From contig CM027385.1 of the NCBI GenBank assembly GCA_015680905.1, positions 77,211,501 through 77,275,500 on the forward strand: a stretch of 64,000 nt of DNA, in the 5' to 3' direction. This DNA is from Coptis chinensis. Lineage: Eukaryota; Streptophyta; Magnoliopsida; Ranunculales; Ranunculaceae. A model generated the notes under the pieces. The model searched no databases and had not been told where the DNA came from. It saw nothing but the letters and a program-made list of their open reading frames with translations. Below are positions 1 through 64,000 of the stretch, piece after piece; positions within the stretch are counted from its first letter, which is position 1; the number at the start of each line of letters is the position of its first letter. Position numbers and translations under genes: made by a program.

Positions 1-491
1 GTACTATCAAAGAAATGCACTTTGCCTAAGGACGCTTCACCGAACTGCATTGCAGGTACATTTTAACAGGTCATCCCTATTAGAAGTAAAACCATTTTCT
101 TGCATATATGTATATATACTAAAGCAATCGACATAAATTCAAAGTGAAAAAGCATTGTACTCTCCATCTTGCTTGAATTTAGTAAATTTTATCAAGTATG
201 CAAATTCATTCCAAAATTTAGTGCTAAATCAAGAAAAGTACCTTATATGAAATATTCTTCTGGAAAGGATCAAAAGACAGTTTATGCATACATATTATTT
301 GTAAAATCAAAAACAAAAACCAAAGAACATATAAGCAAATTCAATCAATTTTTTTCTTTTTTTCTTTCTTTCTTTATGATGTACAACACAACTGTGTGTA
401 GCAAAACGAACACTGCTCATATCATTTAAAGCAAGTTAGATTATACACTTATCAACTAAACAAATGAAATAAAAATGAGATGTGCCTCCAG

Positions 492-649
492 CTAATTCAA
501 ATTAGAGAACAGTACCAACCAACTACACCATGGTGTAGCGCCAACAACTTTAATAGTAACAGAAACTATTTTCCGAGTTGGGAAGGAATGCCAAGAAGGA
601 ACCATAATTAAAGACTTGAAGTCACGGTCGTCAGGTGCCATTACTTTCT
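492..649 (-). other. Possible terminal exon of an unidentified gene
   Basis: An open frame of about 50 codons starts directly after a good acceptor (CTGCAG on the minus strand, exon from 649) and ends in a stop at 492. The peptide is rich in charged residues and looks coding (it contains APDDRDFKSLIMVPSW), but I do not recognise the family. GA-rich DNA at about 3,440-3,690 could be the 5' end of a minus-strand transcript ending here. I could not find further convincing coding exons between, so this may equally be a non-coding transcript or a gene relic. Confidence 0.25.
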
Positions 650-963
650 CTGCAGCGAGAACAGTTTCGGTTAAAAGAAAATTGAGTAGGAGCAATTTCT
701 AAATTGTGCACTAAGCTATCATTATACCTTGCTCATATCCAAATGGACAAACTCTAAACACAATTAGAATTACAAAATCAGGCCGCCACCAATGTAAAAC
801 TACCACCAACCCATTGTGTAAGTCTTAAACAGGGTCCTGCAGGTCCAAAAATACTTGTATAGCCTAGGATGTATTTTGTTCAGTCCCCTATAGAATTTAG
901 AGTGGAAGATATACTATGTTTCGACACTCAAACAGATTTTGCAACCTAAGCTGTGCTTTTGTT

Positions 964-1508
964 TATGATAGCGGTAGTAAAAGTTTTTTTTATGTAATCA
1001 TCTTCAGATGGATCCCTCTATGTAAGCTGATTATTAACACTCCAGATGTCCATTCCTCTCACACCATGGGCAAAACCAAGGTAACCTAAGGAAGCTCATT
1101 AGGTGGCATTCCCATATCAGCATCATAAACGAATTGGAGGACAGGGTCAGAAGTAATATGTAGAAAATATATTAATTGTTTAAAACCGAAATCTACTACA
1201 GACGATTGGCTCGATTCCCCATAAAATGGGAGCGAAGGACGTATGATAGCGGTAGTAAAAAAAAATTGTGTAAGCACCTTCAGATGAATCCCTTTGTGTA
1301 AGCTGATTATTAACACTCGATGTCCATTCCTCTCGCACCATGAGCAAAACCACCTAAGTAAGCTCATTAGGTGGCATTCCCATATCAGCACCATAAACGA
1401 ATTGGAGGACAGGGCCAGAAGTAATATGTAGCAAATATATTAATTGTTTTCAACCGAAATTTACTACAGAGCATTGTCTCGAATCCCAATCAAATGGGAG
1501 CCAAGGAC
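964..1508. repeat. Tandem duplication, unit about 278 bp
   Basis: Two adjacent direct copies start with TATGATAGCGGTAGTAAAA at 964 and at 1,242. The same landmarks follow in the same order: a TCAGATG motif, GATGTCCATTCCTCTC, the CTCATTAGGTGGCATTCCC block and an AAATGGGAG tail. The copies differ by substitutions and small indels, so the duplication is not very recent. Minus-strand frames in both copies have stops, and I assign no function. Confidence 0.8.
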
Positions 1509-2461
1509 TTACATGCGAATCACCATTGTTGCAAATGCTTGGGCAATCATATCAAAGACAACTACCAATCAAAATACTATACACATAACATATATAACAT
1601 GCACATAAATCTAACAGGAATGATATAAAACATGCTGAGTAGCAGAAACCGCAATAAAACTCGACCTTTCTCTTAAAATATGAGTGAGAATATATTAATG
1701 ACCTGGCTCGCTGTACCAGCCCTTTTAGAGCACGGTCAGAGTGCTCTAACCAAAGTTAATGCTTCCATGCTCCATAGACACAGTTGCTCTGTGGGGGAAA
1801 ATGATAGAAAATAAAACAATCATAGCCTGAAATCAAAATCAGCAAGACAAACCAATAAATAAAGTCAAGGGGAAAAAGTACATAACATAATGACAAACAC
1901 AAAAGTGGATAGATACGATATCATCGTTGTACTGGACGCAATAAAAAAGGACGCTAGGAAATTCAACATGCAACACATTAGTGCTTCAAGTTTTGATGAA
2001 TTTGAATTAGTGGTTAGTATTCGTATTTATTTTTCTTTGGATGCCGAGAGTAATAGTTATTACTTTAGGTACGTGCTGGTTTCGTCATTGTAGTAGTGTA
2101 ACTGTGTAAGCATTTACTTTCATAAGGTGTATGTCAAAGGGAAATTTTTTAAATAGCACTTGCAACTAAAAATATAAGGGTTGTTGTTCGCGAGTACACA
2201 TATTTTTTGGATTATTTGAATGCTTAAAGCTAAAGTAATTAGAAATTTCATACACAAAACTTGTATAAATATTTACTCACACTGATTATGCTACTAACAT
2301 TTAATACCACTAAAGACGATCATAGATGCCCAACTCGTTGAGAACATGATAAAGTTAAGAAGAAAAGGATATAAAAGTTCAATGCCAGATAAATTAACAC
2401 AATCTCCGAGTAAGCCTAACGATATAAAATAGTATCGACATCAACATGCATACCTTACATA

Positions 2462-2815
2462 GATTGGGTGCACTTATTTGCAAGACATTTTAAAAAAAAA
2501 GAGAATAGAGTAACGAAGAAAAGGCCTATTGGGAGACTGGGTGGAGAGATGGTTTGGAACAACAGCCTTAACCGATTAAAAATTGAAGTGTCAAAGCTTA
2601 GGGATTAAGGGAAGCAAGCACTGAAGCGGAAAGGCATTGGATGCACTTATTCGCAAGACATTTTAAAAAAAAAAGAGAGAGAGAGAGAATAGAGTACGTA
2701 ACGAAGAAAAGGCCTATTGGGAGACTGGGTGGAGAGATGGCTTGGAACAACAACCGATTAAAAATTGAAGTGTCAAAGCTTAGGGATTAAGGGAAGCAAG
2801 CACTAAAGTGGAAAG
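2462..2815. repeat. Tandem duplication, unit about 173 bp
   Basis: The block that runs from GCACTTATT (2,469) through AAGGCCTATTGGGAGACTGG to AGGGATTAAGGGAAGCAAGC is repeated at 2,642-2,815. The copies are nearly identical; differences are an expanded GA run in copy 2, a short deletion and a few substitutions. This suggests recent unequal exchange or slippage. No coding content is seen. Confidence 0.85.
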
Positions 2816-4570
2816 GCAAACTTTGCTAATTTGATATATTGATATCAATATAATAATATTGTAGAGACACCATGTTAGGCACCAAACAGTTCCAAAGTTA
2901 ATGGCATTACATAGTTCGCAAATAACAATGACATATACTAAATGAAAACATATCAAGACACTATGTAACGGATGCGCCCTATTAAGGTTAACATAGTGCA
3001 TACATAATCGGGTGAATAGCAAGATAAGACAAAAACCTAGCAGTCTCTCCACCCAGCTAAGAATATACCATTCTATTTGTTTCTTTGGCAAACCTAGCAG
3101 TCTCATTAGGCACAAACAAGCAGCACTGTGCGAGGGTGAACGATGGGAAGTCCCTCACTTTACATAGAGTTGTGAATTTTTTTAATTTGGTGTTCTGTTA
3201 ATGAAATATTCACAAAACTTTTTTTTTTAATACACACATATCAAAAACAAACCCTTAGCATCGCCAATAAAATTCATACGAAAAATGCATCAACCAATAT
3301 ACTAATTAAATGAAAGAAGCATCTTTTTTTGACAGAAAATACCAAACCTGTGAAATTGAAGCTTGTTCCAGCCAATAACAACCTCTAGCTATTGAAGAAA
3401 ATAGAAGCATGAAATTGAAGATTGTTTCGGTCATTGATAACATTAGAGAGAGAAAGAGAGGTGATTAAAAATTTGAACACCTAAAACTGTTAACAGAGAA
3501 TTTGAGGGAGATAATTTGATTTGAAGAGAGGAGAGTACCTGATTTAAGAACAGACAACAACGTTCGCTTTGTATAATTTCTTCAAAGTTCGTTCTTTTTC
3601 TCCAGATCTTCAGAGTTCATCTTCTGATTCGATTAGAGAATGAAATGAGGCTAGTGGGAGTGAGAGAGAGAGATACTTGGAAGGAATGAATCGCCTGTTG
3701 GGTTGACTGACTCATCTTTATCAAGCTAGGTTTTTTTTTTAGTTTTTTTGGTAAAGGTCGGAGGTGGGGTTTTGAGTTTTGACGAAAGGTTTTTTTCTCT
3801 TTTTCTTTTACTTCGGATTGTTACGCGAACATTTTCCAAAACTGGGCGTAAGTTTGTTTGTTTTTCTGCCGAAGCTGAGGTGTCCACCTCAGAGAAAAAA
3901 GGGGGTTGAGGTGGCTTTTTGGGAGCATTCTCAACTACTCGGTATTAATGGTCTTTGATGTCCTCTTTTGAATTAAATAGTTCAACTAGAATTTTTTCCT
4001 ATAATAAATTCCAGAAAAATGTGATGGGTAAAACTAAATCAAAATGCGAAAGAGGTAGTGCAGTTCCTTAAAACAAACCAGCAGAGAAGTTATTGCTCGG
4101 GCAAATAAATTACTGATGCTAGGATCTGATTCTTTTCTTCTTTACTCTTGGATTTTTGTTAGGTGGACCATGTGGCTAAATGAACAGCTAGAGCCTAGAG
4201 CTGCTTTCAGAATTTGGTTATGCTCGACTTTCCTTGAAAGCAAGAGGTGAATTTCTTAGTCATAGGAACCATTCTTTTCTTTGAGTTTAATTTTTGTTTC
4301 TCGGTTTCTCCCTATGTTTTATATACCTAAATAGTTATAGGCCATATATTCATCGTAAGGCAAAATGTGCGTGACATTCTACCAACGACATATAGTCAGA
4401 GACTCAAAGCCATATATCAAGCTTCTACTAACTAGGCCACATTCAAATCCAAACTCATATAGGCATAATGTTAAATACGTGGAAATTGACATAAAAAGTG
4501 AGAGTTCCAAGGGCACAGATAAAAGTTCACTAATAATGTTTAGAAAAATAAATGAAAGAACGACAATCAG
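2816..4570. other. Intergenic, no gene recognised
   Basis: AT-rich sequence with T runs and a GA-rich patch at about 3,440-3,690 that could be a 5' leader of a minus-strand transcript. Short open frames here show no family features. This is the 3' side of the lipase gene that ends at 4,571. Confidence 0.4.
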
Positions 4571-7500
4571 TTAGCATGGGGTGTTTCTCATGCTATGCTC
4601 ATCGAGCCAAGATATGACATCAACGAAAACTTGAGATATCGTCTCGTCAGTGTCACCTTCACAAAGAGCATGACAACCATCTTTATAAAATAGGATCTTC
4701 TTGTCCCGACTGCTAGCTTTCTCATACAACGCCTTACTCACTGACGGATCAGTCACAACATCACCCTCTCCTTGTAGTATTAACAATGGCAGAGTTACCT
4801 GTATCATATTATTATTAACATTATTAAATCACCCAACATCATGCAAAATTGGAACTGATATTTGAAAAACTAAGAGAGTTCATCTTTTAAGAAAACCAAA
4901 CTCCAATAAACCTTCATACTTAGCCAAATGCAATGTGAAATTACGCAAATGAAAATTGAAGTAGGATTTTCGTACTTCTCTTGATCGTTGGTCTATTTCT
5001 TGAGTTGTGTTGAGTAACTCTATGGCAGTCTGCAAACGTACCTTACCATAATAAGAAATAACATTATAGATAGCCTGCAATTCATGAAAAATAAAATAGG
5101 TCACATGTGCATCAATTGTTTTTTAAAATCTAGAAGACTCGGCCACATTTTCGTAGAATTAGAGAGCAAAGCTCACAGACATTCATCTTATGTTATGACT
5201 TAGGATTGCTCTATGCAATTTTAGTAAATAGCACCACCAGCAGGTGAATCCTTGATGGCACTCATACTGGCTAAGAAAGAAACTAAAATGCTGAGTTGTC
5301 TGAAACATGTGTTCTAAAACCTTGATATCTGAAATAGTCTATAACAGGAGAGACATGTTACATTTTGCTCTCTCTTTTTCAAGTCTCCGAATGCCAAGTC
5401 ACCAAAATTGTTATGCGGAACTAACTTCGCTCTGGGAAAAAACTTAGCAATACCAATCAGAAGCTTTGTCACTAACCAATGTGGAACCATATTATCTGCA
5501 ATCTATTAACAAACACTAAAGTAGATTAGATTCACATATCAGTATATCACCAATCAATAAGGCCTTGGTATAAACTTAGGTTCAGGGGAATACTTTGCAC
5601 ATAGGTGCAGAAAGAATTGCACCATCCCAGGCGTTAGGTTGTTTGAAGTGGACCTTCAGAGCAACTGCTCCACCCATAGACTGCCCAAACAAAAAGCTTG
5701 GGATGCTTTTGTACTCCTGGTTTTCTGTCATCCCACAGAGGTTATAAGTAGAAAGTACTATAGTATATTTCTGCGACTATGCGATCTCCGATTTTTTTAG
5801 CACGAGCAGTATCTAAATTCATGTTTAGCTGAAACACCTCAGGACAAACATGCTTACTTCAATTCCTATCCAACTTTTTTTTTTTTTTTTTTTTTTTTTG
5901 GATAAGGTTTCCTTCCTAACTAAACAAAAGTGATTAATTGTCGTATACCAGAATTAGAAGTAATCAGTACATAAATTAAATATGAGCCTATATAAAAATT
6001 CCACCATAAAGGAGGTGGTAAAACACCTTTGACTTTGGAGAAATGCTCGACAACATCATCTACGAGCAAGTCAAGTTTGGGGATATAGCCATGAAGACCA
6101 TCTGAAAGACCAAATCCAGGGTAATCCATCGCAAAAACTCCATATCCAGACGACGCTAGCTTCCTAGCAGTTCCTGTGGACATTAAATCGAAGCTAAATT
6201 TATTTCACTTTTATAGAGTAATATGAACAAATACTAACTTTTTATTAGCTACAAGTGTCTGTTACATGCCTTCAAAGAAGAATGTGCAACTGTCTCCATA
6301 AGGATGACAATAACAGACCAGTGCTTTTGGAGGAGAAGTTTTTGGCAGCCAGCTTTTTGAGTAAATTTGCAATCCTCTGGAGTTCTTCTTATATGACTGT
6401 ATAAAAGCATCTAAACTCGGTTAATAAATTTCGACTCGAGCATGATCACATTACTCTTGATAGGATGTGATGACATCAATCAATTACCAGCCAAGCACAA
6501 TGAACTGAAAGTCTTTGTAATAACATTTGTCATGCTAATAGTACGTAGAGACGCAAAGTGAAACTTTAGATGAAATTTTTGTTTTGGTTGCTAGTGCTTG
6601 CGAAACTAATAAAATCGAGTCAAACTGGAACACGCAAATTTAGAAAAAAAAAATAAACATGTTCCTACCATTAAAATAGAGGCTTTTAAACTATACTGAT
6701 TGAACTATATAGGTACCTCCTTCATTTTCAACCCATCGTATGACTTCTGCAACACCACCAGCGAAAAAGAGAAATTAGCTATCTCACTTTGTAGTCTGTG
6801 AACGAATAACTCATAGCACTTTGTTAAAGTATATAAAATGTTTGTATCCAAGTAGTCCTTCACTTCAGAATTAGATATCCAGATACATGCGAAAGATACA
6901 TATTTTTAGCAGATAGAACGCGAGGGTATGGGTGCGTATGTTAGGAAACATAAACGATATTTTCCATCATCAGCTAGGGTTATTGTTTGCACATTTTAGG
7001 ACTAATCTTTACATAATTACATCAATTACCTAGTTTGTATCATTTGTGTTTTTTTTAGGAAAGAACTAAAGGAGAAGAAATCAGTTTAGAAGCACAGAAA
7101 AAGACATTGATCGGGAAAGCTGAGAGAAGAGATCGAAGCATATTAAATTGTCCCAAACTCCCAATTATATCAGTACAGAAAAGGCATATTACCCGTCTAA
7201 AACCGTGATAAATCTTGTTAATGTTACAAAACTGAACATGATACTGATAGATAAAGAATTCTCATGCGTTGTTAGAAATAATTTATTAAGAAACTCATGT
7301 TATCCCCTACAGTTTGATTTGATCTTTCATGTGCAATTTCTGCATCATTTTCATTTTTATTTAGTTAAAACGTTCTAATTAGTAGTACAAAACCTTTTAT
7401 TCTATGCGCGATGTAGCTAACAAGTAGAGAGTGGCCGGCAGACAAGCTGGTAAGGCCCTTGGAAAAACAAGAGAAAATGACTAAAAAATACATCAAACTT

Positions 7501-9290
7501 TACAGTTGGTTTCAAAACAGACAACATACTTTTTTTTATTCAAATAAACATTGTACTATCAAAACATTTCAATTTAGTCAAATCCTCATATTAATTGGAT
7601 GGCATGCTGACGTGGGTCGTTAAAAATTTCCCCAAATCTAAATTTGCTTATGTGGCATTAGTTTCAACATTGAGAAATCCACCTACCATTTCGACACACC
7701 AACTCTTGAAATGTCAACTGAAAATCTGAAATTATAGTGAAATCGAAATTTAAGATGTTTGAAATTTAAGAGGCTAACGTTTTTTCAGAAGGTTTTGGGG
7801 GTTGGGGTGTTGGTTATTGCTTGAATCCTCAATCGGGCAATTAGGATTGTAACTGAGACGCGTAACACAGGCTAATCGATGAAATGATAGAGTTAAGAGA
7901 GGGGGCGGGCATATCTTTCTAAAGGACGGGGTAGCTGCAACCTTACTCATTCCACTACCAATAGGCATAGGGAATAAGTCATCAAGGGAAGAAGAATAAG
8001 TTGTTGTACCATTGAGCTTAGAATAGGCAGGAGAAATAACTTGTTCTAGCTAGTATTCATAAGGCAAACCACCAGAAACTGATACATTCCTGCAAAAATC
8101 CATAACCCCCTTTGCAAGAAAAAGGTAAGAAACAGAATGGATAAGTTTTGAAATCCACAGAAATTAGCGTTACAAAAAAGTGGAGAGAGGCGTTGAGTGT
8201 GCAGAGTGGTGCCCTTTTTATTATGACCTCGTATTTATGTGTCGGCAGACAAAACAATCTTCGACACCATAGGACATTTCTTCACTAATGACGCATTTTC
8301 CTTTTTCAATTCATTGTTGAGCATTTTTTGTTCTTCAATTCTCCTCAAAAGTTCAAATTCCATTCTATATAAACGACCAAATTCAAGCCCGTATTGCTCA
8401 TTACTTGTCTGCAATGTCCTAATCCGATTATGTAAATCAGCCAATTGGTTGGGCTGAACAGTTCTTGGAGGATCAAGATCAACCCACCCAAAAATACTAC
8501 AAACCCTAATGGCACACCCATAAAATCTTCTTCCTGGGTTTTGTGGGGTGTTGGAAACTTTTACAACAACTTGATACCCACATTCACAAATCGTACGAGA
8601 ATTAACGCGAGTATTAACTGAGCTGGAAGACATAATAAGAGAGAGGGCAAAGAGAAATGAGAAGAGAAAATTTAACCAGTGCTGGAGTGTTTGGGGTGTT
8701 TGCAACTAACCCTAGCTGTCATAATAAAGAAAAAAAAAGTTGCACTGGCGGGAAAAGTGATAGACAATGTGCAACTAATGCCACCTCAAATCTCAATTTC
8801 AAACATCTTAAATTTCGATTTCACTATAATTTCGGATTTTCAGTTGATATTTCAAGAGTTGGTGTGTCGAAATGTTATGTGGATTCCTCAAGGTTGAAAC
8901 TAATGCCACATAAGTAAATTTAGATTTGGAGAAATTTTTAACGACCCACGTCAGCACGCCATCCAATTAATTTGACGGTTTGACTAAATTGAATTGTTTT
9001 GAAAGTACAATGTTTATTTGAATAAAAAAAAAGTGCGTATTGTCTGTTTTGAAACCAACAGCAAAATTAGTTTGATGTATTTTTTGGTCATTTTCTCGAA
9101 AAACAATGCCAGTTCAACTTAGTAATAACTCTAGCAGAAATTTCACCTTTGGCATGCAATGGTCAATACCAAGCTGAATTTCCTTGAAAGCTTCACGAAC
9201 TCGACGCCTAGCAGGTGCTTCATCTAGGTTTGTATCTAAAATTTCCTGTAATTCATCTGTAATGCCTTCAAACTTCACTGCAGTAGCCAT
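4571..9290 (-). CDS. Monoacylglycerol lipase / caffeoylshikimate esterase-like alpha/beta hydrolase, 8 exons
   Basis: Predicted serine hydrolase of the plant MAGL/CSE-like family, acting on monoacylglycerol, lysophospholipid or phenolic esters; the substrate cannot be told from sequence. Minus-strand exons: 9147-9290, 6717-6746 (30 nt), 6270-6396, 6027-6173, 5594-5724, 5362-5502, 4976-5074, 4571-4798. They join in phase to 348 aa, the usual family length. Visible features are an N-terminal helix with DEAPARRR, the nucleophile elbow GQSMGG (Ser165), acid Asp286 in GEGDVVTDPS and His316 in CHALCEG. Family members usually have HGYG before the DxCTFFFEG block; here it reads HPYG (residues 89-92), which may affect the oxyanion region. 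Intron 3 would use a GC donor (AAG/GCATGT). The start at 9,290 (MATAV) is chosen because the upstream in-frame Met at 9,314 adds an unlikely leader. Intron 1 is enlarged by a MULE insertion. Exon joins are inferred, not from transcripts. Confidence 0.85.
7471..9097. mobile_element. Non-autonomous MULE with about 300-bp terminal inverted repeats, carrying a GRF zinc-finger ORF
   Basis: The outer ends are GAGAAAATGACTAAAAAATA at 7,471 and its near-perfect inverse ending at 9,097. Similarity continues inward to about 7,768 on the left and from about 8,793 on the right. The 9-bp direct repeat GAAAAACAA flanks it at 7,462-7,470 and 9,098-9,106, the target duplication size of the Mutator superfamily. 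No transposase is present; the interior holds one GRF-type ORF on the minus strand. It lies in intron 1 of the lipase gene, about 40 bp downstream of the exon 1 donor and in the same orientation as that gene's GRF cargo. Confidence 0.9.
8235..8633 (-). CDS. GRF-type zinc-finger protein inside a MULE
   Basis: Single-exon ORF of 132 aa starting at MSSSSVN (8,633); an in-frame Met at 8,705 would add a hydrophobic leader. Near the N-terminus are the features of the GRF zinc finger: CECG, then NPGRRFYGC, a further Cys, and FGWVD. The GRF domain binds nucleic acid in other proteins. The C-terminal half is a predicted coiled coil rich in Leu, Glu and Lys. Short plant GRF proteins of unknown role are common, and whether this one is host-derived cargo or an element gene cannot be decided from one copy. 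The frame is intact, so it could be expressed from within the lipase intron. Confidence 0.7.
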   Translation of the reverse strand: MSSSSVNTRVNSRTICECGYQVVVKVSNTPQNPGRRFYGCAIRVCSIFGWVDLDPPRTVQPNQLADLHNRIRTLQTSNEQYGLEFGRLYRMEFELLRRIEEQKMLNNELKKENASLVKKCPMVSKIVLSADT

Positions 9291-9677
9291 TCTTCCTCCC
9301 CTATGTTCTAACAAAGGTTCATAATAAAGAAATGCCTCTAGAAGTGATTGAAGAACAATTATTGAAGATACAATAATAATGTATGAGGTGATGACAAAAT
9401 GATGCGTGTGGTGTGGAATGTATCGTGCAGTGAGATGATAAGAATTTTAGTAGAGTTTTGGTGTTAGATACCAATGCCTTGTGAGTTCTGGTGTTAGATA
9501 CCAATAGATTATGCGTGTTCATACTTTTGTGGACCCAGGATTGAGATTTCTGTTGCGAAAGAAGACGAAATCTCATATAGTGAACGAAGAGAAAACGTAC
9601 AACAAAGTGTAAGCATAACAAATGCATTTTATTTATTGGCGGAAAATATTATACAAAAGTGATAGATTATATTAGAA

Positions 9678-9895
9678 CTAGGATATGCCGGTGCCTACGG
9701 CCCACGAGACCTCGATGCGCCTGCGGCGCTACCACAATAACTCGTCACGCCTTTGGTGCAAGGCTTACGCGCGCACTCGGCGCGAAACAACTTATCACGC
9801 CTTTGGTGCAAGGCCAGCCGCGCCTTCGACGCGAAATAACTCGGCACAAGGCGTACACGCGCCTTCGGAGCGTGTACAATATACTTATGGACTTG
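9678..9895 (-). repeat. GC-rich Helitron 3' terminal region with hairpin and CTAG end
   Basis: A GC-rich island in AT-rich surroundings with three internal near-repeats of the form CGCCTTTGGTGCAAGGC (plus-strand sense). On the minus strand it ends TCTCGTGGGCCGTAGGCACC, GGCATATC, CTAG, then T. A diverged version of the same tail occurs at about 11,580-11,690. Short open frames crossing this island are unlikely to be genes. Confidence 0.65.
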
Positions 9896-10151
9896 GGGTT
9901 AAAGATAATTATTAGAAGGCAAGTGGCTTAGTATTCTCAATTCTCAAACATCTTGGACCAACAGGCGGAACATAAAGTGGAAACCAAAGTTAATTTTCAG
10001 CCATTCCAAAATCCAAAGGGGATCCGTATAGACCAGATGTGTCTCTTAAAACAACAGCCTTATTTGTACGAGTGTCCGCATGGACCCGGTCATTAAAAGC
10101 ATTTGTACGAAAACTTGAAATGATATTATCCATATGGTTTTCTCGAAGGAC

Positions 10152-11293
10152 TTAAACCAGTACACGCACCGGTGGGTAGGAAAACCTGGCAGCAATGTCT
10201 TCAATCTTCTCTGAGTAGCCACTATCTAAGATCTTTGAATTTCTGAAAAACCCTACGACATGATTGCATGTTTTCTCAGAAAATGAAAATAAAGAAAATA
10301 TTACAGATTAGACAGTATATACAAGACTATCAAAACAAAGAAAGTGATAAGGCCCTCATGTACATACAAATATAGCAGTCTCCTCCTACACTTCCAAGTT
10401 TTCAACAGTAGCCATATTTCTTCCAAAATTGGCTATACGCGTAACAATGCCACAGCTTCAAGGGTTTTCACATAATTAAATATCGCAACTAATTTGAGCC
10501 CTAATTGTTTTCACATAATTATTGCACACATAAAAAGCTATTGCATGCACATAGTAACAAAGGATGACAAACAGGAGAGAAAAATAGGCTAAGGGGGTGT
10601 TTGGATCTTATTTATTTATTGCCAAAAAGTGTTTATTAGTGAAAAAATAAATGTGTTTGGTTTCTATTTAAAAAAATAGTTTTTCATCTAAAAAACATTT
10701 TTTGGTCCCAAAAACTTGTTTTATGATAATTAGGTAAAACTTGTTTTTCAAGTTAAAAAATTTTTTTTTAAAGGAAACACTTTGGGTGCTAAAGTCAAAT
10801 GAATTCTCCGGATGTTTTAGACTTTAATGATTTATGCCACGATATGCCAAAATATATCGAGAAACATAGTGCTAAATCTGATTTTATAAAATAGCTTTTA
10901 AGAAAAATCACAACCAAATATGTTTATTGAAAAACTGTTTTTAGAATAAATACTTTTTCATAAAAATATTTTTTAAGAAAAAATGATTTTTTAAAAAAGT
11001 GATAACCAAACACCCACTAAACTTGGCAAGCCATCCGGTGTAGTATCTGCCTTCAGTTGTTCCAATAACTCCCGTAGAGCAACAACATACTACAAGAGTC
11101 AATGGCATCAGCCATCAATGATAATGGAGTAAGATATTGAGCTCCAATTATTATAGAATTAATAAAGATTCACATGCATGATTGTACTGAACAACTTTGT
11201 ATTACTTACATGCATGAGCTTTGCCTCATTCTGTTGATTAGGTGCCGCGCTAAGCAACCTTATCAAGTTTATCTCAGTCTTGCTGACTCCCAT
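10152..11293 (-). pseudogene. USE1: 5' fragment of USE1-like SNARE gene (three exons, truncated)
   Basis: Exon 1 (11210-11293) encodes [18 protein letters not shown] and on to KLMH, with a GTAAGT donor. Exon 2 (11023-11089) encodes LRELLEQL and ends near PDGLP. Exon 3 (10152-10225) contains YSEKIEDIAAR and ends in TAA after about 73 codons in all. This matches my recollection of the N-terminus of plant Use1, an ER-Golgi retrieval SNARE of roughly 240-270 aa. The SNARE helix and C-terminal membrane anchor are absent. A coding-looking stretch continues at about 9,985-10,150 in the same frame past the stop, but I cannot place it in USE1. Position between two Helitron 3'-end-like sequences suggests capture. 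The family assignment rests on memory of the N-terminal pattern. Confidence 0.6.
10593..11017. mobile_element. Tourist-like (PIF/Harbinger) MITE, copy A
   Basis: A 425-bp AT-rich element with ends GGGGGTGTTTGG and CCAAACACCCAC, flanked by TAA at 10,590-10,592 and 11,018-11,020. It has no coding capacity. The same family occurs inverted at 53,672-54,111. It lies in the USE1 fragment's second intron, whose donor (minus strand A/GTTTA) is only five bases away. Confidence 0.85.
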
Positions 11294-11579
11294 GACAAAA
11301 TTTGGAACAATTAACAACTTTTTTTCAGATATCATCTATAGTCTAAAAATTTCCATTTTTTTTTAAAATTCCTTAGACAATACATGGTCTCTTTTGAGGC
11401 ATATCTTCAAACAGATAAATAAGAATTTCTACGAGTTGAATAAGTATGAGAAATAAATAAGAGCATGAACACACGCACCGCACACAAATACTGAAATTTT
11501 CGTACCTTTCTCATATAAAGTTCCACAAAATTTGGAGTTAGCTCGATTCAATGACGAGATTGGGCAGTTATCAATTATC

Positions 11580-11695
11580 AGTTATGCCCATGCCTACCGC
11601 CCACGAGACCTCGACGCATCTGCGCGCTACCCCGATAACTTGTCGCACCTTCGGTGCAAGGCTTACGTGCGCCTTTGACACTACCAATAACAGTC
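11580..11695 (-). repeat. Second, degenerate Helitron 3'-end-like sequence
   Basis: On the minus strand this segment parallels the 9,678-9,895 tail: a CCTTGCACCGAAGGTGCG block, a GGTAGCGC block, GAGGTCTCGTGGGCGGTAGG, then GGGCATAACTGATAA. The terminal hairpin pairing and the CTAG are lost. It sits between the Rep/helicase gene and the USE1 fragment, in the same orientation as the intact 3' end. Confidence 0.6.
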
Positions 11696-12356
11696 GAAGA
11701 AGAAAACCATGATCTGCAAGAAGTTTGGATAGAACCTCATTGGTTATTTTTGACTCTCCACTGTTTTGAATCCTGTAAGAAGGATGGGCATACAATTAAC
11801 TGTGATTGAATCCAGCAAGTGTATCAACAGAAATGCATTAAATGGATATATGAAGATGTGAAATTTCGTCCATCTTCTAAATGTACTTAAACATAAAACA
11901 ACACCAATACAAGCATATATCAATAAAATATGAGAAGCATAATAGATTAATTGATAAAACAGTGTTCCACCAAAGTGAGGGTACATTGAGGAGAAATCCA
12001 GCAAAAGATTACGAAGAAGGGGCCGTAAGACCACCCCACAAAAGTATGCCCTGAGGAGTAATATCATTATTTACGATCACAACTTGTTCATAAACCCCAT
12101 GAGGACCTTAATTTGAATTGCCAAGGTCAGCACCTCTGTTGTAAATCTCATGCCTGAAACTGACCACGTTGCAAAACAGGTTGTGAAAGACTCTTGGCTA
12201 GTGTGAACATCTATTCAACTGCAGGAAGTAAAGTTTTTAAATAAAGTGAGTGCAAATAGATGGACTTGTTGAATAAGTAAATGTAAACAACCATGAAAGG
12301 AAAATAAAACTAATAATAAGGAAAAGAAACTACTTATGCACTGAACTGACAAATGC
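11696..12356. other. Non-coding spacer within the Helitron
   Basis: AT-rich sequence between the degenerate 3'-end-like segment and the end of the helicase frame. A short minus-strand stretch near 11,700-11,790 reads ESKITNEVLSKLLADHGFLL, which could be another captured exon, but I do not recognise it. Confidence 0.3.
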
Positions 12357-15300
12357 TTAAAGCAAGACTTCAGGGTATACGACATTTGTAGTAAGTTTTT
12401 CAGCGTTTGGAGGTAGAAGAATACTTATGCGGGCTGCGGAAGTGCACCTGGATAATGCCACATATAACTGGCCATGGCTGAAAACTTCAGTTCGAAGATC
12501 GATTCCCACAAACTTCACAGATTGTCCTTGTGATTTATTTATAGTCATGGAATAAGCCAAACAGATAGGAAATTGTCTTCTTGTCATATTTAAAAGAAAA
12601 TCTGAAGAAGATGGTGACAAAGAGATCCTTGGAATAAATACACGGTTACCCGATTTTTCACCTGTAAGAATTCTGGCCCAGATAACGTGTGGTTGACATT
12701 GCAACACCATCAAGCGAGTCCCATTGCATAACCCATCTCTGGGGGCAATATTGCGTAGCAACATTATTGGACAACCCTCTTTTAGCTTGAGTCGAAATGG
12801 TGGCAGACCCGTGGGATCAAGTGAGTTTAGGTACTCATTTGGATACTAATTAATATTTATTGGATTATTTGCATCTGCCTCATCTAACTTGCAGCAGCCA
12901 GAAAAGTCATAGTTTCTCTTGGGAACATACATAAAGCTGCTACATTAATGGCATTGACATCATCATTCCTCGCAGAAAGAATTGTCCGCTCAGTTAAATA
13001 GTCAGGGGTGACAGTGGAAGTTTCATCCAAATGAGGGTAAGTAGCAGAAATCTGGTCCTGAAGATGTGTGCAATGATGGATCGTTGAGGGTAGCTCAATA
13101 ACCGCTTCAGGATCGTTTCCAACCTGATGACATAAAATGTGAAATAGAATATTATGAGAATTCTAATATAGAGGAATATTATAAATTAGGACAGAAATGT
13201 GCGCACCTTTGTTAAGAACTCTGCAAATAGTAAATTCTCATAAGTGCCATGCTCTAATCTCATGTTCTGTACCAGGGTGAGAACATTGACGTGATTCCAA
13301 AGAAAAGAGCATCGCAAGGAAGCACGAACAATTTGCTCTCGGGACCCTCTGGGTATAACTGGTAGGCATTGACGGAAGTCACCACCAAGAACCACAGTAA
13401 TCCCCCCGAATGGGTTGTCATTGTCTCGAATATCACGAAGTGTGCGATCAACAACTTCCAAACAGAACTTGTTTTGCATCGGGACCTCATCCCATATGAT
13501 TAGGTTAGCTTGTGCGAATAATTCAGCTTGTGGTGAACGCCATGAACCCATATCTGAGTTATCCATAATATCTAATGGGATGCAAAAGGTTGAGTGAGCA
13601 GTCCGACCACCTGCCAATAGCAAAGAAGCTATTCCGGATGAAGCCACCATAATAGTAATGTGTCCTTGAGTACAACACATAGCAGCAATGGTGTTGTAAA
13701 CAAAAGTTTTTCCTATGCTGGCTGCTCCATTCAAGAAAAATAGTCGTCCGCTGTTATGAGCTACTGAATCTGTCACTTCACTATATGCAAAGTGTTGCTC
13801 AGCATTTAAGTGGATGGCATTGGCATGTGCCTCTTCATTGCGTGGGTCAAATTGAAATTGCCTTTGCTCCCATATAAGTCTGTTCCCAACAACCAAGCTC
13901 CAATTTCTAATTGAGAGTGGAATTGTAGGAAAATGAGCAAGAGTTCTACCACCTGACTCGTAGAGAATATCATTTAGGAGAAATAAGCCATAATCTTGTA
14001 CCTGGGCATCTATAGGATGAGGAATGAAGAACATGGTTTGAAGCTTGTGTGGGAGGTCATCACAAATGCTTTCGCAAAATTCATTCCATAAGGCTTCGGG
14101 TTGCACCGGATTGCACTCTATGAGAATAATACATAATAGTCGACGAAGTTGATACCCAGTTTGCATGATTGCAGCCTCTTGTAAACATTGCACCCATTCT
14201 CTGTCGTCTTCAAGAAGTCCACGCATAACACACGCTTCTTTGAAAGTAGGAAGCGGAGGACCATTTCCAATTCTCTTTAGATTATCAAAGGATTGCGGAC
14301 CTTTTACAACAGTTAGAAGTAACCGCAAATAAAACCGCTCACCAGAGTTAGGACTTGCAAAGTACATTCTGCCAATAGCAGGTGCTTGAGTCCTTTTTGT
14401 CCATCTATGCCACCTTTTACTCCAAACATAATGTTCTGGAAATTCTTGATATGTATGCCCTCGTGCATCAGGGTCTGAAGCACATCGCTCAAAAAATGTA
14501 GTTAGAGTTGACTTTTGTTGCTGAGCCCTTAAGAGAATAGCATCTGTTGATTCATTAGGATTGTAAACTACTCGGTGCATTCCAGGGAGATGAAGTGTTA
14601 ATCTCATAACAGACGACTTCTCTTGGTGAAGAGAAAACCCGAACAACCTCCAAACCGCTTCAGGTGGCCCGATATATCGTGCATCTAAATATTGTTGTAT
14701 CTCATCCAAGTCATTGAACACCACTGTTGTCTTGTCGTGTCCTTTGAATATGTACTTGTGAATGTATTTGACACAACATATCCCGGCACAAACTTCGACA
14801 TTAATATGGCAATCGAACATCTTAGAAAGATAAGGATTGTATGGAACAACATCCCTATTATCAACTTCATGCCCTCTAACATTATATTTCTTGTCGATTA
14901 ATCACGGCGGCGATGAATAGGATATCGGTCTTATCCATGGTCGTAACATTTTCGAAAGCACGGGGATACTGACTTTTGCAACGCCTATTTACCATACATG
15001 GACAACTTGGATTTTTTAAGCCACATGGTCCATGAACCATATATTTGATAACAGTGCGGAACAATTCAGGTTCTGTATCTAGATCAGAAAATTCAGCACA
15101 AACAATGCGGTCAACCTGAGCAGGCACACGAATTTTGTCTTGATGTCGAAGATATATAAGGGCGTGCATATGTGGTAGACCACGTTTCTGAAATTCAATT
15201 GTGTAAACATGTGCAACAGCAATACCAAGCACACCCTTGTCTCTGATCTCTCTCATCAAGGCTTTTCGTTTGAGTTCAAACACACGGGCTACCACTTTCG

Positions 15301-17080
15301 GTCGATCAGTAGCAGTTTCGTTCTTCTGCAAGGCCTTAATAACTTCCACCCAATACGGGTTTGCAATCATGGTGAGGAATATATCTGGATGGTTGTTGAA
15401 CCGAGTTATAGCCATTGAGTCCTGGAATATCTCAAACATATTCCTTGGACTGCCGACGTATGATGCTGGTAGAACTACGCGCCTTCCAACTTGATCTGGA
15501 TTTAAGGTTTCTGCTGGGACATTAGTGAGATTTTGATATAATTTAGCACGAAGTACATCTTGCCTAAATATGTAGTATCGTAATCTCTTTTGTTCAGTAG
15601 CAGCCCATGCATCAACTAAGAATTCCTGAAATAGTTTTTTCCCTTGCAGAATAGAAGAATATTCGTTGGGGCGCTGAAACAGCAGGTAAGAATAGAAGTC
15701 CATCTTTGTGAGGCGGTCAGCAGTGGGGGATGAAGTTGAGGGGTCTGAACGCCTCAGATCTGGTCACCACCCAAGCTCTCCATGAGGAAACATTAACACA
15801 TAGTGTAAAGGTAAGTAAGCTGGATGACATTCACTGATATTAACAAATTCATTTCCCCCTTTACGATAAATCACAATGTCTCGCATACTGTCCCGCTCAC
15901 TGCCATCTCTGGGTAAAATAATAGCAATCTCATCAGCTGATGGCACGTTGTAGCGGCGTCGGTCAGTGGCCGCACTATAATGTAAATAAGCATGGATGTT
16001 GAGATTTTCATCATTCCTAACAGAAGCCTATCTAAGAACCTCGTATGCATGGAGGAAAGTGTCAAAGAAACGGTTATATTGGAGCATAGTTTCATGCAGG
16101 ATCCTAAGAACATCTACATCCAGATTAGGATTTCGAAGCTGTTGAATATCCACTGTTACACTTGGATCATAAATATAGAGTTGAGAGTACGTTGCCTGTC
16201 TGCCTGGATCGTAAATAAGAGCCCCTGTTTGGTGTCGTAGTTCTCCATGTATAGTGAAAGGTTGTAGACCTCGACCAACAAAGACACGTTCATCAGCACC
16301 TAGACTTGTAAATGCAAATGCCTGATTGTATTGTCTTCTGTACTTTCGAAAAGACTTTGACTTGCGATCATCTCCCTCATACAAAGCTTTAAGGGCAGCA
16401 GGCAACATCTGCAATGGAGGCATTTTTATTTTCCCTTGCAAACAGCAAGTCCCAAACCGAGGATTTGCTAGCGACGGTCTACTCAACTATTCGTCTTTCC
16501 AATGAAGTGCATGGCAGAAAGGACATTGAACATTCATTTCCCCTAAAAAGTGACGTCCTTGTTCAATTGGACGGTTAAGAACATTAGAAGGAAGTACATC
16601 ATCTTCATCGTCTGTCATGTCATCATTTCCATCATATTGTTGTTGTCTACATAATAGCGAACGTGTTAGCAAAGTAGATGAAGGTGCAAATAATGATCAA
16701 TGTTTCGATAAGAACGGGCGTATACCTTGCATTTTGGTGATGCGATGTTGAAGCACCATTTGATGTTGTTGGCTGTGGTATCGCATGAAGTAATGCTGAG
16801 GTTGAAGACTCGGGGGGGAGGGGGTCATACGCTGTAGAGAATACATGTAAGAGTTTACTGTAAAAGTCAAGATCATACAGGTAACAAATAATTGCCTATT
16901 TAAATACCTTGCATTTTGATGACCCATTGCAGAATTAGTCTGAGCACGTGATGGGAGGAAATCTATAAATAGCCTTACAGGATTAAGATGTCCCACGACT
17001 CGTTGAAGAGATTCAGAGGAAGTGAGTAGCTCGAATCCAGGAATAGGTGTAATAGGGCTATGGTGAGTTGGGCGTCTCAC
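12357..17080 (-). pseudogene. Helitron Rep/helicase (RepHel) gene, disrupted
   Basis: Minus-strand pieces in order: CPFCHALHW N-terminal region (16487-16672), 16028-16486, 15764-15946, 14882-15703, 13186-14820, 12881-13124, 12357-12764. The HUH endonuclease is seen as GLPHMHALIYL and the two-tyrosine motif [13 protein letters not shown]. The PIF1-type helicase follows with GAASIGKT (Walker A, usually richer in Gly), [20 protein letters not shown] and the C-terminal INKSQGQS and YVALSRCTS. Breaks: an in-frame TAG at about 16,487 and TGA at about 15,764, a frame change near 16,030 and another near 14,900. A plausible intron (13,125-13,206) joins the helicase parts. It would nick and unwind DNA for rolling-circle transposition; this copy cannot make the full protein unless the breaks are sequencing errors. 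Confidence 0.9.
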
Positions 17081-17499
17081 AGCTTGAGGCGGAGTAAATC
17101 ACGTAGATTTGGAGGAAGGATATTTTGTGAGGACCCGGGCAACCGCTGGAAACCAGATAAGACTGGTGTGGTAGATTGTGCTAACAAACAATGCGAGTTA
17201 TTGTTTTGTTTATGGTGTTTTTCTCATTCCCTTCTAACACGTTGTGCCACCATTCTTTTTGTTAATATCTATAGCAAAGGAAACAATATGAAAATCTATA
17301 TAACAATAGCTATAAATGTGTTGGAGTAGTGACACCCCATGAAATTTCAAAAATAAAATCAATAAAAAAACGAGACAGAAAGTAAAAGCTCTATAGTAAC
17401 ATGATAGACACTATAATACATTTGGGTGGAGAAATAATCGTAAACGATGGTAGAATAAAACACATTGACAATATTAATATGGGAAGTTCAATTCGAAGC

Positions 17500-18066
17500 T
17501 GACCTGAGCACCAGACGATGGTTGAAGAGAGGGAGGAATGTCATCCGTTGGGTGCTGAACAATTAATAAATATAAAATAAGAGGAATGCATCAAAGCAAT
17601 GATGTATAGATAGTAAGTCATGAGGTGACTGAAGTAAGACCTGGAAGGCACGAGGTGGTTGAAGATTCAGCCTATCTTGGGGAGGAATGTAAATACGTCT
17701 TTTTTGGTTTTAAGGTTCCTCAGACGGGTGCATTGGGCGCTTGCCCTTATCCACATTTGGTCGGGTGGGTTGCTTAATAAAGAGAAATCAAAAAAGATAA
17801 GATAAATCAGAAAAGATTAAGTCAATACTAAGCAATACATAAGAAGGAAAAAAAAGTTAATAATTAGGAGCAACGGACATCGCACAAGTACAAAGGGTTG
17901 TAAAATTCATAACAAAATAAAAGAAAAGTGTGAGAAGTTGAAGTAGTACCCGAAAGACAAGTGGTGGTTGAAGGGTCAACCTATCTTGGACTGGAGCAGA
18001 ATTATGCTTCTCATGGTTTGAAGGATCCTCGTAAGGATTCATGGGGCGCTTGCCCCTGTCCACCAT
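17500..18066 (-). repeat. Duplicated exon-like segments upstream of Rep
   Basis: Two minus-strand segments, about 17,640-17,760 and 17,945-18,066, encode related peptides: GKRPMHPSEEP, a stop, then PPQDRLNLQPPRAFQ; and GKRPMNPYEDPSNHE then VQDRLTLQPPLVFR. Each is followed by a possible donor. A third short exon-like piece at 17,500-17,560 (HPTDDIPPSLQPSSG) may belong to the same transcript. They look like duplicated 5' exons of the Helitron protein, function unknown. Confidence 0.45.
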
Positions 18067-18879
18067 TTGGGAGGTTGTGAAGAAGAAGGCATGAACGCAA
18101 AATGCATGAATATGTCCAGCTTACATCACATAATTCAAATTAAGGTACACAATCAGAGCATCATTCTTACAAGTACTTGAATGTAAGAGTGAAGTCCCAG
18201 TATACTCGGGGAACTATGGAAGCGAGTTCCAAATATCTATCTACACACTCAATCCACTCCTGAATGGCATCTGTTATGTGAGGAACTACCTAGAAGCATA
18301 TGACAATGGCACGAAATTCAGTCAGCAGAAGAAAATCAGAAAAGTTTTTCAGACATCCATAGAGCATAATGAGTTGGTGACAATTAAGCGTTTGAACTAA
18401 CCTGTACTGTTTTTCCAAGATAATCTCCCTTTCTTTCTTTGTCAATTACAGACTGTTCCATATGAAGAAAGTGTAAATCAATATAGTAAGAATTAAGTTA
18501 CAAAGTTGCACAAAACTGTCAAGTTACCGTGAATAATAAAAAGTTCATATTAAAGCTTTAAGGATTTGCATATGGCAGGTTTTAATACCAAAAAAAATAA
18601 GTTTGTTGTATCAAAGTAGGCCCTGTTTGCTTCCACTATTGCGACACAATAGTAGACGCCACATTAGCTAAATTAATAATAATATAAAGCCAAATTAATA
18701 GAACAGAGAAAAAAGACAATCCCAAAAAGCTATTAATCCAAGCTTTTAAATTCAAATTAATAATAAGATAATTTAAATTCAAACTTGTGGGGATAAACTG
18801 AAAATGTCTTACCTGATGAGCAGAGATGTGTGAGAGAGCGGCATCAACTAAAAGCTAAAGGGAGCGACGATCGGGAGAG

Positions 18880-19645
18880 TTGTGTGAGAGAGCGGCATCA
18901 ACTAAAAACTAAAAAGAGCGAGAAGAGAGAGGCGGTCGGGAGAGTTAGATTAAATTGAATCCAATGAGGGCGGATGTTGATATGTGATTTTTTTTCCGAA
19001 AAAAAAAAACACACCACAAATTCCACTTCATTTCTCACAAATCTAAGCACAAGAAGTAAAACCTATAAACCCCATAAACATAAACATCTGGAAAGCATGA
19101 TACTACACAAACAAGCATTAAACGCATCGAATAAGTAGACACCATGAACACAAACAAAAGAAAATAGAAAATCACAGCCCATCACGCACAATGTAATCTA
19201 TAAAAAATCAATCCCCTAAAAACCCCTCTTTGTTTGTCATAATAAATTTAAGCAACTCAAAAAGTAACAAATAACCAAATCCCAGAGTCATAAACAAAGA
19301 AAACCCAAACCACATTCCCAAACATTAACACAAATACTTCTTCTTTTTTCTTTTACTTCAACAGAACCCTTCAACAAATGCAACAGATATAATAGCAAAA
19401 CCCAACTCTAAAAAAAACATGTTTTCTACAAAATAAAAGATGTCCTCGAAGAACCCCAAAGTGAGTGCAAGTTCTTACCTTTGCAATGTTGCGTGTTTTT
19501 TTTTGCACCACGAGAGCAAGAAGAGAAAAGAGAGCAAGAAGATAAACCGAAAAGGTCGTACCAGCTAAAGAGAGCGAGAAGAGAGAGACAGTCGGGAGAG
19601 TTAGAGTAAATTGAATCCAATGAGGGCGGATGTTGATGTGTAATG
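18880..19645. repeat. Direct repeat pair, about 80 bp, near the Helitron 5' side
   Basis: The sequence containing GAGCGAGAAGAGAGAG, GTCGGGAGAGTTAGA and CCAATGAGGGCGGATGTTGA occurs at about 18,915-18,985 and again at 19,568-19,645. Within copy 1 there is a further short tandem repeat of TGTGTGAGAGAGCGGCATCA at 18,821 and 18,881. The roughly 600 bp between them is A-rich and without coding signal. Confidence 0.7.
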
Positions 19646-19759
19646 CAGCACACAGTCCAGTATGAGTTAGATTGTCCACGTCACAAGCTGAGAAAACATA
19701 GTTAGAGCTGTAGGATGGGGCTCTATGGGCCCCACACTGCTCTGTATTGTTAATATAGA

Positions 19760-22700
19760 ATAGCATCATGCACATGCGTTGCACGTACGGTCACTGGAAC
19801 AATTAACCAGAAATATTTCATGCTTTGATTTGGATATATGGCATAGCCAAGCGAATACATAAACGCAACAAAAGGACCCAAATAAACCATGACATTGTCA
19901 AGTGAGGTTAAAAAAAAACCCCCAAAGAACTATAAATACACTACTACCCCGTACAAATGTACAATAGAGACCCAGTCTCTTACATGAGCTTCTTAGATTT
20001 GAACTGAAATAGTTTACATGAACTGAAATAATAGTTTACATAAACCATACACGAACTGAAATTCAACTCCTTGCAAACTGAAATACAATTATATAACACA
20101 CTTTTGATTTTGTAGAGTGTAGGAGAACATGCATGGCATCCTTGCAGGTGAGAACAACATCATCAGGCGTGTAAGATTAGACAGAGTAATATTATCTTCT
20201 GGCCAAGTTCTACATCCTTAACATTAAAACCAATTGATTGCTCTTCTGTCCCCTCAGCTTCTCCGTACTTCAAAACCTTTTTCTATTAGCTCAAACCTTG
20301 TTGGATTCCATATTAGCTTCTGCAATGCCAAATTCAACTTGATTGACCATCATATTCATGAAGTAAATAAGTAAATATAGCACTAACCATGCTATATTTG
20401 ATGCATAAAGTAAACTAAAAATCCTGGAAGGAATCTTTCGTCATTAAGGTTTAAAGTACTCTACAATTAGTACTTATCATGCATGTTGCATAAGGTGTAC
20501 GATCGGTTTAGAAATGAGTGGGAATTGATGGCTCTATGCATAGGGAATCATAATAGAAATCAAGCACATTATATGCATGCAATTGTCATTTTAATTGTCA
20601 GCACACGATCACAATGGCCATATTCAAGCATCTCTGTTAATAGTACCAAGAAATATAAAAAATAGTAGCTTAAGATTTCACACCTAGACCATAAAAAAAC
20701 ACATATTTATTGGAACCAGATGTCATCACATTAGAATACTAAATGGGCCTTAACCACGATGGATGAAAACATTATTCTCAAAATGCATAAGTTGGATTAA
20801 AATCACTAATACAATATTCAATAAGTTCATTATTGTTCATTGTTCATTATTTTAAATTCTTCATTCAATATTCAAAGAAAAATGGTCAATTTTTTTTTTT
20901 TATCCATAAGGAATATGTAAGTGTGTCACACAAATAATTTATTCTTGACGATTGTGTTAACCAACTCCCTTTTCAATAGTGATGCAGACACATTTCTCAT
21001 TGTTTCACAGCTAACATCAAGTTGTTGCGTACGCAGTGGAAGACAATTGACATTTTCCAGCTTAGAGATAGCCAAGGCAAGTTGGGACAGCCATGACGAC
21101 CTTGATCAATACTCATTAACATGTGAGTTTTTTCAATTGCTCCGCCCATGACTCTTAACACAATTCACATGATGCAAATTATAAAATGTGGACACTGTAA
21201 TATTAAAGTCTACTATACTCAATTCAAATCACCTTTTTTGAAAAGTTTTATCAGTAGCAAAAAATGGGTTTTGACAAATAGCAACACACACAACTTTGAA
21301 GGATCTAATCATAGGGTACACGTGAACCTCCCACATCAACAATCACCACCAAATACTGGAGCGTGACATGCCTAACATACCATCAAACCCATTTATCTAA
21401 ATATGATATCCTTGGAAAATTGAAATCTGAACGTCTTTTAATGACCATCCTCAGCCAAAACATCATCTAATGGTATTGTATATCTAATAGTACTCATCAA
21501 AGCATGTAAAATAAATAAATAAAGAATCTGGGAGAATGTGATGCATACAGAGAAAAGAGTTGAGGAAGTAAACATATACATATAATATAAGTAATTGAGA
21601 AAAGAATTTTGAGCAACAAAGATGGGGGGTGGGGGATTAAGTTTTACAATAATAGCTCTGTTTAAATGTTAACAGCTAGAAAACTCACCAAAATTCAGAG
21701 AGTGGACGTCCTCCACAAAATTGAAATTGGGTAATGATTTTTCACCAATTTTATGCAAACAATAATGAGAAGAGATTAAGAGCCACGGCATTAAGATTAG
21801 AATAATCTATAAATGGACAACAACCAAAATACTTGTTCAGTTATTTTGTGCTTGAGAACGTTCTCTTTGTCAAGTATGTATAGGGCCACTGGTTCCCTAT
21901 CTCAAAATTCCTAGCGAACCTCACCTTGGCAAATGTTTCCTCACGGCCTCACCTATTGTTCTCCCCACCTCATGCGTACTATACCCATCTGGCGCTCATT
22001 TTGTATCAAAGGAACTGCAGGAAACTTCTTGGGTTCAGATACCAAACCATTCTATAGTTTTCCACTTTGAATCAAAACAAATCTCATAAACCTAAACCAA
22101 GACTCAAATAAAGCATGGTAGTACCACATTTTGAACGTTTATCAATTCGATCTCATATTTTATAGATGAACGAAAAATGGAAACAACATAAAATAGCTTA
22201 CAATGGTTGAAACACAAATATCCATCATCAATATAGACATTTATGGGGTGTGGGGAATTGAAATGTGATCAAATACAACTCAACTCAAGCTCGACAAATT
22301 GTTTTAGCTATGAAGATATGAACTTTGAATGCTAAGCTCATAAATTCGCCAACAGTATGATGATCTACTAAAACAAAATTAAGTAAATCTATTAATGTTT
22401 GCTTAAATTATCACATATATCAAAGATTTTAACGATTGTTGCACATAAAGAGAAACTTTCAACCATAAGGGTGAATAGTGCATATAAAGATTAAGAATTA
22501 GATCTTTTAGATACAGAAGATTCTCCTTTTTTTAGTATGTATGCCAATGAAAAAGAGAGAGGAATCATACAGCCTCCAAAACCACTATGTTGAAATCAGA
22601 ACAAAGTGGCCGAATATATCAAATACTGACTGCAAACAAAACAACCCAACTAAAAAAAAACAAAACGAACCACACAGTTTTACCAAAGCCCACTAACATG

Positions 22701-24890
22701 AATAATGAGGCTAACATATAGGCACTTCGGGGGCTAAAGGCAAGTTCACTACATTTGACATTCAAAACTGAAAATCCCATTAAGGATATAGATTAAAAAA
22801 TAACACAACATTGTCCCATATGCTTAAACCTAAACTTCCAGTTCACATACAACTAAGATGAGCTAAAGATGTAGCGCGCAAACTTTACAATCAGAAGCTC
22901 AAAATACATCATCGAAGAAATATAATTGAAGCACATACTCATAATAAGCAATTATATTGAAAAGCAACAAATACCAATAACCTTCAAAATGAATCTCTAC
23001 AGCAAAATCCCACTTTAAAAGATTTCCCATCTCAATAAAAAAGTGACAACTAACAAACCAAACCTCAAATTTCAAAACCCACCTCCAAAACCACTCTTAA
23101 TAAAAATTTGAAGTACACAAGATCACGTATAGTCGAAAACTTGGAAGGTATGAATCTTAAAAGAGATAACATAAATAAAGAAAATCACCCTGCAGGCCAT
23201 AATGTCAAAATGTATGGCCAAGCATAAAAATGACTGCCATTACAACGACCACAATAGAGACCATATGAAATTAAAACCATGCCTTTCAGTATTCATATTT
23301 TTCCTTCAAAATGGTCAAAGGAAATAAGAACTAATATGCAATGTGTTGTTATCTGCTAATGCTATCACAGGCATCCAAAACACATATGGTCTGCTTCTAA
23401 AGCTCGTGTCATGAAACTTTTATGAAAGGGAATGTTGGGCAAAAATAAACACTGTTAAAGTTCATGCACCCCTTAAGCGGTTGCTAAATGAAAGTTTCCA
23501 ATGCACATCTATGAATGAAGGATTAAGATAGTAATTCCGAAAAACTTTGTGCTACCATATAATTAGGCATCGGAGCCAAAGCCAAAACAAAACATGAAGA
23601 ACTTGAGTGGACTATTGGAAGAAAATCTAACTGAGCTATAAGGCAAGCAACAGAAAAAATGATCCAGTTAACAAAGAAATGAAATATCTGAGTACTGAAG
23701 AGGTATGCCTCACATAAGATGCCTCTTATTGGAACTATATTAATGTATAGCTTATTATGATGAAACACAAGTAAGCTATGATGGTGGTAAGAAATATTCA
23801 CTCCCAACGAAATAGTTGTTGTAATAGTTACAACAGCTGAATTAAGAACGCACTTGTCGAAATTCAGTAAGTCTGCCTATAGTATTGAGAGATACAATTG
23901 TTGTTATCACGGTTAAAAATACAGCAAATGCCAGTTAAAATACCTCAACATCATCAGCAATAGTAGCTAGCATGTCATGTAATTTCTTCAAAAGTCTCAT
24001 CCAAGAAAAACACTATTGTTGTAAGCTAAAACAGACTGAAATAAAGTGAGAAAAAAATATATCAAAACCTCTCCAAATACAAAAACCGACAATATAAAAA
24101 GAAGAAAAGAATAGAACTTGAATGAAACCTGTAAGAGATCGAGTAGAGATAGAGAGAGAAAAACAATATTGTAGAGAGAGAGAGAGATAGGGCGGAGAAA
24201 GGCCGGCGAGATTGAGAAGAGAGAGAATGAGGGAGACGAAGTGAGAGAGAGAAAGGAAAAATTGCGAAATGTATAGAAATTTTGTTAAGCGACTCAATTT
24301 ACGATTTTGCCCCTGTGACGGACACCAAATCACACCAAATCACTATTCCTTGTAGCTCATATTTTTCTAATATAGTAAGATATTGTTAGTATTAAAATAT
24401 GATATATGTAAAGTTCTATATTTCCTAGACATCTATATTTAATAGTTTCCTTTCTAATGTTTTGGTTACTTCACACCCAAAATAGATTAGTATAAATATG
24501 TGGGTAGAGCTATCCGAAAATCCATAAATATAGTTTGTTTTTTGTTTATCTATTTCCATTTTTATAAATTTTTGTCTCGATAACAAGGACAAAATGATAT
24601 GGACTGTAAGTGTTAATTTTCATCAACATCATGGAGATCTTCGTCCACCAAAAACAATTTATTTTCAAATTTGTATTCTTGCCAACGATAAGTTTTTTAG
24701 ACTTTTAGAAGTTTATAGATGAACACTTGCCAGGCGTGAGTTGCATGAAAACCCAGGAGTTCATATAGTTTATGAATCAGCATTTCAGCCCAAACAAAGT
24801 TAGAATTGGGCTTGTAAATATGAGGAACCGGGAACGCAAAGCCTAGAGTAAAGAGCCCGGGTTCAAAATTGCAGGCTTGAGTCCTAAGAT
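19760..24890. other. Long AT-rich stretch without a recognised gene
   Basis: Both strands hold only short open frames without family features. There is a GA-rich patch at about 24,130-24,260 that resembles a 5' leader on the minus strand, but no coding exon follows it convincingly toward lower coordinates. A GAA microsatellite lies at about 24,894-24,915, just before the IST1-like gene. Confidence 0.4.
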
Positions 24891-24958
24891 GAGAAGAAGA
24901 AGAAGAAGAAGAAGCAGCATGATTCATGGTTTAAAAGCAGTAAAAGCTTGTAATCAGA

Positions 24959-26295
24959 ATGTCACTCCTCAATCAACTATTCAATCGAGGTCTTCTTGGT
25001 GCAAAATGGTTAGTTACAATTCTGTCTCTTACCCATTCCGAATATAAAAATATATTAATTGACACGTGGTTGTTGCAGCAAAACCTGTTTGACCTTGGTC
25101 ATTTCGAGGATCAAACTTCTGCAAAACAAAAGACAGATACAATTAAATCAAATGCGCAAGGAGATATCACAATTCCTTCAAACTGGCCAAGACCATATTG
25201 CTCGAATCCGGGTACGTTTCTCTGGATAGGTAGATTACTGATGATGTTTGTTTATATATGGGTTAATTATCCACGTTTTGTTAGGTGGAGCATGTTATTC
25301 GCGAAATGAACATGCAAGCTGCCTATGACATCTTGGAGCTGTTTTGTGAATTTGTTTATGCTCGACTTCCTATCCTTGAAAGTCAAAGGTGAGTTTATTT
25401 TTCGCAGGTTACAACATTGTTCAACTTTTGTCCTTTTCCATCAACACCTTTGTTTCTTCTTACTTAGTTACATAATATATCTTTTTTGTAGTGGTAAGCT
25501 AGGGATGATTTGGGTGTTTTAATGGCTCAAAGCCAAGGGGTGCTTGGGTTAGAGGGTGTTTGTAGCAATAAAAGTGGAGATGCCATAGTTAAAAGAAAAA
25601 GAAGTACTTTGAACCACTTAAACTTGGCAACGATAGGTTATGCTTCATGAGATGTATGGGACTATGGGGAGTAACAAAATCGAAGGATGAGAGAAATAAG
25701 ACACAAAATCCAGAGCAAGATTTGGCAATCCACATTTTGCACCTGGCAGGCCGATAGAACCCCTAGACTCACATGCGCTCAAACCAACATGTCTCTACCT
25801 GGTTGAGACATGCACACTGCATCTTAGATACTCCCCTAACGCTTTTGGTTTTTTTAGAAAGGGATCATGGAAGTACTTTCTAGCAGTCATTCTGCGTTCC
25901 TATCCTTTCTCATGATAATATCATCCACATTACCACATACACCATCACAAAGACATGATCGAAGAAAGATTTCTCAAACCATTAGTTTGACAACCGCTTG
26001 TAGTTCCCCTTCCCAATGTTTTGAAAACCGAACCGGTAATTGAACCGATTTTTTGTTAAAATGGTTCAATCAGGTTCAACCATGGTTTGATTCGGTCGGA
26101 CCGATTGATGTTTATTTAACAATTTTTTTAATAATTACAATAATAAAATGAATAAATATATGTTTTAATTCAATATTAATTGGTATTATATATCAAAACG
26201 AATTTTTTATACAAGAAACACATAGTAGCATGTTGGTTTGGAGTTTGGACTATCTAGTTTAGGTGTTAGGTTCAACTCCCCACATTCTCAATTTT

Positions 26296-26331
<36 letters not shown>

Positions 26332-28498
26332 GGTGATCCGGTTTAGAGCTGAACCGGTTCAACCGGTTCGCCGGTTCAACTACGGTTTAAACTTAAACCG
26401 ATGGTCCAACCAAAAACTCAAGTTATATCTGACCCGATCCGAAAATTTTCCAGTTCCGGTCGGACCCCGGTTCAACCACCGGTCCGGTCCGGTTTTCTAA
26501 ACACTGCCCCTTCCACCCCACCTTTTAATGTAAAGATAGAATAAGCTCAGGTTAGCAAGTGTCTATATGGCCTTCAGACATACCGTGATACCAATTAGTT
26601 TGGCACCCTTAGGCTGCTTATCTGTGCCACCACCCAAGAGGGAAAACATTAAGGAACAGAGTGGCTTCACCACCTGTGCATCCAGAATCTCACTATAATT
26701 CCATTTCCCACCTAATACCAAATTGGTAAATTCTTGTGAAAAAAATACCACCATTTTAAGTTTGTCAAACCTGACTCCTGGTCACTCTGTAACAGATACA
26801 TCAACCCAGACAACTCGTCAGGTTGTCCCACTAAAACAAACGAGTAGGTAATACTTGTTTCAAATATAGTTCTTCTTGCAAGTTAGCATGCAAGAATGTG
26901 CCTCTTTATCCAACTACGATGGACATAAACAGCTAGATATTTGATATTGGAGAAACAATCAATTGTTTCTACCTTCTACACAATGCAATGGGTTGGTCAA
27001 AAGAAGAAACCTCATAGACATCAGATGCAGAAAGCCACAAGAGACAGAATGTCTAGATCTTCAGCAACTGTCACTAGTTTGTGCCTTTTGTAGGTGGGGG
27101 CATGCATATATTTCAAAGGGACTTGCATATAAGTATCTTGGATATAATAATTAGTCTATATAATAGGAGATAACTTTGTTTTTTGCAAAATCTGGCTCAC
27201 AGACCAAGGAGGCCACTACTACATCATTGTGTATTTATATATAGGAAAGGATTTCCCTAACTTCATAAAAGTATCTGGAATAATTAAAAGACAAACAATG
27301 ATTGATTAGCAATGTCTAAGATGCGTGGGAAGTTCACATGTGTTATATTTTTAATATAATGATTGCTGCTGATTAGTGATTAGCTCATCTTTTGAACTGT
27401 TTCTTCTCCCACATCAGGGACTGCCCTCAAGAATTGCAGGAAGCTATTGCAAGTATTATATTTGCTGCTCCCAGATGTTCAGATTTACCAGAATTGTTGC
27501 AGATTAGGAACTTGTTTACCACAAAGTATGGAAAGGAGTTCATTTCAGCTGCTTCTGAACTTCGGCCTGACACTAGTGTCAATCGTGATGTAAACTGGAT
27601 CTCACGTGTGCTGTGTTATTATTCATGATAATCTATTGTGCTCAATTCTCTCGAATGATACGTGATTTTCGATTACGATGTCCTTTTTTACTCTGCAGAT
27701 TATCGAGAAGCTTTCAGTTAAAACCCCATCAGTAGATGCAAAACTTAGGCTTTTGAAGGAAATTGCTAAAGAGTACAATCTAGATTGGGATGCTTCTAGC
27801 ACTGAAGCAGAGTTCCGTAAAAAACATGAAGATCTTCTGGTATTTCATCTGAATTGCTACTTGTAGTCGAGCTTAGCAATTGGTAAGCCTGTTTTGAATG
27901 AGATCAGTAACTCTTTGATGCTGGCGGGGTTCGAGCTTAGCATTGTTCGCATAAATTCATCTTTGATGTTTCTTTTTCCAGGAATAAATTGTGTTCCGCA
28001 TTCATAATCCAAAATAGCTTTCTCAATTGTGTTCGGCATTAATAATCCAAAATACTGAAAATAGCTTTCTAAGAGTTTAGACTTATACCATTTATTAATA
28101 TTGTGCTATATAAATTGTAGGATGGATCGATTAAAATATGCAATGGAGCTACAGATTCTCGGTCACCCATCGAAAGGGGTTCTCTGAACATGTCAGTGCC
28201 TAGTAATGGACAGCCTATAATTCCTGCTGACCAGAATAGAAGTCGGAATGTTGAATCTGCTAATGAGGCGATCAGAAACTTGTCCTTGGTCAGTCCTGGT
28301 AAAGCTGAATTATCTGTTAGTAATCACAATGTCGGGTCAGTAATTGATGCTAAAAGGAGCAGTTCAGATTCTTGTGATGCAATGGAAAGAGCTCGAGCTG
28401 CCATTGCTTCAGCTGATCGTGCCTCAGCTGCTGCACGAAGAGCCGCCGAGCTTGTGAATGTTAATAGTGGGTTTCCGAGAATTCAAGAGAGCTCCTAG
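24959..28498 (+). CDS. IST1-like protein (ESCRT-III associated), 6 exons
   Basis: Exons: 24959-25008, 25079-25211, 25285-25388, 27418-27589, 27699-27839, 28121-28498. They join in phase with GT-AG introns to 325 aa. The N-terminal IST1 domain spans about residues 1-180: MSLLNQLFNRGLLGAK, the basic helix RIKLLQNKRQIQLNQMRKEI, then IREMNMQAAYDILELFCEFV, LPELLQIRNLFTTKYGKEF and VDAKLRLLKEIA. The last exon is low-complexity with an Ala-rich helix (ERARAAIASADRASAAARRA) seen in plant IST1-like proteins. IST1 proteins bind ESCRT-III and the AAA ATPase machinery in endosomal sorting and membrane scission. No defects are visible. The 2-kb third intron holds a hAT element. The start is the first Met and fits the family N-terminus. 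Confidence 0.9.
26014..26506. mobile_element. Non-autonomous hAT element in an IST1-like intron
   Basis: The ends are CAATGTTTTGAAAACCGAAC and the inverse of CAGTGTTTAGAAAACCGGAC, flanked by the 8-bp repeat CCCCTTCC at 26,006-26,013 and 26,507-26,514. An 8-bp duplication and CAGTG-like ends are typical of hAT. The 493-bp interior has repeated GGTTCAACC motifs and a poly-A tract at about 26,297-26,321, and no transposase. Confidence 0.85.
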
Positions 28499-29210
28499 CA
28501 TTGCTCATATGCGTGAGTTGATATCTTACAAGAGACTAAAAGGAGTATATATAATAGTTTACTCGACCGTTGAGAACCAAATAACGTGTGCATCAGTGTC
28601 TTGATGTCGAGAACCATGTGCACCAAATCAAATTACCGTGGTTCTGGTGATTCGACTGTTATGAACTGCTGCCCCGAAAGTGTATGTAAAGTTTCTCATT
28701 TGATTGCAGTAAAGTTTGTTATTTCATATCACCTACAAGAAGCATATACTCTGGTTAACACGTACTTGTCCTTTATACAGATGTGTTATCCCCTTATCTT
28801 TAACCACGATTCCAACTTGAATCACTATTTCGTGTAGTTTTGGAATAATATGCTGTCTAATACTGATCATAGTCTCGGTAAGGGGATGTTTCTTTCATGT
28901 TATGAAATTGGTTATCAAGTTAGACTGTTAGAGGCAACTGTTTCCGTATGTGTACACATAATTGCCTCAAAAGCATTGCATTCATCTCTCATGACTTTGT
29001 GCTGATAACGAGAACTACATGAACAGATAAAGTTTCCGTATGTGAATTATGAAGCATCATAAAAATATTTTATTTTCTAACACATTTTTTTCTGATAATC
29101 TACAAGACTTAAAATACTGGGATAAAAACATACACACACACACACACAGGTCAGAGACACACTAGGTGCACAACTGCATTATTTTGCAACAACTAAACCC
29201 CGAAAACCCC
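28499..29210. other. Spacer between IST1-like and nicotinamidase genes (convergent 3' ends)
   Basis: The two genes point toward each other here, so this holds their 3' UTRs. A short CA run is at about 29,132-29,148. No other coding signal is seen. Confidence 0.5.
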
Positions 29211-29810
29211 TCATTTTCCAGCAAAACCCTCTTCAAGTCTCTTACAATCAACCAAATAAGCAAACCCATAAGCCATATTCTTCAAAGTAGCTTCATGCAA
29301 TTCCATTGAAGAAATAGCAGTAGCATCAGTAGAGAAAAACACTCTAAACCCTCTAATCAAAGCTTCTCTAGCACTAGTTTCACAACACAAATTCGTCATA
29401 ACACCCGTAACAATAACTTCTTCAACTCCTTTCTCTTTCAAATACTCTTCTAACCCCGTTCCTCGAAACGCGCTATATGTATTCTTCTCCACCACCTTGT
29501 CATCTTTCAACCGTCCCATGCTGTTAATTAATTCGGCATCGATTGTTCCATCGATGACCAAATCATTGTTCCACCATTCATCTAACATGCCATAATCTGA
29601 TGGGGACTTGTGTGAATGGCGTGTGAAGATAACGGGTATGTTAGCTTTTCGACATAGTGTGATGGTAGTATTGAGGTTGGGTATGATTGGATTTGCCATG
29701 GAGGAAAAGTAGTTTTGCATGTCTATTACTAGAAGTACTGATGTTTTTGGGTTTGGGGTTTTGTTTCTTATTTCGAACTACTTGTATGATGATGGTGATG
29801 AATCAGCCAT
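29211..29810 (-). pseudogene. NIC2: Nicotinamidase / isochorismatase-family gene with an in-frame stop at codon 11
   Basis: An uninterrupted frame apart from one TAG (29778-29780) would encode about 199 aa. It begins MADSSPSSYK, stop, [13 protein letters not shown], then [12 protein letters not shown]. The Asp of VIDMQ, the Lys region and the Cys of [10 protein letters not shown] are the expected catalytic features of the isochorismatase fold. The sequence resembles plant nicotinamidases of the NIC2/NIC3 type, which deaminate nicotinamide to nicotinate in NAD salvage. Reinitiation at the Met of DMQNYF would lose the catalytic Asp, so without readthrough the product should be inactive. The rest of the frame is undamaged, so the stop is either recent or an assembly error. 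A 5.15-kb MULE starts 95 bp upstream of the ATG. Confidence 0.85.
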
Positions 29811-30177
29811 TGTTGGATTCTGAGCTGTTCTCTGTTGAAAGAGGAAGGGAAGTGACGAAGTGTTGAAATGCTGAATTCCAGAGAGGGTCTTGGGAGTTGG
29901 GATTAGAGAACGAATTTGTGGACAGTTTTGTCCACAGGACCCATCACCTAATTGGACTACGTCTCCTGTTTCACCAACTGGACTAAACAAACTTGGCGCG
30001 TCAGTTTTCTTTTTTCATTTTTTCATTTTCTCTTTTTTATAGCAAAACAAAATAAAAAGAAAACTAAATAGCTAAAAATAAAGCACGACTTCTTTGGTCT
30101 TTATTCTCTCCTCTTCGCCCCTCTCTACGTTCTATGTCTTCCATCTTATCCTCTAGTTTTTCGAGGTTTAACGCAAG

Positions 30178-30319
30178 ACTATTCTCTGGCTTCAATTTCA
30201 GATGGGTTTAAATAGTGAACAATGATATAATGATATACAGGAAGATGGACTATTCTCTGGCTTCAATTTCAGATGGGTTTAAATAGTGAACAATGATATA
30301 ATGATATACAGGAAGATGG
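30178..30319. repeat. Perfect or near-perfect 71-bp tandem duplication within the MULE
   Basis: The unit ACTATTCTCTGGCTTCAATT onward to ATATACAGGAAGATGG occurs at 30,178-30,248 and 30,249-30,319 with almost no differences, indicating a recent event. Confidence 0.9.
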
Positions 30320-30650
30320 TGTGGATGGTGGAAGAGAATAGACAAGTTCAAATCAATGGTGCAAATTGCTTTAATTTCATACGGTTGGATGGGCTACAAT
30401 TCAGATTCGTTTTGAAAGCAATTAGGGGAAAGAAATCTATGAATTTGTGTATCCGACACAATTCCTCACAACTGTTTGACAAAATGTTTCACTAGCCTTT
30501 TCTTGCATGTCTTTTAAACCTCTACTATCTCAAAGTTCTCTGGTCAGCATGAACAACAATTTGATTGCTTTCAAGAAGAATGTAGTAGTAATGATATGGA
30601 AATGCGCGTGTATGTAAGCGAGTGTCATTTTATTTTTATGAGATGAATCT

Positions 30651-30790
30651 TTGTGTTCAGTGTCCCTGTATTGTGTTTCAGTTACAAGGCTTTCATTTGT
30701 GTTCAGTGTCCCTGTATTGTTTTTCAGTTACAAGGCTTCCATTTGTGTTCAGTGTCCCTGTATTGTGTTTCAGTTACAAGGCTTTCATTT
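30651..30790. repeat. Three tandem copies of a 46-bp unit within the MULE
   Basis: The unit contains GTTCAGTGTCCCTGTATTGT and TTTCAGTTACAAGGCTT. Copies start at about 30,651, 30,697 and 30,743 and differ at one or two bases. Open frames across it are artefacts of the repeat. Confidence 0.9.
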
Positions 30791-31028
30791 GTATTGTAAC
30801 TCTTGTAACATAACAACAATATTTTGGATTCAATCGCGTTGCGTTGTAAATCTACCGATTCGTGAATTTTGAATTTCCAAACTATCTTCCAAATTTACTT
30901 ATGATGAGCCATGTCAACTGGTCTCCCAGTGCAAGAAAGGCTTTCTTAAGAATAGCTTGGAGTTCTCCAACAATAAACGTACTAGCAAGACATACTATCT
31001 GAGTAGCAGAAACACAAACGTGAGCATG

Positions 31029-31031
<3 letters not shown>

Positions 31032-31101
<70 letters not shown>
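31032..31101. repeat. (TA)n microsatellite, about 70 bp
   Basis: An uninterrupted AT dinucleotide run inside the MULE. A minus-strand open frame crossing it reads alternating Ile and Tyr and is not a gene. Confidence 0.95.
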
Positions 31102-31103
<2 letters not shown>

Positions 31104-31664
31104 AGAATTCAAAAATTCTAAGAAGCTATATATAGCTGAGCAAATATATTGGCTCAATATATTGATATGAAAATAGTTTTTTACAATAAGAATTCTAAAA
31201 GGTCTTCCCACTTAAAACACTTAAATATTTGCTCATAGTTTTCCAAGTTTGTAGCATGCCGCAACTTGATCTGCACATCCAAGCATTCAACAATTGCGTC
31301 ATGTGTAGTCAAATGTGCACTTGAGCTTCTCTAAACATGGATGCAGGTGCAATAGGCAATTTACAAAAAGAAATGGATCCACTTCAATTCACAAAAGGGC
31401 ATCCAGTTAAATCTACCAAAAACATATCACTAAACAAAAATACTAACAAAAATTTACAAAATATTTGTCCATCATCCCAAACCGTATTATTTTGATCAAT
31501 ACGGAAAATCTAATCTTCGCACGGTGCTCGATACTCTTGGATATTTGTAATAGATGCCTACAAAAAGTTCAAGCTTAGTAAGTGCCAATACATGCAATAA
31601 GATTATACTTCTAATTAATTAGAACATCAGAAACATTTAGAGATTGCATATGGGAAGTACTTAA

Positions 31665-32540
31665 AAAATAACCTGACTAGGTTGGTTTGAGGCTAAGGTT
31701 TCTCCCTGTATATGTGATGTGGTTCTATTATATTCTCTAGTACCACCAACAAAATTAGACATGTTCCCCTGTATGATAAAATAACATGCAACTTAGATTG
31801 TTAGATGTCGAAGCACATGTAAGTGTAAAAAAATAGAATTTCTATGAAATGAAGTATGACCTCCATGGGCTGATACAAGGTTAACGACCCTCCTTGTGCA
31901 ATCTGCATGGCCTCATTTTTTTCTCCTTTGCCATCTGTGAAAACAAATTGCATTGTAAATTTATTTGTGAACAAACTCAACTAAGATGCACATAAATTCG
32001 TGAAAACTAAGAACATGCATTTACCCATTTCTTTTGAACTGCCTTTCTTCTTTCGTGGTCTTTTCTCCAAACAACCCTTTATTCGACCTCCTCCTTTAGG
32101 TCGGCCTGGACGTCTTCTTGTTGGTGGGTTTTTAACTTGTCCATCTTCCATAGCATTTGGCATTGAACTGTTATGATGTCCTTCCTGACTAGATTTGTTC
32201 GAGGCTAATGTATTTCCCTGTATGTGTGATGTGGTTGTATTTTCTTTTCTAGTACCATCAATAAAATTAGACATGTCCCCCTATATAATAAAATAACATA
32301 CACTTAGATATTAGAGTACATGGAAACATAAGAACATCGAACTTGGGTGAAGTGAACTATGACCTCGGTGGGATGACCCTCCTTGAAGATTCTGCATAGC
32401 CACATTTTCTTCTCCTTTGTCATCAGCAACAACAAACCACGTTATAAATTTATTTCCGAACAAAATAAACTAAGATGCAAATAAGTTAAACAAAACTCAG
32501 AGTATACATTTACCCATTTCTTTTGATTCGCTTTTTTTTT
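31665..32540 (-). repeat. Duplicated 3' exon region of the MULE transposase, with an AT-hook motif
   Basis: Two direct copies of roughly 350 bp start near 31,672 and 32,186. Both carry CCCTGTAT(A/G)TGTGATGTGGTT, an AAAATTAGACATGT block and TTTACCCATTTCTTTTGA. On the minus strand the segment 31,981-32,274 encodes a basic peptide with RRRPGRPKGGG, an AT-hook-like DNA-binding motif, and a Lys/Arg-rich tail. It is probably alternative or duplicated 3' exon sequence for the FAR1-type transposase. Confidence 0.6.
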
Positions 32541-32565
32541 TTCCGACCTCCTTGAGAGACACCTT

Positions 32566-34494
32566 TTATTTGAGAGTATACATTTGTAACATCTTTGATT
32601 TCATAATCATACGCAAAGTTTCAGATTTCGCACCTTTAACAACAAGTCTTTGTGAAATATGTGAAAGCTCACTGTAACGAGCAGTGGATTCTGGATCAAT
32701 GTCACATGGAATTGCTTCTCCATAGGAGTCATAAACAACCTCATCTATTATATTCTTAATCCATCTCTTCAAATAGTATTGAGATGGTAAACTTGAAAAA
32801 TTTAAGTCACGAAAAAGTTTTAAAGCATGACAGCAAAGAACCCCATGAAACTCAAACTTTCTACAAATACATTGCACTGACTTATTGGTTACATTAAAAG
32901 TAACTGTACGACTCCTTTTCCTTCCCATTTCTGCAACTACATAAATATGAATGGTATCCTCTTCCTTCTCCAATGTCAAACAAAGATCAAGAGTTTTTTT
33001 GTACTCATCTTGAAAAAAATGAAACATAGTTCTTGTATAAACCTTTGATGCTTCAGATTCTACCAACCACTTGGACCACAAGTTCGGTATGGTTTGTTGT
33101 GTCTTATTATCAGCCTCCTTTCCTCTTTGACGTCGACTGGCCATTGCTTTGTTGTATTGGTCCACAAACTCTCGAAGAATGGTACTACTTGTAAAATAAT
33201 TCTTCAAAAACCTATTAATGCTTTCACTCATTTGCGTTGTAGTTATATCCGCACAAAAAAAATCACGGGCATGCACTTGTGCCCACTTGCGGCGCAATTT
33301 ATACAATGCAATCAACCAGTCATTCCTTTCCAAACCATAATCCTTAAGCAACAGTTTCCAACTCTTTTCAAATTCTTCCTCTATCTCTGGATTGTATATG
33401 CAGTCCTTGAACCGCTGTGGAAAACATGGAAATTCACCAATTAGTTTCCCCAAATGCTTTGTTCCATTATTTAAGATATGCCACAAGCATAATCCATGGT
33501 GTGCTTCTGGAAATACTACATTGATGGCTTTTACAATAGCCTGGGACTGATCAGTAAATATAGTCTTTGGTTGCTTTCCTCCCATAACTTCTAAAAACGT
33601 TCTAAACATCCAAATAACAGCATCACTTGTTTCACCTTCTAACAAGCCACACATAAATATTACAGTTTGTCCATGGTTGTTAATGCCAACTATCGGTGCA
33701 CAAACCAAATTATAGTTATTTGTTCGAAAAGTTGTATCAAAGCAAATCACGTCACCAAACAACCCATAATCTCGCCTAGATAATGCATCACAAAAGAAGA
33801 CACAACGAAGCTCACATTCTTTGTTAGTCAAAAAAGAGTAAAAGAAATGTTTGTTTTCTTGTTTCTTTTGCTTGAAAAAATCAAGAAGACAAACTGCATC
33901 ACCCTTTTTTCGTATCTCTTCACACACCCTTTGCAGTAAATTGTTACAATCAGATTTGATGAAGTTCAAGTTCTCAGCTCCTCCAACTTCTGAACAAAAG
34001 TAATAATAGATATCTGATGGTTTGAGTCCAGAATCTCGCATTTTTTTCATAATTCCAGCTTGAGAATCTTTGACACCTCTGTGAGACCTAAGCAAATAGG
34101 AATTTGATGGCGGGACAAGGCTATGAGTGTGTTCCACTATGAGCTTGGACAACACATATTTTCCTTCTTTGTTAAGCGTAGTCTGAAATTTGGCCATACA
34201 ACCGAATCGTCTCTCTTCTCTCTTTTTTGTAGGAGTCTTGACCTTTGTGTACGCGCCTTCACAAGAACAACAAAGAGTCTGAAGCACTATTTTAGTATGA
34301 TCTCCACGATGTTTGTTTGTCCTTTTTATCTTAATGCTAAACCCAACCAATCTTGCATATTCATTATAGCAGTCATAATACCTCTTTCACAATTGTCAAA
34401 GAGCATTCCCAGTTTTGGAATCAACTCCTCGTGGACAACTTCTTCTGAACCAACTGAATTATGTTCAATAGCAAATTCTCTTTCATCCATCTAA
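32566..34494 (-). pseudogene. FAR1-related MULE transposase, one frameshift near the N-terminus
   Basis: The main frame (32566-34350) has 594 codons. It shows the FAR1 DNA-binding zinc-finger region (LQTLCCSC, FGCMAKF, VEHTHSL, residues about 23-78). The MULE catalytic core follows, with Asp205 in CFDTTF, Asp267 in IFTDQ and a CLWH motif, and then a SWIM zinc finger CIC...CCH at about 494-508. Upstream, an ATG at 34,494 opens MDEREFAIEHN to PKLGMLFDNCE, which is the usual start of this family. It runs into the main frame only through a one-base shift near 34,370-34,390, where NEYARLVGFSIKIKR continues. It would cut and move the MULE; FAR1/FHY3 light-signalling factors are domesticated relatives. 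If the frameshift is a sequencing error, the protein is complete. Confidence 0.85.
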
Positions 34495-35189
34495 TACGAA
34501 CATTAAATATAAATTGAAAAAACAAGAAATAATTTTCTTAAAATGAACCAGTGAGACATAAGTACGAAAAAAAACAAGGCTAGTGAGACATTTTGTCAAA
34601 CAAATTTGGCTGTGGAACAACTCTACAAATCCAAATATTTCAACCCCGTAAATCAATGCTTCAAAATAAATTTGAAACTGGAAAATATTACAAAGATAAG
34701 GGATATGAGGATTTGCTGAAAAATATTCTTGTTACCAAAGAGAGAGGTGGTCATTTGTTCTTCGCCTCTGCTCATCTTTTGGAGGAGCAGCTAGTAAGCT
34801 ATAGAGAAAATGAAAGACAAATACTATTTACTTCTTGTGAGTCGTGCTTTATTTTTACTTATCTAGTCTTATTTTATTTTATTTAGTTTTTGTTTTGTTA
34901 TAAGAACAAAAGAAAAAAGAGAAGAAAAAATGAAAAAACGAGAAAACTAACGTGATAAGTTTGTTTAGTCCAGTTGGTGAAATAGGAGACGTGGTCCAAT
35001 TAGGTGATAAATGGTGTCCTGTGGACAAAAATTTGATGTCTGTCCACAAATTCATTCTCATGGGATTAAGACAGCAACTTCGGCTGGGTTGGGTTAGGTT
35101 GATGTTTAAGTGCTTAACCCAAGCCCATTCTAGGATTTCATAATGGACCTAAATCCATAAAAGTTTACATGGTTCATAAAGTTGGGTAC

Positions 35190-35905
35190 CCCACTTAATG
35201 GAATTGGCACCCCTTTGACCAATTCAAAGGTACTAGCACCCCTTCATTAATCATATAAAAAACACTCACGGCAAGAAGTTGCCGTGAGATTGCACCATCC
35301 ACGGCATCGGGTTGCCGCGAGATCCCATATCCCATGGAAGGTGATTGTCGTGGGACTTTTTTTCTTTATTTTTTTTTTAATAGCCACCGTAAAAAAAATT
35401 AGTTGCCACGAGATAGTTGTATTCACTAAAATAGAGTTTTTGCTTATATTAATTATCAAAACTCTTCTTCATTAATTTGATCACAAGTTTTTCTTATAGC
35501 ATATGAAAATATTTGCCGCGAGATAGTAAAATCATGTCTCGATTGTATATTTTTTTTGTCATGGTTTTGGTGTTGTTCTTGGAGTGTATAAAGAAGCTTT
35601 AAAGAAGAAAATGAGGTATCTATATGTCATGTGTATTCAATACGCAAAATTTAAAGTTAAAAAAAACAAAAAAAAATGTTCCGCGGCAACTGCCTGCCGT
35701 GGGATATGCGATCTCGCGGCAATCCGATGCCATGGATTGGGCGATCTTGCGACAACTGCTTGCCGTGGAATATGGGATCTCGCGGCAATCCGATACCGTA
35801 GAACTATGGGCATGTGGGGTGTAAAAGAACATATACGAAATAACCATTATTGTTTTACTTTTTGCCAAATGGGTGCCAATCTCATAAAATGGGGTGCCAA
35901 TACCG
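35190..35905. mobile_element. Small repeat element with GCGGCAA palindromes
   Basis: ATTGGCACCCC-type sequences occur near the left side (35,203) and inverted near the right side (about 35,885-35,905), suggesting inverted ends. The interior has GC-rich segments in opposite orientations: GGTTGCCGCGAGATCCCATA at about 35,312 and inverted counterparts at about 35,700-35,800, with words TTGCCG and CGGCAA. No coding capacity is credible and I could not fix exact ends or a target duplication. Confidence 0.45.
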
Positions 35906-38880
35906 CGCCGCAAATTGTTAAGCAGAACAACTCTGAGGATCATATTTGTTGTGGATCTTGATGCCCAATCAACAATGTGAATTTGTGAACATCTATAGTT
36001 CATGGACTTCAGGCCCTCAAAATTGAGGGTTGCGTCAAACTTTTGAACGTTAGTTTCAAGGGAAGTCGGAAAATGTAATGGACACTTAGTGCCCGTGCCG
36101 ATTCATAAAGTGACATTTTATTATAATTTGCATTAACATATGCGAAAAAATGCAGTAAAAAATATTTTTGAAAAATTCTCCGCCACCGGTAGCTCTTATC
36201 AAATGTCTTCCTTCAACGACAAACGTTTGTTGTGCATATAAGCTCTTATCAAATGTCTTCCTAACAGATTTACTATGTATAATTATTTTGTGTGAATAAT
36301 GTGACAATGTCAATATAATTCCAAAAATCCAATCATATTTAAGACCTCCAAGAAACTACAATTATCTTATGTCAATAATATTTCTGTTTTGAATATATGA
36401 AAAAACATCAACACTTAAAAGAGAAAAATATGAGGTGCATGATTGGCACAATCTTTTTTCCTTGACTAATTGTATACAAAAGTAGAGATCCCATGGTCAG
36501 ATTATCTAGGTTTCTTGTCATTAATTAAGTTGTTTGAATCCTAAGTCACTCTTGACCTGAAAATAACAAAGCAAGGGTGCATGTTTAAATACCCTGAACA
36601 AAATATGGAAATTGGGACAGGAGAAGGTCTGCAAATCTAATAATAACTTTCAACTTATATGACTCGTGCATGTGTTTACATGAAAGTAATTGTCCATCTA
36701 CACGTTTTATTTCATTCCTTGGAAAAATACCAAAATATATTTCCATATAAAAAAATAATAAATAAATAAAATCGTGAGCCATATAGACATATAGTCATTT
36801 TCATTTTCTAAGAAATCTTTTGAAGTAAACCCAACAAGTATATTAGGCACTAATGTCATACCATATGAATAAGACAGAACATCAACTATAACCCAGGTGC
36901 TTGTTTCATGTACCGATGGTGTCGCAGGGGCATACTGACTAAGTTTTTTTTTTATGGTGTCCTCATAGTCAGGTCCTCACTAATCTATTGTACTTTCTAG
37001 GCTTCTAGCTAGCCTAAACGCATTACAATCAAATATGCTTCATGTGAAGCTCTCACCTAAATCTAATACTGGGATAATGAGCCATATAGTCATTTTCTCT
37101 CATGAGAAATCTTTTGAAGTAAACCCACCAATTATATTGTAGTCCTCTTAAAACCATTGGTCGCAAAACTACAATAATTAGGCAAAGGAAGAAAACTTTT
37201 ACTTTACTTTTACACTTACTTACCTATGAATACACTTCAACTTTCCAACAACATCCAAGAGCTTCAACAATTAATGACTCCACTGGCCACCTAGCTCATC
37301 CTCCAAATACAATAGTAATTAACTATTGGAAGTAATAAAAGAAAATATGGAATTAGAAATAGTTGAACAGTACCTAGAACTCTTTTAATGTAGATCGAGT
37401 ACACTAAAAAGTGTCCTAACAACATAGCTATCGAGGATCGGAAACAAATGCAACAAAATATAAGTTACTTATTGGTCAAGCGGTTTGAGCTACAAATCGT
37501 GTAAAGTATGACGCAGTGCCAAAACAAATTGTAAGCAATACACTTTACCCCAAAGAACAACATATAATGTACCTTATTCCCATGAATAATATATAAAAAA
37601 AATGGCTATGCAATACAACATTAAACACATGCTTAAACCTTAGCAAGAATAACCAAAACCAATAATATGCTAAAAAAAATTAATGCTTAATCTGAATCCT
37701 TAGGTTCGTGTTATCAAATAGAAGAAATCCTATTAAAGGCCATGATTCTTACTATGAAAAAATGGAATAAACATTTATATTAACCCACACAACTTTCTTC
37801 CAATCGTTGTGCATGTAATGCGTGGAGCTAAGATAGGCTTCACAAAAATAGCAATAAAATGCTTATAAATAGTCATGCCAAGTATACATAGATTGGTGTC
37901 TTGGCATCAATCATGTTAATTTGATGAACATAAAATCAGTACACAATTGCAATTTGGTAAAGAGTGGTTTTGCCATACTCCTATCAGTGCACTTTTTTCC
38001 TAGGCACGCATTACAATTTTTTTCTATATTTGTGCCTCCTAAAAACACAACCTGAAAATAAAATAAAACAAAATAAAAGACTCGAATAAGGTGTACCTTA
38101 TTGCTTATAGAGCCAGCAATACAAACTCTACTCGCTTGTGAAAGAATTATAAAGTACCATACAAATACAAATGGAAAGAAATAGTAATAGAAACAACAAA
38201 CACAACAAGTACAAAACTTAAAACAAAAACAATATAGTAGTGAAAACAAACCGTTTCCACAGTTGTGAGGACAAAGAACTAAAATTAAGTACATAGAATT
38301 TAGATTACTTTTAACATTTAACATTGAATGAATTTTGGGTTCACTTTGAATTGGCTTAAGAATTTACACAATTTGCTGTAACTAAGTGAAGGAAACAAAA
38401 ACTAACGAAAAATCAACAATGTAAAACTGTTACAGTCTAAAAACAAAGATGAGAAATATAGAAGAAATACCAATGAAAAACAAAAATAAAGAAACAAAGA
38501 AAGGCACTGGAATGAGAATAATGTGAAAAGGCCTACCTTGGCGCAATTAATCCAAATGAAAGAGATGTGATTTCAAAGTTCTGCAATTGGCAATGAAATT
38601 ATATCGACCTAAATGGGTTAAAATGAGGCCAGGTGCAATCCGTTAAGCGTATAAATTTTAAAGCGATTACAGAAAGGGATAGTACCTCAAGTGTAGTCAA
38701 AATTCAATGACATAACTGAAAGCCGTTAATTACAATGCACATCCAATATACTACACAAAAATTCATATCCATGCATTCCAAACCTGAAAAATACATATTG
38801 ATCAAAAGCACTAAGCTAGCTAGAGTATAGGGGAAAGCATAACACATTAATTAGATTGTAATATAGGAAAGAACAACATC
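35906..38880. other. AT-rich intergenic region, no gene recognised
   Basis: I see no family features in any frame. A 19-base direct repeat, AGCTCTTATCAAATGTCTT, occurs at about 36,191 and 36,240. The related phrases AGAAATCTTTTGAAGTAAAC at about 36,811 and 37,104 suggest a small diverged duplication. Confidence 0.4.
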
Positions 38881-38888
38881 GTGTCAGA

Positions 38889-39200
38889 GATAGTAGCAAC
38901 CCATCACAGTCACATGCAAATTAATTTAAAGTTCAGAGGTGTAGTTGCTTCAACTGCAACAAATTGTCAAAATATGTTTAGCAGTTAAAAACAGGGTCAC
39001 CACCTTTATGGTAAAATAAATTACAAATATATTTACCGTTGGCATTGATATGAAGTCATACCCTAGTAGGAACCATCGCCTAGTAGCAACCCATGATCGA
39101 TGCATGTGGCTAACAAAAATTGGGTATCGCATTAAAAACGCCGTCACCACCTTTATGTTATGGCAAATAGAGATATATTTACCGCGGCATGAGCTTCCAA
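38889..39200. repeat. Diverged local duplication before the LINE fragment
   Basis: TAGTAGCAACCCAT occurs at about 38,892 and 39,072. GTCACCACCTTTATG followed by ATATATTTACCG occurs at about 38,995 and 39,144. Spacing is unequal, so this is an old duplication with indels. Confidence 0.6.
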
Positions 39201-39239
39201 AACCCGCTTTCATAATCTAATCTAGTGTCGAGAACCGCA

Positions 39240-39998
39240 GTGCTGGCAATTGGAAACTTTGTCACAAGGTTGCTGCCACTGAAACTTCAGCTCAGGTGTT
39301 AAACTTGCATCCATGTGTCCCCTGCTGCCGAAACAATGTTGAAGAAATCATTCATCTCTTATGGGAATGCTCACATGCCAAGAAACTATGGTACTGGGTC
39401 TCTAACAGGTTTCATGTTCAACATAACTTCAACTCTTTACCGCAAGCTAAAGCCAAAATGAAAAATAAAAGCACCCTTCTTTCTCACATTTGGAATGCAG
39501 CCATCATTGGAGGCTTAGTTGGTTTGTGGAAGCACATAAATAGAATGATATTTGAAGACAAGAAGGAAATTTTGGATTTCTGTAAGAACGAAGTCTGGAA
39601 AAGCATTCGACAGAGTGGCCATCTCTCCAAAGGCACAATAAAGAGCGCAATTGATCAGGCAATATTGAGGGGTTGAGGAGTTACGATCAAGCTTCCCAAA
39701 GCACCTCAAAATCAAAACTTGCTTCTGGAAAGCCCCTAATCATTACACCATCAAAATTAATTGTGATGGTGCTGCAAGGGGAAACCCAGGTAGGTCCAAC
39801 AATTATTGGAGCAACCTTTAGAAACTCTAATGGAGATTTTCATCTGGTTCTATGGAGGAAAATTGGTGTCAATACCAATTATTTCGTGGAATGTATGGCT
39901 ATATTGGAGAGTGTAGAAACGGCAGTGGCAAGGGGATGGAGGAAACTCTGGGTATAATCTGATTCTGGTGTAGTTGTACAAGCATTTAACTCAGATAT
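39240..39998 (+). mobile_element. 3' fragment of a LINE (non-LTR) retrotransposon
   Basis: A plus-strand frame at 39,296-39,676 has the zf-RVT pattern (CVPCCRNN, EIIHLLWECSHA, KLWYWVS) found after the reverse transcriptase of plant LINEs. It is followed, with frame changes, by an RNase H-like part: a CDGA-like start in another frame near 39,765, ATFRNSNGDFHLVLW and VECMAILESVETA. It is cut off by the LTR element at 39,999. Reverse transcriptase sequence upstream is missing. Confidence 0.7.
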
Positions 39999-40584
39999 TG
40001 TAGGGGAGCGATATCCTCATAGGGCATCGCACTCGCGAGGAGCATAAGCGAACTGAAGATATCGACCTCCAAGACGGACACGAGAGCGAACAAATACCGG
40101 ACCTGCGTGTCGCGCAGCATAGATGAATCCAAGGCGACCTCAAGACCGACTGCGGCGGCTCGAGTAGGTGGTGCGAACGGAGATATCTCGATCACGAACA
40201 CTTCGCCAAATCTGAGCGCTTCGAATAGAAACCGTCCCACTTTGGGGTAATGATTGCCAAAATCTTAGTGGTAATCTCAAGACGGGGAAATAGGGACTAC
40301 CGCGCATCTACCCCCAATCATAACGGATCCAATTCAACACTCATCCGCGATCTCCACCCTACATTTGTACAAAAGAATACCGTGTCGGAAGGATCTCCTC
40401 TCTCAAAACTCTATAAATACCACCTCTTTGGAACTACGTCGGACTGATTCTTCTCTCCCGGAAAAAGGAAAAAGAGAGAATCGTGGGCGGTTAAGCTCCA
40501 CGGCGACCTCGGTCACATCAAAATCCTAACCCTTCCCATTCTTCCTAGTTGTAATTAGGAAAGACCAAAAGCGGCTCCTTTACA
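39999..40584 (+). repeat. 5' LTR
   Basis: Starts TG at 39,999 and ends CA at about 40,583-40,584, just before the primer-binding-like site. It contains a TATA-like CTCTATAAATACC at about 40,410, followed by TTCTTCTCTCCCGG, a likely transcription start zone. It matches the 3' LTR in long identical runs separated by clusters of mismatch. Confidence 0.8.
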
Positions 40585-40602
40585 TTGGCCGTCTGTGGTT
40601 TT
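40585..40602 (+). other. Probable primer-binding site region
   Basis: TTGGCCGTCTGTGG directly after the 5' LTR resembles the TTGGCGCCGTCTGTGGG found at this position in many plant Ty3/gypsy elements, with two bases missing. The identity of the priming tRNA is not certain. Confidence 0.5.
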
Positions 40603-40689
40603 CGATTCTTGGAGAACCACTTGAGATCATCTCTAATTCTCCGATTACGAGCATGGTTAGCATAGAAGCACAAGTTCAACCTTGCTCAC

Positions 40690-43600
40690 GGTTAGGGAGT
40701 AGCGAATGAGAGCATTTCCTTGCTTTCGGGGAGGAAAATGCTACCTTACGTGCTCGGTGGATAGTTACCCGGCAACAACAAATTCGGCAATGGAGCCGAA
40801 CCACGGCATCAATGGCGTTAATCGGACTTAACGAGTTGTCCCAAAGGATTAGCGGACCTGCGAAGAAGGACTGGACTCGACCTGTTGTACACAAGATGCT
40901 TAAGGCGTATCGGCGCATCTCCGTTCACCGCTGAGAGGTCCTCGGCAAATCCTCTCCACCGCGACTTTATCGATACGCTTTCCCATGTATGCGGCACACC
41001 TTGCCTGGTCGGCATGTGGCTCGCTATATTCAAAGTCGGCACTTTCACGCTCACCGAGTTTGATTATCTCCATTGCCAGATTATTTCCGGCCCGACCTCC
41101 GAGGATGGCTCTCTCGATTGGTTCTTTTCAGCGAGTCGATTCTATCAACACCTTGAGCGACTTCTTGACTTGTTAAGCCCGGCCCGATGCGTCCCGCAAC
41201 GGTGGGAAGAAGGCGGATCTTGATTCTCTGTTTCAATTATCTTTCAAGGAGGGCGAAACTATTAGTGAATTCCTAGGGCGGTTCAAGGCCGAGCTGGCGT
41301 GCATGGAAAGTGGCTTGAAAGAATCTTTACGCCACAAATCGGCTTTTCTAATGCTTGCCGAGTCGCGAAAGCGGTGACCTCGCTAGATGTCGATGAAGGC
41401 ATGAGACACCTTTGTCCAGAGCTCTACGGCTCGTGTCAAAATACACATCAAGTTCGCGAAACCTTAAAACTCCATGGTTTAGCGAGGCCATGAGGTCGCC
41501 GAAGTCTCGGATCGTTCCCCGCGGGGCAAGAAGCGCGCCCGTCGCTTGCACCGGCGGCTTCGTGCCGATCGGATAACAGCCGAGAGAGTTTCTTGTCCTC
41601 GCTCGCTCCCCGATCCACATCTTGGATAAGATCAAAGCGCCTCATTTTTCGGCCAACCATCGGGCGACCAGCGGTCGACTGGCAAAACTTTTTGTGCATT
41701 TCATAAAGCAAAGTGCCATGAAACCGCCCGATGCATCTTTGGGGGCTCAAGCATTATCTCAAGACACGGTGGAAATTTGGTTATATCAAACACTTACATT
41801 AGCATTCGATGGCGACTGCGTCACAAGTTGATGGCTTCGTCGTAATCTGCGATCGATCTCCACCCCACCGTCACGCCAAAGGGATACGGGCTCGTCCTCC
41901 CGCGGTCGAGGGCGTTCCGTGGCGTTCTGCGCCCGCGAGAAAGGCGCATTCGTCCGATCGTGACAATGCTGCGCCTATTCATGTGATTACCTTTCGGACG
42001 ATTCAGTGACTTCTTCGAGAAAAAGGCGTCGGGTTAGCTCTCTTCGGAAGTCTATCATTTTACTTCCGCGAGGCAGCTCTCCGCGTGTTCGGTCGCGGCC
42101 TTGGCGATATCACTTTCCGCGGAGGCCGACTTAAGCAAAGTTTGCCTTCCTCATAATGGCGCATTGGTCGTTCATGTCAAAATCAGCGGCCCCGGACGAT
42201 CAAAGCGTCTGATCGACCACTGGCGGTTCTGTGACATCTTATTTTACCACACCATGCAAAGAGATGAACCTCCCCAAATCCGTTCTCGTCGACCCGATCG
42301 GCTCCCCTTTATGGGTTCAATGGCTCGAGCCGACCCGTTAGTGACATTATCTTACCGATGTCGGTGGGATCTCGAGAAGATAAGATTACGGAATACTTTC
42401 GGTTCTGCGTTCTCCGACAACAATTAAGCCATACAATGCCATCCTCGGGCGTATTTGGATTCATCGGGTCACGAGGCCGTTACCATCTACTTTACATCAA
42501 GTTCTCCGTTTCCGGGACCTCGAGGCATGATGGAACTTGAAGCAATCAACTTGAAGGCGTACCATTGCAACCAGGTCAATCAGCGGATGCACTGCTTTCG
42601 TGAATTGCTTCCCACCATCGGGGAGCCCTCCGGCTACACAATGTACGGGGACTTAGTCGCGAAGTCCAACCCGAACTGCCAGCGAGCGGCGGGGCTCTTC
42701 GGGCGAAGTTCTCTCCATGCCGATACCGCCTTTCGCACCCGAGTCCTCGATGCCATTATTAGACCTCCTCAGATCGAACCAGCGTCGATTACCTTTGTCG
42801 ATTACCTTTGTCGGTTAAAGTTTGAGAGATCGTCCAGCTCATATCAAGCCGCCACATTTGTCGTCAGCGCGGCCGCTCCATCAATGTGCTTGCGGCGGGG
42901 CCCCTCCCCGGTCGTGGATACCCACAGCGGCGTTAGAAGGTCGCTCCACATTCGGCGACCGGTCAATTCGTCCACCGGTGTGCTTTCGGATCTCCTCCGA
43001 TGGCGAGTAAGCTAAGCGATGCTTATCATCAGGTATGTAAAACCTCCGGTGAGAAAAAAAAAGAGTGAATCTTGGTACGAAGAAGGCGACCCCAAGTTTG
43101 TGTATGTAGGGGCTAACCTCGACCCCACTCTCGGATCCATGACTTGTAAATTTCTTATCTATGAATAAAGATGTTTTTGCTTTGGTCGTATATCGATGTG
43201 CCGAATCGATCCTAACCCGCATGCCACAAATTAAATGTGAACCCCATGCGGACCGGTTCGACAAGCGACCTCGTCGACTATCCTGCGTTTTCAAAAGCCA
43301 TCAATGGCGAGGTCGAAAAACTTCGAAACAAGTCGGTTTCATCGGAAAGTCGACTACCCGAGTGGATTGCCAATATTGTTGCCGTCCCCAAAAAGAATGG
43401 CCGCGCGGTTAAACTTATGTGTCGATTTCACAAATGTCAATCGGGCCAGCGCTAAAGATAGCTTTCCGCCTCGCGCGTTGACCAACCGGTCGACCACCAA
43501 CTGTGGGTCACGAACTCCTCTCCTTTATGGATCGTCACGATTAGGTACAACCAAATCCCACTCGCCGAAGAAGATCAAGAGAAGACTTAGTTCATTCACG

Positions 43601-46290
43601 GAACAAAGGGATATATTGTTACAACGTCCTCCGTTCGGTCACGAAGCGGAATAGCCGCGCACAACGCTTAGTCCGCGGACATGTTCAAAGACATGTTAAG
43701 CGACACCATGGAGGTCTACATTGGCGACATGGTGGTCAAAAAGCAAAAAGCTGGCGATCACCTCACCCACTTAGAACAAAGCGTTCTCGGACTCGCCCGT
43801 CACGGGCATGAAGTTGAACCCGAAAAATGCCTCTTTGGGGGTCCTCGGAAAAGTTTTTAGGGTATCGGTTGTCGCGGCGGGGATCGAAGCCAATCGACCC
43901 GGATCCGAGCATTCTTGGATATGCCGATCCACGCACAAAAAACAGTCTGAAGTTGTCGGGGAATGGTGGCGGTAACAACGGTTCATATCAAGGGCCTCGG
44001 ATAAGTGTAGACCGTTCCTACGGCTCCTCAAAAAGAGCGTTCTCATGGAAGCGATCAATGTCATCATGCATTAAGCTACTTCTCAAAAAGTATCTCACCA
44101 CGCCTCCGTCTTAGCCAAAGCCGATTACATGGAGGAGACAGGGGCTTTATCGGCGTATCGATTTAGCCATCATTTCGGTTCTCTTTAAAGAGGAGAACAA
44201 TTCAGAGAAGCCGATCTACTTCCGCGAGTAAGACACTCCGCCCGGCCGAAAAGAACTACTCCTTCACGGAGCGAGCGTTTTTTCGCTTTGTTGTATTCAT
44301 ACGGAAATTCAGACCGTACTTCAAGCACATCAATCAAAGTTCTCACCGACCTTCCATTGAAGAAAGTCCTTCATAAAAAGAAAACAAGACTACTCGAATG
44401 GCGGTTTGGGCGAAGAACTTCGGAGAACACCACATAGAGTTAGTCCCCGCGCTTCTCGAAAAGGTCGGTCGTCGTTGATTTCCTCGCCAGATTTCGGTCG
44501 AGGACCCCAACCGGAACAAGAAGCGGAGCTCCCAAACATGCAAGCGAGTCAAATCATCACAGTCTCTCTTTTGTGGATGGTTCGAGTAACCTCGGTGGAA
44601 GCGGCATCGAGTCGTATTAGTTTCCCCGGCGGAATATGATTGAAAAGTCGGTTAAGCATTGACTTTGCCACTTCCAACAATGAAGCGGAGTCTGAAGCAC
44701 TAATTAGGGGACTAAGGATGGCTTGCGGCTTCGGTGTCGAAGAGCTCCAAGTCTTTAGTGACTTCATGGCCCGGTGGTTCGCCGGGTTGCAAAAGTACAC
44801 TACCCACGAAGGTAACCTTTCAAAGTATCTTCGGTCGTTCATCGGTTATTGCCTTCTTTTAAGCGGTACACATACATCATTTCTTGCGTGAGGAGAACGC
44901 CCGCTGACGGTTTAACTTATTTGGCTACCCGGACCCGAGTTGCGTTCCCGACAAGTTCTCATTGAGGGTAGTCGATCGACACGCATACCAAGTCGACCAT
45001 ACCTTGATGATAAGCGACCTATTTCCTCTCTCCGCCCGGTCGGTTGAGCCAAACATGGATGCAACCCATCATCGATTATATCGGCCGCGGCGCCCCTCCA
45101 CGAGGGCGTGCCCAAGGCCCGGCAGGTCTCTTATCAAGCTTCGGCGTTATTGTTTAGTCAAAACAAGCTATTCGGAAATCGGCGGTGGTCCGCGCCTTAC
45201 GATGCATTACCCGAGCGAGGTCAATTGATTTTTGCGAAATTCCGGCGAATGTGGAAATCAGCCGTGACGCTCGTTTTTAGCCCACAAGGCCATCTCTCCG
45301 AGGATATTTACGGCCGGGATGCGGTCGATGCTAAAGCATCGTCCTCAAATGTCTCAAATGCCAAGCGTTAACCACAATATCATCCGGCCCTTTCATGGCC
45401 CCGGTAGCATAAGCGAGCCAGCGTAGCCATTTCACATGTGGGGCATGGACATTATGGGACCATTCATCCCACGAAAAAAGTCTTGGCTTCCGCTTTGTCC
45501 TAAACTGCCACCGACTACTTCACCAAGTGGGTCGAGGCCATTCCCTCGCTGCGTCAAAGAGTCCCATGTCCGCAACTTCATCTGGACTCACATTATCACC
45601 AGATTTGGGTTACCATATACTGCGGTAATGGACAATGGGCCTCGATTCAAAGGCGAAAGCGATCAAAGAGTTCCTAGCCAAGTGGAAGATCATTCATCGT
45701 TCTCTACTCCAGCGATGCGCTCGAGTAATGGTCAAGCGAAGCCCGATAACAAAGCTATCTTGGAAAATTTGAAGAAAAAGATTGAGAAGAATAAGAGCCA
45801 TGGCCCAAATCGGTTGGAAAACATTCTATGGGCTCACGCCTGCAATGACTTCGCTCTCGATGCCGGTGATCGCCATTCTCCTTATGTTATGGCGCGAAGC
45901 CGTAATTCCCACCGACCCGTCCGTCACTACTTCGCTCGGAACTTGTCGAGTCGGGGGCATAACGACTCCGTGTTATCCGCGAGGCGTCGACTTCTTTGGA
46001 AGAAAAGGGGACTTAGGCTGCCGTCGAGTAAAAAGCCTCTTATCGACAAACTCTGAAAAACTCCTACTGACAAAGCGAGTTCATCCTAGGTCTTTTCAAC
46101 TGGTGACCTAGTGCTCAAAAAGGCGGGGCGACTCCAAGTTAGCACCCACATGGGAAGGCCCTACATCGTGGAGCAGCGTCGTTGGCAATGGAGCATCTTG
46201 GATAAGAACCCAAGAGGGGAAGATGTTGCCTCGACCTTGGAATACTTATCTCTTGAAAAAATTTTATCGATGGCGCCATTCATGTTGTAA
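40690..46290 (+). pseudogene. Degenerate gag-pol of the Tat-like element
   Basis: Recognisable pieces on the plus strand: gag near 41,210-41,330 (LFQLSFKEGETISEFLGRFK); reverse transcriptase at about 43,230-43,900 (RLPEWIANIVAVPKKNGRA, then VYIGDMVVK in place of the usual YxDDM-like motif); RNase H at about 44,550-44,800 (DFATSNNEAE, ALIRGLRMACGFG, ELQVFSD); integrase at about 45,430-45,870 (WGMDIMGPF, IITRFGLPYTAVMDNG). Frames change many times, mostly by one- or two-base losses in GC-rich words. No full product is possible from this copy as read. Confidence 0.8.
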
Positions 46291-46364
46291 AATCTTTTGT
46301 TTTCATTAATGTAAGACAAGTTTTTGTCTTGTGATACTATCTATCTCCGTTAGTTGTATTGGTG

Positions 46365-47175
46365 CGGCTCGCGGGCTACATAGCCTCTCGATTCTTGTTA
46401 CGTCGAGGACCTATATTTCTAGGATCGACTACGAGAGCACGCTCTCGGCGAGCGAGGGGCTCTCGGGGAGCTCACGGGGCTACATAGCCTCTCCGATTCT
46501 TCTTATTCGTCGAGGACCTATATTTCTAGGATCGACTACGAGAACGCTCTCCGAAAGGACGACTCGGGGAGCTCACGGGCTACATAGCCTCTCCAATTCT
46601 TGTTACGTCGAGGACCTATATTTCTAGGATCGACTACGAGCACGCTCTCCGGCGGACTCTCGGGGAGCTCACGGGCTACTTTAGCCTCTCCAATTCTTGT
46701 TCGTCGAGGACCTATATTTCTAGGATCGACTACTACGAGCGCTCTCTCGCGAGCGATTCTCGGAGCTCACAGGCTACATAGCCTCTCCAATTCTTGTTAC
46801 GTCGAGGACCTATATTTCTAGGATCGACTACACGAGAACGCTCTCAGCGAGCAGACAGCTCTCAGGAGCTCACAGGCTACTTAGCCTCTCCAATTCTTGT
46901 TACGTCGAGGACCTATATTTCTAGGATCGACTACACGAGAACGCTCTCCGCGAGCACCTCTCGATTCTTATGGAGCTCATTTAGGATCGGAAGCTACATA
47001 GCCTTTGCAAGTCTTGTTACGTCAGCGGCCCTACATTTTAGGATCGACCACCGCGAGAGCGGCTCTCATCGGCGCAAACACTCTCCGGCTCCACGGGCAC
47101 GTAACCCATCCGGTTCTGTCACATCAGCGACCTATATTTCTAGGGTTGACTACTTAGCGGGGCGCGTATTCATAA
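46365..47175 (+). repeat. Tandem array inside the LTR element, about 8 units of 90-115 bp
   Basis: Each unit contains GGCTACATAGCCTCTCC, TCTTGTTACGTCGAGGACCT, ATATTTCTAGGATCGACTAC and a variable CTCTC/GAGAGC part. Unit starts are near 46,373, 46,480, 46,582, 46,672, 46,770, 46,876, 46,990 and 47,095. The last two units are more diverged. Arrays between integrase and the 3' LTR are known in Tat-lineage elements. Confidence 0.9.
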
Positions 47176-47399
47176 GATCAAGTTGCTAGTTATACACAAA
47201 TACGGTAGCATGCATACACATCCCAAAACAACGTTCCATGACAATGCGTCATCACAACTTCGTCCACCGATCTGGGGATTACCGGAAATCCGGATCGATG
47301 ATCATTACAAAATAAACAAAGTATAGAACGCCACTTTCGTGGAAACCGGTCCTCGAACAAAAAGCGAACTTCGGGGCAAAGCTGAAAACCACGACTCTA

Positions 47400-50300
47400 T
47401 TGTTTGCTCCCGTATAAGAGAGAGAATGTAGACTATATTCACAACTTCACGGTGAAGTCGATGATGATCACCTTCTCAATTTTCGGTAATGACATGCTTG
47501 TCTTCGGGGGCTGCGCTAGTCGAAGCGGTATGTCGGTGACCTCGGTGTCATACTTTTCGTCGAGGCGGCATAAAGCGTCTGAGCTTCGATTATCGCCTTC
47601 TTAAGCCTTCAGCGCCACCTTCCGACATTTCTTAGCATAAGCCGTCCACAACCGCCCGGTTCCTTTCCGGCTCGGTCAAATCCGACACCGCGTGGCGTTC
47701 TCCGGCGATTCACGTTACGGTACTTGGTGGACATATCATCCGATTTCTTCTTGTCCACCCCACGCGGCTCGCATCAACCCCTCTCCGTCGCGGGTTACCA
47801 CTAGTCTCGAGCGGCTGCCGCGGCATCTTTCGACTTATCATACCTGCGAGAAACTGCATGAACATAGTTAGAACACCGACTCCCACGGAAGTCGATCAAC
47901 GACAAGCTATCAAGAACTCACCAAACAAAGCGGCCATATCCATGCGTCCCCGGTGGTGTCCCCATGTCCTCGTCCTCGACTTACGCTTTATCTCCATCTA
48001 GCACAATCCGCCCGAGCGGTGGTTATTTATGGGGCCGAGTGAAAGCTTCTGATCCGGCGTTTCACCATCCGCTTCTTCCCGTCTTTCCCGGTAGTAGAAT
48101 TAAACCCCACATCCTTACATGGTGGGGCGAACTCTCACACATGCTGGCGACCTCCCCAACTTCGTTAATGCTTTCGACCAAGCGACCCGATGGTTTCACC
48201 CACCAGCTCGGCGGCGGCGAATACAATGCCACCCGGGCGACTATCTCTCCTCGATGGTTTATGACCGCCCGGCTTCTCCCCGGCAACCTTTCTCTTCCCG
48301 ATCGATCGCCATGAACATGAGGCTCAAACTCCATTTCCTCCATTGTTAGGGGGCGTTTCTCTCCACAAACGCCGCGACATCTAGCCATACTAGCCTACCG
48401 GCAAAGTTCACGGCCGGCAAAGTTAACACTTACTTTAGGTATTTCTCAAAGCTGAATAACAGCGTAGAAGAAGCGACATACGATGAACAAAGCGGCGACG
48501 AAAAAGCCGCAGGGCAAAGCGAGCAAAGATGAGGAAGGAAAGCTTAGGCAAAACAATGACGAACCTCTTGATGATATGTGAGAAGCGGTTTATATTCCTT
48601 AGGAAGCGTCTTTTCCTAAATGCCTCATTATCACCTTGAGGCGCTTAAAGCGCCATCGCCGCCATCATTATGTCCCATGAACCCCTCGTCTCCCCCGCGT
48701 GTCATGCGCAAAGGAACACTACGCGGTTAAGCGGCCGAATCTGAAGCAATTCGACTGCATCTCGAGCGGACTCGGCGATCGATGCTCCGCGTCGGCGTCG
48801 TCACCATCCCGATCTAAAGCACTCCAACGACGGGGCGGCTCCCTTCATTTTACCAATCGTAAGTAAGGAGGTCGCCATCACAATGGGCCTACCACGTTCC
48901 ATTCTAAGCCGTGTCATCCTACATAACTATGAGTGAGCAACCGACTTCGGACATACACACCTGACCTGAACCTGACTATCTATCATCCATGTAAAACAAA
49001 GGAAGATCTGGGGTGTAATAAGCGTTATCATCACACTCGATGTTGGCCGAGTTCTTTGAGATTACTTTCGGGAAATCCAACCCGGCCCCCCACGCGAGTT
49101 AAGTCACATTCGGCTACCCGAATCAGCGGGAGACACCCACTTGTTCGGGATTACGATTACCTGAACATAAAAAAGCGAACTGCCGGGTTACCCGAAACCG
49201 GTTCTATTGTATCCGCGGCATATAAGGCGATAAAAGGCAAAGAACAAATTTTACAACTCGTCATCTCCGGCCACATTAACTTCTCCTCCCGCGCTCAAAG
49301 CGCTTCATCGACCTCGGCATCTCTCCGTCCACAATGATCGATATGCCATCCAACTCTAAGCTCATCACGCGTCGGGTCAACAGCGGCTTCATTTCGAGCC
49401 ACCGCGACCGGCGCGCTCACGAGAAGAGGCAATCGCCCAGCGGCACCCCTTGAACCTCCTCCACCGAGGGGCCGGGGCCTTACCGGGCGGCGTGTTCCTC
49501 GCCTTCCATTGTTGTAGTCGACCTCGGTTCAGCGAAGTCTGCGTCCGGCGTGTCATAGGCGATTAAGCGTCACGAGCAACCTTCTTGCGGTCTGCAAGGC
49601 ATAATCGTTCGACCTCCCATTTCCACGGTAGCTGCTTTCGCGCACATTATCTTGACTCCTTCTAGCTTTTGCCTCAGCTCTTCCGCTTCCGTATCTTTCA
49701 ACATCTTGGCGAGATTCAACGCTTCATGAGCTCTCTTCAAATCTTCCAGTTCCTCGTGCTCCATCTGCGAGGCGTCCTGGACATTTTTCAGCTCCTCACC
49801 CAGCTTGAGCACCATTTCCCTATCTGATTCTGCGGACTGGGCGATCTCTTTCAACTTCTGGAATCCACTCACCAATGCTTGCGCGAACATACACATGGTT
49901 AGCACACCAACAATTTGCATAAGCAAGCAAATTACCTCGGATGAAGTTATAAGACATACCAAGCATTGCGCGATTTCCATTAAATCTCCGAGTTGTCGGC
50001 TAACCCGCTTCTCATCTAGTTCTCTGCGGTTGCCATCGAGCTATTTGTTCTAGCAAACAACCAGCTATCTTCTTTGGATCTGAAGCGGATTAAACTTACG
50101 TTTTCGCGATCTTGGCTTGCGCCCCCACTCGTCGGATAGACAAAATGTCCTTCGGATCGTCCGCGGACGCCACCACGCTTTTCGATTAAGCCTTCACGTG
50201 GAGCCTTGGCCTTCTTCACGGTTGGGATCGGCGTCCCGGTCGGCGGCGCTGGACCCCACTCAAAAGTGGCCAAGTCCATGACACCTTTCGGTCGGGCCCC

Positions 50301-51640
50301 ATTCTGGCCGAATCCGTGGCCCCGGCCGCACCACCATCGAATCCGCCCCGTGCTAGCACCATCTTCCGCGAGCATGTCGAGCTACTTTTCGCGGCTTCGT
50401 CCGGCGTCTGCTTTCGAGACATCAGCGTGGCCTCCTCTCCGACCTGCCCCTAGCACGGCGATCAAAACCAGCGGCTCCAACTCTCTACGGGGAGCCTCGA
50501 TCGAACCCATTCGGGCCGACGCCCGATCCTCCGGCTCTGCGGTTCCCCTAACGGGGCGCCTTGCGCTCCCCACCCAGCTGCCTCTCCTCGTGTTATCGGA
50601 TCACTTATGCGGCTTCTCCATCACCCTCGCCGTTCGACTTAGAGCCAGCTCCTTTTGCACCTTCCTCTTCTCGGATCGCGGCCCTCCCTTTTCCTCAAAG
50701 AAATGAGCAACCTCGGGCAACCCGCTTGTTTTTCAGCCGCGAGTCGGCCGGCGAATCTTTCTATCTCCCCGCGATCGGTTCGCGCTTCCGCGAAAACTCT
50801 GCGGCCAAAGCAAAACAAAGACACACATTAGAAGCGGCTATCAAAGCGTTAGAAAAATAACAACGAGAAAAGTGTTCCTACCCACGGATATGTTACAAAT
50901 CCTAGTTAGCGGTATACACCCGCTCACCGCGGTAATTGCCAACTAGCAACAACGGTCTCTTAGTCCAGGCCTCATTGCTTACTCCATCGATCCGCGGCCG
51001 AAGCGCGTCGTCATGGTTTGCAAGCTAAAGTTCATGTTCCCGATCGGCGTATCACATAGTGCTCCACTATATCCGATACCCTATGTCATATTCCCCACTC
51101 GCGTTCAGGTGGTCGAACACCTTAAATAATCGCCGGTGTTTACCCACCAAACCGAGCGAGGGGAGACTTCCAACAAAGCGCCAAAAGTCGCGATACCGGT
51201 TTGAACGGTATGTGCATCTGCGCTCTCGGTAACCCTCACAGATTATAACTCCACCGTTCGGCGGGTTATACTCCTCACTCTGAACATTTTCACTTTCGAT
51301 CGTTGGCTCATATATCTCGGTCGGGGACATTAATCCCATCTGCGGCTGCCCTCATTTCGGGGAAAGAGTTAGCGACCGCGACGGTTCACACTTCTAGGGG
51401 CACATCGGCGATGCCGACCTCTCCCCTCGACGGCGTCTTGCGGCCCGCGTCATCTCGACCGAGATCGGGCATTACCCCTCCTCTATCCTATCTTCTTCTT
51501 CTAACTCAACCCCCACGCCGACACTTCGCGATTCTTCATCCTCGTATTACTCTCCCAACTCAAAGATATCTCGGACCTCCTCCGACCGAGTATCATCGAA
51601 TCGGACATTCTAACAACCCTTTTCTATCAAATATTCAGTT
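47400..51640 (-). other. Antisense coding-like region of the LTR element
   Basis: The clearest part is a minus-strand frame of 136 codons at 49,570-49,980. It has a long heptad-like coiled coil (SDREMVLKLGEELKN, MEHEELEDLKRAHEAL, DTEAEELRQKLEGVK). Another minus frame at 51,067-51,339 (YRDFWRFVG) may be an upstream part of the same protein, and a basic Pro/Ala-rich linker lies between. Such antisense ORFs near the 3' LTR are reported for Tat-type elements. It is broken by frame changes here. Confidence 0.5.
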
Positions 51641-52142
51641 CTAAACCCTATAGCCTTACAATAACCTACTTACTTAAAATAACGAGCGGACGAGAGAGGA
51701 AAAAGCAAATGGAAATGGGAAAGATAACGCAGAATAGGGAGCACTCACGGGAAACCCTAGGCGCGTTTTTGCGGAAGAAGAAAAACACGAAGTAACTTTT
51801 TTCATTATTCCAAATCTGATTTTGTATAAACCGCCCGTTCGGTTACCAAGGAGTAATCATTACAGCCCTACGCTATAGCCCGCGTTCCGTGTTCCAAGGC
51901 AATCGTCGCTTTCGGCCGATTCCGCATATAAGCGGCGACCGTTTTCTTCTTCAAACTCTTCTCACGATTACATCGCGTGCGTAAGTTAAAACTACCTTTT
52001 CCGCCAATTCACGAGGCCACAACATTCAAAGTGGCTCTCTACCGGTCGGTTCATCCACTTTCTTGTTAAGCTCCGCTCCACCACACTCGTCCGACTCTTT
52101 CTCCGGTCGGCGTTTCCCCACCAACGCCCTCTACCGAGGGGG

Positions 52143-52686
52143 TGTAGGGGGAGGCGATATCCTCATAGGGCATCGCTTTTCGCGAGGAGCATAAAGCGGC
52201 CCGAAGATATCGACCTCCAAGACGGACGAGAACGGCGCCCTCGCGGACCTGCGTGTCGCGCGGCATAGATGAATCAAGGCGACCTCCAAGACCGACTGCG
52301 GCGCAGCTTCGAGTAGGTGGTGCGAACGGAGATATCTCGATCTGAACACCATGAAATCTGAGCGCAGCGAATAGAAACCGCCCCACCTTGGGTAATGATT
52401 GCCAAAATCTTAGTGGTAATCTCAACACGGGAAATAGGGACTACCGCATCTACCCCCAATCATAACGGATCCAATTCAACACTCATCCGCGATCTCCACC
52501 CTACATTTGTACAAAAGAATACCGCGTGTCGGAAGGATCTCCTCTCTCAAAACTCTATAAATACCACCCTCTTTGGAACTTCGTCGGACCTGATTCTTCT
52601 CTCCCGGAAAAAGGAAAAAGCGAGAGAAGATCGTGGCGGTTAAGCTCCACAAATGACCTCGGTCACATCAAAATCCTAACCCTTCC
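52143..52686 (+). repeat. 3' LTR, truncated at its 3' end
   Basis: Matches the 5' LTR from TGTAGGGG to CCTAACCCTTCC, where the two diverge. The last roughly 40 bp of the LTR, present at 40,545-40,584, are missing here and replaced by TTGCAAATGTAAGCCCC. Confidence 0.85.
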
Positions 52687-52945
52687 TTGCAAATGTAAGC
52701 CCCAATTTTTTTTTTTTTGACTTTGACCATCACACCGTGCCAGTGGTACTGTCGCGCGCCATTGCTAATGTCGCGTGAGTTATTTGTTTTTACTTTTTCA
52801 ATTTGGTGCGACAGTGAGAATGTCACATGAGTTTTTTTTTTTCAACTTGGGGCGACAGTATCAATGTCGCGCAAGGTAGCCATATTCCAAATTTGCGAAT
52901 GATATTTGTGACCACTTAAAGTTGGTCAAAATTTGCAACCAATTT
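52687..52945. repeat. Short repeat with GCGACA/TGTCGC hairpins
   Basis: Three successive hairpin-like words: CTGTCGCGCGCC...AATGTCGCG (about 52,749), GCGACAGTGAGAATGTCAC (about 52,812) and GCGACAGTATCAATGTCGCG (about 52,852). They lie between T-rich flanks with TTGCAAAT on the left and the inverse-like ATTTGCAA on the right. It begins where the 3' LTR is cut. Confidence 0.45.
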
Positions 52946-53671
52946 CTCTAAATTTCTCCTTCAAATTTGAAGGAAATACTACCACCACCTAGAGATGCTC
53001 TAAGGATCTCCAATACTTGGAGAGAAGCTAATGCATCAACTGACACAACAGTAAATTATTTTTTTTTGCTAAAGGGTAATTGATTAACTTAAAAGAATAA
53101 ATGTTACAAGGAGAAAGAATAAGAGCATTATGAAATGACTAAGAAGGATAAATTATATGTGTACCCTTCTCAATACATTAGATCTTAGTGAATAAATCTA
53201 AAGTACGTAGTGTAATGGTTCTCAAGATGTCTCATGAATGGAGGTCGAGTCTGCCACCATACATTTTGTCCTTTAGTTAATCTTGCTCCATGTTGCTTGC
53301 GATTGTAGTGTTTGCCATCGTGCCCTTACTCTCCAGTGCAGGTTACCTTTCTGAAAAGCTTGGACTACTTCAGAAGAATCAGATAGCAACAAATTATGCA
53401 TTTACAGTGACTAGTAATATGGCTTTCTTGTTTGAAGGGAGACCCAACTGGGTCACCAAATGGGAAATGGCTTTTATGCCAATCTATAGATTTGTAAACT
53501 AACCCAGGGGTGTTGTGCATATGATTGGTAAATGTATATAAGACCTACCTAGTAGAGAAGATATGTTATTTACAATGATGCAGTCCTCCCCTTCAACCAA
53601 CTTGATGTAATGTACTTACGTATATTTCAACATATTAATATAATCTGCCCACTTAGCAAAAAAAAGTGTTA
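52946..53671. other. No recognised gene
   Basis: A 70-codon plus-strand frame at 53,290-53,502 has a hydrophobic N-terminus, but I recognise no family and see no flanking exons. It could be a gene relic. Confidence 0.3.
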
Positions 53672-54111
53672 GTGGGTGTTTGGTTCTCATTTTTTTCAAA
53701 AAAGTATTTTTTCTTAAAAAACACTTTTATGAAAAAGTATTTATTCTAAAAACAGTTTTTCAATAAACATGTTTGGTTGTGACTTTTCTTAAAAGCTATT
53801 TTATCAAATCAGATTTCACACTATGTTTCTATATATTTTGGCATATCCAAGATAAATCATTAAAGTCTAAAACATCCGGGAGTTCATTTGCCTTTAGCTC
53901 CAAAAGTGTTTCCTTCAAAAAAAATAGTTTTTTAACTTAAAAACAAGTTTTACCTAATTATCATAAAACAAGTTTTGGGACCAAAAAGTGTTTTTTGGAT
54001 GAAAAACTATTTTCTTTTTAAATAGAAACCAAACACATTTATTTTTTCAAAAAATGTTTTTTCACTAATAAACACTTTTTAGCAATAAATAAATAGGATC
54101 CAAACACCCCC
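53672..54111. mobile_element. Tourist-like MITE, copy B
   Basis: Ends GTGGGTGTTTGG and CCAAACACCCCC, flanked by TTA at 53,669-53,671 and 54,112-54,114. It is 440 bp and corresponds along its length, in inverted orientation, to the element at 10,593-11,017. Confidence 0.85.
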
Positions 54112-54272
54112 TTATGTTCCCCAATTTAAGTAAGTTTTCTTTTATTTAGTTTGCAGTTTGCTAAGCTATTCTAATATTGTGTTCCATATATAATCTATTC
54201 CCGTATGTAGTATGTAGTATGCTTAGTTTACTCTTCGCCAATTAAAATACACACTTTTCTTTTAGAGTCCTA

Positions 54273-55123
54273 TTATTGACGGAATCCATATTGTGTTGGG
54301 CAGACCCCAAAAAAAACAATTATTATAAGTGTGTCATTGGTCCCAAAAAGTCCAAAAAAAAGTAAATATTACAAGTGTGTCATTGGTCTCAAAAAGTTGA
54401 ATTCAAAACCCCAAGTTTAAACGACCCGGCTAGGTCGTTCATTGTGCAAACCCAACGATATGGCCACATCGTTTGGGACCGTTTGGACTAAGTCCAAACG
54501 ATGTGGCCACACCGTTAGGATTTGAACTTTGAAAAAATATAAAGTTCTGTTTCTTGGCCTCTTGACCGGTGTGGCCACACCGTTTGGACTAAATCCCAAA
54601 CGACTTGGCCACATCGTTTGAGACTTAGTCCAAACGATGTGGCCACACCGGCCAAGAGGCAAAAAACGAAACTTTTATATTTTTTTCAAAGTTCAAATCC
54701 CAAACAATCTCAAATGGTGTCGCCACACCGTTTGGACTAAGTTCTCAACGATATGGCCACACCGTTTGGGATTTGAACTTTGAAAAAATATAAAGTTCTG
54801 TTTCTTGGCCTCTTGACCGGTGTGGCCACACCATTTGGACTAAGTCTCAAACGGTGTGGCCACATCGTTTGGACTAAGTCCCCAACAATGTGGCCACACC
54901 GTTGGGTTTGCACAATGAACGACCTAGCCGAGTTGTTTAAGCTCAGGGTTTTCGAATTCAACTTTTTGAGACCAATGGCACATTTGTAATATTTGTGTTT
55001 TTTTTACTTTTTGGGACTAATGGTACACTTGTAATATTTGTTTTTTTTTTTTACTTTTTAGGACCAATGACACACTTGTAATAATTGTTTTTTTATTTTG
55101 TCTGCCCAACACTCTGTCAATAA
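54273..55123. mobile_element. Inverted-repeat element carrying ten GTGTGGCCACAC-type palindromes
   Basis: Left TTATTGAC...GTGTTGGGCAGAC and right GTCTGCCCAACAC...GTCAATAA form the ends. The inverted repeats extend inward about 180-200 bp, through AATATTACAAGTGTGTCATT and GACC...GGTCGTTCATTGTGCA. The centre (about 54,450-54,910) holds ten copies of a 16-18-bp palindrome of the form ACGATGTGGCCACACCGT, separated by phrases such as TTTGGACTAAGTC. Minus-strand open frames through it simply repeat the motif and are not genes. I found no clear target duplication. Confidence 0.75.
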
Positions 55124-55560
55124 CAAATACCTTCTTTTATGGCTAACAAAGTTTAAGTATGAAGTAAGCCAGGATGAGATCAAATGGATTTGAAGACTTA
55201 CAAGGCTTCACCCCAAAATTTCGCACGATATTATTGCAATGGCATGGCCAGGTAGATACATACACTTGGGTAACTGAAGAATGTTACCGAAAAAAACGAA
55301 AAGCCTAACTGAAGAATGCAGGGTTAGGGGATAAAGAACCCTTGCCATTTTCTTAACATTAAGAAGCTAGTGGAAGAGTTACACAAGCCAAACATACAGA
55401 TCGAGTTCATGGGCATAACACGTGCCGAAAACACAGTTGGTTGCACCCATAACCACATAAACCAATTTTGCAAAAAAAGAAAGTAGGGTAGCTAGGATAA
55501 CTAGGATAGCCAGTGATAATACATGACAAAGAATAGAACATAAAATTATTGATCAACTTC

Positions 55561-58212
55561 TTAATATTTGCCACGAACTCTTGGAGATGTGCGGAGGTTG
55601 AGAGGACCATCAATGTGAAGAGTGATCATGGTTTTGTAGTTGACCGGTTTCTTCTTATCCCATAGCTCGAAAGCAAAGAAGTGTAACAAGACGGAAGTGA
55701 ACACCTTCATTTGCGAGAAAGCAAATTCTTTCCCAGCACAAATTCGCGGCCCAGCCTAAGAAGCAAGAAATAACGTGAATTTAGTTGTATTCGGCTATTT
55801 GCTCCCACAAATTAAAAAAGAAAAAGAAAATGAAGAGATTGTTTGTAATTGGTCTAAAAAATCACAATTGCATGGGTAAGAGTAAGAGTTTTTCGTTTAA
55901 GAGGTGTGAGAGGTCCAAATTAGTACCAATGGCAAAGTTTGTTTAATAAAATTTATTACCTGGAAGGCTGGGAACTTGAAAGGGCTCTCCATGCGGCACC
56001 TGCCATCTTCGTCGATCCACCTCTCTGGACGATATTCTTCTGCATCCTCACCCCAAATATATTTCATTCGTCCCATGGCATAAGGCTGATATGATACCAA
56101 ATCACCTTTCTTCACGCTAAATCCATCTGGCAAGGTATCATCTCCAAAGCAATATTTGGCATTCTGCATACAACCAAGAGCAGGGCCAATATTTTAATAA
56201 TCAGCACATGTAAACACAAATAGCTTGGGAGTAATAAAAGTGTCTCTGTGCATGCAAGGTTAGATAAATGAATAGATCTATCAGTAAATTTACCACAGGA
56301 ACTGGAGGGTGGAGTCTAAGAGCCTCAGATAGAGCAGCATGAAGATATTGCATCTTGTCAAGAACACGAGTGTCAGTCACCTTTTCTAAGAACTCGGTAA
56401 CGGTTGCAGTTTCCTTTAGCTGGACTGCCTCCTTAATATCTTGTACAACCTTTTCTTGCAAGTGGGGAAGTGTGCACATTCTGTACATGAACCATGACAT
56501 AGTGGAAGCATTTGTATCCCTTCCAGCATGTAAGAAATTGGAACATATGTCCTTCAAGTACCTCGGATCTTTATCACTTAAATCTAGAAACCTTGACAGC
56601 AGGTCTCCCTTCTTCTTCTGTAATACCAAAGTGATTATATATACGAAAGTGTTTGATTAGCTCACGGATGGTTTTAGACTTTTAGTACTGTAAGATGAAA
56701 ATAATTTAGAGAGACTCACAGAAGAATCATAATCTGGATTTGCGGCTCTTTCAACCTTTGCCCGAATTAGCTTGTACATGAAATCGTCAACAACTTTGAG
56801 ATGTTTCCTTAGTTTTGCTTCAAACCCAACGTTAAAGAACCTCTTGATCTTCCAGAATATGTCAAGGTAGCGCAACAGGATCAAGGAGCTTACTTCATCG
56901 AATGAAACACAAAATCGTGATCCTTCTTTTGCTCCATAAATGCTATCGAGTTCTACGCCAAACCCAACTTCAAACATGGTGGCTAAGGTCCTTTTTCCAA
57001 GCAAGTCCTACATAAGCAGAAATTTGAAAAAAAAAACGAGCTTATTAGTTTGGTAAGGACGAAGTCTAGTGGGAAATAGAATCCCATCTATATGCATTAT
57101 TAATAATGACGTATATACAAATTACATTCAAATGTCGCAGAAATTTGTGGGCGAATTGAATGCGACTGACTGAACTTCAATACTTACTTGCATATCAACG
57201 GGTATGTTTTTAGTTATGGAGTCCGAAACAAATGCAGCGAGTTTTGCAGCATCTCGTCGGAAGACTGCCATGCTAAAATCCCTTAAATTTTTCGAGGAGA
57301 ATTCATGAGTAAATGCCGTTCTTTGATATTTCCACTTTTCACCATCTATATTGACAATCCCATCGCCCATCATATCTTCCATAACGTTGTGGAAATACCC
57401 TCCCTGAGAAAAAAGCTCTTCAGAATAAGTCCATACTAAACACAGTAAAAGTTTGTGAAGATATATCATAACTACATGCACATTGTCTTTGATGGATAAT
57501 ATACTTAAATTCATACCGACTCCGTTTTAAATACAGTTGGTTATATTGGAAGAGTTATAGGCACAAAAAGGAAAGGGAGAGAGACAGGGTCGTCGTTTTA
57601 CTCTGTATGCCTAAAAATGAAACTCACTAACACGTACTACTGGCCTACTAGCTACTAGGTAGTTTACGAACTATAATATACTAAGATTCGAGCATTGCAT
57701 TGGTATGTTCAGTCTCAGCTCATATTGCAATTCAAATTAGCTTGAGTTAGCTAAGAAGCCCAATTAGCTCAATGGTTACGTAACTAAGAAAATGTTCATA
57801 CTTCATACAGTCATACAGAAGATATCTAGAGCTACTTGAATGCATGATATCTTGATGACTTGATGAGTAGTGACTGGTGCATTAGTATCTGCATACATTA
57901 GATGCTTACCTTGCCATAGTTTGGGAAATTTGATTTGAGGATGTGTTCAACAACCGCAGGATCAGAACTGAATACTTCACTGCGGAAAGGGCCGAGCATC
58001 CTGTAAGTCTTGTACTTGCGAGAAAGGTCGGTCATGTAATCGTGAGCATTGTTGAAGTTGTAAAGTAGACTTAACACGGTACCAGCAACAGGGTAGTACT
58101 TCTTCCTATCAAACAGTTTCCTAATGACAAATGTGACGGTTATCAGAACAAGCAATGCAGCTATGGCAGTGGGCAGGGTGGGTAAGGTGCTAAGTGATTC
58201 CATTATTGCCAT
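55561..58212 (-). CDS. CYP704: Cytochrome P450, CYP704 family (probable fatty-acid omega-hydroxylase), 6 exons
   Basis: Exons: 57910-58212, 57188-57403, 56720-57007, 56294-56617, 55960-56163, 55561-55755. All introns are GT-AG and phase 0, giving 509 aa, full length for the family. Features: N-terminal membrane anchor (about residues 12-30), the I-helix motif AGRDTNAS (300-307, with Asn305 where Thr is usual), ExxR as EALR (367-370), PERW (423-426) and the heme loop FQAGPRICAG with Cys451. CYP704 enzymes sit in the ER and hydroxylate long-chain fatty acids, some feeding cutin or sporopollenin. The assignment rests on overall resemblance to CYP704C-type sequences and the exact substrate is unknown. 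No damage is visible. A TATA box lies about 60 bp upstream of the ATG. Confidence 0.9.
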
Positions 58213-58267
58213 GTTGCGTGAATTGTGAAGGTCTGCTCAGCGCTTCAAGTGCATCTATGAGGGCGTA

Positions 58268-58274
58268 TTATATA
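58268..58274 (-). promoter_or_regulatory. TATA box of the CYP704 gene
   Basis: On the minus strand the sequence CTCTATATAATACGCCC lies about 56-62 bp upstream of the P450 ATG at 58,212. That fits a transcription start roughly 30 bp upstream of the ATG. No other candidate is as well placed. Confidence 0.65.
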
Positions 58275-58334
58275 GAGTGCATGGCGAAGGTACCCACACC
58301 ATTCTAGCTAATGATATCTTAGTTTAAGAGAGAA

Positions 58335-58760
58335 ACCAAGAAAACACAAAATTTTTGAACCAAACCAAACACCAAACCAAAAAAAACACCAACCAACTTC
58401 AGGAGAAACATTAAATATTCGACATCAAATGACGCAGTTTTGGATAAACCGCGTCATATAGTCCACGCAGCTTTCTCAAAACCACGCCACTAAAGCCCAT
58501 CTTAAAAGCCCAAGCCCACACGGTTTTCCAGAAAACGCGCGATGTGTCTCACATCAACTTTCTTTTTTCTTCTCTTTCCAAATCTCTCGTGCGGTTTTCG
58601 CAAAACCGCGCCATAGAAACCCACTGTCTAGCCCAAGTCTATACGGTGTTCGAAAAACCGCGCGGTTTGAGATTTGATACAGCACCAAACCAAACACCAA
58701 ATTTTTGCCAATTTGGTGTTTCGGTTTAATGTTTTTTTAGTGTTTTCATCAACATGTGTT
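58335..58760. repeat. Repeat with five GCGGTTTT/AAAACCGC hairpins upstream of the P450
   Basis: Outer parts are rich in ACCAAACCAAACACC on the left and, inverted, GGTGTTTCGGTTTAATG on the right. Inside are five imperfect hairpins of the type GCGGTTTTCGCAAAACCGCG, at about 58,432, 58,470, 58,520, 58,590 and 58,642. Probably a non-autonomous transposon; exact ends were not resolved. Confidence 0.45.
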
Positions 58761-59234
58761 TCTTCTTAAAATGAAAAAACACTAAATTTCATATTATAGA
58801 TAGATTCACAAGTATAAGAGCATCTTTAGTTGAAATACTATTCTAGTATCAAACACTAAATTTCATGGGACGATGGGAAAACTTAACCACTAGCGGCGAT
58901 CTCTACTGGCATGGGGGCAATTCAAAACCCAGTAAAAGTGACGGGTGTTGTCACGAAATTCCGACCCTGCATTATTGATTCTACCTCAATAATGCGTAGC
59001 AATAATATTTTAAAGATGCCGAATTAGGCATAGTTTTAAATTAATGATTGACCCCAGTTTAAGGTAATGACAAAGTAAGATGGGGAAGGAAGGAGCCATG
59101 ATTTTGATTTCCGAGCCTCCGAGGCCACAACATCTCTTTCCATCTATCTCACAAGTGAGAGGTAGGAATAAAAAAATATAATACAAACAAATGTGTTAGA
59201 TAGAAAAGGGAATCACTCACACTCACTAGTATTC

Positions 59235-59675
59235 GAAAAACGACTAAAAAGATATTAAACTTTATCCCTTTTGATAGTTTGGGGACCAAATTTTTTTTTT
59301 CTGACAATTTGGAGACCAAACTGTTTGATTTTTGCAATGTAGGAACTTCCGTCAAATTTCTCTAACACCGTTTATAATTTGTATTAATTTTCATTTTATA
59401 AATTAATACAAATGAAAATTAATTTGTAATATTGCAAAAAAAATTAATACAAATTAATATGTAATGTTGAAAAAAATTAATATAAAATTTCTAATTTGCA
59501 ATGTTGAAAATAATAATAATAATAATAAAAATTAGAAATGGTGTTAGAGAAATTTGACAGAAATTCTTACATTGCAAAAATCAAACAGTTTGGTCCCCAA
59601 ACTGTCAGGAAAAAATGTTTGGTTCCCATATTGTCAAAAGGGGTAAAATTTGATACCCTTTTTAGCCGTTTTTTC
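59235..59675. mobile_element. Foldback-type non-autonomous element
   Basis: Long inverted repeats: the left from GAAAAACGACTAAAAAG (59,235) through GTTTGGGGACCAAA, CAAACTGTTTGATTTTTGCA and TTTCTCTAACACC; the right is the inverse, ending CTTTTTAGCCGTTTTTTC (59,675). The arms are about 140 bp; the loop is an AT-rich run with an AAT microsatellite at about 59,508-59,528. No clear target duplication was found. Confidence 0.75.
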
Positions 59676-59748
59676 TATAGTAAATGTAGTCAGCTAACAA
59701 TGACTGGTCACATTCCAAAGCATGGCGCATGAGTTGCAAAATTATTAA

Positions 59749-62133
<2,385 letters not shown>

Positions 62134-62579
62134 TAAGGTCTTTCCGTAAGCAATTGTTCTTCAACCTAGCAATGGCCACGGGAATTTTTAAGTGGAGATA
62201 GTGGCGTAGCCACAGATCAAATTCTAGTTACATATATTTCAACATTTTGGTTGTTATATGTTTAATTGTTTAACTATCTATCTGCTCAATTTCATTAACT
62301 CAATTTGTTAATTAAACGCTTCTCGGAGATGCTAATGAATTATTACAACCAGTTCATAAAATCACTTTATGAGGCCCTACTTTCCCATCTATTTTTTTTG
62401 TGATGCCTAACTATTGAGGCCTACCCTTCAAGAATGCCTCAACGCTAGCTTCAGAAACGCCACACACACTAAAGCGTACGCTTCCGGTGGAAACGCCTTA
62501 CTCAATGCCTCATCTAGTTATATATCCCTTTTTCTTCCGTTTTTCGCACTAGCTTTATTATCCCATGGCGCTCCTCAAT

Positions 62580-63737
62580 TCATGCTGATTTGAGTGGAAT
62601 TAGGCTCTCAGCATACCATGAGAGTATTCCCAGTGCTGGGAAATTTCGTTTTCTAAAGATTACTGGAAGTCCATTAACCTTTAGTGTGGTATGCTTTCTA
62701 CGTTCAATGTTGTATGAAACCAATCTACGTGCATCACAATGCAGTAGAATATCTCCGTTCTTCAAAAATGATATTGGATAACCCATTCTAAACTTGAACT
62801 TACCCATATAATTGATTTTCATAACAACAAATTTGGTCCATGATTCCTTCACATTGTAATCCTTCATGATCCATATCTCCGTAGCATAGGAATCATTGTT
62901 AGGCCAATCTTCAACTATTGCACAAAGACACCCCCCTAATTCCGAAATATGAAAGTATAAGTCTCCCAAGGGAGAGGCGGTAAATTCAGGACTTGGGATA
63001 TAGCCAAATTCTTCACGCGCCAAATCAAACGACACAATGACTACTGAAGCCACTCCATTCTTCGGTTCATCTACAGCCAACCAATGACACGATCCATTGA
63101 CAAAAGCTGACGTCCTTATCCATGAAGGGTCAAATGTCACATCTGGAGCATACCCAATCTTTCTCCACGAATTTGAGCCAAATGTATATACTTGGACTTC
63201 TTGTTTCACATACTTACGTCGGTCAACCGGACAGAACACTTGCACAACCTTGTATTTCTTTGTAACACAATCTAACCCGAATCCTGCCACCAGTTTTGCG
63301 TACTCGCATTCAGGGGGTTTGAATTCGGGCAATGTTACACTGTCTCTTGTAGAAGGATTATATATGTGGACGATAGAATCATGGTCCCTCCACGCAGGAA
63401 AACGAGTATAAGAGATACAAACAAGTCCATGCAAGGAGCCAACAAAAGCAAACTCATTAAATTTACATAGAAGATCGATCTTATTTCTGGCATTGATGAT
63501 GCATTGTGACGACTCCTTGTAACCTTCCAATATATAAAAGTCGGAGTTACGATGTCTGAGGAAAATAAGATTGGATGTAGTCTTACCTAGAACTGTTCTA
63601 GCAAGATGGATGTCAGCGAAGTGAGATCTATCAATGACAGATCGCCATGTTTTGCATACACAGCGGGATTGAAGGATGGATTTGACAGGTAAAGATGAGA
63701 GTATTCCTGTGGTGATGTCTATTGGTATGGTATCCAT
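62580..63737 (-). CDS. F-box protein with F-box-associated (FBA) domain, single exon
   Basis: The reading frame encodes 385 aa from MDTIPIDITTGILSSLPVKS. The F-box is at about residues 4-45 (LPVKSILQSRCVCKTWRSVI), followed by the F-box-associated interaction region with HIYNPSTRDSVTLPE, FGLDCVTKKYKVVQVF, VYTFGSNSWRKIG and NGSCHWLAV. Such proteins are substrate receptors of SCF ubiquitin ligases; the target is unknown. An upstream in-frame Met at 63,833 would add 32 hydrophobic residues before the F-box, which is unlike the family, so the start at 63,737 is preferred. The frame is intact. Downstream of the stop, toward 62,134, I see only intergenic DNA. Confidence 0.9.
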   Translation of the reverse strand: MDTIPIDITTGILSSLPVKSILQSRCVCKTWRSVIDRSHFADIHLARTVLGKTTSNLIFLRHRNSDFYILEGYKESSQCIINARNKIDLLCKFNEFAFVGSLHGLVCISYTRFPAWRDHDSIVHIYNPSTRDSVTLPEFKPPECEYAKLVAGFGLDCVTKKYKVVQVFCPVDRRKYVKQEVQVYTFGSNSWRKIGYAPDVTFDPSWIRTSAFVNGSCHWLAVDEPKNGVASVVIVSFDLAREEFGYIPSPEFTASPLGDLYFHISELGGCLCAIVEDWPNNDSYATEIWIMKDYNVKESWTKFVVMKINYMGKFKFRMGYPISFLKNGDILLHCDARRLVSYNIERRKHTTLKVNGLPVIFRKRNFPALGILSWYAESLIPLKSA

Positions 63738-64000
63738 CGACCAATGAATTATGTTCTTTGAATCCAAATATAAACTTTGAGTAAGCGGGAAGTTTAAAAA
63801 AAAAAATAGTAGAAACTTAGAAAAATCACGCAAGTAAATTTAATGGAAGAGTCGAGTTGTGTAGGACACTCTGCTAAATTAGGAAAAATTGCGCTCCTCA
63901 CGGTGCAAAAGGTTTCACGGCGATTTCACACACAGCATTCAAAGTATCTTATTCTCTGGAAGCACTTAATAAATCTGTGGGTGAAACTCCATATATATAT
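63738..64000. other. Upstream region of the F-box gene to the window end
   Basis: AT-rich sequence, presumably promoter and leader of the F-box gene. No clear TATA box could be chosen, and no other feature is seen. Confidence 0.4.

Follow-up and report, generated by a model that had tools for sequence, protein, structure and literature searches.

A Helitron with two 3′ ends around USE1 exons

The window, which is the whole stretch of 64,000 nucleotides of Coptis chinensis DNA analysed here (G000:C9:77211501-77275500, plus strand), contains a Helitron that carries exons of USE1 between two 3′ ends. The genome searched comprised 935.6 Mb. The features of the element, all on the minus strand of the window, are given below; here and throughout, a slash marks the boundary between two sequences.

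9,678-19,759, minus: whole Helitron unit, about 10.1 kb, with 5′ TC at 19,759 and 3′ CTAG at 9,678
12,357-16,486, minus: Rep/helicase coding region in several ORFs, the stop near 12,357 read off the sequence
11,578-11,690, minus: tail B, the inner 3′ end, without its hairpin and terminating in CTGA, last base 11,578
11,568-11,581, minus: repeat CTGATAA TTGATAA straddling the terminus of tail B, its first four bases being that CTGA
9,888-11,573, minus: captured USE1 segment, colinear with the donor C6:7877771-7878753 apart from a later MITE
11,210-11,293, minus: USE1 exon 1, 28 protein letters, weak match to Pfam Use1 1-30
11,022-11,089, minus: USE1 exon 2, matching the native-type C4 locus, its 3′ part also matching C6
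10,590-11,021, minus: MITE, with an 88.6% copy at 53,664-54,114 and a gap in the C3 and C6 alignments
10,126-10,242, minus: USE1 exon 3 region, starting near 10,242, from the C4 match (10,249-10,126) and translations
9,877-9,889, minus: right joint, donor ...GTCCA followed by the leader TAAGTATATTG, with a 2-bp CA overlap at an A/T position
9,678-9,877, minus: tail A, the outer, working-type 3′ end, CTAG/T, from genome matches and family alignment

Both a Rep (HUH) domain and a PIF1-like helicase are present, as in Helitrons (Pfam Helitron_like_N, E 1.9e-50; PIF1, E 5.6e-67), in ORFs at 13,186-14,820, 14,882-15,703 and 16,028-16,486. The protein is decayed, recognisable but with its reading frame split, and for that reason no activity is claimed for it. 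The 5′ terminus is TCTATATTAACAATACAGAGCAGTG, opening TCTATATTAACAATACAGAG at 19,759, and the 3′ end at 9,678 reads GGCATATCCTAG/T; the 5′ TC and the 3′ CTAG with a 4-bp hairpin inside it conform to the Helitron end rule (5′ TC, 3′ CTRR). A relative, L003, has the 5′ end A/TCTATATAACAATACAGAGCAGTG, and its alignment with the window element begins at the same point, 19,759. With regard to the rule of insertion between A and T, the 3′ neighbour of the window element is T and its 5′ neighbour is T, not A; the 5′ neighbour of L003 is A.

Along the element lie the Rep/helicase, tail B, USE1 exons 1-3 and tail A, all in one orientation. An initial annotation made from the letters alone had described this order of helicase, degenerate 3′ end, host exons and intact-looking 3′ end, and both tails do lie where it placed them on the minus strand. 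They are direct copies of each other (9,684-9,774 versus 11,583-11,672, 84.6% over 91 bp, E 8e-21), and their alignment scores 116.5, when the best of 500 shuffles reaches 27.5, which rules out two unrelated GC-rich tails; on this comparison, tails A and B belong to one family. Tail A looks intact, with its hairpin and CTAG/T, and tail B has lost both hairpin and CTAG, again as annotated. The best DNA fold reaches -1.2 kcal/mol in tail B, -3.5 in tail A and -4.1 in tail B of the C5 copy described below, which retains the hairpin and ends in CTAA. Against shuffles, z is -0.31 for tail B, +0.63 for tail A, -0.88 for the C5 copy and -1.14 for a family-typical end; given that none of the hairpin energies of tail A, tail B and the C5 tail differs clearly from shuffles, the hairpin assignment rests on position and family conservation.

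The end at 9,678 does have other copies, tail A giving 47 genome matches (40 of 336 candidates scored). Twenty-two loci, the window included, were aligned at this end, and 20 were readable, L038 and L039 being beyond the reach of extrapolation. CCTAG or TCTAG followed by T was found in 14 of the 20, with differing flanks; the exceptions are C after CTAG in L009, CTAA/T in L012 and L017, CTAT/T in L011, and L004 and L006, where no tail A-type end was found at the aligned point.

Other elements were observed in the window. The 5′ part of the Helitron holds a CTP synthase exon piece (18,200-18,510, minus strand; Pfam CTP_synth_N E 2.7e-4, below the cut-off), and positions 18,507-18,243 are missing from the C3 and C5 Helitron copies. 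A MULE-type-looking element at 7,471-9,097, in which an ORF encoding a GRF zinc finger is flanked by inverted repeats some 300 bp long (91%), adjoins the first exon of a Hydrolase_4 gene (ATG near 9,290), which we take to be monoglyceride-lipase-like. Elsewhere lie a FAR1/MULE-transposase-like ORF of 594 codons (32,566-34,350, minus strand), a probable LTR retrotransposon (39,999-52,686; terminal repeats 89.6% alike, GC about 0.52 versus about 0.36 around it) and large self-inverse, palindromic repeats (54,309-55,048 and 59,236-59,673).

The USE1 donor and the two joints

Genome searches with USE1 stretches gave 6 and 7 matches, and the Use1 profile recognised two loci elsewhere (best E 4.4e-15 and 5e-20), which lie on C4 and C6. 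The match of the window itself to Pfam Use1 is weak (profile 1-30, E 0.018, below the cut-off), and the identity of its exons is settled by DNA homology to these two loci, whose Use1 matches are significant. Window 11,425-9,888, without the MITE, matches C6:7877803-7878753, and the C6 locus runs on into downstream USE1 exons. The K2P distance is 0.053-0.111 between window and C6 and 0.330 between window and C4, and C6 is the nearer of the two native-type loci and the best donor found. Its USE1 is decayed, with a stop in a later exon, and lacks window 11,190-11,077, which comprises intron 1 together with the first part of exon 2, as well as about 110 bp equivalent to window 11,552-11,440; CTCGT is read in the alignment at both edges of the latter stretch, and this gap is probably a deletion in C6. 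The second USE1 (C4:4490.7-4488.1 kb) is more distant and apparently intact. Since two native-type loci with downstream exons exist elsewhere, the USE1 of the window is captured and not native, as the initial annotation had supposed. The MITE, which shows a TTA duplication as read from the sequence, was inserted after the capture, given that the C3 copy and C6 are both without it. An isolated 37-bp perfect copy of USE1 intron (L041, G000:C5:53701310-53701346) resembles a templated insertion; no further match to the window element was found within 3 kb around it.

At the left joint, 19 of 20 window bases from 11,573 match C6, starting four bases past the CTGA of tail B, a score reached by 0 of 2000 random 30-mers. 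Host DNA colinear with the donor thus lies directly past the old 3′ end, which is what read-through predicts, and the captured part does start at the degenerate end, as anticipated. Element and donor have about 10 bp in common here, CTGATAACTG, a match that could reflect descent instead of microhomology. The bases right after the CTRA of tail B are TAAY and those of C6 are AAGC, so that two of four differ.

Tail B followed by CTGATAACTGATAAC was found genome-wide, with up to 3 mismatches, at 11 places, namely the window, C5 and nine elements outside the USE1 search matches; a reversed control pattern had 0 genome matches. The CTGATAA repeat stands past tail B in all ten sampled relatives without USE1, with more than three changes in L077; these ten were a sample from a larger search, in which 40 of 284 candidates with the window 3′ region were scored. 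Three of them, followed outward, have about 1.2 kb of other DNA with AT-rich arrays past the repeat, beyond which a family tail, with the end CTAT, was met in one case. In the USE1-less relatives L068-L080, AT-rich arrays of the GAACATTGATTGTTCATACC type flank a 0.8-kb fragment outside tail B. Because the sequence past tail B is common to USE1-less relatives, this tail may have ceased to be the outer end by the time USE1 was captured. The repeat may, alternatively, be a relic of host flank, in which case the USE1-less relatives would descend from carriers.

At the right joint, donor homology ends at GTCCA (9,888), and tail A is joined at donor CCA/TAAG. Tail A opens with the leader AAGTATATTG, found in 9 of the 38 family tails examined and in all nine preceded by a GGCAYGGGCAT-type pseudo-terminus, three of these with a base or two off. 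The leader scan used a loose pattern with 5 substitutions, which missed the changed leader of the window itself; single chance matches, one in L012 and one in the window off the joint, are removed from the 9/38. Among the 38 tails, all seven having the 3′ non-coding region of the window are double. By this comparison, the outer end is an old, ordinary family tail starting with the TAAGTATATTG leader of double-tailed relatives, and not a cryptic terminator in downstream host DNA, which is what read-through predicts for a new end.

Short matches between element and donor are present at both borders, about 10 bp on the left and 2 bp on the right, as expected of a template switch. The pre-capture flanks occur separately, the left one in the repeat-bearing USE1-less relatives and the right leader in double-tailed relatives; among the relatives examined, no single one has the (CTGATAA) repeat and the TAAGTATATTG leader side by side. 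A flanking repeat of 13-15 bp, reached by 5/5000 shuffles and 2/5000 random pairs, was picked out post hoc and carries no weight here. Tail B joins the 3′ non-coding region where the close relatives rC4d and rC4e retain about 330 bp more. That tail B aligns where double-tailed relatives have their inner end had suggested an insertion of USE1 between both ends of a double tail. Tail B is, however, of the outer-tail sequence type (CGTAGGCA, AAGCCTTGCACC) and is therefore not simply that same inner end.

Copies and relatives of the composite element

Five Helitron copies at five places have parts of the window 3′ region in common, so this region has moved as a unit. The C3 copy has the helicase, USE1 and tail A and is without window 12,156-11,467, including tail B. 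In the C5 copy, the helicase and tail B are followed by USE1 as far as exon 2, after which come a PTR2/NPF exon and a short family tail with CTAG/T; the switch (L029 7,160-9,530, minus strand) leads from within USE1 exon 2 into a PTR2/NPF transporter gene, represented by its last exon and its 3′ side, and the tail measures about 50-60 bp. The C7 and C4b copies have the helicase, invertase exons replacing window 11,852-10,083, the last 196 bp of USE1, and after this remnant the leader and the start of tail A. The C7 copy ends in CTAG/T, and a scan of the available C4b stretch found no CTAG/T end. The exons that stand in these sister Helitrons instead of tail B and most of USE1 are those of a vacuolar invertase (GH32; L042:4400-5863, C4:80168258-80166726). 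A 1.5-kb repeat flanks the C3 copy on its 5′ side (C3:69715098-69716577) and recurs in the C5 copy, where it sits within the helicase (C5:81995603-81994118).

Between window and C5, K2P is 0.041-0.078 in the Rep/helicase, 0.036 in the link, 0.041 in USE1, and 0.058, 0.120 and 0.041 in three 3′ non-coding pieces; the set leaves out the tail B rows of C3 and C7, which compare with tail A. The similar values in Rep/helicase, link and USE1 argue that these parts travelled together. From these distances and the composites at other loci, the capture of USE1 is older than these copies. Mosaic histories among the copies are likely, since the helicase-only and combined trees both join C3 to two non-carriers, rC4d and rC4e (82/88 and 82/84). 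The USE1-less repeat-bearing group stands beside C5 in the 3′ non-coding tree (midpoint root, 93/90) and in the combined tree (97/96); in the unrooted helicase-only tree it is separated (98/95) from rC4d, rC4e and each of the five carriers, and is not joined to C5. As two of the three trees place this group beside C5, its members may have lost USE1. Three relatives outside the group have readable ends; rC4e (...GGGCATATACTAG/T) and rC4f (...GGGGCATACCCTAG/T) are single, and rC4d is double-tailed.

Routes of USE1 acquisition

Gene pick-up by Helitrons is disputed between read-through and filler-DNA models. With a donor, both joints, several composites and USE1-less relatives in one genome, the models give different, checkable predictions. 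We lean towards a template switch, that is, capture of filler DNA beside an already bypassed end, as somewhat the more probable account; the weight given to this reading and to read-through is a judgement, not a computed value. Tail B, the first 3′ end of the Rep/helicase Helitron, would already have been internal. DNA synthesis, in transposition or repair, would have stopped within the CTGATAA repeat at tail B and resumed on a C6-type USE1 locus where about ten bases match (CTGATAACTG). Some 1.7 kb of colinear host DNA with introns, comprising the promoter side and exons 1-3 of USE1, would then have been copied, before synthesis went back to a family tail at CA/TAAGTATATTG. This would have placed USE1 outside the old end and inside the true end, and the composite, with tail A as its end, would later have transposed to several sites. 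The donor, the borders, the colinearity, the shared copies and the family ends are observed; the switch itself, its trigger and the order of events are the inferred parts.

The template switch is favoured by the repeat past tail B in USE1-less relatives (10/10 aligned, 9/11 pattern matches), by the ten shared bases at the left joint, by the age of the outer tail (leader in 9/38 family tails) and by a donor that retains downstream exons of USE1 and whose upstream 11.8 kb gave no match to the window element. Moreover, the same lineage replaced its 3′ interval elsewhere, with vacuolar-invertase (C7, C4b) and PTR2/NPF (C5) exons. Against it, donor-like DNA sets in exactly where a complete tail stops, an outright prediction of read-through; two trees leave the CTGATAA relatives as possible USE1-loss derivatives of a line beside C5; outside the repeat group only rC4d of three readable ends is double-tailed; the 10-bp match could be descent; and the right joint falls on A/T, the Helitron target rule. 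Two of the three trees place the USE1-less relatives next to C5, a carrier, and this keeps read-through a live rival, possible although the less probable. On that account, the end of a Helitron that stopped at tail B, just upstream of USE1, would have been missed, synthesis running into USE1, and the outer end would have come from another Helitron. Most simply, a product ending in ...AAGTCCA would have inserted at A/T (GGGCA/TAAGTATATTG) in a double-tailed Helitron, the true end of which was used in the next jump. The donor match four bases past CTGA (19/20, 0/2000 controls), the colinear, same-strand arrangement in window and C5, the right joint precisely at A/T and the experimental precedent of Helraiser (Grabundzija et al. 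2016, PMC4778049) all suit this reading. It is at odds with CTGATAACTGATAAC past tail B in USE1-less relatives, with TAAY facing AAGC in C6 (2/4 mismatched), with an outer end that is not a host cryptic terminator, and with C6 itself, whose upstream 11.8 kb shows no match to the element where read-through expects a Helitron at the donor. A Helitron-bearing C6 allele may since have been lost; the upstream DNA of C6 and C4 is too diverged for their comparison to be informative. The trees do not decide between the two, since the USE1-less relatives may have lost USE1. Of the read-through capture first proposed for this locus, the start of donor DNA at tail B holds; the order of parts is no proof of read-through to a new terminator, as tail A is an old family tail with its leader and the repeat past tail B occurs without USE1.

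That two independent Helitrons lie side by side, the first bearing tail B and the other having a separate 5′ end along with USE1 and tail A, is improbable. Helitrons prefer to insert near or inside one another, according to the portion of the maize study available (Dong et al. 2011, PMC3288121), but helicase, USE1 and tail A recur together at C3, and tail B and USE1 at C5, and these shared composites contradict independence. No second 5′ end was seen between the tails in a scan that is weak evidence, as it allowed substitutions only, matched none of the loci scanned and missed even the 5′ end of L003, which has one base missing. A native USE1 interrupted by Helitrons, to which exons and introns in genomic order would correspond, has a negligible probability: it is contradicted by the C4 and C6 loci, where the downstream exons sit, and a search of window 1-9,677, translated in all three minus-strand frames, gave no Use1 match at E ≤0.01, a limit at which short exons could escape.

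Double 3′ ends are already known from maize, and the window adds an unusually complete set of parts. In the accessible part of the maize account, multiple termini characterise 28.7% of helA elements, and CTAG is missing from 99 of the 100 pseudo 3′ ends sampled there (PMC3288121). The window resembles these elements in its inner pseudo 3′ end without CTAG and outer end with it, and in the stepwise gene capture among related elements. Nested insertions were inferred there, whereas here the donor and both joints of one fragment are mapped and, unlike in the maize cases as presented in that part, USE1-less relatives reveal the sequence past the inner end. Read-through has been shown for Helraiser and, as in Helraiser/Helibat, host DNA lying beyond a 3′ end that was bypassed has joined the element; the window differs from what is set out in the portion available of that paper in that its outer end is an old family tail, not new host sequence, and its inner end may already have been internal (PMC4778049). 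For insect Hel1, filler DNA was argued (Han et al. 2019, PMC6544945); host fragments inside both termini, border matches fitting filler DNA and stepwise gain are alike, and the window differs from Hel1, as described in the accessible text, in belonging to a plant family with capture at an old terminus.

The locus carries a warning, in that the pattern of dead end, gene and live end is by itself no proof of read-through. We also consider, as a speculative and rather doubtful proposal, that a dead inner 3′ terminus is a recurrent acquisition site, where breaks or nicks, perhaps made by Rep, for which the old end may still be a recognised site, would be mended with copies of other DNA. If this were true, Helitrons with two 3′ ends would repeatedly gain fragments between those ends, USE1 in one branch and a different fragment in the L068-type branch.
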